This document shows positions 1 to 64,000 of a stretch of DNA of 64,000 nt, one piece after another (the stretch's first letter is position 1; each line of letters begins with the position of its first letter). The notes beneath the pieces were generated by a model, which was given only the letters and a program-made list of their open reading frames with translations, did not search any database and was not told the DNA's origin. The stretch covers positions 2,790,001 through 2,854,000 of the forward strand of contig JAAXNY010000001.1 of the NCBI GenBank assembly GCA_013420905.1. Direction: 5' to 3'. The stretch is from Collybia mongolica (lineage: Eukaryota; Basidiomycota; Agaricomycetes; Agaricales; Clitocybaceae). The position numbers and the translations under genes were made by a program.

Positions 1-292
1 CGACGCGGACTCTCTTGCCGCGGAGGTCATTCAGGCCGCTAACCGCGCGCTTGAAATGCGCAACTCCTTGTTGGCGCACATAGTTGGCACCATCGGTAAG
101 TTGTACGAGGAGGAAGGCCTGGAGGGCCTTCAAAACCTCTTGCTGACTACGCCAGCCACGGAGAGTGCTCTCCTCTTCTACACAGATTTCCAGAACCTCC
201 CTTGGCCGCCCTTGGAGGAAGAAGCAGAGGTTGATGACGGTTCTTCGTCGTCAAGTTCCTCTTCGTCCGTGCCTGACAGCGAGGAGGAGTAG
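1..292 (+). CDS. Antisense gene A of gypsy copy 1, last exon (5' truncated by window edge)
   Basis: This is the C-terminal part of an unrecognised protein, ending at TAG 290-292 with an acidic, serine-rich tail. It is about 84% identical by eye to the last exon of the complete copy at 11743-15306 on the minus strand. Window base 1 corresponds to about base 12034 of that copy. It lies on the strand opposite to gag-pol of its host element and is followed by gene B on the same strand. The differences I see (Ala/Thr, Arg/His, Glu/Lys) are largely those expected from C-to-T or G-to-A changes. Function is unknown; see the complete copy for the zinc-cluster-like motif. Confidence 0.7.
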   Translation, partial: DADSLAAEVIQAANRALEMRNSLLAHIVGTIGKLYEEEGLEGLQNLLLTTPATESALLFYTDFQNLPWPPLEEEAEVDDGSSSSSSSSSVPDSEEE

Positions 293-993
293 CCGCGCCG
301 CGCCCCCCCCCCTATGTTTTATATATATATCTGTGTTTCCCTGGGCCCTAGTGCCCTTTTTTTTTTTTTTTACTTACATATTCCCCCGCCTTTCGTTGGG
401 CTTCAATTTTTTTTTTAATTGAAGTCCAACACATGTCTTATATACAGTCCCCTGGACTTTAAACAATACAATTGGTTTACCCATTGTTCTATTGTCTTCA
501 TAAGAAAGCTTCCGCCCTTGCACCAGCTACTTAAGTTATAAATAGTACAGTTTAATTCTGGTGCAATTCTCTCGATCATTAAGACCGTGGCGCGATCACT
601 GACTTTTTATAGACAATCTATTTCAATCCTTGTAACCTTGGTAGGTTTTTCCAAATCGATTTTGCTTATACCCCTCTCCCCCTCAACACTGACAACAACT
701 GTCCCAGTTGTCATGCGGACACTGCCGTGCTCCACATGAATTTTTACGGAGCTCCTTTTTCAATTGGGCCCAGCATTTCAATTAGGCACGCGTCTCGGAC
801 CTGTTCAGTTGAAATGTATAGATTTTTCTGGGGATAGAACGCGCGCAACGAATGAGAGACTGGGTAGCGCTTCTCTAGTCGTAGAGGTATAAAAAGGGCA
901 CTGGCTGTGCTTTTTGTCCCAAGACATCGCCCGACTCTATTATACTCTCTTTTCAACGTTCTGGTTCGAAGAATCAATTTCCTCTGCATCATT
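293..993 (+). promoter_or_regulatory. Intergenic region A-B with gene B promoter
   Basis: About 700 bases separate the stop of gene A from the start of gene B. A TATA box (TATAAAAAG) lies at about 888-896, roughly 100 bases upstream of the gene B ATG at 994. The whole spacer is repeated in inverted orientation at about 11050-11740 in gypsy copy 2, including the TATA box at about 11145-11157. This agrees with a conserved regulatory segment carried inside the element. The first part, just after gene A, is T-rich and probably serves as its 3' end. Confidence 0.6.
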
Positions 994-2376
994 ATGACTA
1001 GCCCCCCCAACTATCAAGACATCGAGAACTTCAAGATGGTCCAAGCTCAGTGGCACACCTTTCAAGCTCGTTTATCGATGGACACCCTTGTTGAACAAAG
1101 GGTCAGTGTCCGGAAGTTAGGCGAAACCGCGGTACACTTTTTACCAATTACACTTTTTAAAACGCTGTTTTTGTAACCAACTTTTACAATTTACAGCTAC
1201 TCCTGACTGAGTCCAAATTGGTTTTGACGGAGCGGTCCTGGCAGAATGTTATCTTTGGCGTCCGTAAGGCCTTCCAGGGACTACAACATGTATACCCCGA
1301 GTTACTTCAAGAGCCTGTTTACCGTAACATTGTGACTCTGACTGCCGCTATTCACCGTCACCGTGAAAAGCTCCGCACTGAGCACCTGTCTCAAACCGCG
1401 GTGCGTGCTTTTTACCTCATCTTGTACTGTACTGTTCTTTAAACCATGGTTTTCTGGTACTAGGTCCCTGCTACTGGTGGTGAAGCGGATGGTACCACTA
1501 TTCCAGGCGAGGTCATTGCTGGCGGTGAATATGACGGTGACATTGAAATGTCTGGTACTGACTCGGTATGTTTCTTTTTAGCTACCGCGCTGTCAGTGCG
1601 CGACATACTCAATGGCGTCTCTTCTTTACTCAAGAATATGGTCATTGATTCCGGCGCTACGGCTAGTGCTGCTGTCTCTGGATCAGTGACTAGTCGTCTC
1701 CTTAGTGAAGGACCAATCACCCGTAGCCGCAAGGAGAAGGAGAACATTAAGGTTCCCTGTGTCAAAAGGACTAAGGCTGAAAAGGCTGCCATCAAGGTAC
1801 CCATTCTTGTTTTTGCTCTGTCTATTACTTTGTTTCTTATTCCTACAGGACGGTAAGCGTTCCGAGCTCAATCGCGGCAGCACTCTTCGTCCCAAAAAGC
1901 GTACGAGGCAGGACACCCCGGATGAAGATCCAAAGGCATCTGCTGAGGGTACGTTTTCTAATAATAGATGGTTCTAAATTTATACCGACTGTGCATCAGA
2001 TACTCGTGTCTTTATTGACTTCCGTCCCTCCAAGGAGCACGATGTAGTCTTAGCGCGGGCGCGCTTGATTGCAGACGCGGGCGATCCCATGTCGCACACC
2101 AAGCAAGCCCTCGGTAGGATGCTCTTAAACTACCGCGCTGAGTTGGAGGAGATCAGTCATACAGTGTCCTTCTTATTGAAGCATCGTGATGCCACTATGG
2201 ACGAGGTTACTCGCCTCAACGGTCTAATGAACGAGGCCGCTCTGGAGGGGGGCTCTGATGAGGCTGCCACTGCGAGCGCTACGGAAGTCCATGACCAGGA
2301 TGACAATGATAAGGAGGAGGTAGCTCCGGCTGACGTGCCCTTGCCCGAGGTTGAAGACGACTTCATATCTGCTTGA
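994..2376 (+). CDS. Antisense gene B of the gypsy element, five exons, unknown function
   Basis: My splice model is join(994..1131, 1197..1400, 1464..1796, 1849..1948, 2000..2376), 1152 nt, encoding 383 residues. All four introns are GT-AG and 51-65 nt long, and every junction keeps frame. The N-terminal part is helical and glutamine-rich. The middle is Ser/Thr/Gly-rich, followed by a basic, nuclear-localisation-like stretch (RPKKRTR). The C-terminus is strongly acidic. I recognise no domain. The gene is oriented against pol and ends 146 bases from the end of pol, tail to tail. The first exon is repeated at 11048-10912 in copy 2, where copy 1 interrupted it. A possible extra donor at 1566 was not used because reading through stays open. 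Homology could not be searched; the protein may act in regulation or replication of the element, but that is inference. Confidence 0.65.
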
Positions 2377-2522
2377 GGACAGTCCAATTAACTTCCTCTT
2401 GAGTTATGGTGTCCCTCCCCACGCTCCTTTGTATTACTGTCTTTACTCGGCTTAACACTGTCCTTACTACTTAGCTTAGTTGCTTATACTGTCTTTACTG
2501 CTTCTGTTTCCATACTGATTTA

Positions 2523-5500
2523 TCACCTATGCAACTTCCGGTGTGACATAGTAGTTTGTGGTAGCGCCGGCGCTATCCCCTCCTCAGTGTTCTCACTAGA
2601 GCTTGACTCTGAATCGGACTGATCCAATTGGACTCTGTCAAAAGTATAGTCACGCTCCTTGTAAACTTGCCTATTAGCGGGATCTTTTGATTCCACTAAA
2701 GCATTTAGTGTTTCGCTAGAGATGTCTATTAGATCTTGCAGATTATCCAGCAGTTCAATTGTACTCCTAGCAAAATAGGGAATAACCCTAAACGCCCCCA
2801 CTTTATGTTGCCACACCGATCCATCCATTTTGCAAACAATATAGGCTCCCCCGCGGTTTCGTCTCAGGACTATCATTGGTCCCAGGTACCGTGGCTTCAG
2901 CCTTTTATCGAGCGAACTTTTGACCTCGGTATTTCTAACTAGTACTAAACTTCCTGGTTTGAAATCATAGTCTCTGATGGTCGCGCTGTGATCCTTCTCA
3001 TACTGTAATAGTCTCCTTTGTTTTTCTATATTGATACGTTTCCTCATATCGGCCACATGCTGGACGTGCTTAGCTAGAGCCTGCGCTCTAAACCCAATGA
3101 GTTCCTCTGTAGTCAATATTTTTCCTGGTAACTTTACTAACCAAGTGGCTTCAATAATATCTAACGGTAAGGTTGGGTGCGCGCCCGTAATCATAAAATA
3201 GGGGGAGCAACCCGTCCCTTTCCGTATAGTAATTCTGTCAGCCCACATTACATGGTGGAAGAAGTAGTACCACTTCTTTACATCACCACCTGTAGCTTTG
3301 AAGACAGCTTGACGCACATCCCAATGTGCGCGCTCGGCGATCCCATTTCCTTTGGAATTGTATGGTGATATACTTATTCCTGTAATACCATACTTGGATT
3401 CCAGCCACGCTTTGGCTGCGACAAAGGCAGGACCATTATCCGTTACAATTTCCGTTAGGGAACCCCATCTACAAATTACTTCTTCGAACAGCCACCTTCC
3501 CAAGGTCTTGCCATCCTCAGATTTGAGGGGCGCGCCTTCCATCCACGAAGACAGCGCACATCTTCCTTGGACAATGTATTTATAGCCATTAGACGATGGG
3601 CTCATATACATGGTGTCTGCATGCAATACTTGGAATATAGACGGCGTGTGGGTTATGACAGGAGGGATTCTCAACAAAGTTAAGAGCCTTGTCTGACAGA
3701 TGTGACATGACTTCACATACCATGATACATCGCGTTCCATTTCTGGCCACCAAAATCTTTTATCTATTAAGGATTTTGTTGCATAGAAACCCCTATGTCC
3801 AACAGAATCATGAGACGCCTTCATCATATATGTTCGGTGATTTTTATCAACAACAAGCTGGTGCGCGCTATTGATATTTTTCCTATACATCCTGCCTTCT
3901 GGATCCAAAAAGAAATTAGACGCCTGCCTTGCAAACTTTAGGTAGGCGCGATCCGTCATTCCTTTTGGTCTCTTTTGTGGTCTTTTTAACCATTCTTTTA
4001 TTAAAGGTAGGTTTTTATCCTGTTCCTGCGCCGTAGGTGTTCGTTTAGACTCGTCATATACTTCCCTTACATTAGGGTCATATTTAAACTTTTCATCGGG
4101 TATGACAGTAGTATTTACAAGTTGCTTTAGATAAGCTTCTCTTTGAAAACCGAACCGTCCTAAACCTAAGTGCTGTTTTACTTCTCCAATAAATGCTGCT
4201 TCACCAGCCCAGGCATTGTTTACTTCAACTTCAAAATCAGAAATTTCCTTCGCAAGTTGGAATAAATATCCGCCGCGCGTGTCGATCTCCTCTTTAAAAT
4301 CTGACAGCTCCAAAGGGTCATCTAACCCTTCCGTTGGGTTGATAAACTTTAAAGGACCTGAGGGTTCGTCGTAACCATTGTCTGGGTCCAGGTAGACAGG
4401 ATCCCCTAGCCGCGCGTCTCGTCTTGACAGACCATCTGGGCCAAAGCCTTTACCAGCTTTATGAACCAGAGTAAAGTGGAACATAAGTATCCTATCAATC
4501 CACCTATTTACCGTTGCATTAGGTCCTAGACTTGGGTTTGATAACATCCCCTTAATGTACTTTGCATCCGTTTCCACTACCAAATTTCGTACTCCAATAA
4601 ACCAATAATAACATGCCATTAGAACTCTCATCAATCCGAATAGCTCTCGTTTGGGTTGTGAGAAGCGCGCTTCGCGCTCATTCAGAGTTATCGAGTCAAA
4701 TCTAGCATAGTGCTTTCTTCCAGGTATATCAGGGTCTTCCTGATAGATATAGTAGCCTACGGCTTTCCATGACGTATCTACTGACAATACCACTGACGTA
4801 TTCCAGGTGTAATTAATTGGACGGAGCGCGGGGCTATTTTTAAGTGCGTCTAACAATAGCTGCTGCGCTTCTTCTTGCTCAGGCCCCCATATCCAAGGTT
4901 CGCTACTTCTAGTTAACTTTTGAATTGGTTGGCCTATACGGGCGAAGTCTTTAATGAAATTCCTGCATACACCAATAGTTCCCATGTAAGCGCGTACTTC
5001 ACTGACATCTTTGCATGGTCCCCATCTTTCAACTACACCGATTCTATCTGTAGTAGGTTTTTGTCCTTCATAGGTACATCTATGTCCTACCACTAGAATT
5101 TCACTTGCACATAACATAGACTTATATCCTGAAAACGTTCCTCCAGAATACTTCATTCTCTGTACGACGCGATTTACATTTTGCATATGTTCCCAGAAGA
5201 AGTGCCTAACACCTGGAGCACCAGGTAGCTCTTCTTCTGTTCCGTCCGGCAGTTTGTAGCGCGTTGCTGGACTGCGCACGGGTACATCATCAATGTAGGG
5301 TATTGTGACATGTGGTACCTCATCCTGTAGGATGTATGTGACATCATCATGAAATATTGGAACTGAATTCGTCCATCCCATAGGAAGTGTTACTAGTCTC
5401 AGCGCGCCAAACGGTGTTTGGAACGTGGTTAGATCACGCGAGGTTTCTGCTAAAGGCCTCTCATCGTATCCTACATATAGATCCATCATTCCGCCACAAG

Positions 5501-6566
5501 CACGCCCTGCGAAGTGTTCTGCTAGTTCTTCGGTAGCGGGTGGTAAGCCCGAGTGCGCTATTGTGACTGCATTCAGCGGTTCTAGACTATGTACAATTCT
5601 AAGCTTCTTTCCTGGGCCTTTCTTTAATACGGTAAACCATCTAGACCTATATGATGAATTGGATCTCTCATAGACTCCTGCATCAATTTTAGTTTTGATG
5701 ATTTTACAAACATCTTCATAGATCCCTGGTGGGATTCTAATGTTCCTTTCTGTCCACGGCGTATGTGGGACTACTGGTATCTCGACGGGAGGAAAATATT
5801 CCTTCTTAAAGCTACCGTGCTCACTATCATTCCAAGCAAAACCATCATTATGTTTGCACATAAAGTCGTGGATTATATCCATCTCTTTAGGTTTTAAGAA
5901 GCTCTCTTCTTCGTGTACCCTTTGGAATTCCGCGCGCCTTTCCTCAGTATACCTTCCAGTTGGTTTAAACGGAGGTGGGTTAGGCGTTAGAACTGGTAGG
6001 GCCGCTAAAGGGTCACCCTTTATATCTCTGATAATTCTAAATTTATCAGGCAGGTCCGCCAGTGTTGGTTTTGTTTTCAAATGTACTGGTTTATACTTCT
6101 TTCCTACTAGCTGATCCATGGGCTCAATATTACACTTTTCACTTGTTGCAGTTCCAAGACCGCGCTCGTTGGTGCCAATTTGCCACTGCTTTAATTTACT
6201 TAAAGCTTTATCGATCATGGGCTGTTCTTGAGCGTATGTCATAGGTCTAGTGGGTGTACTTGCTGGGTCGCTGCTGTTCTGCTCGTAGTTTATTACTGGT
6301 CCATCGCGCTCATCTACGGAAGCCAAGTACGTGGCTAGTAATTCGCGTTCAGGTACTGTACTATTCATGTTCACATCACTTCTAGACAAAAAGACATCTC
6401 TAAGTTCTTTGTGACCAAAATTCCGTTTATCAGTAGGGTGTCTATAACCCGTTATAATAAAGTTTCCGTTCTCATCTTCAGCAATTTCTACGGCTAGATC
6501 TCCTTGATCACTTTGGATTAATTCATCGAAGGCCGAAAATCCTGCTCTGGTTGTCTTTTCAACAGC
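2523..6566 (-). CDS. Ty3/gypsy Pol: reverse transcriptase, RNase H, integrase
   Basis: The frame is open from just after a stop at 6567-6569 to the stop at 2523. There is no good ATG near its start, which fits expression by a -1 shift from protease; the two frames overlap at 6518-6566. Counting from a TTG codon at 6389, the reverse transcriptase has the first Asp in a [11 protein letters not shown] block and the YIDD box near residue 363. RNase H follows (VDTSWKAVG, then an ETDAKY block) near residues 540-660. Integrase has an HHCC finger (HDSVGH ... CHIC) near 857-900, then Asp in HADTM (about 921), Asp in TDNGPAF and Glu in IAERAH (about 1016). All catalytic residues seen are intact and no stop interrupts the frame, so it is probably active. 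Order RT-RH-IN identifies Ty3/gypsy rather than copia. Confidence 0.93.
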
Positions 6567-7723
6567 TTAGGCGGTGATCCCTTTGCATGGGTAGGGATAG
6601 TACACCTTCGTCCCGTGTTAGGGTCTGTGATAGTGACTACTTGTCCCCTGTCCTGAGCATTTTTGATCTGACTTTCCGTGAGTGTATCAAACGGTCTCCC
6701 GAGCAATACTTTGTATGCGGGTGAATTTATGATATGTACTTGGAGGTAGATGGCCATGTCATTAAACAAGAAAGGAACATTGCGCGCTAATCCCGCTGTT
6801 TTCTCAACTTGTTTATTAGCACTCTGCATGTGTATGACAACGTCCGGATCCCATGAAATATCTAAGTCTAAAGCCGTTTGTTTAGCCATTGATACTATTT
6901 GGGATCCCCCATCTAATAAAGATTCCTCCGTTCCTACCCCATTTATTACTGGATATACTGCGCGCAAAGAGGCCGATTCTTTTGCTACATACAACTGTTT
7001 GGGCTCTTCCCCAGCTGGTAAAGATTCTAAATACTGTAGGACTGGGTCTCCGCATATTATAGATCCCTTAGGTATTCCGCTGCGGTCATACTCCGAGATG
7101 AAGAAAGACTGGAATGGGATTGACTCTACTGGTAGCGCGTCATGCCGTAAGTAGTTATCATCAAGTTCCCAGTCCCCTCCAAAGGGTAAGACGTCTTCCT
7201 CATCTATTCCGTTTATTTGCAAGTTAGCGTCCCTTTGGGTGAGGGACTTACGTCTGGCAGTTACAATATTCTTTATCCCATCTCTAATGGTTTTTGACGA
7301 GCCCATTAACTCTCCCGTGGTCAATGTGATAGGGTTGTCTAACACTTTAGCAATTATATCACCACCTTTTAATTTTACTTCTATCGGGGACTTAGTTTCA
7401 TAAGTCGGACCGCGCTTAGTGTTAAAATTAGGTAGCGGATCAACTGGTTCAGGGTTGCGTTCCGTTCTCCGGGGTATGTAGGGTACCACGGGCACATCGA
7501 TGTAGGGTAATTCTTTTCGTACTGGAGACTTTACTGATGGTTCAACAAATTTTACTTTCTTTTTCCTAGGAGACGGCGCTACCAACTCCTCTTCGCTACT
7601 ATCCCGACTACTCTCCGAATCATTACTTTCTTGACGACTATTTCTGTTTTTATTTCGGTCCTCTGGCTGTCTCTTGGAACGCGACCTAGTCGTAGGTCTA
7701 GCGTGTTCCTTAGCCTCCTTCAT
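6518..7723 (-). CDS. Gypsy aspartic protease region (separate frame)
   Basis: The frame is open from a TAA at about 7749 and has its first ATG at 7723; the stop is at 6518-6520. The N-terminal third is charged and basic. Near the middle a retropepsin-like active-site block [11 protein letters not shown] appears, with Asp-Gly-Gly in place of the common Asp-Ser/Thr-Gly. The usual hydrophobic C-terminal motif follows (VLLGRPF). It lies one -1 step from gag and one further -1 step from pol, so all three proteins could be made from one RNA by two successive shifts, as in some retroviruses. The protease acts on the Gag and Gag-Pol precursors within the particle. The Gly substitution next to the catalytic Asp is recorded as odd; I believe related fungal elements share it, but I could not check. 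Confidence 0.75.
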
Positions 7724-7728
7724 CGGAC

Positions 7729-9240
7729 CTAATTGAAACCCGACTCTTTAACCTTGTTTTGGTTATTGAGTTCTGCTACCTGCCCTAATAAAGTACTCAT
7801 TTGTGCTTGTAAGGCTACTATGTCAGGATTCGGCGCGCTCTTTGCCGTAGGATTATAGTTATTATTTATATATTCCTGTTTCTGCATCTGAGGCGGTACT
7901 GGCAACGCAGTTTGTGCGCTCTGTTGTCCTAACATTTGTTGCGCTTGAAATTGTGCCATTTGTGCCATTATGGCTTTCAAGGTTCCAATGTCGTTACTAT
8001 TGTCTACTGCATTATGTGACTGCATAACGGACAATACTCCTGGAGCGGGTCCTTCCGTGACATCTCCGTAATAAAGGGCCGCTACCTTCTTTGAATGGAA
8101 GTGTTCCACTTTATCTTTCAATGATACCGTTTCTGGTTCTCTTGGAATATATGATCCGTCTGGTAAGCATACTCCTCCATTTGCGTTGGTTTTTATTTTC
8201 CCTTCCTCAAAATGTTTCTGTTTCTCGGGACAGGCCATTATGAAGTGTCCGGGTGTAAAACAGTAGTGACATTTATACGCATTTGGTCTTTGCGGTTGTC
8301 CTTCTTTAGGCTTTCCGTACTGATTCTGATACTGATGCTGCTGGGGTGCGCTATTCGTGGCATGGTTCTGAACAGTTGCTTGTTGAAGCGCTTTCATTAC
8401 ATCCTCGAATCCACTCCTCATATTCTTCTCATTTACTTGGAGACGGTCTAACAAATTAACTATTTGTTGTTTTATTTCATCCATCTCTACTTTGATTTTG
8501 GGTGCTGCTGTTGCTGTTACGGGCGTTATAAACGATCTATTTGTGTCTGGAATATTCATGTTGGCTACACCTTCAGAAATGCTGATTGCAGTTGCTATAA
8601 CTTCCTCCAGATTGTACTGATCCCCTTTTCGTCGCGCGAGCGCGGCGGCTTCGGCAATAGTATTAGGATCTGCTCGGTTGTTTGTAGCAACGGCTTGTCC
8701 TGCCTGTGTAGCATTAGACTGATTATTCCCTAGCAGGGTTAGCCTTCCTTGTACTTGGGATCTGAAGACTTCGTCTAGACATCCCAAGAACTTGGTAACT
8801 AATTCTTGGTTAGAGATAATAGGTGGCCTAACTCCCAAGAGTTTAATAGATTCTGCTTTGAATTCACGCTTCAGCTTTTTCAGCGCGGCCTCATCGGTTA
8901 CTCCAATACGTGGGTTGGCGCGACACACTGCTTCTAACTTGGCTACTGATCCTTCTACTTGATCGAGTGCTTCTGGATAACTAGAGATCAACTCTGTCTT
9001 GAAATCCGTCCAAGTGCCTGTCTTATAGTGGTCTAATGCCCTCCACTCATTCTCTGATTGTAGGTCTGCGTATTTTCCTAACATTAACTTCTTTTCTTCA
9101 TCATTTGTAATGTTACACTCCTTCCATAGGACCTCCATTCGCTCCAGAAACCGGATTAAACCCGTGGGCTCTTTTCCTTTGAATACTGGTGCATCACGGA
9201 CGCCTGGTTGGGGCATATATTTACGAGGGGGTTCAGTCAT
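7729..9240 (-). CDS. Gypsy Gag with zinc knuckle
   Basis: From the in-frame ATG at 9240 the protein has 503 residues. The capsid-like part contains the retrotransposon-gag helices (LIRFLERMEVLWKECN onward). One CCHC knuckle follows (CHYCFTPGHFIMAC, i.e. CX2CX4HX4C), and then a Gln-rich C-terminus. Gag forms the particle shell and binds the genomic RNA through the knuckle. The reading frame is open well upstream of 9240, to about 9590, but without an ATG. The first ATG in the leader, near 9554, opens an 11-codon ORF in another frame. The start may therefore be 9240, or a near-cognate codon upstream. Confidence 0.88.
   Translation of the reverse strand: MTEPPRKYMPQPGVRDAPVFKGKEPTGLIRFLERMEVLWKECNITNDEEKKLMLGKYADLQSENEWRALDHYKTGTWTDFKTELISSYPEALDQVEGSVAKLEAVCRANPRIGVTDEAALKKLKREFKAESIKLLGVRPPIISNQELVTKFLGCLDEVFRSQVQGRLTLLGNNQSNATQAGQAVATNNRADPNTIAEAAALARRKGDQYNLEEVIATAISISEGVANMNIPDTNRSFITPVTATAAPKIKVEMDEIKQQIVNLLDRLQVNEKNMRSGFEDVMKALQQATVQNHATNSAPQQHQYQNQYGKPKEGQPQRPNAYKCHYCFTPGHFIMACPEKQKHFEEGKIKTNANGGVCLPDGSYIPREPETVSLKDKVEHFHSKKVAALYYGDVTEGPAPGVLSVMQSHNAVDNSNDIGTLKAIMAQMAQFQAQQMLGQQSAQTALPVPPQMQKQEYINNNYNPTAKSAPNPDIVALQAQMSTLLGQVAELNNQNKVKESGFN
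7735..7741 (-). promoter_or_regulatory. Candidate -1 ribosomal frameshift site GGGTTTC between gag and protease
   Basis: On the minus strand the heptamer is read in the gag frame as G GGT TTC, a perfect X XXY YYZ slippery sequence. It is followed by AAT and the gag stop TAG (7731-7729). After a -1 slip the ribosome reads GGG TTT CAA TTA GGT CCG ATG, which is exactly the protease frame. That frame is closed only nine bases upstream of the heptamer by TAA. A downstream pseudoknot could not be assessed. Confidence 0.7.
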
Positions 9241-9675
9241 GATTACTGAACGGTTCTGAGTAGCTAACGAGTTCGGGTTTGCTACTGGGTTTACTACGGA
9301 CGATCTTCCGCGCGCTACTGGTCTACTAGTAGTCGATATGTTTCCTAAGGGCTCTGGAGTTCTAAATACTTGCCTTGGTCCTGAAGATCCAAAGGCTGGT
9401 TGTGAAGATCCTCGTGTGCGCGCTCGCCTAGGAGGTGGTAACAACTCTGTTACTCCAGCGTTTTGCGAATTTTTAGTCTGCCGCGTTTTTGTAGCTACTT
9501 GTCTTGCAAGTGGCTGCTTAGTTAGTCTGTTTGACGAGCTGGCTTGTGGGCATGGCTCTTGAGACAGATTGACTAAACTTTCTCCGCTCTACTTCAATTT
9601 GTAGACGACGTTACTCGTCTTGGTATAATATTTTTCAAAGAAAGATGCTCTCTTTAGACTATTCAAAACTCTGAA

Positions 9676-9693
9676 CCCTCGCGGTGGGCTCCA
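9676..9693 (-). other. Primer-binding site of gypsy copy 1
   Basis: Two bases after the 5' LTR ends (…TTTCA at 9696) the minus strand continues TGGAGCCCACCGCGAGGG. The TGG start, complementary to a tRNA CCA end, and the two-base spacing are typical for a PBS. I could not assign the primer tRNA. Confidence 0.5.
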
Positions 9694-9695
9694 GA

Positions 9696-10911
9696 TGAAA
9701 GGGGGCTCCTGGGCTATAAGTGCGCTGATGCTATGAAATGTAATCCCTTACACACACACACCAAACTTAACAATCAACACACAAACAGTAGGAATCGCCT
9801 GTTTTGAGTTCGGGTTCAAGTGCTTAGAAGCACTAAGCTTTGAAGAGTACTAGCCAAAGCCCTTTCCAATGATCTCTCAACGGGTTCGACTTAGACAAAA
9901 GCTTCAACACAGGTTCAAAAACCTGCTAGGTATATTTATAATATCTCTCGATCCAATAGACTGAGTACCAAGTGTACGTTCAATTATTAGTGATCCCAAG
10001 CGGATCTATAAGTCCAAGTGACTTATCAAACAATACAGTGCCAAGTGCACTAAGGCCAAGTGCCTAGTAATTCCAATGGACAATACGGTACTAAGTTCCA
10101 AGTGAACTAAGTTTCTTTAATTCTGTGGTTCTCCAATCAATTCCAATCAAGACACGTTGAAGCAATCTGATCCTTAATTCGGGCACGCAATAGTGTTTTA
10201 ACAAATGTGATTTGTATACTCTATAGTCGCGCGAAGTGGGGGCAAGATTCCTTGCCTTAGCGCTACTTATCTACAGTCTATTTATAGTGTACAAACTAAA
10301 TATCATACGGAATTGTAAATTTTACACGGAACCACGCTCCCGCGTGCCAAGGATCTGTATTCAATGCTGATGCGTCCTCTACAACTTGGCGCGCGCGCCA
10401 TGCGTGCCAATTATGCCGTTTACTGGTTACTTATCAAATATTGAAAGAGCTGGCTAAACTCTTATCAAGTCGCGACCGCGCGCTCCGTTATTTAAAACAG
10501 TGCGGCACTGTCATTTACTCCTCCTGATTGTCCCAGTCGCTATTCACGGGGTCCCGTCGCTTCCGGTAGTTAACACCAAGTACCCCTGACTAGGATCGGG
10601 TTGTGCAAGTCCCGAATTTACAATTACTTCTCCTATTAATGATGATCCCCGGACTAATGATATCATACTACAACAGTTACTTATGAACTAAGACACCGAG
10701 GTTGTAACCGGGCATGGTGAATAGGACTAATAATAGACCATACTCATAGTCCTCTGTACTGATAGTGTATTATCCATTAGACTAGTTCACTCTGATTAGC
10801 CGTCTTGGAGCTCGACTCTAATCCTTTATTACCGTTTACTTGGTTATTAGAAATGATACTAATAGCCTTACTTGTCGACTTTACAAGTGCAAACAATTTC
10901 GGGCCCTATCA
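9696..10911 (-). repeat. 5' LTR of gypsy copy 1
   Basis: 1216 bp with TG...CA ends: on the minus strand it starts TGATAGGGCCCG and ends GAGCCCCCTTTCA. The same LTR occurs at 15760-16950 and 38188-39413 and, truncated, at 30421-31323. This copy retains most CpGs and several GCGCGC runs, so it is the least decayed of the four. Confidence 0.9.
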
Positions 10912-11048
10912 GCGGTTTCACCTAACTTCCAGACACTGACCCTTTGTTCAACAAGGATGTCCATTGATAAACGAGCTTGAAAGGTGTTCCACTGACCTTG
11001 GACCATCTTGAAGTTCTCAATGTCTTGATAGTTGGGGAGACTAGTCAT
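10912..11048 (-). pseudogene. Gene B of copy 2, first exon only, interrupted by copy 1
   Basis: The 45 visible codons (start ATG at 11048) match exon 1 of gene B at 994-1131 with a few substitutions. The exon is cut one base before its splice donor, where the 5' LTR of copy 1 begins. The remaining exons must lie outside the window to the left. The upstream TATA box at about 11145-11157 and the leader are conserved. Confidence 0.8.
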
Positions 11049-11742
11049 AATAATGCAGAGGAAATTGGTTTTTTGAAACAGAATGTTGTAAAGAGAGTAT
11101 ATTAGAGTCTGGCAATGACTTTGGAAAAATAGCGCAGCCAATGCCCTTTTTATACCTCTACAACTAGGAAAGTGCTACCCAGCCTCTCATTTGTTGCGCG
11201 CATTCTACCCCAGAAAAATCTATACATTTCAATTGAACAGGTCCGAGACGCATGCCTAATTGAAATGCTGAGCCCAATTGAAAAAAGGAGCTCCGTAAAA
11301 ATTCATGTGGAGCACGGCAGTGTCCACATGACAACTGGGACAGTTGTATTCAGTGTTGAAGGGGAGACGGGTATAAGCAAAAGTAATTTGGAAAAACCTA
11401 CCAAGTTTACAAGGATTGAAATAGATTGTCTATAAAAAGTCAGTGATTGCGCCATGATCTTAACGATCGAGAGAATTGCACCAGAATTAAATTGTACTAT
11501 TTATAACTTAAGTAGCTGGTGCAAGGCCGGAAGCTTTCTTATGAAGACAATAGAACAATGGTTAAACCAATTGTATTGTTTATAGTCCGGGGGACTGTAT
11601 GTAAAGACATGTGTTGGACTTCAATTAATAAAATTGAAGCCCAACAAAAGGCAGGGGAACTTAGGTAGCAGTGATAAAAGGGCCAGGGGCCTGGGAAAAC
11701 ACACGTAGATATAAAAAAAAATAGATGGGGGGCGCGGCGTGG

Positions 11743-14700
11743 CTACTCCTCCTTGCTATCAGGCACGGACGAAGAGGAGGTTGGCGATGAAGAACCGTCA
11801 TCAACCTCTGATTTGTCCTCCAAGGGCAGCCAAGGGAGGTTCTGAAACTCTGCGTAGAAGAGGAGAGCGCTCTCCGTGGCTGGCATAGTCAGCAAGAGGT
11901 TTTGAAGGCCCTCCAGGCCTTCCTCCTTGTATAACCTACCAATGGTGCTGACTATGCGCGCCAACAAGGAGTCGCGCATTTCAAGCGCGCGGTTAGCAGC
12001 CTGAATAACCTCTGTGGCAAGAGTGTCCGCGTCATCCAGCTGAGCATACACCTCAGCAACCGCTAGTAGAGTACAGTGGCTCAAAAAACTGCCCCAATGT
12101 TTGTACATTTTTGAAAGATCAATATGGTATGAAGTGCTGACATAAGCAGGGGACCTGGGGTAATTATGTAAGATACTATGACATCGTGGCTTTCCAATGG
12201 ACCCTGGATCATGTGATTTGGATCAATATCCATTAAGCTATAAGCCAAACAAAATGGTTACTTATTGGGGCAGTTTTTTGACCCTTATCTTATTTTCCAT
12301 TATTCTGGCATTTATGATCCAATGCAAGAACATTATGGACTGTGGGAAGAATAAACAATGTCATGTGACTTTATTTGTATCAATTTGACATGTTGGAATT
12401 GGTTCAATCATCTTCTTGACCTCTTACCACCATCATGAAAGCCATTTCTACTGCTCAGCACAATACTGTTGTTTCTCTCCTCAATGAGGGCTATTCTCAG
12501 CGTCAAATCAAGGAGAAAACTGGTCTAGGGAAGGGTACCATCAGTAGGATCAGCAAAGATGTGGATGGAAACAAAGAAAACAACCTTGGTGGCCGCCCCT
12601 CCAAGCTGTCTGTTCGTGACAAACAGTCAATTATTCGTCAAATCAAGTCAGGGAAGCTTGATAATGCAGTTCAGGCTACCCAATTCATCAATGGCATCAT
12701 CCCCAATCCTGTCACACCCCAGACAGTCAGAAATGCACTCAAGGAAAATCAATTTTATGCTGCTACAAAGAGGAAAGCTCCTCTTCTCAAACGAGCCCAT
12801 CGCATCCGGCGTCTCCAGTTTGCAAAATATCATGAAAGCTGGACTGTGGAGGACTGGAAAAGGGTTCTATGGACAGATGAGACCAAAATCAATAGGATTG
12901 GGTCAGATGGAAAGGTTTATGTCTGGAAACAAAGGGGAGAACCACCATCTGATAGAACAACATCACCTACTGTCAAACATGGAGGAGGAGGAAACCTCAT
13001 GGTATGGGGTTGTATGGGGTGGAATGGAGTGGGAAAGCTCATAGAGGTGCAGGGGAACATGGACAAGGTTCAATACTGTGAAATTTTGGAGAGTGGAGTT
13101 CAGGAAAGTTTTGAGAAGTTGGAAATGGTGGATGGCGAGCGCTACTTTCAGCAAGATAACGACCCCAAACACACATCTGGACTGGCCACACAGTGGTTTG
13201 AAGACAACAACATTCAAGTCCTTGGCTGGCCTGCCCAATCCCCTGACATGAATCCAATAGAACACCTTTGGGAACATCTCAAGCGCCGTCTTAAAGAATA
13301 TCCGACACCACCCAAAGGAGTACATGAGTTGTGGGATAGATTGGCTGAAGAGTGGGGTGAAATTCCACCAGAGGTATGCCAAAACCTGATAGAAAGTATG
13401 CCCAGGTGGATACAAGCAGTTATAAAGGCAAAAGGTGGTCATACAAAGTATTAGATAGAAAATTAATAGAGGGTCAAAAAACTGCCCCAATGAGTAATCA
13501 TTTTGTTTGGCCTATAGCTTAATGGGTTTTGATCCAAATCACATGATCCAGGGTCCATTGGAAAGCCACGATGTCATAGTATCTTACATAATTACCCCAG
13601 GTCCCCTGCTTATGTCAGCACTTCATACCATATTGATCTTTCAAAAATGTACAAACATTGGGGCAGTTTTTTGAGCCACTGTAAGTAAAATCTTAAGTAA
13701 ACAAAAAGACAGAAAGAAAATGGCTTACTGGAAATGCCAAGCATAGGCCCCAGATCCTCCCGGAGCCTAGCGCGCTTCTGGGGAGTGAGACTGAAGCTGC
13801 ACTTCCCCTTCTTGGCAGTAGCACATTCAACGCACGGTTTACCCCAACCGTTGAAGGAGCACTTGATGTCGCCGCGGGTGGTGCACATCGTGCAAGGATA
13901 GCCAACCTAGTAAGAATGATCAGTAACAAGAAATAAAGTAGTAATAAACATATGGTAGAGCGCCGAGGCGCAAGGTCAGCCAGCAGGGATGTAATAGGAG
14001 ACTGTAGCAGTGTAGGCTCCCGGTTGGGAACCAGTGTGTGCTTACAACGTGTCACCTGAACCCCATCCCTAGAACGAGTGGTCTTATGTGACCAATGAGG
14101 AGAAGGGGCCATGGGAGGCAACAACTCCACAAATCCCTCTTGAGCCAACTGGTGTGCAATCTCTTGATCAAAGAGCCGAAGCTCAGGGACCTCAACCTTA
14201 ACCGGCGGCTGCCCAGAGGACTAAAAAGATAAAAATAAGTAAAAGTAAATGAGTTTTAAAATAGAAAGGAGACATACGGGACCTGCCTCCGTGGGACACA
14301 GCACGGAATCACTGTCAGCCCCCTGGGCACGCGACATGTCAGACTAGAATTTTGAAATCAAGTCAGGAATAATGTAAAGCTCGTGAAGTAAAGGATTGTA
14401 TACCTGGGGAACTGCGCAGCCTTTGCCCTTGGACCCTGCATTACACTTCCGCTTAAGGGGCTATTGAAATAAGTCAACAACAGAAGAAAAGTAATAAAAG
14501 TAGCGATTGATGAACCGCAGGTACCAAAACCAGGGAGCGTGCAGGCAAGGGTGTGGCGGACCAACTGTCCCAGTACTGATGGTAATGGCGTGGCATGCCA
14601 ACCATGCGAGGGGGGACAAGGAAAGTATCTTGAAAGATACTGTCACCATTGTTGTGCTTGTAGTGCAACCCCACCTGGTCCAAAACTTGCTCCACCATGG

Positions 14701-15306
14701 GAGCCTGACCCTAAAGTAAAAAGTAATCAGTATAACAAGGACAGAGTAAAAGGAGTAAACATAAGCCATTTACCAAAAGGATGGAATTGTTTCCAAGGTC
14801 GACCGATATGACTGTACGCCAGGAAGACCAGGAGGCTTTGTGTGCTTCAGCCAGAAGGCGCATCACCTGAAGGTGAAGCGCACGCAGGAGGAGAATGGCC
14901 AGGTACAGCAGCAAAAAGCGTGCGCCACGGACCACGCCAGTGATGGCGTCCTGAGACCAGTAAATAAGTAATTTAGTAAAAGGTTTTAACAAGTAAAAGA
15001 TGGGTGTACAATGAGCAAGGAGCAGTGATTGACAAAGTCAATTAAATCGTCAAGGTCAAGGGGTCCCTGATGGTCCATATGGAATGCAAGCTCCTCGGCC
15101 ATAATGATCCACCCTTGCTCCATGGCAACAAAGACATCGCCCTCGGCATCTTCAAGGAGATCAGAAAACGAAGGGATGGGCTGGTCCACATAGACCATAG
15201 CGGGGGAACAGCCCTCAGTCAGTAAAATCGTGTTGGAGAGCGAAAGGGACAGTGCGGAAGGCGAGTGCAGAGCACAAGCCATGGCAGAAGTGGAAGTAGA
15301 AGACAT
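11743..15306 (-). CDS. Antisense gene A of gypsy copy 2, eight exons, Zn-cluster-like protein
   Basis: My splice model on the minus strand is exons 15306-15010, 14950-14774, 14710-14525, 14460-14404, 14343-14278, 14220-14056, 13906-13729 and 12062-11743. This gives 1446 nt and 481 residues, in frame throughout. Introns are GT-AG; the sixth is about 150 nt and the seventh holds a Tc1 element. Exon 7 carries six cysteines spaced CX2CX7CX8CX2CX7C (from CTMC to GKCSF), similar to fungal Zn2Cys6 clusters, so DNA binding is possible. The C-terminus is acidic and Ser-rich. A TATA-like stretch (TTTTAAAAAG) at 15411-15421 lies about 105 bases upstream of the start. The protein family is unknown to me. 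The Tc1 sits 8 nt upstream of the last splice acceptor and probably disturbs splicing, although every exon is open. Confidence 0.68.
12074..13681 (+). mobile_element. Tc1/mariner-family DNA transposon, apparently complete
   Basis: 1608 bp flanked by TA dinucleotides (12072-12073 and 13682-13683). Inverted repeats of about 212 bp lie at 12074-12285 and 13470-13681, differing at only a few bases. They start CAGTGGCTCAAAAAACTGCC. The terminal motif occurs again in reverse at the inner edge of each arm (near 12266-12285 and 13470-13490), so each arm is itself a long-range palindrome. It lies in the last intron of gene A of gypsy copy 2. An uninterrupted transposase fills the middle, which suggests a recent insertion. 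Confidence 0.95.
12435..13454 (+). CDS. Tc1-type DD34E transposase
   Basis: 339 residues, a usual length for Tc1, with no internal stop or intron. The N-terminal third has paired helix-turn-helix features (YSQRQIKEKTGLGKGTISRI, then GGRPSKL and a second HTH near residues 60-110). The catalytic triad is Asp in WTDETK, Asp in FQQDNDPKHTS and Glu in NPIEHLWEHL. Exactly 34 residues separate the second Asp from the Glu, the Tc1 signature. It should bind the element's inverted repeats in the nucleus and catalyse cut-and-paste insertion at TA. The gene starts 150 bases inside the left repeat and ends 15 bases before the right one. Confidence 0.95.
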   Translation: MKAISTAQHNTVVSLLNEGYSQRQIKEKTGLGKGTISRISKDVDGNKENNLGGRPSKLSVRDKQSIIRQIKSGKLDNAVQATQFINGIIPNPVTPQTVRNALKENQFYAATKRKAPLLKRAHRIRRLQFAKYHESWTVEDWKRVLWTDETKINRIGSDGKVYVWKQRGEPPSDRTTSPTVKHGGGGNLMVWGCMGWNGVGKLIEVQGNMDKVQYCEILESGVQESFEKLEMVDGERYFQQDNDPKHTSGLATQWFEDNNIQVLGWPAQSPDMNPIEHLWEHLKRRLKEYPTPPKGVHELWDRLAEEWGEIPPEVCQNLIESMPRWIQAVIKAKGGHTKY

Positions 15307-15410
15307 ATTTGTTTAAGAAAGGGTTGGAGTGGTTGAGCGATGTGAATAGCAAAGAAATTTAGAAATGGGCTGTAAAGTCCAAATTGTCTAAAACTTAGCA
15401 AAAGTGAGAG

Positions 15411-15421
15411 CTTTTTAAAAC
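15411..15421 (-). promoter_or_regulatory. TATA-like box of gene A
   Basis: On the minus strand GTTTTAAAAAG lies about 105 bases upstream of the gene A ATG at 15306, the same distance as the TATA box of gene B. It lies between gene A and the 3' LTR, so the antisense gene appears to have its own promoter next to the LTR. Confidence 0.45.
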
Positions 15422-15751
15422 ACACAACCCTGCATTGCAAAGCTCTAAAGGACAAGCAGGAGCACTGATCTCTTGCTGAAATGTCAGAAACATAATGAGA
15501 GAAATGCTCAGATGATTGAAATATCTGTAAAGCGATGTCCGAATGTCAAGTACTCTCTCAGGAGACATGTATAACTGTCACGATCCTGATGGAAAGTAGA
15601 CCTCTGGGCTCGATCCCGACATCACATGCCTACCTGTCTAAAAGCAGGAACCATTGTGACCTTGTACTGAATGATTAGACACATGCAGACCCAAAGTATT
15701 GGACTAACATGCCAGCAGAGAGAGACTGAGGACAGTCTACATTTGTGGTGT

Positions 15752-15759
15752 GGGGGAGA
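15752..15759 (+). other. Polypurine tract of gypsy copy 2
   Basis: GGGGGAGA directly precedes the TG of the 3' LTR at 15760. This is the expected primer for plus-strand DNA synthesis and proves the LTR orientation. Confidence 0.7.
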
Positions 15760-16950
15760 TGATAGGGCCCGAAATTGTTTGCACTTATAAAGTCAACAAG
15801 TAAGGCTATTAGTATCATTTCTAATAACCAAGTAAACGGTAATAAAGGATTAGAGTCGAGCTCCAAGATGGCTAATCAGAGTGAACTAGTCTAATGGATA
15901 ATACACTATCGGTACAGAGGACTATGAGTATGGTCTATTATTAGTCCTATTCACCATGCCCGGTTACAACCTCGGTATCTTAATTCATAAGTAACCATTG
16001 TAGTATGATATCATTAGTCCAGGGATCATCATTAATAGGAGAAGTAATTGTAAATTTGGGACTTGCACAACCTGATCCTAGTCAGGGGCACTTGGTGTTA
16101 ACTACTGGAAGAGACAGGACACCATGAATAACAACCGGGACAATCAGGAGAAGTAAATGACAGTGCTGCGCTGTTTTAAATAACAAAGTGCGCAGTCAGG
16201 ACTTGATAAGAGTTTAGCCAGCTCTTTCAATATTTGATAAGTAACCAGTAACAACATAATTGGCATGTATGGCACGCATGCCAAGTTGTAGAGGACGTGT
16301 CAGCATTAAATACAGATCCTTGGCACGGGGGAGCGCAGTTCTGTATAAAATTTACAATTCCATATGATATTTAGTTTGTACACTATAAATAGACTGTAGA
16401 TGAGTAGCGCAAAGGTAAGGAATCTTGCCCCCACTTTGTGCTACTATAGAGTATACAAATCACATTTGTTAAAACACTATTGCGTGCCCGAATTAAGGCT
16501 CAGATTGCTTCAAAGTCATTTTGATTGGAATTGTTTGAAGAGATCACAGAATTGAAGAGTCTTAGTTCACTTGGAACTTAGTACCGCATTGTCCGTTGGA
16601 ATTACTAGGCACTTGGCCTTAGTGCACTTGGACTTATAGATCTGCTTGGGATCATTAATAATTGAACATACACTTGGTACTCAGTCTATTTGGATTGAGA
16701 GATATTATAAATATACCTAGCAAGCTTTAAACTTGTGTTGAAGCTTTGTCTGAATCAAACCCGTTGTGAGATCATTGGAAAGGGCCTTGACTAGTATTAT
16801 TCAAAGCTTAGTGCTTCTAAGCACTTGAACTTGAACTCAAAACAGGCAATTCCTACTGTTTGTGTGTTGATTGTTAGGTTTGGTGTGTGTATGTGTAAGA
16901 GATTACATTTCATAGCATCAGCACACTTATAGCCCAGGAGCCCCCTTTCA
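15760..16950 (+). repeat. 3' LTR of gypsy copy 2
   Basis: 1191 bp, from TGATAGGGCCCG to GAGCCCCCTTTCA, in plus orientation. Compared with the LTR of copy 1 many CpGs have become TpG or CpA, so copy 2 is older or longer methylated. Confidence 0.9.
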
Positions 16951-17930
16951 GCAGACCATAATGTTGTATCCTTGCTCGGTTTAGGTGCGCGGAATGTATG
17001 GTTGTATCCTTGCTGAAATGCGGGGGTCTCAGCTTTAGGCTGTCGAGGGGATGCTGAATAAATACAGCTCTCCAATACTAGTACTATAATATATGAATTT
17101 TTGCATATCAAATTGGATGCTTTTCAGCATCATGTGGGGGAGTTTTCCATTGAGAGACAGGTGCATTTCAAGCTCACAACAGATGAAATTTCATTACTAG
17201 CTATAGAGGTCTGAAAATGAATGACAAAATTACTATACTAATTGAATGAATGGTTGATGGAAAACATCTGGATCATGGATGAATTCAATCTCAGTAAAAG
17301 GGATGACTACAAAGCAGTATGAACCCAGTGCAAAATTCATCCATTACATTAATGATTTACCTTCACTTTTTGTTGTTCTCAGGCCTCCGGGAACTTCATG
17401 AAATTCACACCAAGGAGACTGTTGCTATTTTTGCCATTAAACATATGAAAAACATCATGCAGAATAATTCACAGGGGTATGAAGTGGGACATATTTTGTG
17501 AGGTTTTCATCCATCTTATTCATATCTTATGAAGGGGAAAAACCTCCTTTCTCCACCCTATTTAGTGGTTGATTTTTATATCAAATCCTGATGAAAATAA
17601 CCTCATTTCAGGGGGAACCAGATGATGGAAATTCTACACTATTTGTATTACTTCCAGCTACTTAAGTCATAGAAAATGAGGTGGAATTTCCCACCTATAG
17701 TGGAATGAAATTCATCCTGAATCAGTGGTATGAATTCAGGCAAATTTTGTATAAAATTCATCCACTAAATCATGCCTTAAAGGAGGGGTTTCCCCCCTTT
17801 TTTTCCCCTCCACAATGGGTGTTTTTCCATACATCTTCTGAATGAAATTCATATATTAATGTGTTAAATTCATTACTTAGAGTGATGAAATATGGGTTGA
17901 ATTTCATCCATTCCCAGTTTCACAGTATCT
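16951..17930. other. Non-coding stretch, AT-rich
   Basis: No gene is seen. A short phrase GTTGTATCCTTGCT occurs twice near 16965-17015. Between about 17140 and 17920 words of the kind TGAAATTCATCC recur on both strands, as in a degenerate repeat, but I could not define its ends. Confidence 0.4.
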
Positions 17931-18437
17931 GTGACCTGTGAAGCAGAAAAGTAAAAAATAAAGAATAAAAAAATCTGCCACTAAGACCCTCTTGCCCCTG
18001 AAATTTCATGTAGGATTAATCAAGGAAGTTAAGCCATATTGTGGCCCAGGAAGATGTCAGAAATGTTGCACTGTTGTCTGTTACCTTGCCTGTGGTCTGA
18101 AATTTAGATAGCCAAGACACATCAAGGTACTAAATTACATACCAAATCTAATCAGCAGTGAGCCGAATTTGGAAACATGTCATTTAAAACCCAGCTCAAA
18201 TCTATATCCTCATGGAAAATAATTGAATTCTCATTAATGCAGTGCTCCATGGAGCTCAAAACAAGGTGGAAAATCTTCACATATACTGCCCTTCAATTTC
18301 CACTAGCTTGGCGTGATTTATCTCGTGGGGATGTACTCCCAGAAGCATGAGATATCGGTGGGTCACAAAATCTCAAAATTTGTCATTTGTTTACTTGTAT
18401 TATGAACGCGGAGTAGGTAATCATTGCCCCTCCCCAT
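17931..18437 (+). repeat. Partial copy of MITE family with CCCCTCCCCAT end
   Basis: About 500 bp closely repeats 41671-42171 in the same orientation and ends with the same terminal ATTGCCCCTCCCCAT. The left third of the element, including its left inverted repeat, is missing here. It has lost most CpGs. Confidence 0.7.
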
Positions 18438-18983
18438 TGGTAGGGCCAGTCAAAGCCTGCCAAAAAAGACCCTAGGTCATTTCTTTCGTTACTGGTACAC
18501 CCATGTCCTAGGAAAAAAAGGTGAAATTGCTATGAATAACAGGAAGTGCTGTAATAACTAAGGCCCGGTAAAGGAGTTTCTTCCGAAAACACCATGGGGG
18601 TGCGTATCCGTAACACATATGTAGCATGTGAGCAATACTCGGTTCCGAGTTTGATGGATATAATCATTATCATTTCTTCTGGACATCTTCTTTAGCATCG
18701 CCGCGCATGTCCTTTCCACTCAGTGAAGTTGGCATGACAGCTTAATCATTTTGATGCCTCCGACGAGCGGACTTGATGAAATTCTCACTTGATCTTCGTC
18801 AGACGTAGAAGGTCACTCGTCGCCCCAAAATCAGTTGTCGTAATCAGGTGTAGATGTCCAAGACTGGAAGTGTCCGTGAAATGTAGGCTTTAGCCTCTAA
18901 TCTTGATATTGATTCCAACACGATCCCTGGAAATCAAATAGCGTGAAAATATCAATCCAACTCATTTTCGACCCCTTTTTGCC
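18438..18983. other. Upstream region of the DUF6534 gene
   Basis: CpG content rises again. The first 75 bases (TTGGTAGGGCCAG to GTACAC) resemble 32110-32185, upstream of the P450 gene. No gene is seen; the region presumably holds the promoter of the gene starting at 18984. Confidence 0.35.
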
Positions 18984-20774
18984 ATGGGACAACTCGATGA
19001 GATATTCGGCGCGGCCCTTAGTGGTATCATCGTCAACGCTTGGTACGTTCATTTGCCAATGAATATGAACAGTCCTAATTTCCACTTAACCCTTAGGGTC
19101 TTCGGTCTTATTTGCATTCTATCTTACAACTACTATCTCAACTTCCCCAAGGATGGACCTGGTACTAAGATACTGGTAAGGATAATCTATGCTTATATGA
19201 TTCTCCGTCGTACTCATAACTTATTGTTCTTTCTAGGTGGCTTGGACCCTGTAGAGCCTATCTAATTACTTACAATTTCAGCGTACTCACTGTTTTGAAG
19301 GCTCTTGCAGACTTTTGATGTGTAAGTTATCCTCAGTCTTTCATTTCCGCTTTTGAAATTTACACAACCTCTTTAGGATCGTTGTCTCGAAGATGATATA
19401 CTATTATCTCGTCACATCTTTCGGAAATCCCCAGGCTCTTGGTTCATCCATCTGGTACATTTTAATGCTGTCGCGTTGTATCTCGGCGGCTGATATGTTA
19501 CTAGGGAGTGGAATATTTATCTTGGTATTTCTGTGAGTAGACAGTTGCGTACTCAGCATTCTATGTACTAATTGGCTAGAGCGTCTCTGCCTTCAGTGTC
19601 CAGATGTTTTATGCCCGTCGTATCCTCGTTTGTAAGTCTTTTCCACCATTCGTCAAGTGAATGATTCGTCGATTCGGTTTTTAGTGACCCAAAACTACCT
19701 TCTCTGGGGAGTCATCGTGCGTAACCTGTCCTTGGGCGTGGTAAACAATAACGTTGGATATCTGTCGTTTTAGTCATTGTTTGCCTTTTGTCAACTTGGG
19801 TTTGGTTTGGCAACCATGTCTGAGGCATTCAAGCTTGTTGTATTCTCAAGGTTTACTGAAGTAACCGTAGGTCTTACCCTTTTAGGTTTATTGCTGATGA
19901 GACTGATCTGGGCTCTGGTAGTGGGTTTGTGTTACCTGGCTGTCTTTCTCCGCCGCTTGCGATATCATCATTGCGGCCACGCAAGTGCTTTACTTGCATA
20001 GTCGACGCACTGGTGTGACCGGGTACGTTAATAGAAACCGGCATTTTCATCCCTACTGACCAGTATGTGCTCCACCCTCAGAACCAACAGGATTATCAAC
20101 ACTCTAATTTTATACATTATTAGTACTGGTTTACTCACAAGGTATTCTCATCTATTCTTCACCCGCCTTACCAACATTTTGCCAACTATGAGTTATTAGT
20201 ATCGTGGCAATCTTGGAACTTACCACAGCAAGTCGGTTTTATTACCAGGCTCGACTACAAGCTGATCTAACTTCCAGTTCGCCACCCTTGGCTTCAACTT
20301 TGTTCATGTTTTCCTTAGTCATCCCATGGGTGCAAGTAAGTGTTGTATAAAGTTGTTCCACAATGCATTAACAAATTCTGAAGTTTACGTCGTATCCCTC
20401 CTCGCGAAGTAGGGCTACTGGACTTCGCGTTTTGCATTCAATTACTGACTTTTCGCAACACCTAAGTCTGGATGCCCGTCGCTCTGTTCGTGACATTGGG
20501 CCCGGTACCATGGTATCCCCTGAGGAGTCAATCCCTATCAGTATAGCATTCAGGCGTGTTCGTAGATTCAGAACTGATACTGGTCACACCACCACTGGCA
20601 CTTTCAATGATTCTCATCCAAACAGCTACAAGAATGTTGGTACCTTTTTTTTTCGCATAAGTTGTTGAGCTGAAAACCCACGTTATCCAACAGCCGGGTC
20701 TCACAAACTCTGACTACGATGCCACTCAGACCGACATTGATGGCAATGAATCAATCCCTGGTACTAAAGCATGA
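18984..20774 (+). CDS. DUF6534-type multi-pass membrane protein, about 16 exons
   Basis: Exons by eye: 18984-19042, 19097-19175, 19237-19250, 19301-19321, 19377-19454, 19505-19532, 19580-19631, 19685-19716, 19774-19860, 19922-20022, 20064-20141, 20200-20227, 20279-20336, 20385-20409, 20467 to about 20640, then a final exon ending at TGA 20772-20774 with an uncertain acceptor. All joins up to exon 15 keep frame. The protein has about seven hydrophobic spans and family phrases such as YYYLVTSFGNPQAL, FSVQMFYARRI, QLGFGLATMSEAFKL, CDIIIAATQVLYL and SLLANLDARRSVR. These are typical of a large Agaricomycete family of unknown function (DUF6533/DUF6534). The intron at 20228-20278 is GC-AG with the standard GCAAGT donor. 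The C-terminal tail is hydrophilic. No inactivating change is seen. Confidence 0.72.
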
Positions 20775-21515
20775 AAATTCGGCTGATCGTAGTCTACAAT
20801 ATGCCAGTTTTTCTGAAAACAAATATCTTACCTTCAAACCTCTAACTGTCCTATGTAGAGGCTGGGAGGGCTATTTTGACGTTCTTGAAGTGTTTATTTA
20901 TGTCCTGAATATATATTGTCCATCACATATGTAATAACACTCTGAAAAATGACGCGAGGTGTCACCCACCTCCGGAGGTCCCATTACAATCGAATTCCAT
21001 CATGTACGAGCTGTCTTCGTCCCACATCACGAACTGACTTTGTTAACCCGGATTCCGAAGGGAGTTCTCGTTCAATCCCCCAAAACAAGGGTCATCGATA
21101 TTACGGGTTTACTTAGGTATTCAGAGTACAGTAGTCAACAGTAGTCGTTGCAATATGACAACGCGTATTCAGACACTTCGTCAACCGAGCAACAAACCAG
21201 CGAGTTGGCACGAGAATGGGAATGCGACTTAAATTCTGTAACCACTATACACCAGATCTAGGAACAAGTTTTAGATCATAGATACCAATTTCATGGGATT
21301 CAAGAGTTTGCACAAATGGACATGAAAATTGAATCCCCATATCTCGCATATCTGGTAACGGCTGTGCTTCCCCATCAAGCTCAGTATCATTGGATACACA
21401 CATGCGGAGGCTACGCCCATATATCTGCCCTTCTCCCAGTCAGAGTCTGCATCAGAAAAGTGTAATCGATTACGATATAGAGTGGACAAGAACATATATG
21501 TGTGGAGCTGAACTA
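20775..21515. other. Convergent intergenic region between DUF6534 and MFS genes
   Basis: About 740 bases with ordinary composition and no recognisable gene. Both neighbours end here, so it holds their 3' regions. Confidence 0.4.
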
Positions 21516-23483
21516 TTATACCTTCTCTTGTATCGCCTCCCCATTTCCGTGCGTTGGCAGGGATTTCCTGATCGCCTCAGAGGAACAACGGCTCGATATT
21601 GGTCGGAGTGTAACAACCGCAAGAATTGCCATGAAACCCGCCAGACCAACGATAAACAACCATGCTGCTCTGTAGCCCGCAAAATTACCTAAATCGGGGC
21701 TGTATTTATTCGTGAGGGAGGTTACGATGGCGAGAGCGATGGATGACCCAATCTGAAGATTGGCGTTAAAGATTGCCCCGATCAATGCGATGCTCGCATT
21801 GAGATCGACATCTGGCTTTAGCAACGGGCTACGCAACATTGCGATACTAGAAGACTTCAGCACTGGATAGGTGTGCGCGAGTACTGGGTTTTACTTAGCG
21901 GAGACGAAGCCACTTGCGGTGCCACAAGCTGTGATGATAAAGGCTGGAAAGACGATGGGCCAATACTTGTCCTTTGTGTCCGCGAAAGTTAGCAGTATCG
22001 CTCCTCCCAATACCAGAAGTTGCCCGCCCGTAAGGATCCATCGGGGAGAAACGAAAGGCGTAAGAAATCCCATGGCAGTGGTTGTGAAAAGTCCTGTGAG
22101 CCCGAAAGGTATTCTAAATTACCTGGTCAGTGAATGTAAGTACTTGGTCTGAAATGCTCACGTCCGAACAGCTGCATTTAAAGCCGAGACCTTCCACACT
22201 TGTTGAAACACGCTTGAGATTTGGAACATCGTAACATTCATATAAGCATACTCGCTAAACAGCCTTAGCCAATTAGCGAGTCAATGGAGAATCCGAAACC
22301 AACCTGAGGACGATAAAGAACAACGGTGTGAAAGTGGGAAGAGACCATATCCAAAAAGGTATCAGGGGTTCCGTGGCATACTTCTCGACGACGACGAAGA
22401 TCGGAAGCAACAAGATCGAAAGGATGAGAGGCGGCAAGACCTCTTTTGAGCTCCAACCACGAGAGTTGCCTTCTGTGACGGCAAACACGAATAGCAATGC
22501 GGAAGCTGTATAGTTGACTCAGTGCTTGAAAGCAGTCTATGGGACAATATCTAACCAGTGATGAAGAATAATCCAAGCCAGTCCATATGCTTGTAAACAT
22601 CACTAACACTCCGGCTACGAGGCGGCGTCGGCGACAAAAAGTAGGTTATTACACACATCGGGAGAATAACCATGGCCATAATCCAAAAGCCCCATTGCCA
22701 GCCAACGGTTTCCGATATGAGTCCTCCACTGAATTATTCGCGAGTTTGGACAGGTGATTAATAGGGTATAGGAACACTCACAGAATCAAGCCAAGCATGT
22801 TTCCAATGGCGCCAAAACCGGCGAAGCTAGCAGAAGTAGGAATGTAGGAATATAAGATATATTTGAGCAATATTGGACTTACAGGGCCAACGCCTGATCT
22901 TGTTCCCCTCGAGCTGGGAAAAGAAGAACGATCATAGTAATGGCAGACGGTATTGTCAAAGCAGCACCTGTCGAGCGTTTGTTTTGGTACAAGCATGAAT
23001 CTTTTCAGCAAGTTGCCAGCCTCACCAATTCCTTGCAAGGCACGAATGACGAAAAGCATAGGCCCATCTACAGAGAACCCATTGATGATCGACCCAAACC
23101 CCACGGTGCTAAATCCCACAAGGAAGAGAGCCTTGGGACCATAAACAGCGCTAAATCGGCCTGCCTAAGAGTTTCTGTTCAGACCGAGGTGGTAGCCTTC
23201 TTTCTACTTAACTCACGGTAAGGAGAAAGGCGCCAAACGTCAGCGTGTAAGCATTGATCGCCCATTGACGGTCAGCGGGTGAAAGATGAATTTCTCTTGC
23301 AATGTGAGGAAGGGCTATGACAGGCGAGGTCACATTCACAATGTCTAGCATTTGTGCTGTCGAGAAAACCAGTAAAAGTGTATACGCCTGCCGTGGAGAA
23401 GTTCCTAAGCCTCTGGTCGCTACTGGCTGGGTGGACGTTTGCAACTCTAGTCCATTCTTTTCGTAACACGGTTGAGAGGACAT
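21516..23483 (-). CDS. MFS transporter, DHA2-like drug:H+ antiporter
   Basis: Nine exons on the minus strand: 23483-23217, 23164-23026, 22967-22883, 22826-22782, 22728-22556, 22505-22304, 22263-22162, 22113-21895 and 21846-21516. The total is 1563 nt (520 residues), all joins in frame and all GT-AG. The N-terminal 30 residues are cytosolic. Then come typical MFS segments: the first span ends in a DIVNVTSPVIALP block, motif A-like AGRFSAVYGPKALF follows span 2, and RALQGIGAALTIPSA follows. About 14 hydrophobic segments fit the DHA2 group of plasma-membrane exporters. Substrate cannot be predicted. The start at 23483 was chosen as the best in-frame ATG; an upstream ATG in the same frame also exists. 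The gene looks intact and CpG-normal. Confidence 0.85.
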
Positions 23484-24041
23484 CGGTGGGTGACAAGCAG
23501 AAGATGGAAGTACCTGGAACACACCTGGCAGCTAAATATGACACGTTGTGTAATACAAGACTCTCAGGCCACATTGGCTATGGGTGCCGAACATACCTCT
23601 GCTGAACCGCCAACCTGATTGCAAGTGGTCCTCCCATCATGGAGCCGAGGTCAGCAACCAGTATGTTCTTCATCAATTAGAAGCGTTTCGTTAGTCGGAA
23701 TGAATACTAAAGGACTGCATCTAGACGCCAAAGAGCGAGAAGGCCGGTGCGATCGCGGACGGGAACGTTGATTAATAATGGACCATGCTCCGGGGCTATC
23801 AAAGGGCGAGTGAAAGTGGCGAGTAAAAGTTCTATGCAGAATCGATATGCTTTCAGATGGCGCCTCCGGCGATCTTCGGTATTTTTAACAATTATTGGAT
23901 GGGGCAGTACCAGCGACTTCTTCTGCTTCTTCCATATTCGTCGGGGCCTGAATCAGAGATGGAATGAGATAACGTTTGTGTGACGGGTTGAACCACCTGA
24001 CCTTCCACACTAAGAGCCTTGTGTCCCTTTTCTATCACGGC
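23484..24041. other. Upstream region of MFS gene
   Basis: CpG-normal sequence without a recognisable gene; presumably the promoter of the MFS gene. It ends where the inverted-repeat arm 24042-24133 and the CpG-poor island begin. Confidence 0.35.
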
Positions 24042-25251
24042 ATTCACCGGACAACTGAACGCCGAAAATCCCACGCCTCGACTGGTCACTTTCTCATTTC
24101 GACAATTCCAAGCCAAATAGAGTGAGTATTGCCTCCAAGCTTTTTAATATGTAGCTAGAGCATGCTATAATAGAAACTTCATAAATGCCTTCCTACTTTG
24201 AGATAATCAATGTTATTTAATTGTGATCACAATCTGGGCCTGTGAGCCATACATCTGCTTTTTGGTGCCATAGCTGTTCTTTTCCATTTAAAAGTTCTGT
24301 ATCCTAGTTTCCGACCCTCATAGGTATATAACCAGGTTAACTTAGACAGTCAGTATATCCTCCATTGAACAGTTATTATATATGCAAGATAAGGCAGATT
24401 TGTGCCTGTCTGAAGTTGTTGTTCTCTTATACAGCTCACTCAAGCCATCTCATAGCAGCCAAAATCACTATTTACTACCAACTAATGTACCCTCAAAATT
24501 TTGTATCAATCCATGGTCTCTGAGTTGAATTTCAATAAAGTGAGTGTTTAGACCAGGGTGTGCATCTGGTCACAACAATATATCCACCCCACTGACTTAT
24601 TTCCTACCCATTGGAGTTGGTACTTTGGGCTAATTACAACCTAATGGGCCTAAAATGATATATACATGTGCTAGAAATGATGTTGGATTGATAGAATATT
24701 CAAAAAAAAGGGGTGACCTGTTGACTGGTGACTAAAGCTAGAAAAAGCACTTGAAACCACCCCTGTGCAGAAAGTTATATTCTGAATAATATATCAAGTT
24801 TCTTTTAGTAGGACTACTTCTAAGCTACAGAGGACACATTTGGACAGCTTATTAGACCCCAACAAGAAAATTGTCTTATGATTACCATGTGTACAGCCAA
24901 ATATATTCAGAAAGTGGCCTGTTGTCCAGTAACTTATGTTACTATCACAGCGATTACCACCATCATAGAGCTAAGAAATTTTTTGGCCCAGTTTAGAAGG
25001 TATATGACCTCATTCAAAGTTATTTGCACTTGGAATCATGCTTGACCAACTTTTCACTGAGAATCATTGCCCCTCCCCATTTAGATAAATTGAGCCTTGA
25101 CATGAGTTACCAGGCAACTAGTCACTTTTTGAATATTTTTGGCCTCACACATGTGAAATGGGCAATACTCACTCTACTTAGCTTGAAATTGTCAAAATGA
25201 GAAAGAACTGGTTGAGGTGTGGGATTTTCAGTATTCAGCTGTCTGGTGAGT
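24042..25251. repeat. Inverted-repeat structure at the edge of the transposon island
   Basis: An arm at 24042-24133 matches the reverse complement of 25167-25251 over about 85-90 bases. Both contain CATTY-GACAATT and AGAGTGAGTATTGCC. The left arm keeps its CpGs, while the right arm has TpG or CpA at the same positions. Between the arms lies CpG-poor sequence, part of which (about 24510-24840) recurs inverted at 29420-29740. The end of another repeat family (CCCCTCCCCAT) is at 25070-25080. No transposase is present. It may be a non-autonomous DNA element with long inverted repeats. Confidence 0.5.
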
Positions 25252-25507
25252 TACATTAGTTTATTTGTCCCCTTTTTATATAACTTTACTATTACTGATC
25301 AAGCTTTGCAAAATTTTACAAGGTTAATGAACTACTTAACATCTACTTGAGAAAATCCTTCAATGTTTGCACCAACCACAAGCCTAATATCACAGCTTTA
25401 ATAACCTACAATTTTTGATTTTTTCAAGTAAGGGAAAGGTGGTTGCCAGTGTGCAATTCCATATTCACTGGGTTTTGCAAAAATTATAATGCTCATGTCA
25501 CACCAAG

Positions 25508-27705
25508 ATAAGCCCTAGCACAGATCAGCTAATCCACTTACTGCACCTGCAAATTGTGGTGCAGATTGGCTATCTGTGGTTAACTAGTAAAATAGACTGG
25601 TTACTGCAGATATCTGCAGACAGAGTCAGGTCTGCACTGCATTTTAAACTCAGCTGGTGATTTGTAATAATAACAATCAGTACTGTATGGTAACACTTAC
25701 TACTACATCCCTGCTCTATACACTATGAGGAGACAATGAAAAGTGACCACTAGAAGTACTCCAGCTTCTCCAACTCCTCCCATCTTTCCTCAGGCTACTG
25801 TCAGGGGCAGAAGAGGTCAGGGAAGCCATTCTAGTGGTAGAGGATCAAGTCCAGCTATGTCTACTCTTACCCCACAGTTACCATCTTCCCCAGCTGATGT
25901 TTTCATGGATGGTGAAGAGATAGAGATTCCTGACATTAGTCCTGGGTCATCGGAGGATGAGGGCCCTTCTGTTGGTGACAGGCAAACACCAGTACATGTG
26001 TCTCCCATCAAGTAGAGAAAAGTAACTCAGAGCCTGGCAAAGCAGCCAGATGCTGATGTCTGACATATTTCTGATGAGGATATCATTGGTAAGTTATTTA
26101 TTATGCTTTGTATGCTGAATAAATAACTCTGTTCTGGTATTTCACAGATGCTTCACTTGCTACATGGAAAGCTGATGTCTACAGTCATTATGACATCAGA
26201 ATTTCCTGAGAAAATGATAGTGAAGGTGAAAAGATCATATTCTATATCTTCAAAAGCAAGGATGATCCTTCTGGTCATCCTACAGAGTATTGCTGTGCTT
26301 GGATGGATACCCAGGCTGGAACTTTAAACCTTTGGAATGGAATGAAGAGTTGTTTGGAGAGATGGAGCATCATTCAACCCAACACAGCTAAGGATACCCC
26401 CATCCCATATTCTGTTGAAGCTCATTCAAGGACATCATTATTGCAATGTCCTCAAAAAGGCCAAATAATCTGGCAGCATACACACTATCACCTTCACAGT
26501 GGGAACTTCTACCTGATTTGATTCAAGTTCTTACAATGAGTTATTAATATTTTTTATTACTGATACAGGATGATACCACAGCAAATTCAATTTCTCAGGT
26601 GGCAGCTCAAGCAGCAAAGTTAATAACTGAAAAATATCTCACTCTCCTTGGTATATCTTCTAGTGATGTGTCCAGATTGCAAGCTCCTGGTTCACTGAAG
26701 ATATGGGCTTTTCCAAAACTCAGAAGAATGAGATCAAGAAAGCTGTTATTGTTTATTTCAAAGAACACTACTACAAAGGAGCTCCAGTACAATCAAGACC
26801 AAAGGAGAAAAAGGCCTGATACAATTTTTACTTTAGTTATATAATTATCTAACCTTTTGTTAACAGTCTAAATATGATCTTGAATCATCTGATAATGAAG
26901 ACCTTGCCAAAAGTGACACAATTGAAGCCCTCTTGAAGCAACATTGTCTCACACATACTGCAATCAAGCAACAAGGTGGTTATATTAAATATTGGCATAA
27001 TCTAGAGCAAACACAACCACAAGTTGCATGTATGGCATTGGGTTTTTGCTCAGCACCGGGTGAGTTGTTCTTTTGTTAGAAATTTGAGCCTATTTAGAAC
27101 TGACCACACTTGTAGCTTCATCTGTAGATGCTGAACAGGCATTTTCTATTGGCTGTTGTCAGGTTAATTCTATGCAACATTCAATGTCTTCTCAATCATT
27201 TAAAGCTAAAATAGCTTTAGAATCCTAAAAGAAACTACTATTCTTCCCTAGTTTTCAAGTCTCTTCAGGAATCCTGATTAAAACTTTATGTATTTCTATT
27301 TTTTTTCTGAAGATAATACCGCTGGTTGAAAGTACATTTTACTTCTTATATGCTCTTTGTTTATCTTCTTCATGTTGCTTTAATCCTTTCCAGTGATCTG
27401 GCCAAGGCTGATACAGGCTTTGGCTATTTTTCTAATTCTTTTATATGGAATTTTCGCATTTTTTCCTTATTTTGAGGCCTGCCTTTGTATGTACATACAA
27501 TATGCCAATTTTGGTATTGTAAAATCAACTAAAAGCTGCCCAATTTAATAACTACTTACTACTACTATCACCCTTGATACTCCATAGGGTGCTGAGAGGT
27601 TGCAGTTTGCATGGATATCTGCATTTTACTGCATCCACATCTGGTGGATGACTAATCCACAAATTGGATTGCAGGCTAGATGCAGATTGGCCCATGCTAG
27701 GGCTT
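25508..27705 (+). mobile_element. hAT transposon, internally deleted
   Basis: 2198 bp with inverted ends (ATAAGCCCTAGCA on the left, TGCTAGGGCTT on the right), flanked by perfect 8-bp direct repeats ACACCAAG at 25500-25507 and 27706-27713. Eight-base duplications are the hAT signature. GCAGAT-type subterminal motifs occur near both ends. The coding part is degenerate and too short for a complete transposase, so this copy is non-autonomous. Confidence 0.85.
25743..27226 (+). pseudogene. hAT transposase remnant
   Basis: The start is a Ser/Pro-rich N-terminus (25743-26015). A BED-finger-like segment follows at 26150-26340 (SHYDIRIS ... CCAWMDT). The C-terminal dimerisation motif near 27125-27225 reads SVDAEQAFS ... 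QHSMSSQSF, matching the conserved hAT pattern VD-ERAFS ... RHSLS. In-frame stops occur at about 26013, 26061 and 26207, and most of the catalytic RNase-H-like core is missing. Introns are likely at about 26090-26147 and 27060-27114. It is not functional. Confidence 0.7.
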
Positions 27706-27713
27706 ACACCAAG

Positions 27714-29270
27714 GTTTCAACCTCAGTTGCAGCAACCACTCAGTTTTTGATGGCAATATGTCAAATCACTTGACAGGAAGGGTGTTGATGGGGTGGAGTT
27801 AAATATCAGCCAGGAAACCATGCCCATTTGTCACACCCAAATTCCAATGTTCTTATATTCAACTATATCAATTAAGACAGTCCCAGAGAAATTTATTCTA
27901 GCTTTATGTGTTTCAAGGCATGTTAAAACTCAAAGATGAACTCCAAGATTTAAGAGAGCAATATATTTTCACAGCTTCCAGATGATTACAAAGTGAAAAA
28001 AATACAACATTTTGGTATACATCTGAACATTGACATTTTACAAGCAGGATATGGATGAAAAAAATATGGACTATAATATAAGAGGCATAAACACACCCAA
28101 TCTGTAAGCAATCAGTCTCCAATGCAAGTATATCATGGCCAATTTGCAAAACTAGGTAAGTTGGTGACAGTTGCAAGTACAGTCAATAACACATCTATAT
28201 TGTCAATAGTCTCTGATAGAAATTGGAGGTTTTCCAATTGAATGGCATCAGATATTGCTGGACTCTAGTTGAGGAAGTTGACAACTTGAAAACAATTCAA
28301 ACAAAGTCCAAAGTGATTGAAACCGAAATGGTGCACAGCTCGTGATGTGGCATCGAGTATGTGAGACAAGAAGTCACATGATTCTAAATCTAACAGAAGA
28401 TTTATCTTCACCTTTCATCCTTGCCTGATTGTGGGTATAAGAAGCCACCTAAAGGGTGGTGACAAGTTGCCCCAGTAATCAGCTCAGATGACACACAAAC
28501 TCAGTAGTATTCAATCATTAATGGGATTTTACAACATTTACATACTCACACATTTGAACTCAGATATGCCCTGCTTGTATCAGCCCTCATAAAATGGTCA
28601 AGCCCAATTGAGTAAAAATGCTCCTGCCAAAATCAAGTTGAAGATCTTGCTCATGACTGCTCCATATTTTGGCTGACTATTCTAGTTATACTGAGTGACA
28701 TCAAGCCAAATAACTGTTTTTTGGTGTTTGTTTTCACTCAATAGATTTTGTTTGGATTCCAATTTAGCTTGATAAACTATAATGTTTCATTTTTGCTTGA
28801 TTACAGGAAGTACAGAATATAATGCAAGTCCACCAAAGGTCCTCCTGGACAAGTGACTGTAGTTACAAAAGATGTACATAACATTTTTTTTTTTGCTTTG
28901 ATGATCTGATCAATGAATTCTAGTGAACATTGTTATCACAACTTGTAATGTGAGGTGTTGTAAGGTACATACCTGGGACCTCCAGATCTAATAAGATCTA
29001 TACAATACATTGCAAAATTGTCTTCCATTCCTGGGGGGTTGCATTGATCCAAATGTGCTTGCACATATTCCTAAAAATAAAGTGAGACAAAAACCAGAAA
29101 GGATTTAAATAATAATGTGATGGCCCAGCTTGGCCTGCAAGCCAAGGCTTAGGCCTGATATCTTTGAGGCCTGAGCCACAGGCCAATATTGCAGCTAGCT
29201 TAGGCTTGGTCTTGGCCCAAGCTGCAGTTTTATGGGTAGCAAGAGTGAGCCAAATAGGACAAGAGTTCAT
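27714..29270. other. CpG-poor non-coding sequence
   Basis: No gene is recognised. Near 29115-29235 a run of GGCC/GCCTGGCC-like words suggests the subterminal region of a decayed DNA transposon, but its ends were not found. Confidence 0.35.
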
Positions 29271-29419
29271 ATGAAATGCAGAAAATCAATCCAAAGAAAC
29301 TCTGTTTCCAGAGTCAGCTAACATAAGTCACCAGACAACTGGTTACTGATTATTTTTGGCCTCACATATGCAAAATATAAGATATCTTTCTTGTTAAAGT
29401 CTCATAAATTGTTGAAGTG

Positions 29420-29740
29420 TGTCCTTTATAACTTAGAAGTAGTCCCACCAAAGAAAAGTTGATATATTATTCAGAATATAACTTTCTGCACAGGATTTTT
29501 GAGTGCTTTTTTTTTCTAGCTTTAGTCACCAGTCAACTGGTCACCTCACTTTTTAAATATCCTATTAACTAAACATCATTTCTGGTACATGTATATAACA
29601 TTTTAGGCCTATTATGCTGCAACCAGTCCAAAATGCCAGCTCTTATGGGTAGGAAATGAGTCAGTGGGGTGAATATATTGTTGTGGCCAGATTTACACTT
29701 CCCAATACCTGGTCTAAAAACTTCCTTTACTGAAAATCAA
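29420..29740 (-). repeat. Inverted copy of the repeat at 24510-24840
   Basis: The reverse complement of this stretch matches 24510-24840 (shared words around GTCACCAGTCAACTGGTCAC and GAATATAACTTTCTGCACAG). A further direct copy of the GTYACCAGNCAACTNGT motif lies at about 29315, as at 25107. These mark a dispersed CpG-depleted family. Confidence 0.55.
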
Positions 29741-30420
29741 CCCACAATGTACCTATATAGATGGGGCCATCTGATTGTGGAAGGCACCTTTGCAATAACC
29801 TAGGCCCAGATTGTCTCCTTGCAATGAAGTCTGCTTAGTCCCTGGTACCCCCTTTCCTGTGTGGTTGACCTTGCCACTTGTATTGCTCTCCCCTTTAGAC
29901 ACTTGGTATAATGCATCCTGCAATGACTCCTCATGGATACTATGCAGACTGTCTGCATTGCTTACTTAACCATGTTTACAGTTGATTATTTTGTTTACCA
30001 TTGATTATTTAATGCACAAAAATGCAGACATTCTGAGGAGTCAAATGCAAGACCCCAGGTAAACATTAGCTGTTAGATATTGTAACTTATGGCACCCTTG
30101 TTCTTAAATCATGTAGGATGTTTTTTGAGAAGTTCATCCAGCCACAGCTGACCAGTGAGGATAGAAGTGTGCATTGGGACAGGTTTTGGCATTGAGAGAA
30201 GTTGGGTTATGACTGTTGCTGCTGCCAGCACCAAGAATGGTGATTTTCTTTTTCTGGGATCTTTCCAAGAGAGTGCCTTGTGCAGACCACATTCCTTTGG
30301 AGTGAGATTTTCCAATTTGCAGGTTAAGCTTGGTTTTATCAACTTAGTCTTGTTACAAGTGTGACAAACTATGTGACAAACCCATGTGAATCTGCCTTGT
30401 TTTGCCATCTGGTCTGTTTT
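29741..30420. other. CpG-poor non-coding sequence
   Basis: No gene or complete element is recognised. Short open frames near 30109-30408 show no family resemblance. Confidence 0.35.
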
Positions 30421-31323
30421 GGTTCTCTGTACTCATAGATGTGTTAATCATTAGACTGGTTCACTCTGATTAGCTGTCTTGGAGCTGAACTCTAATCTTC
30501 CCAATACCATTTACTTAGTCATTGGAAATGATACTACTGTACTATTTCATTCAATTCGTCGGAGTTGTGACCTGTAACCACTCTGACATATTATTTTTTT
30601 CAACGAACACTCTGGTGACCTGTGACCCACCTAAAATTTTGTCGACCATCAATTGATCAGCTCAGTTACCACCTCGGCTCCAGAATCTTCTAACTCAGCA
30701 CCATAACAAATTTATAATAATGATGTTCATAAAATTGTAGCCTTGTCAGTGACACTGCATTGGAATAGACTCTATGTCCTGCTCCACACTCTCAATGCCA
30801 GTCATGTCTTTACCTACCATACCACAGGAATTTCAAGCAGCTCTTCTACCCCATGAGAAGCTCTCCATTTCAGAGTTTCTAAAATTCCACATCCCTCCTG
30901 TCACCTCCTCAACAAGTTTTGTTGATGCAGGAGATTATCTGACCATGGAAGATCATAAAGGCTTTGACTTCCAAGTCGAAGAAATATGCTCACTGTGACT
31001 GACAAATTGAATGAAATAGTACAGTACTTACTGCTTTGCATCTTTTTGGCACAGAGACAAATATGACTCAGTGTCCAGTCAGGCATGTATGCAACATGGC
31101 ATATAAGCATCTAGGGAGTGCCAAAACCAGTTTTACAATGTAAAAAAGCTGAATTTGTGAACCCTTCCAGAGGTTCGTCGGTCCTTGTTGTGACCTGGGA
31201 CAGCTGTGACATTCTGTTGCCTCCCATTGGCCTGTGACCTGTGACTGATGAATTGAATGAAATAGTACAGTAATAGCTTTAACTTGTTGGTTTTACAAGT
31301 GCAAATAATTTTGGGCTGTATCA
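30421..31323 (-). repeat. Truncated gypsy LTR split by a MITE
   Basis: 30421-30536 and 31271-31323 together match the beginning of the 1.2 kb gypsy LTR in minus orientation, ending at its TG terminus (TGTATCA on the plus strand). The rest of the LTR is absent. The two parts are joined across a TA-flanked insertion (30537-31270). Confidence 0.75.
30537..31270. mobile_element. MITE-like DNA element inserted in the LTR fragment
   Basis: 734 bp beginning CTGTACTATTTCATTCAATT and ending with its reverse complement, flanked by TA on both sides. Removing the element and one TA restores the LTR sequence. GTGACCTGTGAC-type words adjoin both ends. A third copy of the terminal repeat lies inside, ending at 31024 and also followed by TA. 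The interior may therefore be a smaller element (30537-31024) extended on the right. No transposase; the TA target suggests mobilisation by a Tc1/mariner enzyme. Confidence 0.75.
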
Positions 31324-31368
31324 ACATCCCCAAGGCTTCTGCCCTAGAGGACCACCTCACTTTCCATT

Positions 31369-31725
31369 ATGCTGCCACCTCTATTAAGGTGGAGACTATG
31401 GGTGCTCCTGAGATCTTACTTGACTAAGCATGGTCATATGACCAAGGCCTGGACTTCTTTGTCTAGGACATTGGTAACAATTTCACAGAACTCTAAGACA
31501 GTGGAGAGCTTTGAATTTGCTCAAGCCACCTCAAAGGGGAGCTTGTGGCTTGCCAGGATGCATAACAGCACTACACTCACTGCCAGATCTGCACAGGCTA
31601 TTACTGGCCATGCACCCATTGGTGTCTACCAGGACCACTTCTTCCCTAGGGAGGTGTTGGAAATTTCCCCAGAGTCCCATCAGACCTTATCTTATCTAAT
31701 AAATCTATTTCAGACAGGTGTCTGA
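31369..31725 (+). pseudogene. Fragment resembling the RNase H / C-terminal tail of a fungal non-LTR retrotransposon
   Basis: Only the tail is recognisable. A block reading AQAITGHAPIGVYQDHFFPR resembles the RxxTGHAxIGEYxxRFxP motif that follows the RNase H domain in fungal retroelement proteins. The cysteines that normally come next (CxCG) are changed. Upstream the frame breaks into stops. The assignment rests on one motif; another retroelement protein is possible. Confidence 0.4.
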
Positions 31726-31729
31726 TTTA

Positions 31730-32684
31730 ACCTGAAAAGGTCATTTCCTTTGAACATTGGCTGATCAGGCAGCCTTTATTAGGCCTGATTTCAACTGAAA
31801 ACAACTTATCCATGATCCTGGTGGGCTGAAATCAACTGGAGATGGTGCCTGATTAAGCAAACCAACTCATGAAAACTGGTGTTCAGGCTTGATGAGAGTG
31901 ATCTGCAACTTCTTACTTACAATAAATAAGTTTATTGATTAATTTGGAACTTTCCAACTTCAACATTAGTGTCTTGTGTACATTAGGCTCAAGATGGCCT
32001 CTAGGATTTGGATATGTGATGCATGCACATCCTCAGGAATGGTGCGAGGTGGGCATAAGCGGCTACAAATCACGTGCTTTCCCGATTAGGATATGCCTCT
32101 GATTACGTAATTGGTAGGTCCAGCCAAAGCCTGCGATAAAAAAAATTGACTCTATAGCTAGGTCATTTTTTTTGTTACCGGTGCACTCTTGAAAATTTCA
32201 CAAAAGAAACCTAAAGGGCCACCGACCTTCGTTGAAGAAGCGATGACCGGCACTGTTACTAATTTGGCCCAAATGGAGCGGCTTTTAACTGGGCCTAAAT
32301 ATTCCAAAATGAAATGTGACTTCTATTTGATGGAACTGAAACAGATCTTAAGAGAGTCTGGTGGAAAGCTCTTTGATAAGATTTACGACTCCGAGATAGC
32401 CGTATTTCTGTCATCCATCCCCGGCCTTCGAGTCGGAAGTATGACAATGGGATTCTGAGCCCTCAAGAGAGTGAAACTCGTGAAGGTCCGAAACCCGAAG
32501 ATCCGATACCTCCGCGGACAGAATGGTACACACCCAATTAATCAAAGTCTATTCCCATCCGCTCAACGCCGTTGTAGGTAGATGGCTCTAACATGCATAC
32601 CCACGGATCAACCATGATGAAGTTTAGCATTTTAAGCCGTATAGGATCCCTCGACTTCTAGTCCATACCACAACTTAGTCTGAA
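31730..32684. other. Region upstream of the P450 gene
   Basis: CpG content becomes normal from about 32040. 32110-32185 resembles the stretch upstream of the DUF6534 gene (18438-18515). An open frame at 32189-32458 has no recognisable family and may be chance. The P450 promoter should lie here. Confidence 0.35.
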
Positions 32685-34797
32685 ATGGCCGTTTTCCTTT
32701 CACTTTTTTTTTGCATTATCTTAACTTACATCCTGTGGAACCTGTTTGGTGATAAACGGAAGTATCCCCCTGGCCCTCGGGGACTCCCTGTTATAGGCAC
32801 GCCCAGTATTGCTATATTTCGACTCTAGTCTCAGAAAGTGGCCATAGGGAATACTCATCAAGCCCCCAGGCCGTTTTCATGGAAGTGGTATGAAGAGCTA
32901 CGTGACAATTATGGTATATCTAATTTCGTCCCGGAGTTCATTATTCTGACGTTCTATTGCCAAGGAAAAATCTTCCGCCTTCGTGTTTTGGGGGACAACT
33001 TCGTTATCTTGAATGACCCCGCGGTTGCTGAGAGTCTGGTGAGCCCTCTCAATATCCGCACCGCGAGGCAAACGTCGTAATAACCAATTAGCTCGGTGGC
33101 AAATCTGCAATATACTCCTCCCGGAAGTTCCTTCCGTATGCGGGATATTATAGGTCTGGAAACAAGCGTATGATTCTCATGGAATACGGAGCCGAATTCA
33201 CCAAGCAACGATCTGCCATGCAAATGCTCTTCCGCCCAGAAGGTGTTCTACAAATTCAGACGTTTCGCATATTCAGGTTATTAAATGTTTAACAGGCGTT
33301 ATTTCCAATCGAGCCCGCCAGGAACAACAAGCGAAAAAACTTATGCTCGACCTTTTAACTAGCCCTGAGGAGTATGTCCTGCACCTTAGAGGTTACTCTG
33401 CTGGCATAGCACTAGGTGTGGCATGGGGAATGACGATAGAGGCAGCTGCATCGGAGACCATGAACCTTATTAACAATACAGCTGCAGTGGGTGCAGATGT
33501 ATGTACTGTCTCTTTGTTTATCGGCCCTTTCTGATAATCGTCATGTAGCTCTTTCCTGGTTTATGGCTCGTGGACATATTCAATTGGCTCGATAAGTTGC
33601 CCGATTTCCTTGCTAGATGGCGTCCTGGCGCAAGAGACAAGCATCAAGAAGAGATCCGCCTATTTACTCGGTTTGCTAGTCACGCACGACTCCAAACACC
33701 CTTGACGACAGAAGCGAAGTCCCTGGTTGCGCGTTTATGGGATGCTCAAAGAGATTTGAAATTGGACGATAACAGTATTCTGTATGTTGGAGGTAGTGTT
33801 GGTGAGGCCGGGTCAGCCCTATCTACCAGCAACATATTCCCCCAGGCTGATCGTAAATAGGACAAATACGACGGCATGTGCACTCCACTGTTTCCTACTC
33901 GCATGCACGACTAGGCCTGATGTAGTCAAGACGGCACAGGAAGAGCTGGATCGGGTTCTAGGCGATCGCATTCCGACGTTCGAAGATTTCAACAACTTAC
34001 CATTTCTATTCGCCGTGGTAAAAGAAGTACTTAGATGGATTCCGGTGAGTTCTCTGTAATCGAGATTAGATGGAGATCGCCCTTCTCATCTATTAGTAGG
34101 TCACTCCTTTGTCATTTCCTCATTTCGCTTCCGAAGATGATGAGTATGAAGGCCACTATGTATGTACTTATACAATCTCAATTTCGCGTTCTCATTTTCA
34201 GCTCAGATTCCCAAGGGAAGCCAAGTAGTAGTAAGTTAAAGTCTATGATCATATGCTTTTCATTATCAATGGCACTACAGGCCTCAATCTGGAACATGCA
34301 TAGGAATTCTGAGTTATTCCCCAAACCGGCTGTGTTTGAACCTATGCGCTGGTATGACCCCACACCTGTTGGGACGCTCAAAGAGAATGCGTCGCTGCTG
34401 AATGGTATCTGGACCTTTGGATTTGGGCGAAGGTACGACTATGCCGTTCGATATTCACAGATCTTACCTGTCTCATTTCAGGGGTTGCCCTGGAAAACGT
34501 CTAGCCGTCGACTCGGTCTGGATTGGCATTGCTCACATTCTTTGGGCCTTTACTATTCAGGATAAAGACCCCAAGGCAGCAACAACTCGGACTACCAATG
34601 AAGTTGATGCCAACCTCTGCTGGAGAGATGCTGTGAATGTGTAAGTTAAACTATGAGCTTAGTTTCATGAGTGTGCTGACATTACCACAACAAGTGAGCC
34701 AAAGGTCCTGAATATCAAGATCCTCTCCCGTAGCAAGGAAAAAGCTAAAAAGGTTGAAGAGGAGTGGGATGCTTTAAAGATGGTTCAAACATCTTGA
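32685..34797 (+). CDS. Cytochrome P450 monooxygenase, twelve exons
   Basis: Exons: 32685-32796, 32848-32913, 32965-33038, 33092-33242, 33296-33498, 33549-33811, 33861-34044, 34100-34159, 34207-34230, 34281-34432, 34482-34640 and 34695-34797, giving 516 residues in frame. An N-terminal membrane anchor (residues 1-22) is followed by the proline hinge PPGPRGLPVIG. The I-helix oxygen motif AGTNTT is near residue 290, with Asn where Asp is common. ExxR is EVLR near 347, a FEPMRW block follows, and the haem-binding loop FGFGRRGCPG has its Cys near 432. It should be an ER-bound fungal class II P450 needing P450 reductase; substrate unknown. Intron 1 has a GC donor. The gene appears intact although transposon remains flank it on both sides. 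Confidence 0.85.
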
Positions 34798-35517
34798 CTG
34801 AAATAGCTCCCATGAACTGATATAAGGATGTTAAATGATGCGTTGATCACTTTGACGCTCTAAGGATGGTGGCAGTGGCGACAGCTATAGTAGTGACGAT
34901 TATAGCTATTTTCATAACAGTAGGCCTACCTGCGTTGCTGCTGTTTATACCACTTTTTGACTGCATCCGTGAGCCCCATCAAAGAAGATGCAGATGAAGG
35001 GAAAAAAACTGCTCTTACATTTTTTGAAGTAATGTCATTGGAGACTGAGCTTGTAACTTGATATCATAGTGACATGCGCTGAGAAAAAAAAACTGTGAAT
35101 TTTGCAAAAATCAGGCCGATTTTTGCGATTTACCAGGTTTTCATAGTGAAGTGGGTTTTCGCGTACTTTGCAATTCTCACCTACTTTTTGGGTGCACAGA
35201 TCTGACAGGTTTCTTGGAAGATACAGGAGGATAAACTTCATACTGATATGGTGCGAGTTTTGGCAGGTAGGTAAGCTACAATGCAACATACCATACAGTC
35301 CAGCAGGTGTACTGTATACAATGTAGTTTATGGTATAGTCAGTGGATGCTACATTGTCCACTACAATATAATATGTAACTACATGTAATCATACCATATG
35401 GTTCTAGTGGACATGGCCAATGGCTAGGAATATATTTCCTTATGGCCATATGGCAATGATTTTTGGCATGGACTAAGATGGATTGCCTCAATCTGGGGTG
35501 GGTAGGGGGGGGTTAAT
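34798..35517. other. Region between P450 and copia LTR
   Basis: A short hydrophobic open frame near 34866-35000 is seen (about 45 codons, no homology recognised). From about 35000 the sequence is CpG-poor and AT-rich with no gene. Confidence 0.35.
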
Positions 35518-35890
35518 TGTTGAAATGGCAAGGGTGCTGATGCCCAAATACCAAGCCACATGCGAGGTCATACCATGCATATGTTACCTCTGCATTTCAT
35601 ATTCACACTGTACAACATTTACCCTTGTTCCATATAGTCCTATTATTCCCTACAACCCCTATCTTTTTTTGCAAAAATACCTGTTAGTTTTTGTCCTCTC
35701 ACCTCAGCTGTTGCCTTCACTCTCACATGCACATCTGAGGTGAACATTCCCATTTACTTTACTTACACTCTCATTACTTACCTAACCTGTCCCTAGACTC
35801 ACTTAGTTCTAGGTAAATATATCAGCTGTTGCCTTTGCTCTTGCATGTACATCTAAGACTTATTTAGTGTCTAGTGTCTAGATCCTTACA
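35518..35890 (+). repeat. 5' LTR of a Ty1/copia element
   Basis: 373 bp from TGTTGAAATGG to CCTTACA, with TG...CA ends. It is followed at once by a primer-binding site and a copia-type gag. No second LTR was found downstream, so the element is truncated. Confidence 0.7.
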
Positions 35891-35904
35891 GGTTATGGGC
35901 CCTG
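35891..35904 (+). other. Copia primer-binding site, half-tRNA type
   Basis: GGTTATGGGCCCTG directly follows the LTR. It is complementary to the anticodon region (CATAACC) of initiator tRNA-Met rather than to a 3' CCA end. This is the known Drosophila copia mode, in which a 5' half of tRNA-iMet primes. Confidence 0.6.
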
Positions 35905-35935
35905 ACACTGCTACTACCTCACTCCTATCATAACC

Positions 35936-37157
35936 ATGTCATCTTCTTCCCATTCTCTCACCACCAATGTTCTCCCTTCCACCATAACCAAGCTTGAGGC
36001 TACTGGGCTGAACTGGACTGTCTTCAATATGTCATTCAAGGATGCTCTTGAAGCTAAGGGGTACTGGGGCCACTTTGACAGCACCTCATTGTGCCCCACA
36101 TTGAAGTCACCTGCATTGGTTGATGAGCCTGCCACCCATGCCTTGTGGACAAAGAATGAGTGCATCATGAAATCCCTTCTTACCCAGAAAATCCCTGACT
36201 CTACCCTAATTCTCATCCATGGCAAAGTTCTCATCAAGGATTGTTGGGATGCCATTGTCACTGGGTACACCAAGAAGGGAATATATATGCAGACAGATCT
36301 GAAGGCAAAATTTTTAAATATGAAGTGCCCTGATAAGGGCAATGTTCATGCTTTTATGGAAACATTATGCACCAAAAAGGAGAAGCTCACTATCTATGGT
36401 GTTACCATCAGCCTCAAAGACTACTGTTCCACTATCATTAACTCCCTACCCCAGCACCTCTCTTGATTTGCTGCCCAGCTTCTAGCTGTTTCACAGATCC
36501 CTCTTGATGGAAGCCACACCATGAAAGCCATTCACCCCGACATCTTGATCACTCTGATTGTCAAGGAGTCTGAACATGTCATTACTCAATGCAAGTCTCA
36601 CTGCACTGGCAGCTCAAGTTTGAAAGCCAAAGATGAGGCTTTATCTGTCTCATCAGGGAGGGGCCATAATTTACCAAGGCAGCCACATGGAGAATATTGG
36701 AACTGTGGCAACAAAGGCCACTTCCAGGACAAGTGCCCCAAGCCTGCAAAGTCATCCAGTGGTGACAAAAAAGAGTTCTTTGAAGGTGAATGGCTCTGCT
36801 TATGCTGCCATTGAGGACTCTAGCTCCGATAGTGAGGATTGTGCCTTTGCAATGGAATCTGACTCAGACTACAGATCTGTGTCAATGGCATTGACAGACA
36901 CATCTGGCTGGGTTTTGGATGGGTTGATGCCTGAATTGTACATGTTGTCTGATTCAGACTGGGACAGTGATGACAAAGGTGATGGTGGGCCACCCCATGC
37001 TGAGGAAGCTCCCAGGGAGATCATATTGGATTGTGGCAGGGACTCTGAGGAGTTATCTGAGGCCAGCTGGAGTGAGATTAGCTTGCTTGCTGGTGTTGAC
37101 TCAGACTCAAAATTGGGTTCCAGGCTTTGGGGTGGGCAAAGGATTTCTATAATCTGA
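35936..37157 (+). pseudogene. Copia Gag remnant, broken
   Basis: The gag-polyprotein (UBN2-type) region runs from 35936 to a stop at 36464. It then continues in another frame (36521-36814) to a degenerate zinc knuckle reading YWNCGNKGHFQDKC, where the first Cys is Tyr. A second shift leads into an acidic Asp/Ser-rich frame (to 37157). Protease, integrase and RT are absent. Changes such as TGT to TAT fit CpG/TpG-type decay. Confidence 0.75.
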
Positions 37158-38187
37158 CTAGCTTTGGATTCTGGATCTTTAACTGTGCTCAGATAGAACT
37201 GTTGGGGTTTGGGGCATGAGTACAAAACAAAACATATAAAGGACCTTGGAACTCAAAAGAAATAACCATAACGTAATCCGTACTTTACAGTCCCCCACAT
37301 GTCCTTGCAGACTCCACGTGGACTGCAAAAGTCTGTGCAGACTCTGCAAGGACAGCACAAACTCCGCGTGGACTCCACAGAGTCCATGCAGACTCACTTA
37401 CTTTCCTTTACTATTATAAATTACTTACTTACTTATAAAAGAGTTTACTTACTGTATTTACTTACTGATCATTCTACATATAGTGATAGAAAATATTTGT
37501 ATTGATTGTATTTATCATACAATGATAGTAAATAAATAATTTAAATGGGTGGGGGCCCCTGCCACCCCCATCATCCTCATTGGCCCCCATGGCATCATCA
37601 GTGGCCTGGGTTTCAGCAGCAGTGGCACTGGCCACTTTTCTTGTTGTCCCCATTGTCATCATTGTCATCCTTGTGGTGGTGGTCATTGTCTTTGTCCTCA
37701 TTGTAGCCATCATTGTTGCACTGTTGTTGGTGCTGCTGCTGCTGCCACTGTTGCTGTCATTGCTGTAGGTCTCATTGGCACTGTTGCTGCTGGTGCTGTT
37801 GCTGTCTTCATCATGGTCATTGTCATTGTTGTTGCCATCTTCCTCAGGCCCACCCTGCATTTGAAGTTAGGTGTGCTGGAGCATTCTGGGTGTTGGTAGC
37901 TGTACCCTTCTTGTCTTGGGTTCCTGAAGTGGGGGGGGGGGGACATGCTGCATGGTGGGCACATAGGTGAGCAGCAGCATGGGACTCACCTCCCTCTGCC
38001 CCTTGGGGTGCCCTTTCTTCATTGTCCCCTCGCTCCGCATCTGTTTCTACCCTTCGCCCCACATCATTTCATATGTCATCATGTTGCCATTAGTTAACAT
38101 TTGGTGTGTTGGTGTTGGTGGTTTGGTGGGCATTGTTGATGTGGTTGAAGAGAACCAATGAAGACATGGCAATGGTAATGTGACCAT
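37158..38187. other. CpG-poor stretch with low-complexity trinucleotide repeats
   Basis: 37270-37400 carries several near-copies of GACTCCACGTGGACT-like words. 37580-37870 is rich in ATTGTC/TGTTGC/CATCAT triplets and is open in several frames on both strands. This is low complexity, not good evidence of a gene. A run of G lies at 37931-37941. Confidence 0.45.
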
Positions 38188-39413
38188 TGATAGGGCCTGA
38201 AATTGTTTGCACTTGTAAAGTCAACAAGTAAGGCTATTAGTATCATTTCTAATAACCAAGTAAATGGTAATAGAGGATTAGAGTCAAGCTCCAAGATGGC
38301 TAATCAGAGTGAACTAGTCTAATGGATAATACACTATAGTACAGAGGACTATGAGTATGGACTATTATTAGTCCTATTCACCATGCCTGGTTACAACCTC
38401 GGTATCTTAATTCATAAGTAACCATTGTAGTATGATATCATTAGTCCAGGGATCATCATTAATAGGAGAAGTGATTGAAATTTGGGACTTGCACAACCTG
38501 AGCCTAATCAGGGGCACTTGGTGTTAACTACTGGAAGAAACGGGACACTGTAAATAACAACTGGAACAATCAGGAGAAGTAAAAGACAGTGCCATGCTGT
38601 TTTAAATAACCAAGTGCGCTGTTGAGCATTGATAAGAGTTTAGCCAGCTCTTTCAATATTAGCCAAGTAATAAGTAACAACATAATTGGCATGTATGGCA
38701 TGCGCACCAAGTCATAGAGGATGAGTCAGCACTAAATACAAGACCCTTGGTGCAGGAGGGCATTGTTCCATATAAAATTACAATTCTTTATAATATTTAG
38801 TTTGTACACTATAAATAGACCATAGATAAGTAGCGCAAAGGCAAGGAATCTTGCCCCCACTTTGCACTACTATAGGATATACAAATCATATTTGTTGAAA
38901 CACTATTGCATGTACAAATTAAGGATCAGATTGCTTCAATTGTCTTGATTAGAATTGTCTTGAAGCATATGGCTAAAGAGATCACAGAATTGAAGAGTTC
39001 AGTTCATTTGGAACTTAGTACTTGCATTGTCCATTAAAATTACTAGGCACTTGGCCTTAGTGCACTTGGCACTGTTGTTTTAATAAGTCATTTAGACTTA
39101 TAGATCTGCTTGGGATTGTTAATAATTGAATGTACACTTGGTACTCAGTCTATTGGATCAAAAGATATTATAAAAATATACCTAAAAGTCTTAACACTTG
39201 TGTTAGGGCTTTGTCTGAATCAAACCCATCAAGAGATCAGTGAAAAAGGCCTTGACTAGTACTGTTAAAACTTAGTGCTTTCAAGCACTTGAACCTAAAC
39301 TCAAACAGGCAATTCCTACTGTTTGTGTGTTGATTATTAGATTTGGCATGAGTGTGTGTAAGAGATTACATTATATAGCATCAGCACACTTATAGCCCAG
39401 GAGCCCCCTTTCA
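38188..39413 (+). repeat. Solo LTR of the gypsy family
   Basis: 1226 bp with the same ends as 15760-16950, flanked by CCAT on both sides (38184-38187 and 39414-39417). This indicates a 4-bp target duplication and recombination to a solo LTR. No polypurine tract or internal sequence adjoins. It has lost more CpGs than the two LTRs at the left, so it is old. Confidence 0.85.
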
Positions 39414-39417
39414 CCAT

Positions 39418-40460
39418 TGCACGTGTTTTGTAGTCATGTGACTGATATTTGTAGACTTGAGGCCAGTGCACCTTGTAGCTAGGAATGCCCACCTTACCCA
39501 ATGGTTATGAACACCAAAAATATTGTGTAATGTTCATGGCTCCATGCATTCAAACCTAGTTGAGCACAAGTTTTTGAGCCCCTGTTATATTATGTTATTA
39601 ATACAAAATAGTCTATAATTTGAGTTTGAGCCAATAAAAATTACATTAGTAATCTGATTAGTAATAGTCTTAGTCAGCATCCGTGGACTCTACAAGCTGT
39701 CCATCCATGCTTGTCTGTGTGTCTGCATAATTTTACACAGATTGATGTAGACTTGGTGTGGACATGGATTGTTGTTTGGCTGATGGTCCTGCCATGAGTC
39801 TGTGTATCTGCACAGAGTCCACACAGGTTATGTGGCTTAGTGTAAAGACCTCAACATAATGGCCACTGGCCTCACACCCAACCCTCCAGATACTTCCCCT
39901 ACCCACTGTGTGCTGCAGATGGAATCTGAGACTGAATCAGACTGTAGACCATCTAATTGTGCTTTCTTTGGTCCTTGCTCACCAGAGAATCAACTGGGTC
40001 TATTGGAAAATAGAAACTAGTTTACAGACCTTTGCAAGTCCAAATCTTCAAGCTGTGGATCCAGTGTACCCAAGGATAACAGTAAGCAGTAAGCAATAAT
40101 CTAACTCCACATGATGCTGAAGGAAAAACTCTTACCTAGGTGATATTAAAACAGAGGCAGACATAGTCCCTGAAGAGTGTAAGGTGAATATTAGCACTAT
40201 CAACCCATTGGAGGGGAAGGTATGCAAATTGACTCACATAACCAGTTTCTGACAGTATCTCATTAATTGACAACAAAGTTTATTATTCAAATTTGTGTCA
40301 AAGGTGGCAACTTAATCAATCCAGTATTCAATTTTAACTTCCAGGAAAAAGTAAAGAGCAACAAATGGAGACTTAAATTGAGTAGAAGGGACAATGAGCA
40401 GGGAAAATGGCAAAAATTATGATGTGTATATACATGTGATACAATAAAGTCCCAAAAGAT
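39418..40460. other. CpG-poor non-coding sequence
   Basis: No gene or complete element is seen. 39670-39830 carries words such as GTGGACTC and CACAGAGTCCACACAGG, similar to 37300-37390. Confidence 0.35.
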
Positions 40461-41087
40461 TTATGCAAAATTGAAAGTAATGCCTGTTACTTTTTTTGTG
40501 TGAGTTTTACAAGTATCCTTTTGAAGAGCAGTCATTAATCCCTCATTTTGTGCCTTTTCTTCTTTGGTTTCATGGCCAATGCAGAGTACATCAGGGCTTA
40601 ATTCCAAATGATCCCCTGAAAGTGTTTTGTAGCCTCCCTCAGTCCAGTTGATAATAGCCAATATCATAGTTGGCTAGCCATTCTCATAATGATGGTGAAT
40701 TTGGTGGACATATTGGCCCAGGTGGTTACCTTCAACTATGATCAACAATCCATTATCACATGTAGGATTGGGACATTTTGGTGTGAGGTCTCCTGGAGGC
40801 AAGAATCCCAATGTCTTGTAGTGGTTGAACTGGATTGATAATGCTCCCTCTATCTGCACTACAGAGACCACCATTTCTTTACCTTGATATTGCCCACCTG
40901 TAACCAACACCTTTAATTTAATATCAATAAGCCATGGATCTAATAACAGGTGAGCAGGACCCTGCTGTTGTGATATAGTTGATGGAGAGGAGGCTTGAGA
41001 GGAGGATCCTACATCAGGTGTTTGAGATGATGGGTTCCAGGCTGGTGTCAAGTGGTGAAAGTTGGGCATGGGTGTGCTACCCCCCAC
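40461..41087 (-). pseudogene. Decayed member of an uncharacterised Agaricomycete repeat-associated protein family
   Basis: On the minus strand a frame with VLVTGGQYQGKEMVVSVV and NPTCDNGLLIIVEGNHLG ends at 40674. It continues after a one-step frame change with SPDVLCIGHETKEEKAQNEG. I recall this pattern (VTGG-KNKEV ... NPTRDNGLLVV ... TKEEKKLN) from a multi-copy family in mushroom genomes that has no assigned function. The frameshift and a stop show this copy is dead. Confidence 0.45.
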
Positions 41088-41445
41088 TACTGCAGTAGTG
41101 GCAGCTGCAGCAGGTTCCTGGGGAGGGGGGAATTTGGCAACATGGCCTGGGAGGGGGACAAATAATTTGTTCTTGGGTGGGGCAAATTCATTTAATCTGA
41201 GGTGAGACCTTGGGGAGAAATTAGCTCATAATGAATATGGGACATATCATGGCCATTGTGTTCTTCCCCTGAGCATTCTCACTGAGCTCAAAAAATCTTA
41301 CAAAGACCAAATTTTCAAACTAAAGTGGTATAGCTATAGAATTAATATCTAATCCACCCTAATGATGACCTTTTTTCTGTACTTTGCTGCCTTGGATTTT
41401 TTTTTTCTCCTGGGCATTGTTTTTTGCATGGCTTGGCACTTACTA

Positions 41446-42171
41446 ATGGGGAGGGGTAATTGCTGGTTTTTTTTATTTGTTTATAGTTATTTGTCCAGCC
41501 TGGAAAAGTGCCATTTGATGACCCACATCACTGGTGGCTCAGAAACTGAAGATAATGGATTGGTCTAATGACAAAAGTTGCTCAAAAAATCAGCTTGGAG
41601 AGGGTCTTTGTGGCAGATTTTTGGATTTCCTCATATTTTTCAAGATGCATCAAAATTACATATGTTTTTTGGACCTGTGAAGCAGAAAAAGAAAAAATCA
41701 AAAAATCTGCCACAAAGACCCTCTTGCCCCTGAAAATTCATGTAGGATTGATCAAGGAAGTTAAGCCATATTGTGGCCAAGGAAGATATCAGCGATGGCA
41801 CACTGTTGTCTGTTACCTCACTTGTGGTCTGAAATTTAGATAGCTGAGACGCATCAAGTCACTAAATTACACACCAAATCTAATCAGAAGTGAGCCGAAT
41901 ATGGAAACATGTTATTTGAAACTCAGCTCAAAACTAAACCCTCATGGTAAATAATTTAATTTTCATTAACACACTGCTCTATGGAGCTCAAAACAAGATG
42001 GGAGCTCTTTACATATACTGCCCTTCTATTTTCACTAGCTTGACATGTTTTATCTCATGAGGATGTGCTCCCAAAAGCATAAAAATTTGGTGGGTCACAA
42101 AATCTCTCCAAATTTGTCATTTGTTTACTTGTATTATGAATGCGGAGTAGGTAATCATTGCCCCTCCCCAT
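41446..42171. mobile_element. MITE with ATGGGGAGGGG inverted ends
   Basis: 726 bp with ends ATGGGGAGGGGTAATTGCTG and ...TAATCATTGCCCCTCCCCAT, flanked by the 5-bp direct repeat TACTA (41441-41445 and 42172-42176). Its right two thirds recur at 17931-18437. Inside, an inverted repeat at about 41597-41625 and 41696-41726 (GAGGGTCTTTGTGGCAG) can form a hairpin. No coding capacity. It interrupts an older repeat that is seen without the insertion at 42790-42910. Confidence 0.75.
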
Positions 42172-42191
42172 TACTAAGTGGATTACATAAG

Positions 42192-42249
42192 GGTGTTGGT
42201 TCCTAGTGCTCCCTACTTTAAGGTAGTGGACACTAGGAACTGACACCCC
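42192..42249. repeat. 58-bp hairpin flanked by 9-bp direct repeats
   Basis: The arms GGTGTTGGTTCCTAGTG and CACTAGGAACTGACACC are near-perfect inverted repeats. The direct repeat TTACATAAG lies on both sides (42183-42191 and 42250-42258). The same left end at the same target occurs at 42902-42945, there followed by longer unrelated sequence. This looks like the collapsed ends of a DNA transposon with 9-bp target duplications. Confidence 0.6.
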
Positions 42250-42611
42250 TTACATAAGCAATTTTCATCCTTGCTGCCATCCTCAATAACCACAACACAA
42301 GTAGTAAATCTATGTAACTGTGTCTGGGAATATGTTGTAAATACTCTAGCTGTTGCTGTCCAGCTTTCCTTTTGAAAAAATGTCAATTTATGAGTGAGAT
42401 ATTGAGCCTCAAATTTTTGAAATAGAAAAAGCTTCAGAAAGCTTTGTTTCAATGAGAAAACATATTGGAAGGGGGAGGTTTTTTGGTGACCAATTTTTTT
42501 GTGGCTTACATAAGCAGTCATGTGGTCTGTCCCAGTGGGTAGAGGGAGGAGGAGAGGGGATGAAAACAGGCCAAAAAATATACATAATAGCCTTGTGAGG
42601 TCATCCAACAA

Positions 42612-42809
42612 ATGGGAAGAAGATCCAAGGCTACTTTAACTCACATTCAAAACCTCAGGCTCTCCAAAAAATTTGAAACCCATCCAACCACAGACTCAGA
42701 GGATGAAGATTATTTACTGGGCCAGAACCCACAACAGCAAGAAGCCACAAAGATCTATACCTTTGGTAGTGATCTCGAGGATTCCGCATCCAATACCATT
42801 CCACCCTAA
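42612..42809 (+). pseudogene. N-terminal fragment, possibly of a DDE-endonuclease-type transposon gene
   Basis: 65 codons begin MGRRSKATLTHIQNL and include an acidic DSEDEDY block. I recall similar starts (MGRR-K ... HI-NL) in multi-copy mushroom proteins annotated as DDE-superfamily endonucleases. Sequence after 42790 repeats 41345-41440 and contains no further domain. The assignment is weak. Confidence 0.35.
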
Positions 42810-42945
42810 TAATGCCCTTCTTACTGCACTGTGCCACCTGGACTTTTGTTTTTCTTCTTCTGGATGTTGATTTTTGCATGGCTTGGTGCTTACAAATCAG
42901 ATTACATAAGGGTGTCAGGTTCCTAGTGTCCGCTATCTTAGCAGT

Positions 42946-44483
42946 TTGGCGGCGCAAAACAGCGTGGGGTTATTTCAATGAGCTAAAGACCCGTGCCTTC
43001 AGCATGGTGCCACACAATGCTTTATCCCACTAATTGGCACAATTGTTAATCCAAATAATATATATTACTTTAATTTGATATGATAGGCTCATGCTTGAAG
43101 GAAATGCATATGAGCTACTATTAATCTATGGATATACATTGAGGTGCTCACATATCAGAGGTTGTTTGTATGTGACATTTATACCTGTTAACTACCTGTG
43201 ATCCCTGGCAATTACCTACCAATCTGCTGAAACTTATATAATTCCATGGTATGAAAAGCCATAGGTGCTTGAAATTAGACTTACCTGGGTTAGAGAGGTA
43301 GGTCAGATCCCCAATGCCTGTAGAATCATACGTGGCCTTTCCATACTATTGCAAGGAGGGTGCCCAATTCCACCCACACTGTCACAACTTGTGATATCAA
43401 CATTCACTCATTGTTCATCAGATCCCCTGCTGTCAGTACACCTCTGCTATCAGCACCTCTTGCTATTGGCACCTGTACACCCTGTTATTGTGATACCCAC
43501 TATGGCCACTCATATGCCTTACTCATTGCATCACCATCAGAGCACAGTGACTTGCTTGTATATAATATACCTTGTAACCCTGAGCCACATGGCAACAATG
43601 GGACTTCATAGCTATTATCTAGAATAAGTATATAGAATAGAAACCCCTAGCAAAGGATCCTCAGAGTATTCTCTTTGGATTCCTCTGCTAGGTAAGTAGA
43701 CAGCATTTACCTGACTTCTTAAATATGACTTTGGATTCCTCTGGCCAATTTTGGGTTAACACAACATGACATAGGACTGCCTTTACAACTATCAACCACC
43801 ATTTTTCTGGACCTGTATCATACTTTACAGTAATCAGGCTATGGCACAGATATTCCAACAGATATTGTTCCTCTGACCCATGTCCACAACCCCACAAATT
43901 AATCTATCATTTTGTGCCTCAAATTTCAAGACTGACTAAGGATTAGCCAAGTTATGATTATAGTAGAATTGTTCATTATTTTGAGTAAAGCCCTATCTTG
44001 AGGGTTCCAGGGCCTGTTTTAATTCCCACAGGTGTCTGCAAGCTAGACCAATATCCATACCTGTATGGGGTCAGGCAGAAAACCTGCAAGAGCACCTTAT
44101 ATGCTCCTCCTGGAGCCATAAAAGCAAAGGGGCAGAACCCACTACTAAAGGAACAGAAATCTTAAGTTTGATACTAATTACTGCTACAACCCACTCCAAT
44201 AACAGAGGGGTACTTCCAGGTGAAACAACTGCTTCCTTGTAGTTTGTTCTCATTAAAGCTTGAACAGATCATAAAAAAGTTTTTATATGGTTAGCTATGT
44301 ATTTATTGAAAATAAGAAGTAATTGACCGATGTTTTGACTGGGTCACATGATTGGTACAGTCATGTGCAGCAGACTATAAGAGAAGGATTTGAGAGTGAT
44401 TACAAATAGCTGACAAATATTAGTCATGCTGACCAATGCTGACTCATCCTTGAACAATTCCCATGTTAACTCTCCCATATGTT
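42946..44483. other. CpG-poor non-coding sequence
   Basis: Short open frames at 43265-43627 (+) and 43688-43897 (-) show no recognisable family. No element ends were identified. Confidence 0.35.
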
Positions 44484-46495
44484 ATAGACAAGCTTATGGC
44501 CCATGGCTACGCCATGGCACTGCTACACTCACCCATGGCTCTACCACGTAACCTTCAGCTTGCTGGGGGCTCTGCCCCCAGACTCCCATCTTAGTCTCAA
44601 TACTTTATTCTATGTTCAATTTCAATATTTTGGATGTAGGCTTTTTTCCCTATTCAAATCATAATCCATATAATACTTCTACTCCAAAGGAACATCTTTA
44701 CTGTTAAAGTGACCCTATTGTCTACAGTATTTGGTATCATAGCTTTGATTCCATGTACCAATATTACCTGTGAAATCACAATATAAAACTGCCCATGTAT
44801 AGCTACAGGAGATCTAAAGTCAAGTCCAGCTTGGTGTAATCAGTGCCCTTGATATTGGTTAATTGTCATACAGAATCCCAGCTATAAAAGCAGTTGTGAC
44901 CATGCCAATTTAAAAGCTATCAGGCTATTAGATGGCATCATTTGGAATCTTGAGATAATTTCTTTATGCCTATCATTTTGCCTCCCAATTAACTATACTT
45001 CTACAATATGGTTGCTTGTCCATGTTATTATTTCCCTTGACCCATTGTAAAGACTATCAGCTGTGTTCAAATTGTGCAATATCATTACATGGCACCCCAC
45101 TTTTTAAGTTAGCTTACATAGATAGAGGTAGCCCTGATACATTGATAACATTCAGATATTCAACAGGGTATATTGCTTCAGCTCCATCAATTCCTTCATA
45201 TGCAATACAATCTGCACTGTGGTACATCTTGCCATCTCCAGGAAACATATCCAGTACTTTTTTATTGAGAGAGTCAACATCACCATTTCTGGCAGAAAGA
45301 ATAGCTCTCTCAGGGTAAAATGTATCAGGTTTTAGAACAGGGTTTCCAATGTCAGGATATAATGTGTCAGTTAGAGACTCCACAGTATTCTCAGCATCAT
45401 AAAAGTGGCTAGGTAAGGTGACATTTCCATTGCCATCTGTAAGCTTCCCATGGCCAATTTCAATTTGCCATTTGGAAAGTCTCATTTTATCATTAGTAAC
45501 ACCATATAAGTACAGATTTTTCTTTAGTTTGAGTATTTGAAGTTCATCCCCACAGTGGGGAGTGCATAAGACAGGCACCCACAGTCTGCACCATCAAATA
45601 CTATAATTAGCCTACCAAAGGCTCTATCATCTTCTCTAATATTTTGGAATAGCCAGTTGACTGCATCAAAGGCAACAATGCTGTCCAATATTGTGTAGTC
45701 AATTCCTATCACATTTGCAAATTATTATGTGAAAAGTTAGTTGTTATTGCTCTAATTTGATAGGGATCAGCTCTATTCAAAATCCTTGGAATCAATGTTT
45801 CTTCTACCTATAATATTTCTCTCAACCATGTATTACTATTTCCCTTACTCATTTGCACTGGATTCCTATTGTTCTAAAGATAGGGTTAGACAGAGAGTAA
45901 TTTTTTCAAAATAGAATGTATCAGATTTTAAAGCAGGCTTTGTAGTGTTAGAACATTTTATGTTAATTTATGGATTAACAACCAAATTGCTCAGATAAAC
46001 TCATTTCCATTTTTATCTGCATGCTTTCCATGTTCTACTTTGATTTGTAATTTTATGGGTAGTGGCACCATTTAAATACTTTTTTTTTTCCAGTTTGAGC
46101 ATCTGAAATTTATGAGGCAGCTTAAGGTTAATAGGTATTGTTTGTTATTTGTTGACTTAGTCCGCTTTGGAGGTCATGTGATGTGGTGTTGCAGATCAGG
46201 TGATTAGTATGTGTCTTAGCATGTTACCTGGATAGATTTTTTTTTAAATATATAATGTATTAGTTTTTAAAGCAAGATATGTAATGTTAGAATTTATTGT
46301 GGTAATTAAGGGTGACTTAAGCAGGTGACTTGAGCAGGTGACATGGCATGTGACTTCAACAATTTTCCTGCTTTGTCATCCTTAGTCAGCACTCTACTTA
46401 AAAGACAACTTTTTTGCTGCTTTGTCAGACTTAGTCAGCGCTTAGTCAGGATTAGTCACAATCAAATTCACACGGCCGTAGTACTTTAATATAGA
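44484..46495 (-). mobile_element. Helitron A, truncated, minus orientation
   Basis: The 5' end on the minus strand is TCTATATTAAAGTACTACGG at about 46495. The 3' end near 44484 reads GGCCATAAGCTTGTCTATA after two hairpins: a GC-rich one (CTGGGGGCAGAGCCCCCAG, near 44565-44583) and CCATGGCGTAGCCATGG (near 44500-44516). Between lies a fragment of a Pif1-type helicase in the same orientation. Autonomous Helitrons are much longer and also carry a Rep domain, so this is a deletion derivative. A second, more degenerate helicase-like stretch lies at 45930-46120. Confidence 0.65.
44690..45712 (-). pseudogene. Helitron Pif1-like helicase, C-terminal part, decayed
   Basis: On the minus strand, segments of the Pif1/RecD-type helicase C-terminal half are visible in order. 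There is DYTILDSIVAFDAVNW with VFDGAD, then ILSARNGDVDSLN and VLDMFPGDG, YPVEYLNVINVSGLP, and further down SPVAIHGQFYIVISQV with HGIKA. These match the usual ERTIL-ARND-VD-IN, NSL--SGLPPH and HGQLYVALSRV blocks. Several stops and frame changes separate them, so it is not functional. This is the transposon-borne helicase rather than the host PIF1. Confidence 0.7.
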
Positions 46496-48787
46496 CAGAC
46501 AAGCTTATGGCCCATGGCTACGCCACGGCACTGTGGCACTGGGCCATGGTTCATCACAGATCCTCCAGGTTGCTGGGGGCTCTGCCCCCAGACCCCCCCC
46601 TGGAATATTTATCATATCTCATATCTCAATTTTTTAGTCATTACTTTACTTTTATGGAGAAATCTTATATACTATATCCAGCATATCCTATAACCCAATG
46701 TCCTATAAAACCCCACATCATATCATTTCAGTTGCACCCCCATTCTTGCCCTTATCTTGCAAATTTTTTGGAGCTGGGTATCCTACTGCATCCTATTGCA
46801 CATACCTGGAAACAAATCATATACTCTTAGCTTACCATTTTTATTTCTATCCTATTCATATAGCCCATATCATACTTACAGTCACTCTTTATCTCTTAAG
46901 GCTCCAATTGTTTCATTTGTTTACTGTTTACCATTTCTGTTTAGTTTACTGACCACCTATCTAAATGGTCACCATGAGTGATGGGGGGGTGATACTACAG
47001 CATGCTGTATTTATATTTACATCATATAACTTCCTATAATTGGCAAATGAAAACTGGCATATATTATAAATATCCATTCCATGGCTGTTAAGGAGATATG
47101 TACTTATATAAAAGACAGCCAAGGCCTCTTAGATTTGTTCAAACTTCATCATTTTTTTTGTTGATGGTCCATTACCATTTACTTAATGCATTAATGTTTA
47201 TTTGAGTCTTTCTGTCCTCAGTGGCCTTCTTGTTATTTGGTAAATGTTTAGTTTACACTGTTTTATAAACAAATACTAAATGGTTAGAGCCCTATAACCT
47301 CCTATACCTACAATTTTTATACTATCACCTCAGTCCTGCTTTCAGATATGGCCCTTTACTATTCCAATCCAGCAGTTGGTCAACCACCTTATGCATTATT
47401 GTCATATCCTATTTTACCCTGTCTTCCTGGTTTTACAAACCTACTCTTGCACATCCATATTTGTGTTATTGCTATATTTATGTCCATATTTCCCCTCTGT
47501 AGATAAACAATCATATACATAACTTGGTTGAACTGTAACCCAAAACTGTGGATACAAATAGTCTAAGGTCAGATCCAACATTGTGTAGTTATTGTCCTAC
47601 CATATTTGTTAGTTGCCATACATAATCCAGCATAGAAGGGTAATTGATATTGGCTTAATTTAACAAATATCAGTTCTATTCAAAGTTCTTGAAATCAATT
47701 ATACTATTTCACTTAATGATTTGCATTGGATTCCAGTTGCTTTAAATATAAGCTTAGAAAGAGGTAGTGATGATCCATGAATAGGGCTCAAGTATTCATT
47801 GGGGTACATGCTGTGGCTCCATCAATTCTGTCATATGCAACAGAATTTATAATGTGGTATGCATACCTTAGCATTTCCATGTATTATTTCCAGTATTTTG
47901 GAAGAGTTTATATCATTATATTTGGTGGAAAGAGAGTTTTTTTTAGTGTATAATGTATCAGGTTTTAAAACAGGATTTGTAATCTCAGAATACATTGCAT
48001 TGATTAAAGGCTTGATGGCAGAATTGATTAGGTAAAGTCATTTCCATGTTTGTCTGTATATTCTTGATTTGTAATTTTATAAGCAGTAGCACCATTTAAA
48101 TACCTATTTTACTGTTTTAGTTGAGCATCTGAAACTTGTCAGGCAGGATATACACACAAATAAGTTAAGGATAACAGATAATATTTGTTGACTTTAGTCC
48201 ACTTTAGTTGTGATTATCCTGTGCTGTAAAGCAGGTGATTATGTTTGTTTTGAGGCAGGTGACTTAGCATGTGATCATGACCTGGATAGAACTTTTTTTA
48301 TTATAAATATAATGCAATATGATGTAATTAAAATAGGGTTTGTTTGGAATATATTGTGTGAATTAAAGGTTTTATAGCAGAATTGGTCAGGTAAAAGTCA
48401 TTTTCATTTTTGTCTGTCTGTAATTTCATGAGCAGTAGCACCATTTGAATGTATTTTTTATAAAATAGTTTGAGCATCTGAAATTTATGAGGAAGTGTGC
48501 ATACAGATGGGTTAATATTTATTGATTTTGTGCGCTTTGGAGGTCATGTGACGTGCTGGTTATGTTGTGTTTTGAGGCAGGTGATTTGAGCTGGTTTGAG
48601 CAGGTGATTTGAGCAGGTGACTTGAGCAGGTGACTTGAGCAGGTGACTTTAACAAATTTTCTTGCTTTGTCATCCTTAGTCAGCACTCTACTTATAAGAC
48701 AACTTTTTTTGCTGCTTTGTCAGACTTAGTCAGCGCTTAGTCAGGATTAGTCACAATCAAATTCACACGGCCGTAGTACTTTAATAT
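46496..48787 (-). mobile_element. Helitron B, truncated, tandem to Helitron A
   Basis: Same 5' end (TCTATATTAAAGTACTACGG, at about 48787) and the same 3' hairpin region (46500-46590) as Helitron A. The 3' end of B joins the 5' end of A with only a few bases between, a head-to-tail tandem. The interior has two degenerate copies of the helicase segment (about 47780-48130 and 48300-48500). Near the 5' end of B is a 13-bp minisatellite (ACTTGAGCAGGTG, at about 48590-48645), also present in shorter form at 46316-46350. Confidence 0.6.
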
Positions 48788-48842
48788 AGACAGACAAGAC
48801 AAGACAAGACAAGACAAGAAGAAAGAAGACAGAAGAAGAAGA
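48788..48842 (+). repeat. Microsatellite (GACAA)n followed by GAA-rich run
   Basis: Several GACAA units and then AGAAGA units lie exactly at the outer edge of Helitron B, about 180 bases before SEC11. They mark the right border of the transposon island. Confidence 0.7.
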
Positions 48843-49026
48843 TTTGGTTTGAGCCTCGGATGCAAACATGACACGTGCCCGCAGTGGATCCGACGATCGT
48901 GTCACTCAGCGTGGCAGGGACGGTATCCCCAACACAATCGTTACAACCCCAGTCTTTATCCAACCCTCCATTCCGGGACTTACACTCTCACCTCCCACTT
49001 CTTTTTGGTTCTCTATAACTTTGCCC

Positions 49027-49920
49027 ATGTTCAGCGAAGAGTTGAAGCAATTTCGGAGGCTGGGGTTTCGTCATGTGTGTATTTTATGTTCAAATAGAGA
49101 GTTGACGCTGAGCATGATTCGAATGCAGGTCCTGTTACAAGTGCTCAACTTTGCGTCTGTAATTGCCTCGGGTCTTATGATATGGAAAGGGTTGGGTCTC
49201 ATCACAAATTCTGAATCACCCATTGTTGTTGTGTTGAGGTGCGCATGCTCCCTGCAGTTTGGGACCACAAGGTAATAACTACTTCATTCACGTAGCGGAT
49301 CCATGGAACCTGCATTCTATCGCGGAGACCTGTTATTTTTGACCAACCCGGTTTCAGAAAAGTATAAAACTGGCGACATCACGGTCTATAAAATACCTGG
49401 AGCAGACATTCCTATTGTGCATCGCGTCTTGGAAACACATGATGTTGTGAAGAAAAAGTCCAAGCGTTCCAAGTACGTTCGAACCTTATTCCCCGCCCCC
49501 ACGTTATAACGCCGTCCATTCCAGGACAGCGTCCACAGGACTCAGCGAACAGCTCCTTTTGACGAAGGGAGACAATAACGAGGTGGATGACATTGAACTC
49601 TATCAAGGCCTGGATTGGCTAGAGCGGAAACACATTGTCGGCAAAGTTAGAGGGTAAGTATTTGTTTAATCTCTCTCCGACGTTCTCCCGTTCTATTTAG
49701 AGCATTTTATCTCTTGCACCACCTACGCATAGCAACTAATCACAAATTTTATTTCAGGTTTTTGCCCTATGTGGGTTATGTCACAATCGCCATGGTCAGT
49801 CATGACTTATATGGTTTCTACCGTAGTCTCACAAGCAATTTCATTTAGAATGATTTCCCTCAACTCAAGTACGCTTTACTGGGCGGCTTGGGACTTCTTG
49901 CTCTCATTCAACGCGAATAA
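49027..49920 (+). CDS. SEC11: Signal peptidase complex catalytic subunit SEC11
   Basis: Six exons: 49027-49074, 49129-49238, 49296-49472, 49525-49653, 49758-49794 and 49849-49920. This gives 573 nt and 190 residues, a normal length. The start [16 protein letters not shown] is the typical SEC11 N-terminus, and an in-frame upstream ATG at 48868 was rejected for this reason. A membrane span follows ([17 protein letters not shown]). The catalytic Ser lies in SGSMEP (residue 55). The His that replaces the bacterial Lys is in IVHRVLE, and the Asp is in LTKGDNN. It removes signal peptides of secreted proteins in the ER membrane together with the other complex subunits. It appears intact and is probably essential, which makes it a good synteny anchor beside the transposon island. 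Confidence 0.95.
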
Positions 49921-51062
49921 AAGTATTTGGTATTCGACGTCTGCGCATCCTTTTGTGGGGGCTACTGTGTTATTTATACTGCATCACACTTCATTCTGTA
50001 ATATCAAGTCCTCAATTAGGCCCTTGTCACCTATCTTGGTTGCCCCAGGACGACGAGTGCTTAACAAGAATTGATAATCGAATTTTGATTATCCAGATGT
50101 TAGAGGTGTCAACAGCTTGTGGCGTCGCGAAACATGGCGTTTTGGATCGCTACGTACTGCACGAATTTGTCACTTAGGGCTCTCTCTTTTGGTTCGCCGG
50201 CTCGCTGAATTCTAAGTGTTCTAGCTCGTCGGGATTCTGTTGACATTTGGGTCTGGGCGTACCTAGCTGTTATTTCCCCTATTTTTATATTTTACGCTAA
50301 CGGAACAGTTTTCTACAGTACGTGAACCATTCCCCACGAAGTGACTCCCGAGGCGCCCATCACATCACAAGCTGTATTCGTTTGATTGGCTTGTCATTTT
50401 TTCCTCGGTTCTTGGTGATCCTTGTGAATGCATGTCTTCAATAAAAGCTGAAACTTGAGGTGCAGCTCGCTTCAGGATCGGTGAGTTTCGATCATCGCAC
50501 TTGGTGTGAAGTAAGAACGCCCTTTACGCTTTTAAAGTCTGCAGAGCGACCCATCCTACCTTTTCATTCTCTACCGTGAACTATCGGCGTACAAGCCTGT
50601 TGCTGATGTGTTCGACGTCAAGGCAGATGCGATTTCAACATACCAGGCGGCGCCCCTGTCTGACTGGTAGAGGGCACATAGCGTCCCTGCAGGCATCCTT
50701 ACGCCTCGTGTACTTCGCTGCCTTAGTAATGATGCGTGCGTCATTTATACCATTATGTGCGGTCGCTGACACCTTCGTGGCAGTGCCGCACGTTGTGCAC
50801 CCCTTCATTCTTCATGAGCATTTGTTGCCCTGGTACGTCTGAGTTTGTTTTGTTGACACAAAATGCAGCGCCTCTGACAAAAATTTTCAAACCCCACAGT
50901 GGCAAAGGGAACCATTACGCAAAGTCGGCGAACAGCTTCGCTGTCGACCGTTATTGGCGTTAAGATTTAAAAAGGGAGCGTTCAAAGGCGCAAAGCTCTA
51001 TCACTCTCACTCCCTCACACCTTGGTACATTCACGCTATCCCGGTCGGGATCTAACGACATC
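49921..51062. other. Intergenic region SEC11 - FAD oxidase
   Basis: Ordinary CpG-containing sequence. No gene with a recognisable domain is seen. A TATA-like TTTAAAAAGGG at about 50968-50978 lies 85-95 bases upstream of the oxidase start and is a plausible promoter element. Confidence 0.45.
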
Positions 51063-53066
51063 ATGATTATGAAGACTCTGTGGCTCGTTCTTCCTCTTGT
51101 ATCTCTAGTTCGTGGCCAGGCGTCGTGCCGGTGCCTAGCTGGTGACCAATGCTGGCCAAGCGACTCTGAATTCTCTGCACTTGCTGCTGAGGTTTCGCAG
51201 CCGCTCCTGTATCCAAAGCCTCCCGCAGCCGCCTGCTACCCCACATCGAGACCGTCTGGTAACTGCTCAGACGTGACTGACAATACGCGGAATGGGAATT
51301 GGCGGTCTGGGCAGCCCGGATCGATGCAGGCTCCGAATTTCGAGTCCTATATTCACGGGAACGGCACTATCGATGCTTGCTACGTTAACACGACACTTGG
51401 TTACAAGTGTAAACAAGGGGGTGTGCCGGTCACTGGCGTTGATGCACGCGCCATCAGTGATGTCCAGGCCGCTGTCAAATTTGCCGCCCAGCATAATCTC
51501 CGTCTTGTTATCAAGAACACTGGGTGCATATTTCTTGTTTGCGCGTCGATTATTATTGTAGACTAATCTTTGGTCTTTTTAAGCCACGATTATCTGGGTC
51601 GTAGTACAGCACGTGGATCATTCCTTCTGTGGACGCATAACCTCAAGAATATTACTTATAACGAGGCATTTGTTCCAGACGGCGCCCCCTCGGGTGAACA
51701 GGGCAGTAAAGGTGTGTTACGTTTGTACAATGACATGTAACAAGAGTGGCTCATTGTTTTATTCTGCAGCCCTCACAATTGGAGCCGGCGTACAATGGTT
51801 CGAGGCCTACAATGCTGCAGAGTCGAATGGCCGATTCATTGTCGGAGGTCTTTCCATGGGTGCATCAGTGGGTGCAGCTGGAGGTTGGATTCAAGGTGGT
51901 GGCCACAGTGCCTTCTCCGCAAGACACGGGCTCGGTAGGTCAAGTGATAGTCCCTAATCATCAATTCCTCACCCATCTTCACTAGGTGTGGATAATGTTC
52001 TGGAGTTCACAGTTGTTACTGCCAGTGGTGAACACCTCACCGTCAACGCCTACAAGAACGCCGACTTGTTCTGGGCACTGAGAGGTGGAGGTGGCGGGAC
52101 CTATGCTGTCGTGACCTCCGCAACATATCTCACTCACGATCGCGTTCCACTTACGGCTGTATACGTCTTTGCCAACTTCACAACACCCGCCGTTGCTCAA
52201 GACGTCACGACTGAGTTCGTGAAAATTCATCCTGGCCTCGCTGACGCCGGTTGGGGAGGTTACTCGTTCATATCTCCCCTGGGGCTTCAGTTCTTTTACG
52301 TTGCTCCAAACGTATCCTTGGCCAACGCCAACGCCACGATTCAACCGTTCGTCCGCTACATCACAAACGCAACAGGGGGTCCAGGCAGCAACAATCTCCA
52401 AGCTTTCACAGTACCGTTCGAATCATTCTATGCTTGGTACGTCGCGACGTATACGGTTGGAGAGCAAGTAGGAGAAAGCCTCGAGTTGGGCTCGCGTCTT
52501 GTCCCACGCGAGGCCTTTGAAAAAGAACCTGCTAAAATGGCCCAGGCCATGCTTTCGGTGAATAGCGGGGTAACAATCAAGTAAGAGTGATTTTTTGATG
52601 CTGAAGAGGTGACTAAACTCTTAGTGCTCATCGCAGTTTTGTCGCTGGGGGTGCTGTGTCTAGACCAGATCCAGAGTCGATGGGCCTCAACCCGGCCTGG
52701 CGTAAGGCGCTTGGACACGTTCTTTTTACCGAAAATTGGGCGGAAGGAGCAAACATCACAGAAATCCAGAAGGCTAAACAGAAAGTCCGCGACTACGTTC
52801 GTATTCTCGACACGTTGTCCCCGGAATCAGGTGCATATCTCAACGAGGTATGTTGATTATATTATCCGCTGAGCATCATGTTAAACATACTCTACAACAA
52901 TCAGGCGACGCTCTATGAAGAAAACCCACAGAAGACGTTCTTTGGCTCACATTACACTAAGCTGAGGGAAATTAAGGCGAAATTCGACCCGCAGAGCCTT
53001 TTTGTAGTAGCAAGTGGTGTAGGATCGGAGGATTGGGATGGTAGCCTTAACTGCCCCCGTAAGTAA
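51063..53066 (+). CDS. Secreted FAD-linked oxidase (BBE / isoamyl-alcohol-oxidase-like), intact
   Basis: Six exons: 51063-51523, 51584-51711, 51770-51934, 51986-52580, 52637-52847 and 52905-53066, giving 573 residues in frame. A signal peptide is present ([15 protein letters not shown]). The FAD domain (PCMH type) begins with [19 protein letters not shown] and the site KNTGHD, whose His (about residue 155) aligns with the covalent flavin His of the family. [19 protein letters not shown] and [17 protein letters not shown] follow. The C-terminal BBE motif is [20 protein letters not shown]. There is no Cys at the second flavin site, so attachment is probably single. Several N-glycosylation sites fit secretion. 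The enzyme should oxidise an alcohol or sugar with O2 and release H2O2; substrate unknown. Two degraded paralogues lie downstream. Confidence 0.9.
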
Positions 53067-53397
53067 ACCCTTCGTTGTCACTATCAAGGACTCGCCGTGG
53101 ACTTTTCTTTGGCCATTTCTCTTTCTATTACTGAATTCTGTTTCTTTTTCCTTTAACCGGTTTGAAAATCGATATTCACAACTTGAATATTTAGTCCATT
53201 ATACTCTGCATTGAAAAACACGCGTACGCCATGTCTTTGTGAACTCATGACTGTACGAACGAGTGCGAGGTACTGTTCTTGACTTGTGAGGGTTCTCGTT
53301 ATAGGATGTCACCCGACTGCCAAAGAAATGAATTCGAAAACCTGAGAATATGCCGAACATGTGACAAAACTCGCTCAGGCCTCCGTCCCCCAGTCAC

Positions 53398-55529
53398 CTA
53401 GAGTGGAAGTGGGATACCCTGATCCTGTACAGGTGGCATTTTCCCATCCCCGACCATCACATGTGCACCGGTGCTGGTCACGCCGTCAACAGTTAGGAAG
53501 ACATATGCTGGTTCGAGTGTCAATAAGCGGATGACCCCAGTATGAAGAAAACCCACCAGGATCAGGAGGGAATACACGGTTATTCGGCGGGCTGACAATG
53601 GTTATCGACTTACGGTTGGGCGCGAGGATAGCGTCCATGAAGACAAGGCGCGAACTTGAGTGGAAGCCACGCGAGGAAAAGCCAAGGTCCATCAGTGCGA
53701 CTGTAGGTATTGGCGATCTCAGCCTTGATCACATCCTTGGGAGACTGCCAGATCCACCTTGTACGTTTTTAGTGCGGAGACTGGTAGGAATATCAACGGC
53801 GACGGTAAAAGCGTGATTGAAAGGGAGAGACGCCGGAATATTGCGTAGGGTGGGGCGGGCGACACTCATGTACGGAGGGTTGAGATACTCCACCCGGAAT
53901 TCTCTGTGACCGGAAATACATAAGTATGCGAATGGGTAGAAAATAAATAAGACAAATGAGTGGAATATTGTTTTATTGACAATGCCTTTGTTAGGGTTCG
54001 AGCCTGCGACGAAGATGTTGCTGGGAATGGCACAGAATATTTAGACAAGGACATATAGCTAGCTTGTAACCACCTACCCGTTAGGCGTCAAGGAGACGGC
54101 AGAATGGTGCGACCGCGCGATCTCTGACGAGGGCATGCCCCGATTGCTGAACCTACTCCCAAGCGGTACTTTAGGCGTATATATAGTAGGCTTAAGTCTT
54201 GAGAATCCTACGTCAGTCACTGATCGATGTGACAAGCGCTGGGAACATATCAACTTACGCAGGATGGTCTGCATTCGACTGCTCCCCAAGGAGGTTCCTG
54301 TCTTTGACTGAGCCATAACCTGGATATCCTGTCTGTGCGCTACTTATAATCAGCACCCTCCCGTCCGGCATCAGTACCATCTCTGACATAATCCTCGGTT
54401 CTAACATCCTCTCTACAATCCACCCCCGTTTAATGCCCTCGGGGGTGAGTGTAATATGGCTGCACTGGTCGGAGGCCACATCCTGTGGGGTCAGCCCTTC
54501 AACTGGGACAGTACCACTGCTGTTGCTCCCACCACATACCAGGACCTCGGATGTGAAGTGCGGAGGAGTGAGAGGGAGGAGGGTAGCCGTACCGTCGAAT
54601 GGATTTGTGACGCGGACGCCATTCGGGATGTCTGGAAGAGGGGTCTCCGTGCCTGTTTCGATGTCGTAGATAACGGATTGGTTGTTGGCGACCATAAAGA
54701 CTTTGTCATCAGGTAGGGCGAACACTTTGGAAGAGACATCGGTTAATTTTCCTAGTGAATGAAGTCATGTGGCTCACCGAGGAAAGAGGTTAGCAGGGAT
54801 TGTTCGCTCGAGGAAGAGCGAGGGACGAGGAACACCGTTGTCCTTCTTAGGGAAGAGTTCGAGAATTCGATGCCATTTTCCGGATCTGTATTGTAGAAAG
54901 ATGCGAGTTCATGCATACCGCCCACCACCATCTATGGGTCCATTAGAAGCATAAGGTACTGCAGCTTAACATGACAGCGGATGAACATACCAACGACCCA
55001 TCGAAAATACGTATTGAGAAGGGATACCACCTGTTCTCCGCAAGACGCAAACTCTGAGCGTCCTCGATTACGGTGCAGCCTGCGCCAGACACATCTGTGC
55101 GTGGTTCAACTAACCGAAGCACCATACGACCATCTGTGGTATCTTGACTCTCCGCAACATTTCCCCAACACTGACCTGCATTAAAGAGTTTAGCAATGAA
55201 CCAACTACCGCAGAATCCAGCTAGCTGGTTGGCTTACCATAGTTCCATTACTTAAGAACCCGCCGCTCGCACAGAAAGTATCAGACTACGTCGAGTGGTG
55301 TGGCGATGTTCGCTTCAAAGTTCCATAACACACCCCATGCAGGGTGCCCGTTGATTTGAAGCGGGTCGTTCTGCACGCGGTCAAAGAGGAGCGCGAGGGT
55401 AGGTGATACCACAATAGTTTCGAGGGCTATGATTCCCGTTATTCCATTCTGAACAAAATGCCAGCCCTAGGACGACGGAGCCGCGGCGACCAGGAGCGGA
55501 AGTAGGGAGAGGTTCAGTAGGGATAACAT
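53398..55529 (-). pseudogene. Glyoxal-oxidase-like copper radical oxidase (AA5_1), degraded
   Basis: On the minus strand it starts at ATG 55529 with a signal peptide, followed by an in-frame TAG just before GWHFVQNG. A one-base frame change lies between PLDVV and the conserved DTFCASGGF, which holds the thioether Cys. NRWYPFSIRIFDGS (partner Tyr) is kept. A one-base loss occurs near 54855 in the FPKKD segment. The long middle exon 54725-54255 ([11 protein letters not shown] to GYPGYGSV) is open. The axial Tyr-His motif (RMYHSG in the family) here reads RSHHSA, so Tyr is replaced by His. The C-terminal part (LDGV-like TVDGVTSTGAHVMVG) keeps the last copper His. Several lesions plus loss of a ligand mean it is inactive. 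The intact enzyme would be a secreted H2O2 producer acting on aldehydes. Confidence 0.85.
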
Positions 55530-56334
55530 TAACGCAGCGTCTGACTTCGTTTACTTCGTTGCGCATCAAGTACCACACAAGCGGAGCCCTTTTATCACTT
55601 AACAATCTCATCATCAACTCATGTAGAAGCTCTTAAATTTTTTGGCCAACTGTGAGAGAGTAAGCATTAGGACCTGCGCAACAAGATACGATGAAACACA
55701 CGGTAGTGTGGGATCGGCGAACTGTCACATGGCGTACTTGAACTGAATTTAGTCCCCGAGTTCATGCCCAGGCCCTTTCATTTCAGCATCAAAGATATCA
55801 CCCTCGGCGACGACCTATCCCAATATCCGCAATACTGGATGAAGATATCTTTGGAACGAAGCTGGAGAAGAAGGTGTTTGAATCAAACTTGAATGTCACA
55901 CGAGGGAATCACGCATCCATGGATGTGACACTTCGCGTTGAGTCACAGCAACGCGTCCTTTGATCTAAAACCACCACTTCAAAGTTCGAATTCAAACTTG
56001 CTCATACCACAACCGAAGTTACGAATCAACCAATAATAAATTCTACTACATACACCACTCGAAGGAGCCTACTTGTACGTAAAAATCTATCGTAAACGAG
56101 CAACGAAACTGGGTGCATTAAAACCTCCAAAACCCGGTGGGAAAAAAAGTTGAGAGGAAAGCTACCAGCTCGTGCGGGAGAAATGTACGTAAAAAAGGGG
56201 GAAGGAGTGTAATGCAGAGGAGAGGGAGTTGATGAAACACGACGGGAAGGAAAGCGGTCCGGTTAAAATCGTAGGGTCTGGCTCTGATTTGATTTTTGAT
56301 CATGAATCCATAGTCGTCCGTTGGCATTAATCTT
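55530..56334. other. Intergenic region without recognisable gene
   Basis: CpG-normal sequence upstream of the glyoxal-oxidase remnant. No domain or repeat is recognised before the minisatellite at 56335. Confidence 0.4.
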
Positions 56335-56470
56335 GTCGGCGCTGGTCCTGTCCTGTCAGCACTGGGTCCTGTCGGCGCTGGGTCCTATCAGCTCTAGGTC
56401 CTGTCGGCTCTGAGTCCTGTCGGCACTGGGTCCTATCGGCTCTGGGTCCTGTCGGCACTAATCCTCGGTC
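56335..56470 (+). repeat. Minisatellite, GGTCCTGTCGGC-type units
   Basis: About eight degenerate units of 15 bases with the core GGTCCTGTCGGCNCTG. They adjoin the larger tandem repeat that follows, whose units contain related GTCCGTCGGC words. Confidence 0.75.
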
Positions 56471-57580
56471 GGGCTGCAAAGAGTGATCATCTCCGATCCC
56501 CCACCCCAAGGTGTGTGGATTTTGTGATGTCAACTATCGTCCCAGCGCAACAGTGGTCCAGTTGCTCACGCAAACACACAACACACAAGGTCTCGCCACG
56601 TAGGATAGTGAACATCAACCCGCCACCTGGCCCGCGAACAATATTGCGTCCAAGCGTTCCCCCAGAGTACCCATACACGCACCAGTGCTGGCCACTTCCG
56701 TCGCCGTCCCCTGCGACAAGTTCCCATCTCCGAGCCTCCGTGCCCGCTGCACCACCTTACACCCGCCACCGGGCCGGGATCGACCAGTAGGTCCAGGTCC
56801 GTCGGCTCTAGTCCTCGGTCGGCTCTTGTCCTCGATCGGGCTACAAAAATGTGACCATCTCCGGTCCCCACCCCCAAGGTGTGCGGCCTTTATGATGTCA
56901 GCCATCATACCGCCCAACGGTGATCAAGCTGCTCACGCAAACACGCAACACACAAGGTCTCGCCACACAGGATAGTGAACATCAGCCCGCCACTCGGCTC
57001 GCAAACAAGTTTGCGCCCAAGCGTTCCCCCAGAGTACCCAGACACGCACCGGTGCTGGCTTCATCTCCCATCTCCGGGACCCCGTGCCCGCCGCACCACA
57101 TACATCCGCCACCGGGCCAGGATTGGCCACTAGGCCCAGGATCCGTCGGCACGTAAAGGGAGGGTCCATGGTCGTGCTTGCGGATGCCGGTGAGCGCCAG
57201 ACTGAACAGAGAAATGTGAAATACTTCATTGGTGGGCATGCTAGCCATGTCCGTCGCCATCCCCTGCGACATGCCCATCTCCGGGCTCCCCTGTGCCCGC
57301 TGCACGCACACATCCGCCACCGGGTCGGAAACGACCTCTAGGTCCAGGAAGACCTATGTTCGTAATCGAAGATGATGGTAAGTGTCACGAACAGAAAACT
57401 AGGGAACTACTTGCTCTTTATGGTTGTCAACATGCTTGTTAGCGGCGTCGCCATCCCCTACGACATTCCCATCTCCGGGCCTCCTGTGCCCGCTGCACAA
57501 ATACACACCCGCCACCGGGTCAGGATCGACCACTAGGTCCATAGTCTAGGGTTCGTCGGCACATAAAAAGAAGGACTACA
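56471..57580 (+). repeat. Degenerate tandem repeat with units of about 350 bp
   Basis: Two long units (about 56471-56815 and 56830-57170) share phrases such as CTCACGCAAACAC, AAGGTCTCGCCAC, GCGTTCCCCCAGAGTACCC and CATCTCC-GG-CC. Two shorter partial units follow (about 57240-57345 and 57440-57570). Open frames here appear in parallel in each unit and are products of GC-rich repetition, not genes. Confidence 0.7.
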
Positions 57581-58419
57581 CTGGTTAAAAACATGACAGT
57601 ATAAGGACATGCTTACTCGGTGACGATGGGAGATACTCCTGCACATTGTGCGCGTCTCGCAAGGTGATAGAGAAGGACATCAAGCTATGACTAGGTCACA
57701 TGGTATATGAGAGAGAGAGGACTTGCCTCAATGGAGAGAATGAGGGGAAGATGGGAGGAGAGAAAGATGAAGGAATGAGAAAAATATTCGCTGGGAGGGG
57801 GGTTTTTTATAGGATGGTTAGTGAGGGCTGACAGTTGCTCGATTTAACAATTGGTTCTCCTATTGGGGTTTAAGTCAGCACTACCGTCAGCCATGCCCGC
57901 CTGGAAAAAGACATGTAAACGATTGGTCTAAAGTAAAATAAGGCCACATTTCTACCCATATAGGGACAGCGAAATAGGCCTTCAGGGCGTCGGTTCTTGG
58001 TTCGCCTCCTTGTCTTGACCACTGCTGTTTTGGTTTGTTGTCCTTATGCCCCATCATCGGTTTTGATCAATAAATCTAGAGCAGCGGCCATCGGACGCTT
58101 CCTGAACAAACGTTTATCGAACGGTTCTCCCCACCCAAAAACATCACTCACAACACCCGCCAATAAACTGCGCACCTGAGGAACTGGAGCTCATGTTTTG
58201 CCATTGGCTCATTACGCGCTCGGCATTCATGACAGCCTTCTCCGGTTGTGAAAAGCTGTTAATGCGCAGTCATGTTCTCACAGGAAAGGGCCGACGTAAC
58301 TAGGTGGAGCTCTGTACATAAGTTGTGTCAAATGCTCCTGAATTTTCGACCACCCACTCCCTCGCCTCCAAATATTCATCTTCAGCTGTAGTATCTTTAC
58401 CGATTTACTGGCTCACCAA
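57581..58419. other. Upstream region of second FAD oxidase
   Basis: No gene recognised. CpG-normal; presumably contains the former promoter. Confidence 0.35.
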
Positions 58420-60402
58420 ATGAGAGTCGCCTGGAGCCTCTTGCCTTGGGTATACCTTACCCTTGGACGCCCATCGTGTAGATGCCTTTATGGCGAGAGC
58501 TGCTGGCCTAAGGACCCTGAACTTACTACACTTGCCTCTCAACTCTCTCAGCCTCTTCTTCGCCCAGTGCCCCCAGAGTCCGCTTGCTATCCCACCGAAA
58601 ACCCCTCAGGGAACTGCACTGATGTCACGGCAAATACACGTAATGGAAGATGGCGTTCTCAACAGCCTGGATCGATGCAAGGCCCCAACTTCGAGACGTT
58701 TATCTTTGGGAATGGAACCATCAGTGCCTGTTAGTTTGATACGACGCTGGGCGCCCCGTGCGGACAAGGGAGTGTTCCTGTTACCGGAGTCGATGCGCGT
58801 TCCGTTCGTGACGTCCAAGCAACAATCAAATTTGTCAACAAGCATAACCTTCGCCTTGTAGTCAAGAACACTGGGTATGTTCCTCATATTTGGTGCTCCG
58901 TGGAATCCACTGAATCGCGCCTTCAAGCCATGACTTCCTCGGTCGCAACACAGCCCGTGGTGCTTTCCTCCTTTGGACCCACAGCTTCAAGAACATCACA
59001 TATGACGGAGCATTTGTCCCTGAGGGTGCGCCCTCTCAGAAAACCTACAAAGGTATTCAGGCGTGTTCATCGTCATCTAAGACAGTTGAAACCATTTTCA
59101 CTTCCTAGCCATGACACTCGGTGCTGGAGTACAATGGCATGAGGCTTATGATGCTGCAGAGGCAAATGGCCGCTTTATTCTGGGCGGTATATCTGCTGGT
59201 GCATCGGTTGGAGCTGCGGGGGGTTGGGTTCTGGGTGGTGGCCACAGTGCTTTTTCTGCCAGACATGGGTTGGGTAAACTATCATACCTTCGGGAATTTT
59301 GTCGAATACTCAACCTCTTGTTCTTGATTAGGAGTTGACAATGTCCTTCAGTTCACTGTTGTGACCGCTGGTGGAGACTATCTCACCGTAAATTCCCACA
59401 AAAACCCAGATTTGTTCTGGGCATTACGGGGTGGTGGAGGTGGAACGTATGCGGTCGTTATTTCAGCGACGTACCTCACGCACGACCCTGTCCCATTGGC
59501 GACCACTTTTTTCTTGAGCAACTTCTCCACGCCTACCATTGCACAGGATGTTGTTACAGAGTATGTGAAGATCCATCCCACCCTCGGTGATGCTGGCTGG
59601 GGAGGATACTCGTTTATGAGCAAGCAAGGTCTTCAATTCTTCTATGTTGCTCCCAACGTGTCCTTCGCGGCCACCAATGCTACCATCGATCCGTTCGTCC
59701 GTTTTGCTCAAAATGCCACTACTGGTACCGCCCAGTCCTTCATAGTTCCTTATGATTCATTCTATGAGTGGTACTCGGTGCTATTCTTGACCGGAGAACA
59801 AGTTGGGACCAACATCGAAGTTGGATCGCGTCTTATTCCTCGTGAGATGTTTGAAAACCACCCATCCAAGGTAGCAAAAGCATTACTTGCGGTTGAGAAT
59901 GGTATTTCGATCAAGTGAGCAAATATTGGCCTTTCAGGAGAGAATTGGCTCTGACGCCGTTTGATAGCTTCTTTGCTGGTGGTGCGGTTTCGAAGGTTGA
60001 TCCAGATTCAACAGGCCTTAATCCGGCCTGGCGCAAGGCATTAGGCCATGCAACCTTCGGGGAGTCATGGAAGGAAGGCCAACCTGTCTCCGAAATACAG
60101 AAGGCGAGGCAGCGACTCCGAGATGGTGTCAAGATTCTTGACGCCGTGGCTCCAGGATCTGGAGCATATTTCAACGAGGTGAGTGATTTAAAATATCTGG
60201 TTAGAATGTGACCCTGTACTCACCAGATTTTCTAACTTCACAGGCATCACTCTATGAAACAAACCCTCAGAAGACATTCTTTGGTGCACATTACAAGAGA
60301 CTAAGAGCGATCAAGGCGAAGTACGATCAGCACGACCTTTTCATTGTTGCTGGTGGGGTCGGATCGGAAGATTGGGACGGGAGCTTAAATTGTCATCACT
60401 GA
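58420..60402 (+). pseudogene. Second FAD oxidase (BBE-like) with one in-frame stop
   Basis: A paralogue of 51063-53066 with the same exon plan and a signal peptide (VAWSLLPWVYLTLG). Every splice junction is conserved. The KNTGHD flavin site, [24 protein letters not shown] and the C-terminal [13 protein letters not shown] block ([14 protein letters not shown]) are present. The only lesion seen is TAG at 58732-58734 (codon 105), where the paralogue has a Tyr codon after Ala-Cys. Reading resumes at once with DTTLGAP. A single stop could be a recent null allele, a sequence error or readthrough. Without it the gene would be complete. Confidence 0.85.
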
Positions 60403-60920
60403 AAACATCCCGTGTTTCATCAATCTTTCGCACCGTACAAGTATACCCATATTTATTAAACATGATTTTGACCTCCATGAATGTATTTTTGTGGATGAAT
60501 ATGGCTGGGCAGGCATAATGCATTTCATTGGAGCAGGACCAACGGGCCGGTTTCTCCGGATCCCTATCCATTTGGTTTTGTTGACGGGTTTTTGAGTCCC
60601 CCATTCAAAACTGGCGGCGATCACAGTCTAACGACTCTAACGGTCCACTAACCTTCACCCCATATGTTTCTGACCCTTTCCTTCCTCAAAATAGTACACA
60701 CATATCACCTGCCCATAAATGTGACACGCATGAAGACTTTGTACCATGGCCCACTTGGAAATTCTGACAATCATCGCTGGCACAGCGGTTATTAACTGCA
60801 ATGTATTTCTACGTCCTTACAGCGATAGAGCGGCGTGAAAACGTGGATCTCTGTGCTTGAGCCATCCCTAAAGATCTGCTAGCTGTCACGTCCAAGTCTC
60901 CATTTTACACATCCTCCCAC
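60403..60920. other. Intergenic region
   Basis: About 520 bases between oxidase copies 2 and 3, with no recognisable gene. Confidence 0.4.
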
Positions 60921-60944
60921 ATGCTACGAGGCCAGCTTGCCGCA

Positions 60945-62840
60945 ATGAAGACACTCCGGAGCGCTTTACTTTTGGCATACCCAATCCTCAGAAGGTCATC
61001 TTGTCGATGCCTCTACGGAGAGGAATACTGGCCTAAGAACCACCCTGGCCTCTCAACTTCTTCGCCCAGTGCCCCCCGAGTCTGCATGTTATATCACCAG
61101 CAATTCCTCGGGGTACTGCGCTGATGTCGCGGTAAACACGCACAACGGAAGGTGGTGTTCTCAGCAGCCTGGATCTAAGTAAGGACCCAATTTAGAGACG
61201 TTCATCTTTGAGAATGGGACCATAAGCACTTGTTACCTTGATACGGCACTGGGTGCTCCATGTCAACAGGGGAGCGTGCCTGTTATTGGAGTCGATTCGC
61301 GGTCCGTTCGCGACGTGCAAGCTACAGTTAAATTTGCCATCAGCATAACCTTCGTCTTGTCATCAAGAACACTGGGTAAATCGTCCTCATCTTTGACTTT
61401 ATGCAGAATCCACTGAACCATGTTCAAGCCGTGAAGCTCTACTTCTGTGGACTCACAACTTCCAGAACATTACATATAACCGGAATTCTGTCCCTGAGGG
61501 TGCGCCGCCTCAGAAAAATTACGAAGGTATCCAGGCGTGTTCATTATTGTCAAGACAGCTGAAACCATTTTCACTTCCTAGCCATGACACTCGGCGCTGG
61601 TGTACAATGGCATGAGGCTTATGATGCTGCAGGCAAATAGGCCGCTTTATTCTGGTCGGCCTATCTCACGGTGCATAAGTCGGAGCGGCGGGAGGCTGGA
61701 TTCTAAGCGGTGGCCACAGTGCATTTTCTGCAAGACACAGGCTAGGTATGTTATTGTTTCCTCAGGCATACCACCTAATACTCAATCCCTTTTCCTTAAT
61801 TAGAACTTGGCATCATTCTTCAGTTCACCGTTGTGACCTCCTGTGGAGATTACCTCATTGCAAACTCTCACCAAAACATAGACTTCTCCTGGGCCTGCGC
61901 GATGGCGGAGGCGGGACTTACGCAGTCGTCATTTCAACGATGCACCTTACCCATGACCCATTCCCCTTGACAGCCATCTCCTTTCAATGCAAATTCTCTA
62001 CGCCTGCTATGGCGCAGAAGGTTATCACAGAGTATGTGAAAATCCATCCTACTCTTGCTGATGCCGGCTGGGGAGGATACTCAGTTGCCGGAAAGCAGGC
62101 GCTTGGATATTCCTATGTTGCTCAACATGTCCTTTGCATCCACCAATGCAACCATCGATCCATTCATTTTGCCCAAAACGTAACCACAGGTACTGTCCAG
62201 TCCTCCCTTGTCCCCTATGGTTCATTCTACGAATGGTACACGGCAATGTTCTTGACTGGAGAAGAGTTTGGGACCAATTTCGAAATGGGATCACGCCTTA
62301 TTCCCCGCGACATGTTCGAAGTTAATCCAGCTAAAGTGGCCGACGCGATGCTTGCAGTCGAGAATGTTATCTCCTTCCTGTAGGTGGATGTCCTTCCTTA
62401 ATGGGACTTCCATGTTGATCCTTCTCTACAGCTTTGTTGCTGGGGGTCCAGTTTCAAAAGGTCCCAATCCAGCCTGGCGCAAGGCGTTAGCCCATGTAAT
62501 TCTCCAGGCTTCATGGGAGGAAGGCCAACTTGTCTCCGAAATTCACAGGGTGGAACAACAAATTCGCGGTGGTGCCAAGGTACTTGATGCCGTAGCTCCA
62601 GAATCTGGAGCACATTTCAATGGGGTAGGTAGTTTATATATTGCTGTCACCATCATACACTCAAATCACCCCCCCTCGCAGGCGTCACTACATGAAACGA
62701 GTCCCCAGCAGAACCTTTTTGGCTCTCACTACAAAAAACTTAGGGCAATCAAGGCTAAGTACGATCCGCATGACCTCTTCGTGGTCATTGATGGAGTCGG
62801 GTCAGAAGATTGGGATAAGAGCTTAAATTGCCGTCTTTGA
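60945..62840 (+). pseudogene. Third FAD oxidase (BBE-like), heavily degraded
   Basis: Collinear with the two upstream copies from the signal peptide (MKTLRSALLLAYPIL) to the C-terminal [13 protein letters not shown]. It carries many frameshifts and stops: after the first 60 codons, around 61180 (CTAAGTAAGG), at 61640 (lost base), in the 61850-61910 Gly-rich region and elsewhere. The segment 61960-62380 (THDPFPLTAISF to GTNFEMGSRLIPRDMF) and the last exons stay readable. It is more similar to copy 2 than to copy 1 by eye, so it probably arose from a tandem duplication. Confidence 0.9.
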
Positions 62841-63149
62841 GGGTACAAGAAATCTATCACTTCTTTTCAATATAGTCGAGGTATATTCTACATATTTTTT
62901 GTCATGTTCGAAGCATCACAAACACCCTCTATATTCTTCGGCCTCACAACTGACATGATGTTCGGATACAATATCGCACAGTTTGCCAGAAAGTGTTTAT
63001 AGTGCGTTCCCAGGCTCATCCAGGGACACCGACGGTCAAGCTCCATCATAGAGCTCCCAGGCACAGGCAAAGAATGTATTACTTGGCCAGCATTTCTCTG
63101 GGCTGGCCTCTCAAGCCCTTCGGCCACTTTCTCATATAACTCCAAATTC

Positions 63150-63240
63150 TGCTATGGGCAAGTAGAGACTAATGTCGACTTGGGTTCTCACCTCGTTTCT
63201 CGTGACCCTGTCGAACACAAGCCTATAGTCCGATCCGTGT
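63150..63240 (+). pseudogene. Fragment of a fourth FAD oxidase
   Basis: A short stretch reads GQVETNVDLGSHLVSRDPVE, matching the exon-4 end of the oxidases ([21 protein letters not shown]). The flanks are not recognisable as oxidase, so only a fragment survives. Confidence 0.6.
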
Positions 63241-64000
63241 ATCGTGGGGTTTGCTCCCTAGATTGGTTATACTTGATAATTACTGGTGAGTACACACATT
63301 CGAAAGCGGTCTGATCGTGAGCCGCGCCGCGAATCCTAAAGATAATACTTTCAGTACGACTCTTAAAAGATTATACGAGTCGCTACAGTTTCAGAAAACC
63401 TGCGGCTTGTCAACCTTCGAAACAGAATTATGCAGTACACGGTCTTCATCCACTATGTCTGAGAAATACCTCTGGAATCAAACGGGGAAATTTCCAGAGA
63501 TTGTAAGAGCTGGACAGTATTTCCGGTATGGTTGAACTGTGCCATACATTACAAGTCTGGGAGTATTCGACCAGATGCATACCGAGCGAACAAATAGTCG
63601 ATGTTAAGTGCTGACAAGGGGATTCTCAACCCAAGCGGACAAATTTTCCAGGGATTTAGTTAGAATTTCGGGGTCACAAATTTTGGGGGTTGTTTCATCG
63701 GCAAGGACCGAAAGAAATGTCCACCCCTGCGTGAAGATGTTCTGTGATGAGCACTCCGAAGCCTATTACTAGTTGCCTGACCTTCCCTGGACGGAATTCC
63801 TCAACATTCCGTTGCATAATGGTAATGTAAACCTCGAGGGCAGTTCGTTAATGGTGAAATACATCATGCTACTTTATATTAATAGTCTCATCAACCTTTG
63901 ATTGTACGGAAAGGAGTATGATGCTTTCGTCCCCCTCATGGTGTGCATGAATCACCGCAGGTTATCCCTTGTAGCAAACGAAGGCCATCTCGCCTTTTGG
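63241..64000. other. Unassigned sequence at the right edge
   Basis: CpG-normal, without a recognisable gene. A 72-codon open frame at 63317-63535 shows no family resemblance. Part may be further eroded oxidase sequence. Confidence 0.35.

Follow-up and report, generated by a model that had tools for sequence, protein, structure and literature searches.

How can genes with many introns persist inside a retrotransposon, when sense-oriented cargo would be expected to lose its introns through reverse transcription? The question is raised by a 64,000-nucleotide stretch of the Collybia mongolica genome (G000:C1:2790001-2854000; hereafter the window), in which a sequence-only reading had recognized a gypsy element with two intron-bearing genes, A and B, antisense to gag-pol. 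This central claim was confirmed: the element has the order RT-RNase H-integrase, and both genes are located between pol and the 3' LTR, run against gag-pol and occur in most copies of the family in the genome searched (46 Mb, 26 contigs).

Two Ty3/gypsy elements of one family are nested in opposite orientation within positions 1-16950 of the window (Table 1). Element 1 possesses two direct LTRs with TG...CA ends, which differ at 11 positions over 1216 sites, and a short target duplication of 4 bp (GCGG) found on both sides (10912-10915 at the right), which is the arrangement by which Metaviridae are recognized. The sequence TGGAGCCCACCGCGAGG, a candidate tRNA primer site, begins 2 nt past the LTR of element 1. 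Element 1 is inserted in the B gene of element 2, where exon 1 meets intron 1. The sequence-only reading had placed one gypsy element at 1..15306 and had described two inverted A-B copies, each antisense to its own LTRs. The element and the polarity of both copies were seen as described, but element 1 begins outside the window at -3742, and the A-B pair appears inverted because element 1 is nested in element 2, so that the arrangement goes back to a single nested insertion.

Table 1. Features of the two nested elements (window positions; negative positions lie to the left of the window)
Feature	Position	Strand	Remark
Element 1, Ty3/gypsy, ~14.65 kb	1..10911, extending left to -3742 (G000:C1:2786258)	-	
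Element 1, 5' LTR, 1216 bp	9696..10911	-	paired with 3' LTR
Element 1, 3' LTR	-3742..-2527	-	paired with 5' LTR
Element 1, gag frame, 619 codons stop to stop	7729..9588	-	zinc knuckle just below Pfam cut-off
Element 1, protease-region frame, 409 codons stop to stop	6518..7747	-	-1 relative to gag
Element 1, pol frame, 1347 codons stop to stop, RT-RNase H-integrase	2523..6566	-	-1 relative to protease frame
Element 1, gene A, 8 exons, 520 codons	-1656..292	+	splice sites read by eye
Element 1, gene A, most of last exon	1..292	+	
TATA-like box TATAAAAAGGG	888..898	+	106 bp upstream of B start
Element 1, gene B, 5 exons, 383 codons	994-1131, 1197-1400, 1464-1796, 1849-1948, 2000-2376	+	antisense to pol
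Element 2, left part, 5' end damaged	-12093..-3742	+	
Element 2, right part, split by element 1	10912..16950	+	
Element 2, gene B exon 1, interrupted at its intron edge by element 1	10912..11048	-	
Element 2, gene A, antisense to own LTRs	11743..15306	-	intron 6 donor AT
Tc1/mariner-like transposon including TA duplication	12072..13683	+	in intron 7 of element 2 gene A
Element 2, 3' LTR, TGATAGGGCCCG...GAGCCCCCTTTCA	15760..16950	+	

Other insertions are present in both elements and around them. The Tc1/mariner-like insert in element 2 contains a 344-codon transposase frame with DDE_3 and 229-bp inverted repeats that are 95% alike; a 200-nt piece of its repeat was also found at -11490..-11291. 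In element 1, gene A and the 3' LTR are separated by a MITE-like insert (L033:2698-3114; about 417 bp) with the ends TGTAAGGG...CCCTTACA and a GACAT duplication. Further LTR copies of the family are located in the window at 38188-39413 (about full length) and 30422-30536 (a fragment), and the self-comparison of the window revealed no internal element parts beside them. Among 22 LTR loci without internal sequence, five displayed exact 4-bp target duplications (CCAC, CCGT, CTGC, CCAG, and CTGG at L002, L006, L017, L025, and L026); near-matching duplications such as CCAG/CCGG also occur. These sequences suggest that the element may target NCGN sites, which would later decay at CpG. The neighbouring frames of the window encode P450 and berberine-bridge domains, with a glyoxal-oxidase match just below the cut-off, and three diverged tandem copies (66-72% alike) are found at 51150-53050, 58433-60392, and 60958-62830, the last of them with a berberine-bridge domain. 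Together with the short GT-AG introns, the domains of these frames agree with a fungal origin, perhaps a basidiomycete that decays plant matter.

The gag, protease-region, and pol frames of element 1 are connected by two -1 steps and occupy three frames. The Pfam search of the protease-region frame gave no match; the frame contains LLDGGSQ, which we take to be a protease-like motif. In pol, a Ty3 RT/RNase H match at 285-715 is followed by an integrase H2C2 match at 906-960, which is the gypsy order, and by an rve match at 979-1070 that scores under its own cut-off. The pol frame was free of stops in 29 of the 35 scored copies. Among the scored candidates of the protein collection, 1540 relatives of pol were detected, including one match at 98%; relatives with 53-76% identity were present among the 120 best listed, and none was found in the viral contigs searched. 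Retroviruses with gag-pro-pol use slippery sites at their frame steps; candidate sites of this kind are G_GGT_TTC at 7741, shortly before gag terminates, and, where the protease-region and pol frames overlap (6518-6566), GGATTTT.

The intron map of A and B was derived from element 1 by reading the splice sites by eye and checking the phase. The introns are 47-69 nt long, and 10 out of 12 are in phase 0. Gene A has the eight exons described before, with 520 codons in element 1 instead of the 481 claimed. The five exons and 383 codons claimed for gene B stood; should 1566-1634, a 69-nt GT-AG stretch that keeps the frame, be a further intron, B would have six exons and 360 codons. No stop interrupts this stretch, and its length is constant among the 30 copies; taken as coding, it showed an omega of 1.5 with an interval of 0.33-5.7, compatible with either status. 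The TATA-like box upstream of B was present in 29 of the 30 copies, and the remaining copy displayed a 1-nt gap.

Both genes are open in most of the copies compared. The copies are the best-scoring ones (L034-L063 for B), which biases the intact-frame counts upward: the whole B frame was found in 29 out of 30, the exception (L039) having a stop at codon 20. Relative to element 1, the exons of B in these 30 copies showed one indel of -3 and one of -9 and no others; the remaining B indels are located in introns 1 and 2, and length differences of L036, L045, and L051, caused by where the loci were cut at their edges, were left out of the recount. All B introns of the 30 copies are of the GT-AG type save one with a GA donor at 1797. 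Under the exon map of element 1, five out of five whole A copies lacked an inner stop, and their indels are restricted to introns or to the region ahead of the start. In element 2, exon 7 of A shows a -6 indel. An AT donor replaces GT in two of the five whole copies (intron 6 of L067 and intron 5 of L069) and in intron 6 of element 2, and further AT donors at intron 6 were found in L038, L043, and L062. The last part of A was in frame at 25 of the 30 B loci, L060 included, although part of its flank was unmatched. In the other five, the 3' part of A runs off the contig (L044), is frameshifted (L046), lacks a stop (L047), is not element sequence (L053), or is partly deleted (L061).

The A-B pair was then located in the whole genome with single markers, which gave 105 matches for pol, 103 for B, and 105 for A (0 for the reversed-pattern controls); the linkage counts rest on 100 places listed for each of the three. 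Both markers accompanied pol at 76 of the 100 listed places, B alone at 10, A alone at two, and neither at 12. Among the matches listed, no other-strand B was found within 3 kb and no other-strand A within 4.5 kb of pol. The spacing between pol and B was 1755-1756 nt in 65 of 86 cases, and the orientation was uniform among the best-scoring whole-length matches (37 pol, 40 A, and 40 B). A missing marker does not always mean a missing gene, as part of A lies near the place C4:776238. At 30 LTR loci of the other subfamily, about 1500 nt of upstream element sequence were present in five, and all five included the start of A; the match of one further LTR locus of this subfamily (L005) spans 97 nt only.

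The expectation that complete elements always carry A and B was thus borne out at the 88 of 100 listed pol places with a marker of A and/or B, but not at the 12 with neither, some of which may have partial genes. One member without the pair that was read, an element on C10, is a deletion derivative: the deleted part begins at about codon 13 of A, reaches almost to the end of B, and sits at an 8-nt word common to A and B. The 16 differences between its LTRs (1218 sites) and its unmatched flanks suggest that this form arose by recombination between copies and did not transpose as such; since its flanks are unmatched, it does not demonstrate transposition without A and B. The converse possibility raised by the sequence-only reading, that A and B reside mainly outside the elements, was not borne out: 13 of the 100 listed A places and five of the 100 listed B places had no partner marker nearby. 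One lone A (C1:2801892) and one lone B (C1:2785857) among these represent element 2, split by element 1.

To estimate selection on the coding sequences as omega, the 30 B loci were divided into 15 non-overlapping pairs of nearest copies, and the two copies of a pair were compared directly, with neither a consensus nor a reconstructed ancestor. For the pol 3' end, 12 of the 15 pairs, and for A exons 6-8, 11 of the 15 were used; the pairs left out displayed very many differences, their flank not being element sequence. CpG transitions made up 168 of the 231 differences between paired B copies, an excess pointing to cytosine methylation of the element, probably after insertion. For changes outside CpG, omega was 0.27 for B (95% interval 0.17-0.44, 15 pairs) and 0.26 for the pol 3' end (12 pairs); A gave 0.25 over the whole gene (two pairs) and 0.41 over exons 6-8 (11 pairs). 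Outside CpG, the strength of purifying selection on A and B is similar to that on the pol 3' end. For CpG transitions, the values were 0.98 for B, 0.93 for A (0.47 in the A pair L067/L068), 0.77 for A exons 6-8, and 0.74 for the pol end; with all changes pooled, omega was 0.68 for B, 0.62 for A, and 0.56 for pol (12 pairs; 0.60 with 13 pairs). In the first half of A, the non-CpG omega was 0.11-0.19 between subfamilies (five comparisons with one common partner) and 0.41 within the older subfamily (two independent pairs); stop counts of partial A fragments in the subfamily comparison were out of frame and were left out.

A dN/dS near 1, the outcome that the sequence-only reading had set against its own proposal, was accordingly rejected for the non-CpG changes of B and A, with CpG changes nearer neutral. 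The natural reading of these values would be a decay at CpG after insertion, superimposed on A and B that have been kept like pol in the transposing lineage. The A-B pattern was confirmed to exceed chance: the frames are open, indels in B exons are confined to the -3 and the -9, and the non-CpG omega of about 0.25 compares with 1.7-3.3 in shifted frames of the same exons.

What the two proteins do was approached by homology searches and motifs. In Pfam, A and B gave chance-level matches only, with no transposase domain, no bZIP, and no TRP28 at E <= 1. The PDB search with A yielded nothing better than E 0.84, and a comparison of A with B detected no relatedness (E 0.90). In the protein collection, no relative of A was found, and the last exon of B had one relative at 99%, which is probably from the same species. 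These searches favour unspliced proteins, and the absence of relatives of A and B therefore means little. Fungal transcription factors of the Zn2Cys6 type show the spacing CX2CX6CX5-12CX2CX6-8C. The cysteines of gene A (C-x2-C-x6-C-x8-C-x2-C-x7-C) fit this pattern, and all six are kept in 23 of the 24 readable clusters (six of the 30 copies being unreadable); the Pfam zinc-cluster model did not match gene A at E <= 1, so that the designation "Zn2Cys6-like" holds for the spacing but not for the domain model. Basic stretches are also present in A, and B contains a basic stretch and an acidic tail. From the cysteines, the basic stretches, and the analogy with HBZ and gene23, we infer that A and B may be nuclear regulators of the element.

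The introns, which were said to persist in the cargo genes, are indeed retained in all A and B copies examined, and the spliced junctions A7/8, B5/6, and B3/4 had no match genome-wide with up to three mismatches. A sense genomic RNA carries the introns of an antisense gene as reverse complements, and these should escape splicing before reverse transcription. In the proposed mechanism, A and B would each be expressed as a separate nuclear transcript and spliced in the nucleus. The sense RNA that is packaged and reverse-transcribed would present the introns in reverse, and they would escape splicing because they are present only as reverse complements, to which the splicing machinery would be blind. 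Daughter copies would then inherit the introns of A and B whole, and the products of both genes would act in or on the nucleus. Their likeliest role may be the control of the element's own transcription or of nuclear steps, as for HBZ-type antisense proteins, a guess that we regard as somewhat more apt to fail than to hold.

The place of A and B, fixed in most copies, their conserved frames and mostly conserved splice sites, and a constraint like that on pol indicate that they are most likely accessory genes and not passive cargo. We therefore consider it likely that A and B are accessory genes of this Ty3/gypsy family in antisense orientation, predicted to be spliced, whose introns are sheltered by their strand. 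A more far-reaching interpretation, to which we give slightly less than an even chance, is that they form a long-term nuclear control module of two genes and 11 or 12 introns, hidden from the splicing of genomic RNA by antisense polarity. The introns might also serve as a strand filter, A or B protein being made from the nuclear antisense transcript only and never from genomic RNA, and antisense polarity might be a general route for intron-bearing genes into retroelements.

The same observations bear on several other explanations. The multi-intron structure is typical of host genes, and the C10 deletion derivative shows that an element copy can exist without the pair; an ancestral element might thus have captured A and B from its host in a single event, to carry them along as neutral passengers. 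This is improbable, given that the non-CpG omega of whole A and B (0.21-0.27) resembles that of pol and is low between subfamilies. The B frame kept in 29 of 30 copies speaks against neutrality as well, although against neutrality only and not against an origin by capture. If the genes benefited the fungus, with the element as their vehicle, selection would act on the host. Selection tests cannot tell whose benefit is involved, and lone A and B places do exist (13 and five of 100 listed, respectively), but about 100 copies with a pol-like constraint are the pattern of element genes, and among the lone places, at least one of A and one of B belong to the split element 2, which makes this explanation quite improbable.

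An RNA-level function of antisense transcripts from LTR elements is discussed in the part of the literature consulted (PMC7264820), and selection could accordingly act on the antisense RNA itself, such as one that silences or serves as a decoy, with incidental reading frames. This is very improbable, because the indels in B exons spare the frame, the other indels are intronic, and the synonymous excess is found in the coding frame alone, with shifted frames above an omega of 1 outside CpG. Least probable of all is that A and B stem from another mobile element that inserted a single time into the ancestral one. Nested transposons do occur in this region, such as the Tc1/mariner-like insert, but neither A nor B has a transposase domain; this argument is weak, the search for terminal repeats of an A-B unit having covered the window-wide repeat scan.

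With the reading of A and B as accessory genes of the element, about 100 copies with two genes, 11 or 12 introns, and pol-like selection allow the idea of an antisense shelter to be tested within a single genome. Should A and B prove to regulate the element, they would be the counterpart of retroviral antisense accessory genes, built from different proteins. The regions between pol and the LTR of other elements are worth re-reading for spliced antisense genes, which an annotation of uninterrupted ORFs would miss.

Zhao et al. are said to have described an antisense gene, brtn, in the Boty element in 2011. Boty of Botrytis cinerea resembles the family described here, as far as a comparison by description goes, in that a gypsy element of a fungus bears an additional gene opposite in direction to gag-pol; in the accessible accounts, one gene (brtn) is named for Boty versus two here (PMC7264820, PMC8365987). 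In plants, the interval from pol to the 3' LTR is described as harbouring an extra antisense ORF in the elements Grande, RIRE2, Retand, and PvRetro13 (PMC7264820, PMC11963269). The A-B pair corresponds to the definition of an aORF-3R, an extra coding gene antisense to gag-pol in this location. The plant ORFs share its place and orientation, occur in most copies, and are conserved like other element proteins, and a nuclear or DNA-binding role has been proposed for their products, as here (PMC7264820, PMC11963269). The family of C. mongolica differs in its non-plant host and in having two genes with seven and with four or five introns; the word "intron" does not appear in the main texts on the plant elements (PMC7264820, PMC11963269). 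The Retand-type antisense gene is defined by TRP28 (PF04195), in contrast to A and B, which lack TRP28 at E <= 1.

Bdelloid rotifer LTR elements have extra ORF3 genes as separate transcription units with spliced messages; these are of the types env, DEDDy, GDSL, CC, and TM, unlike A and B, and are not described as antisense in the part of the source consulted (PMC5408684). HBZ of HTLV-1, APH-2, and their relatives are reported to be encoded by spliced antisense transcripts and to be mostly nuclear proteins that modulate the virus (PMC10186651). Like A and B, they are retroelement genes on the antisense strand. The 3' LTR supplies the promoter, and HBZ contains a bZIP domain (PMC10186651), whereas a TATA-like box lies ahead of B and no Pfam bZIP was detected. 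The statement of the sequence-only reading that antisense ORFs in LTR elements are known is therefore correct for plant elements, Boty, and the HTLV antisense genes (PMC7264820, PMC10186651). A literature search that covered mainly non-subscription texts returned no multi-intron antisense gene, or pair of such genes, in an LTR element. An LTR element with an antisense accessory gene is hence already known, and what may be new in the present family is a pair of multi-intron genes under pol-like selection.
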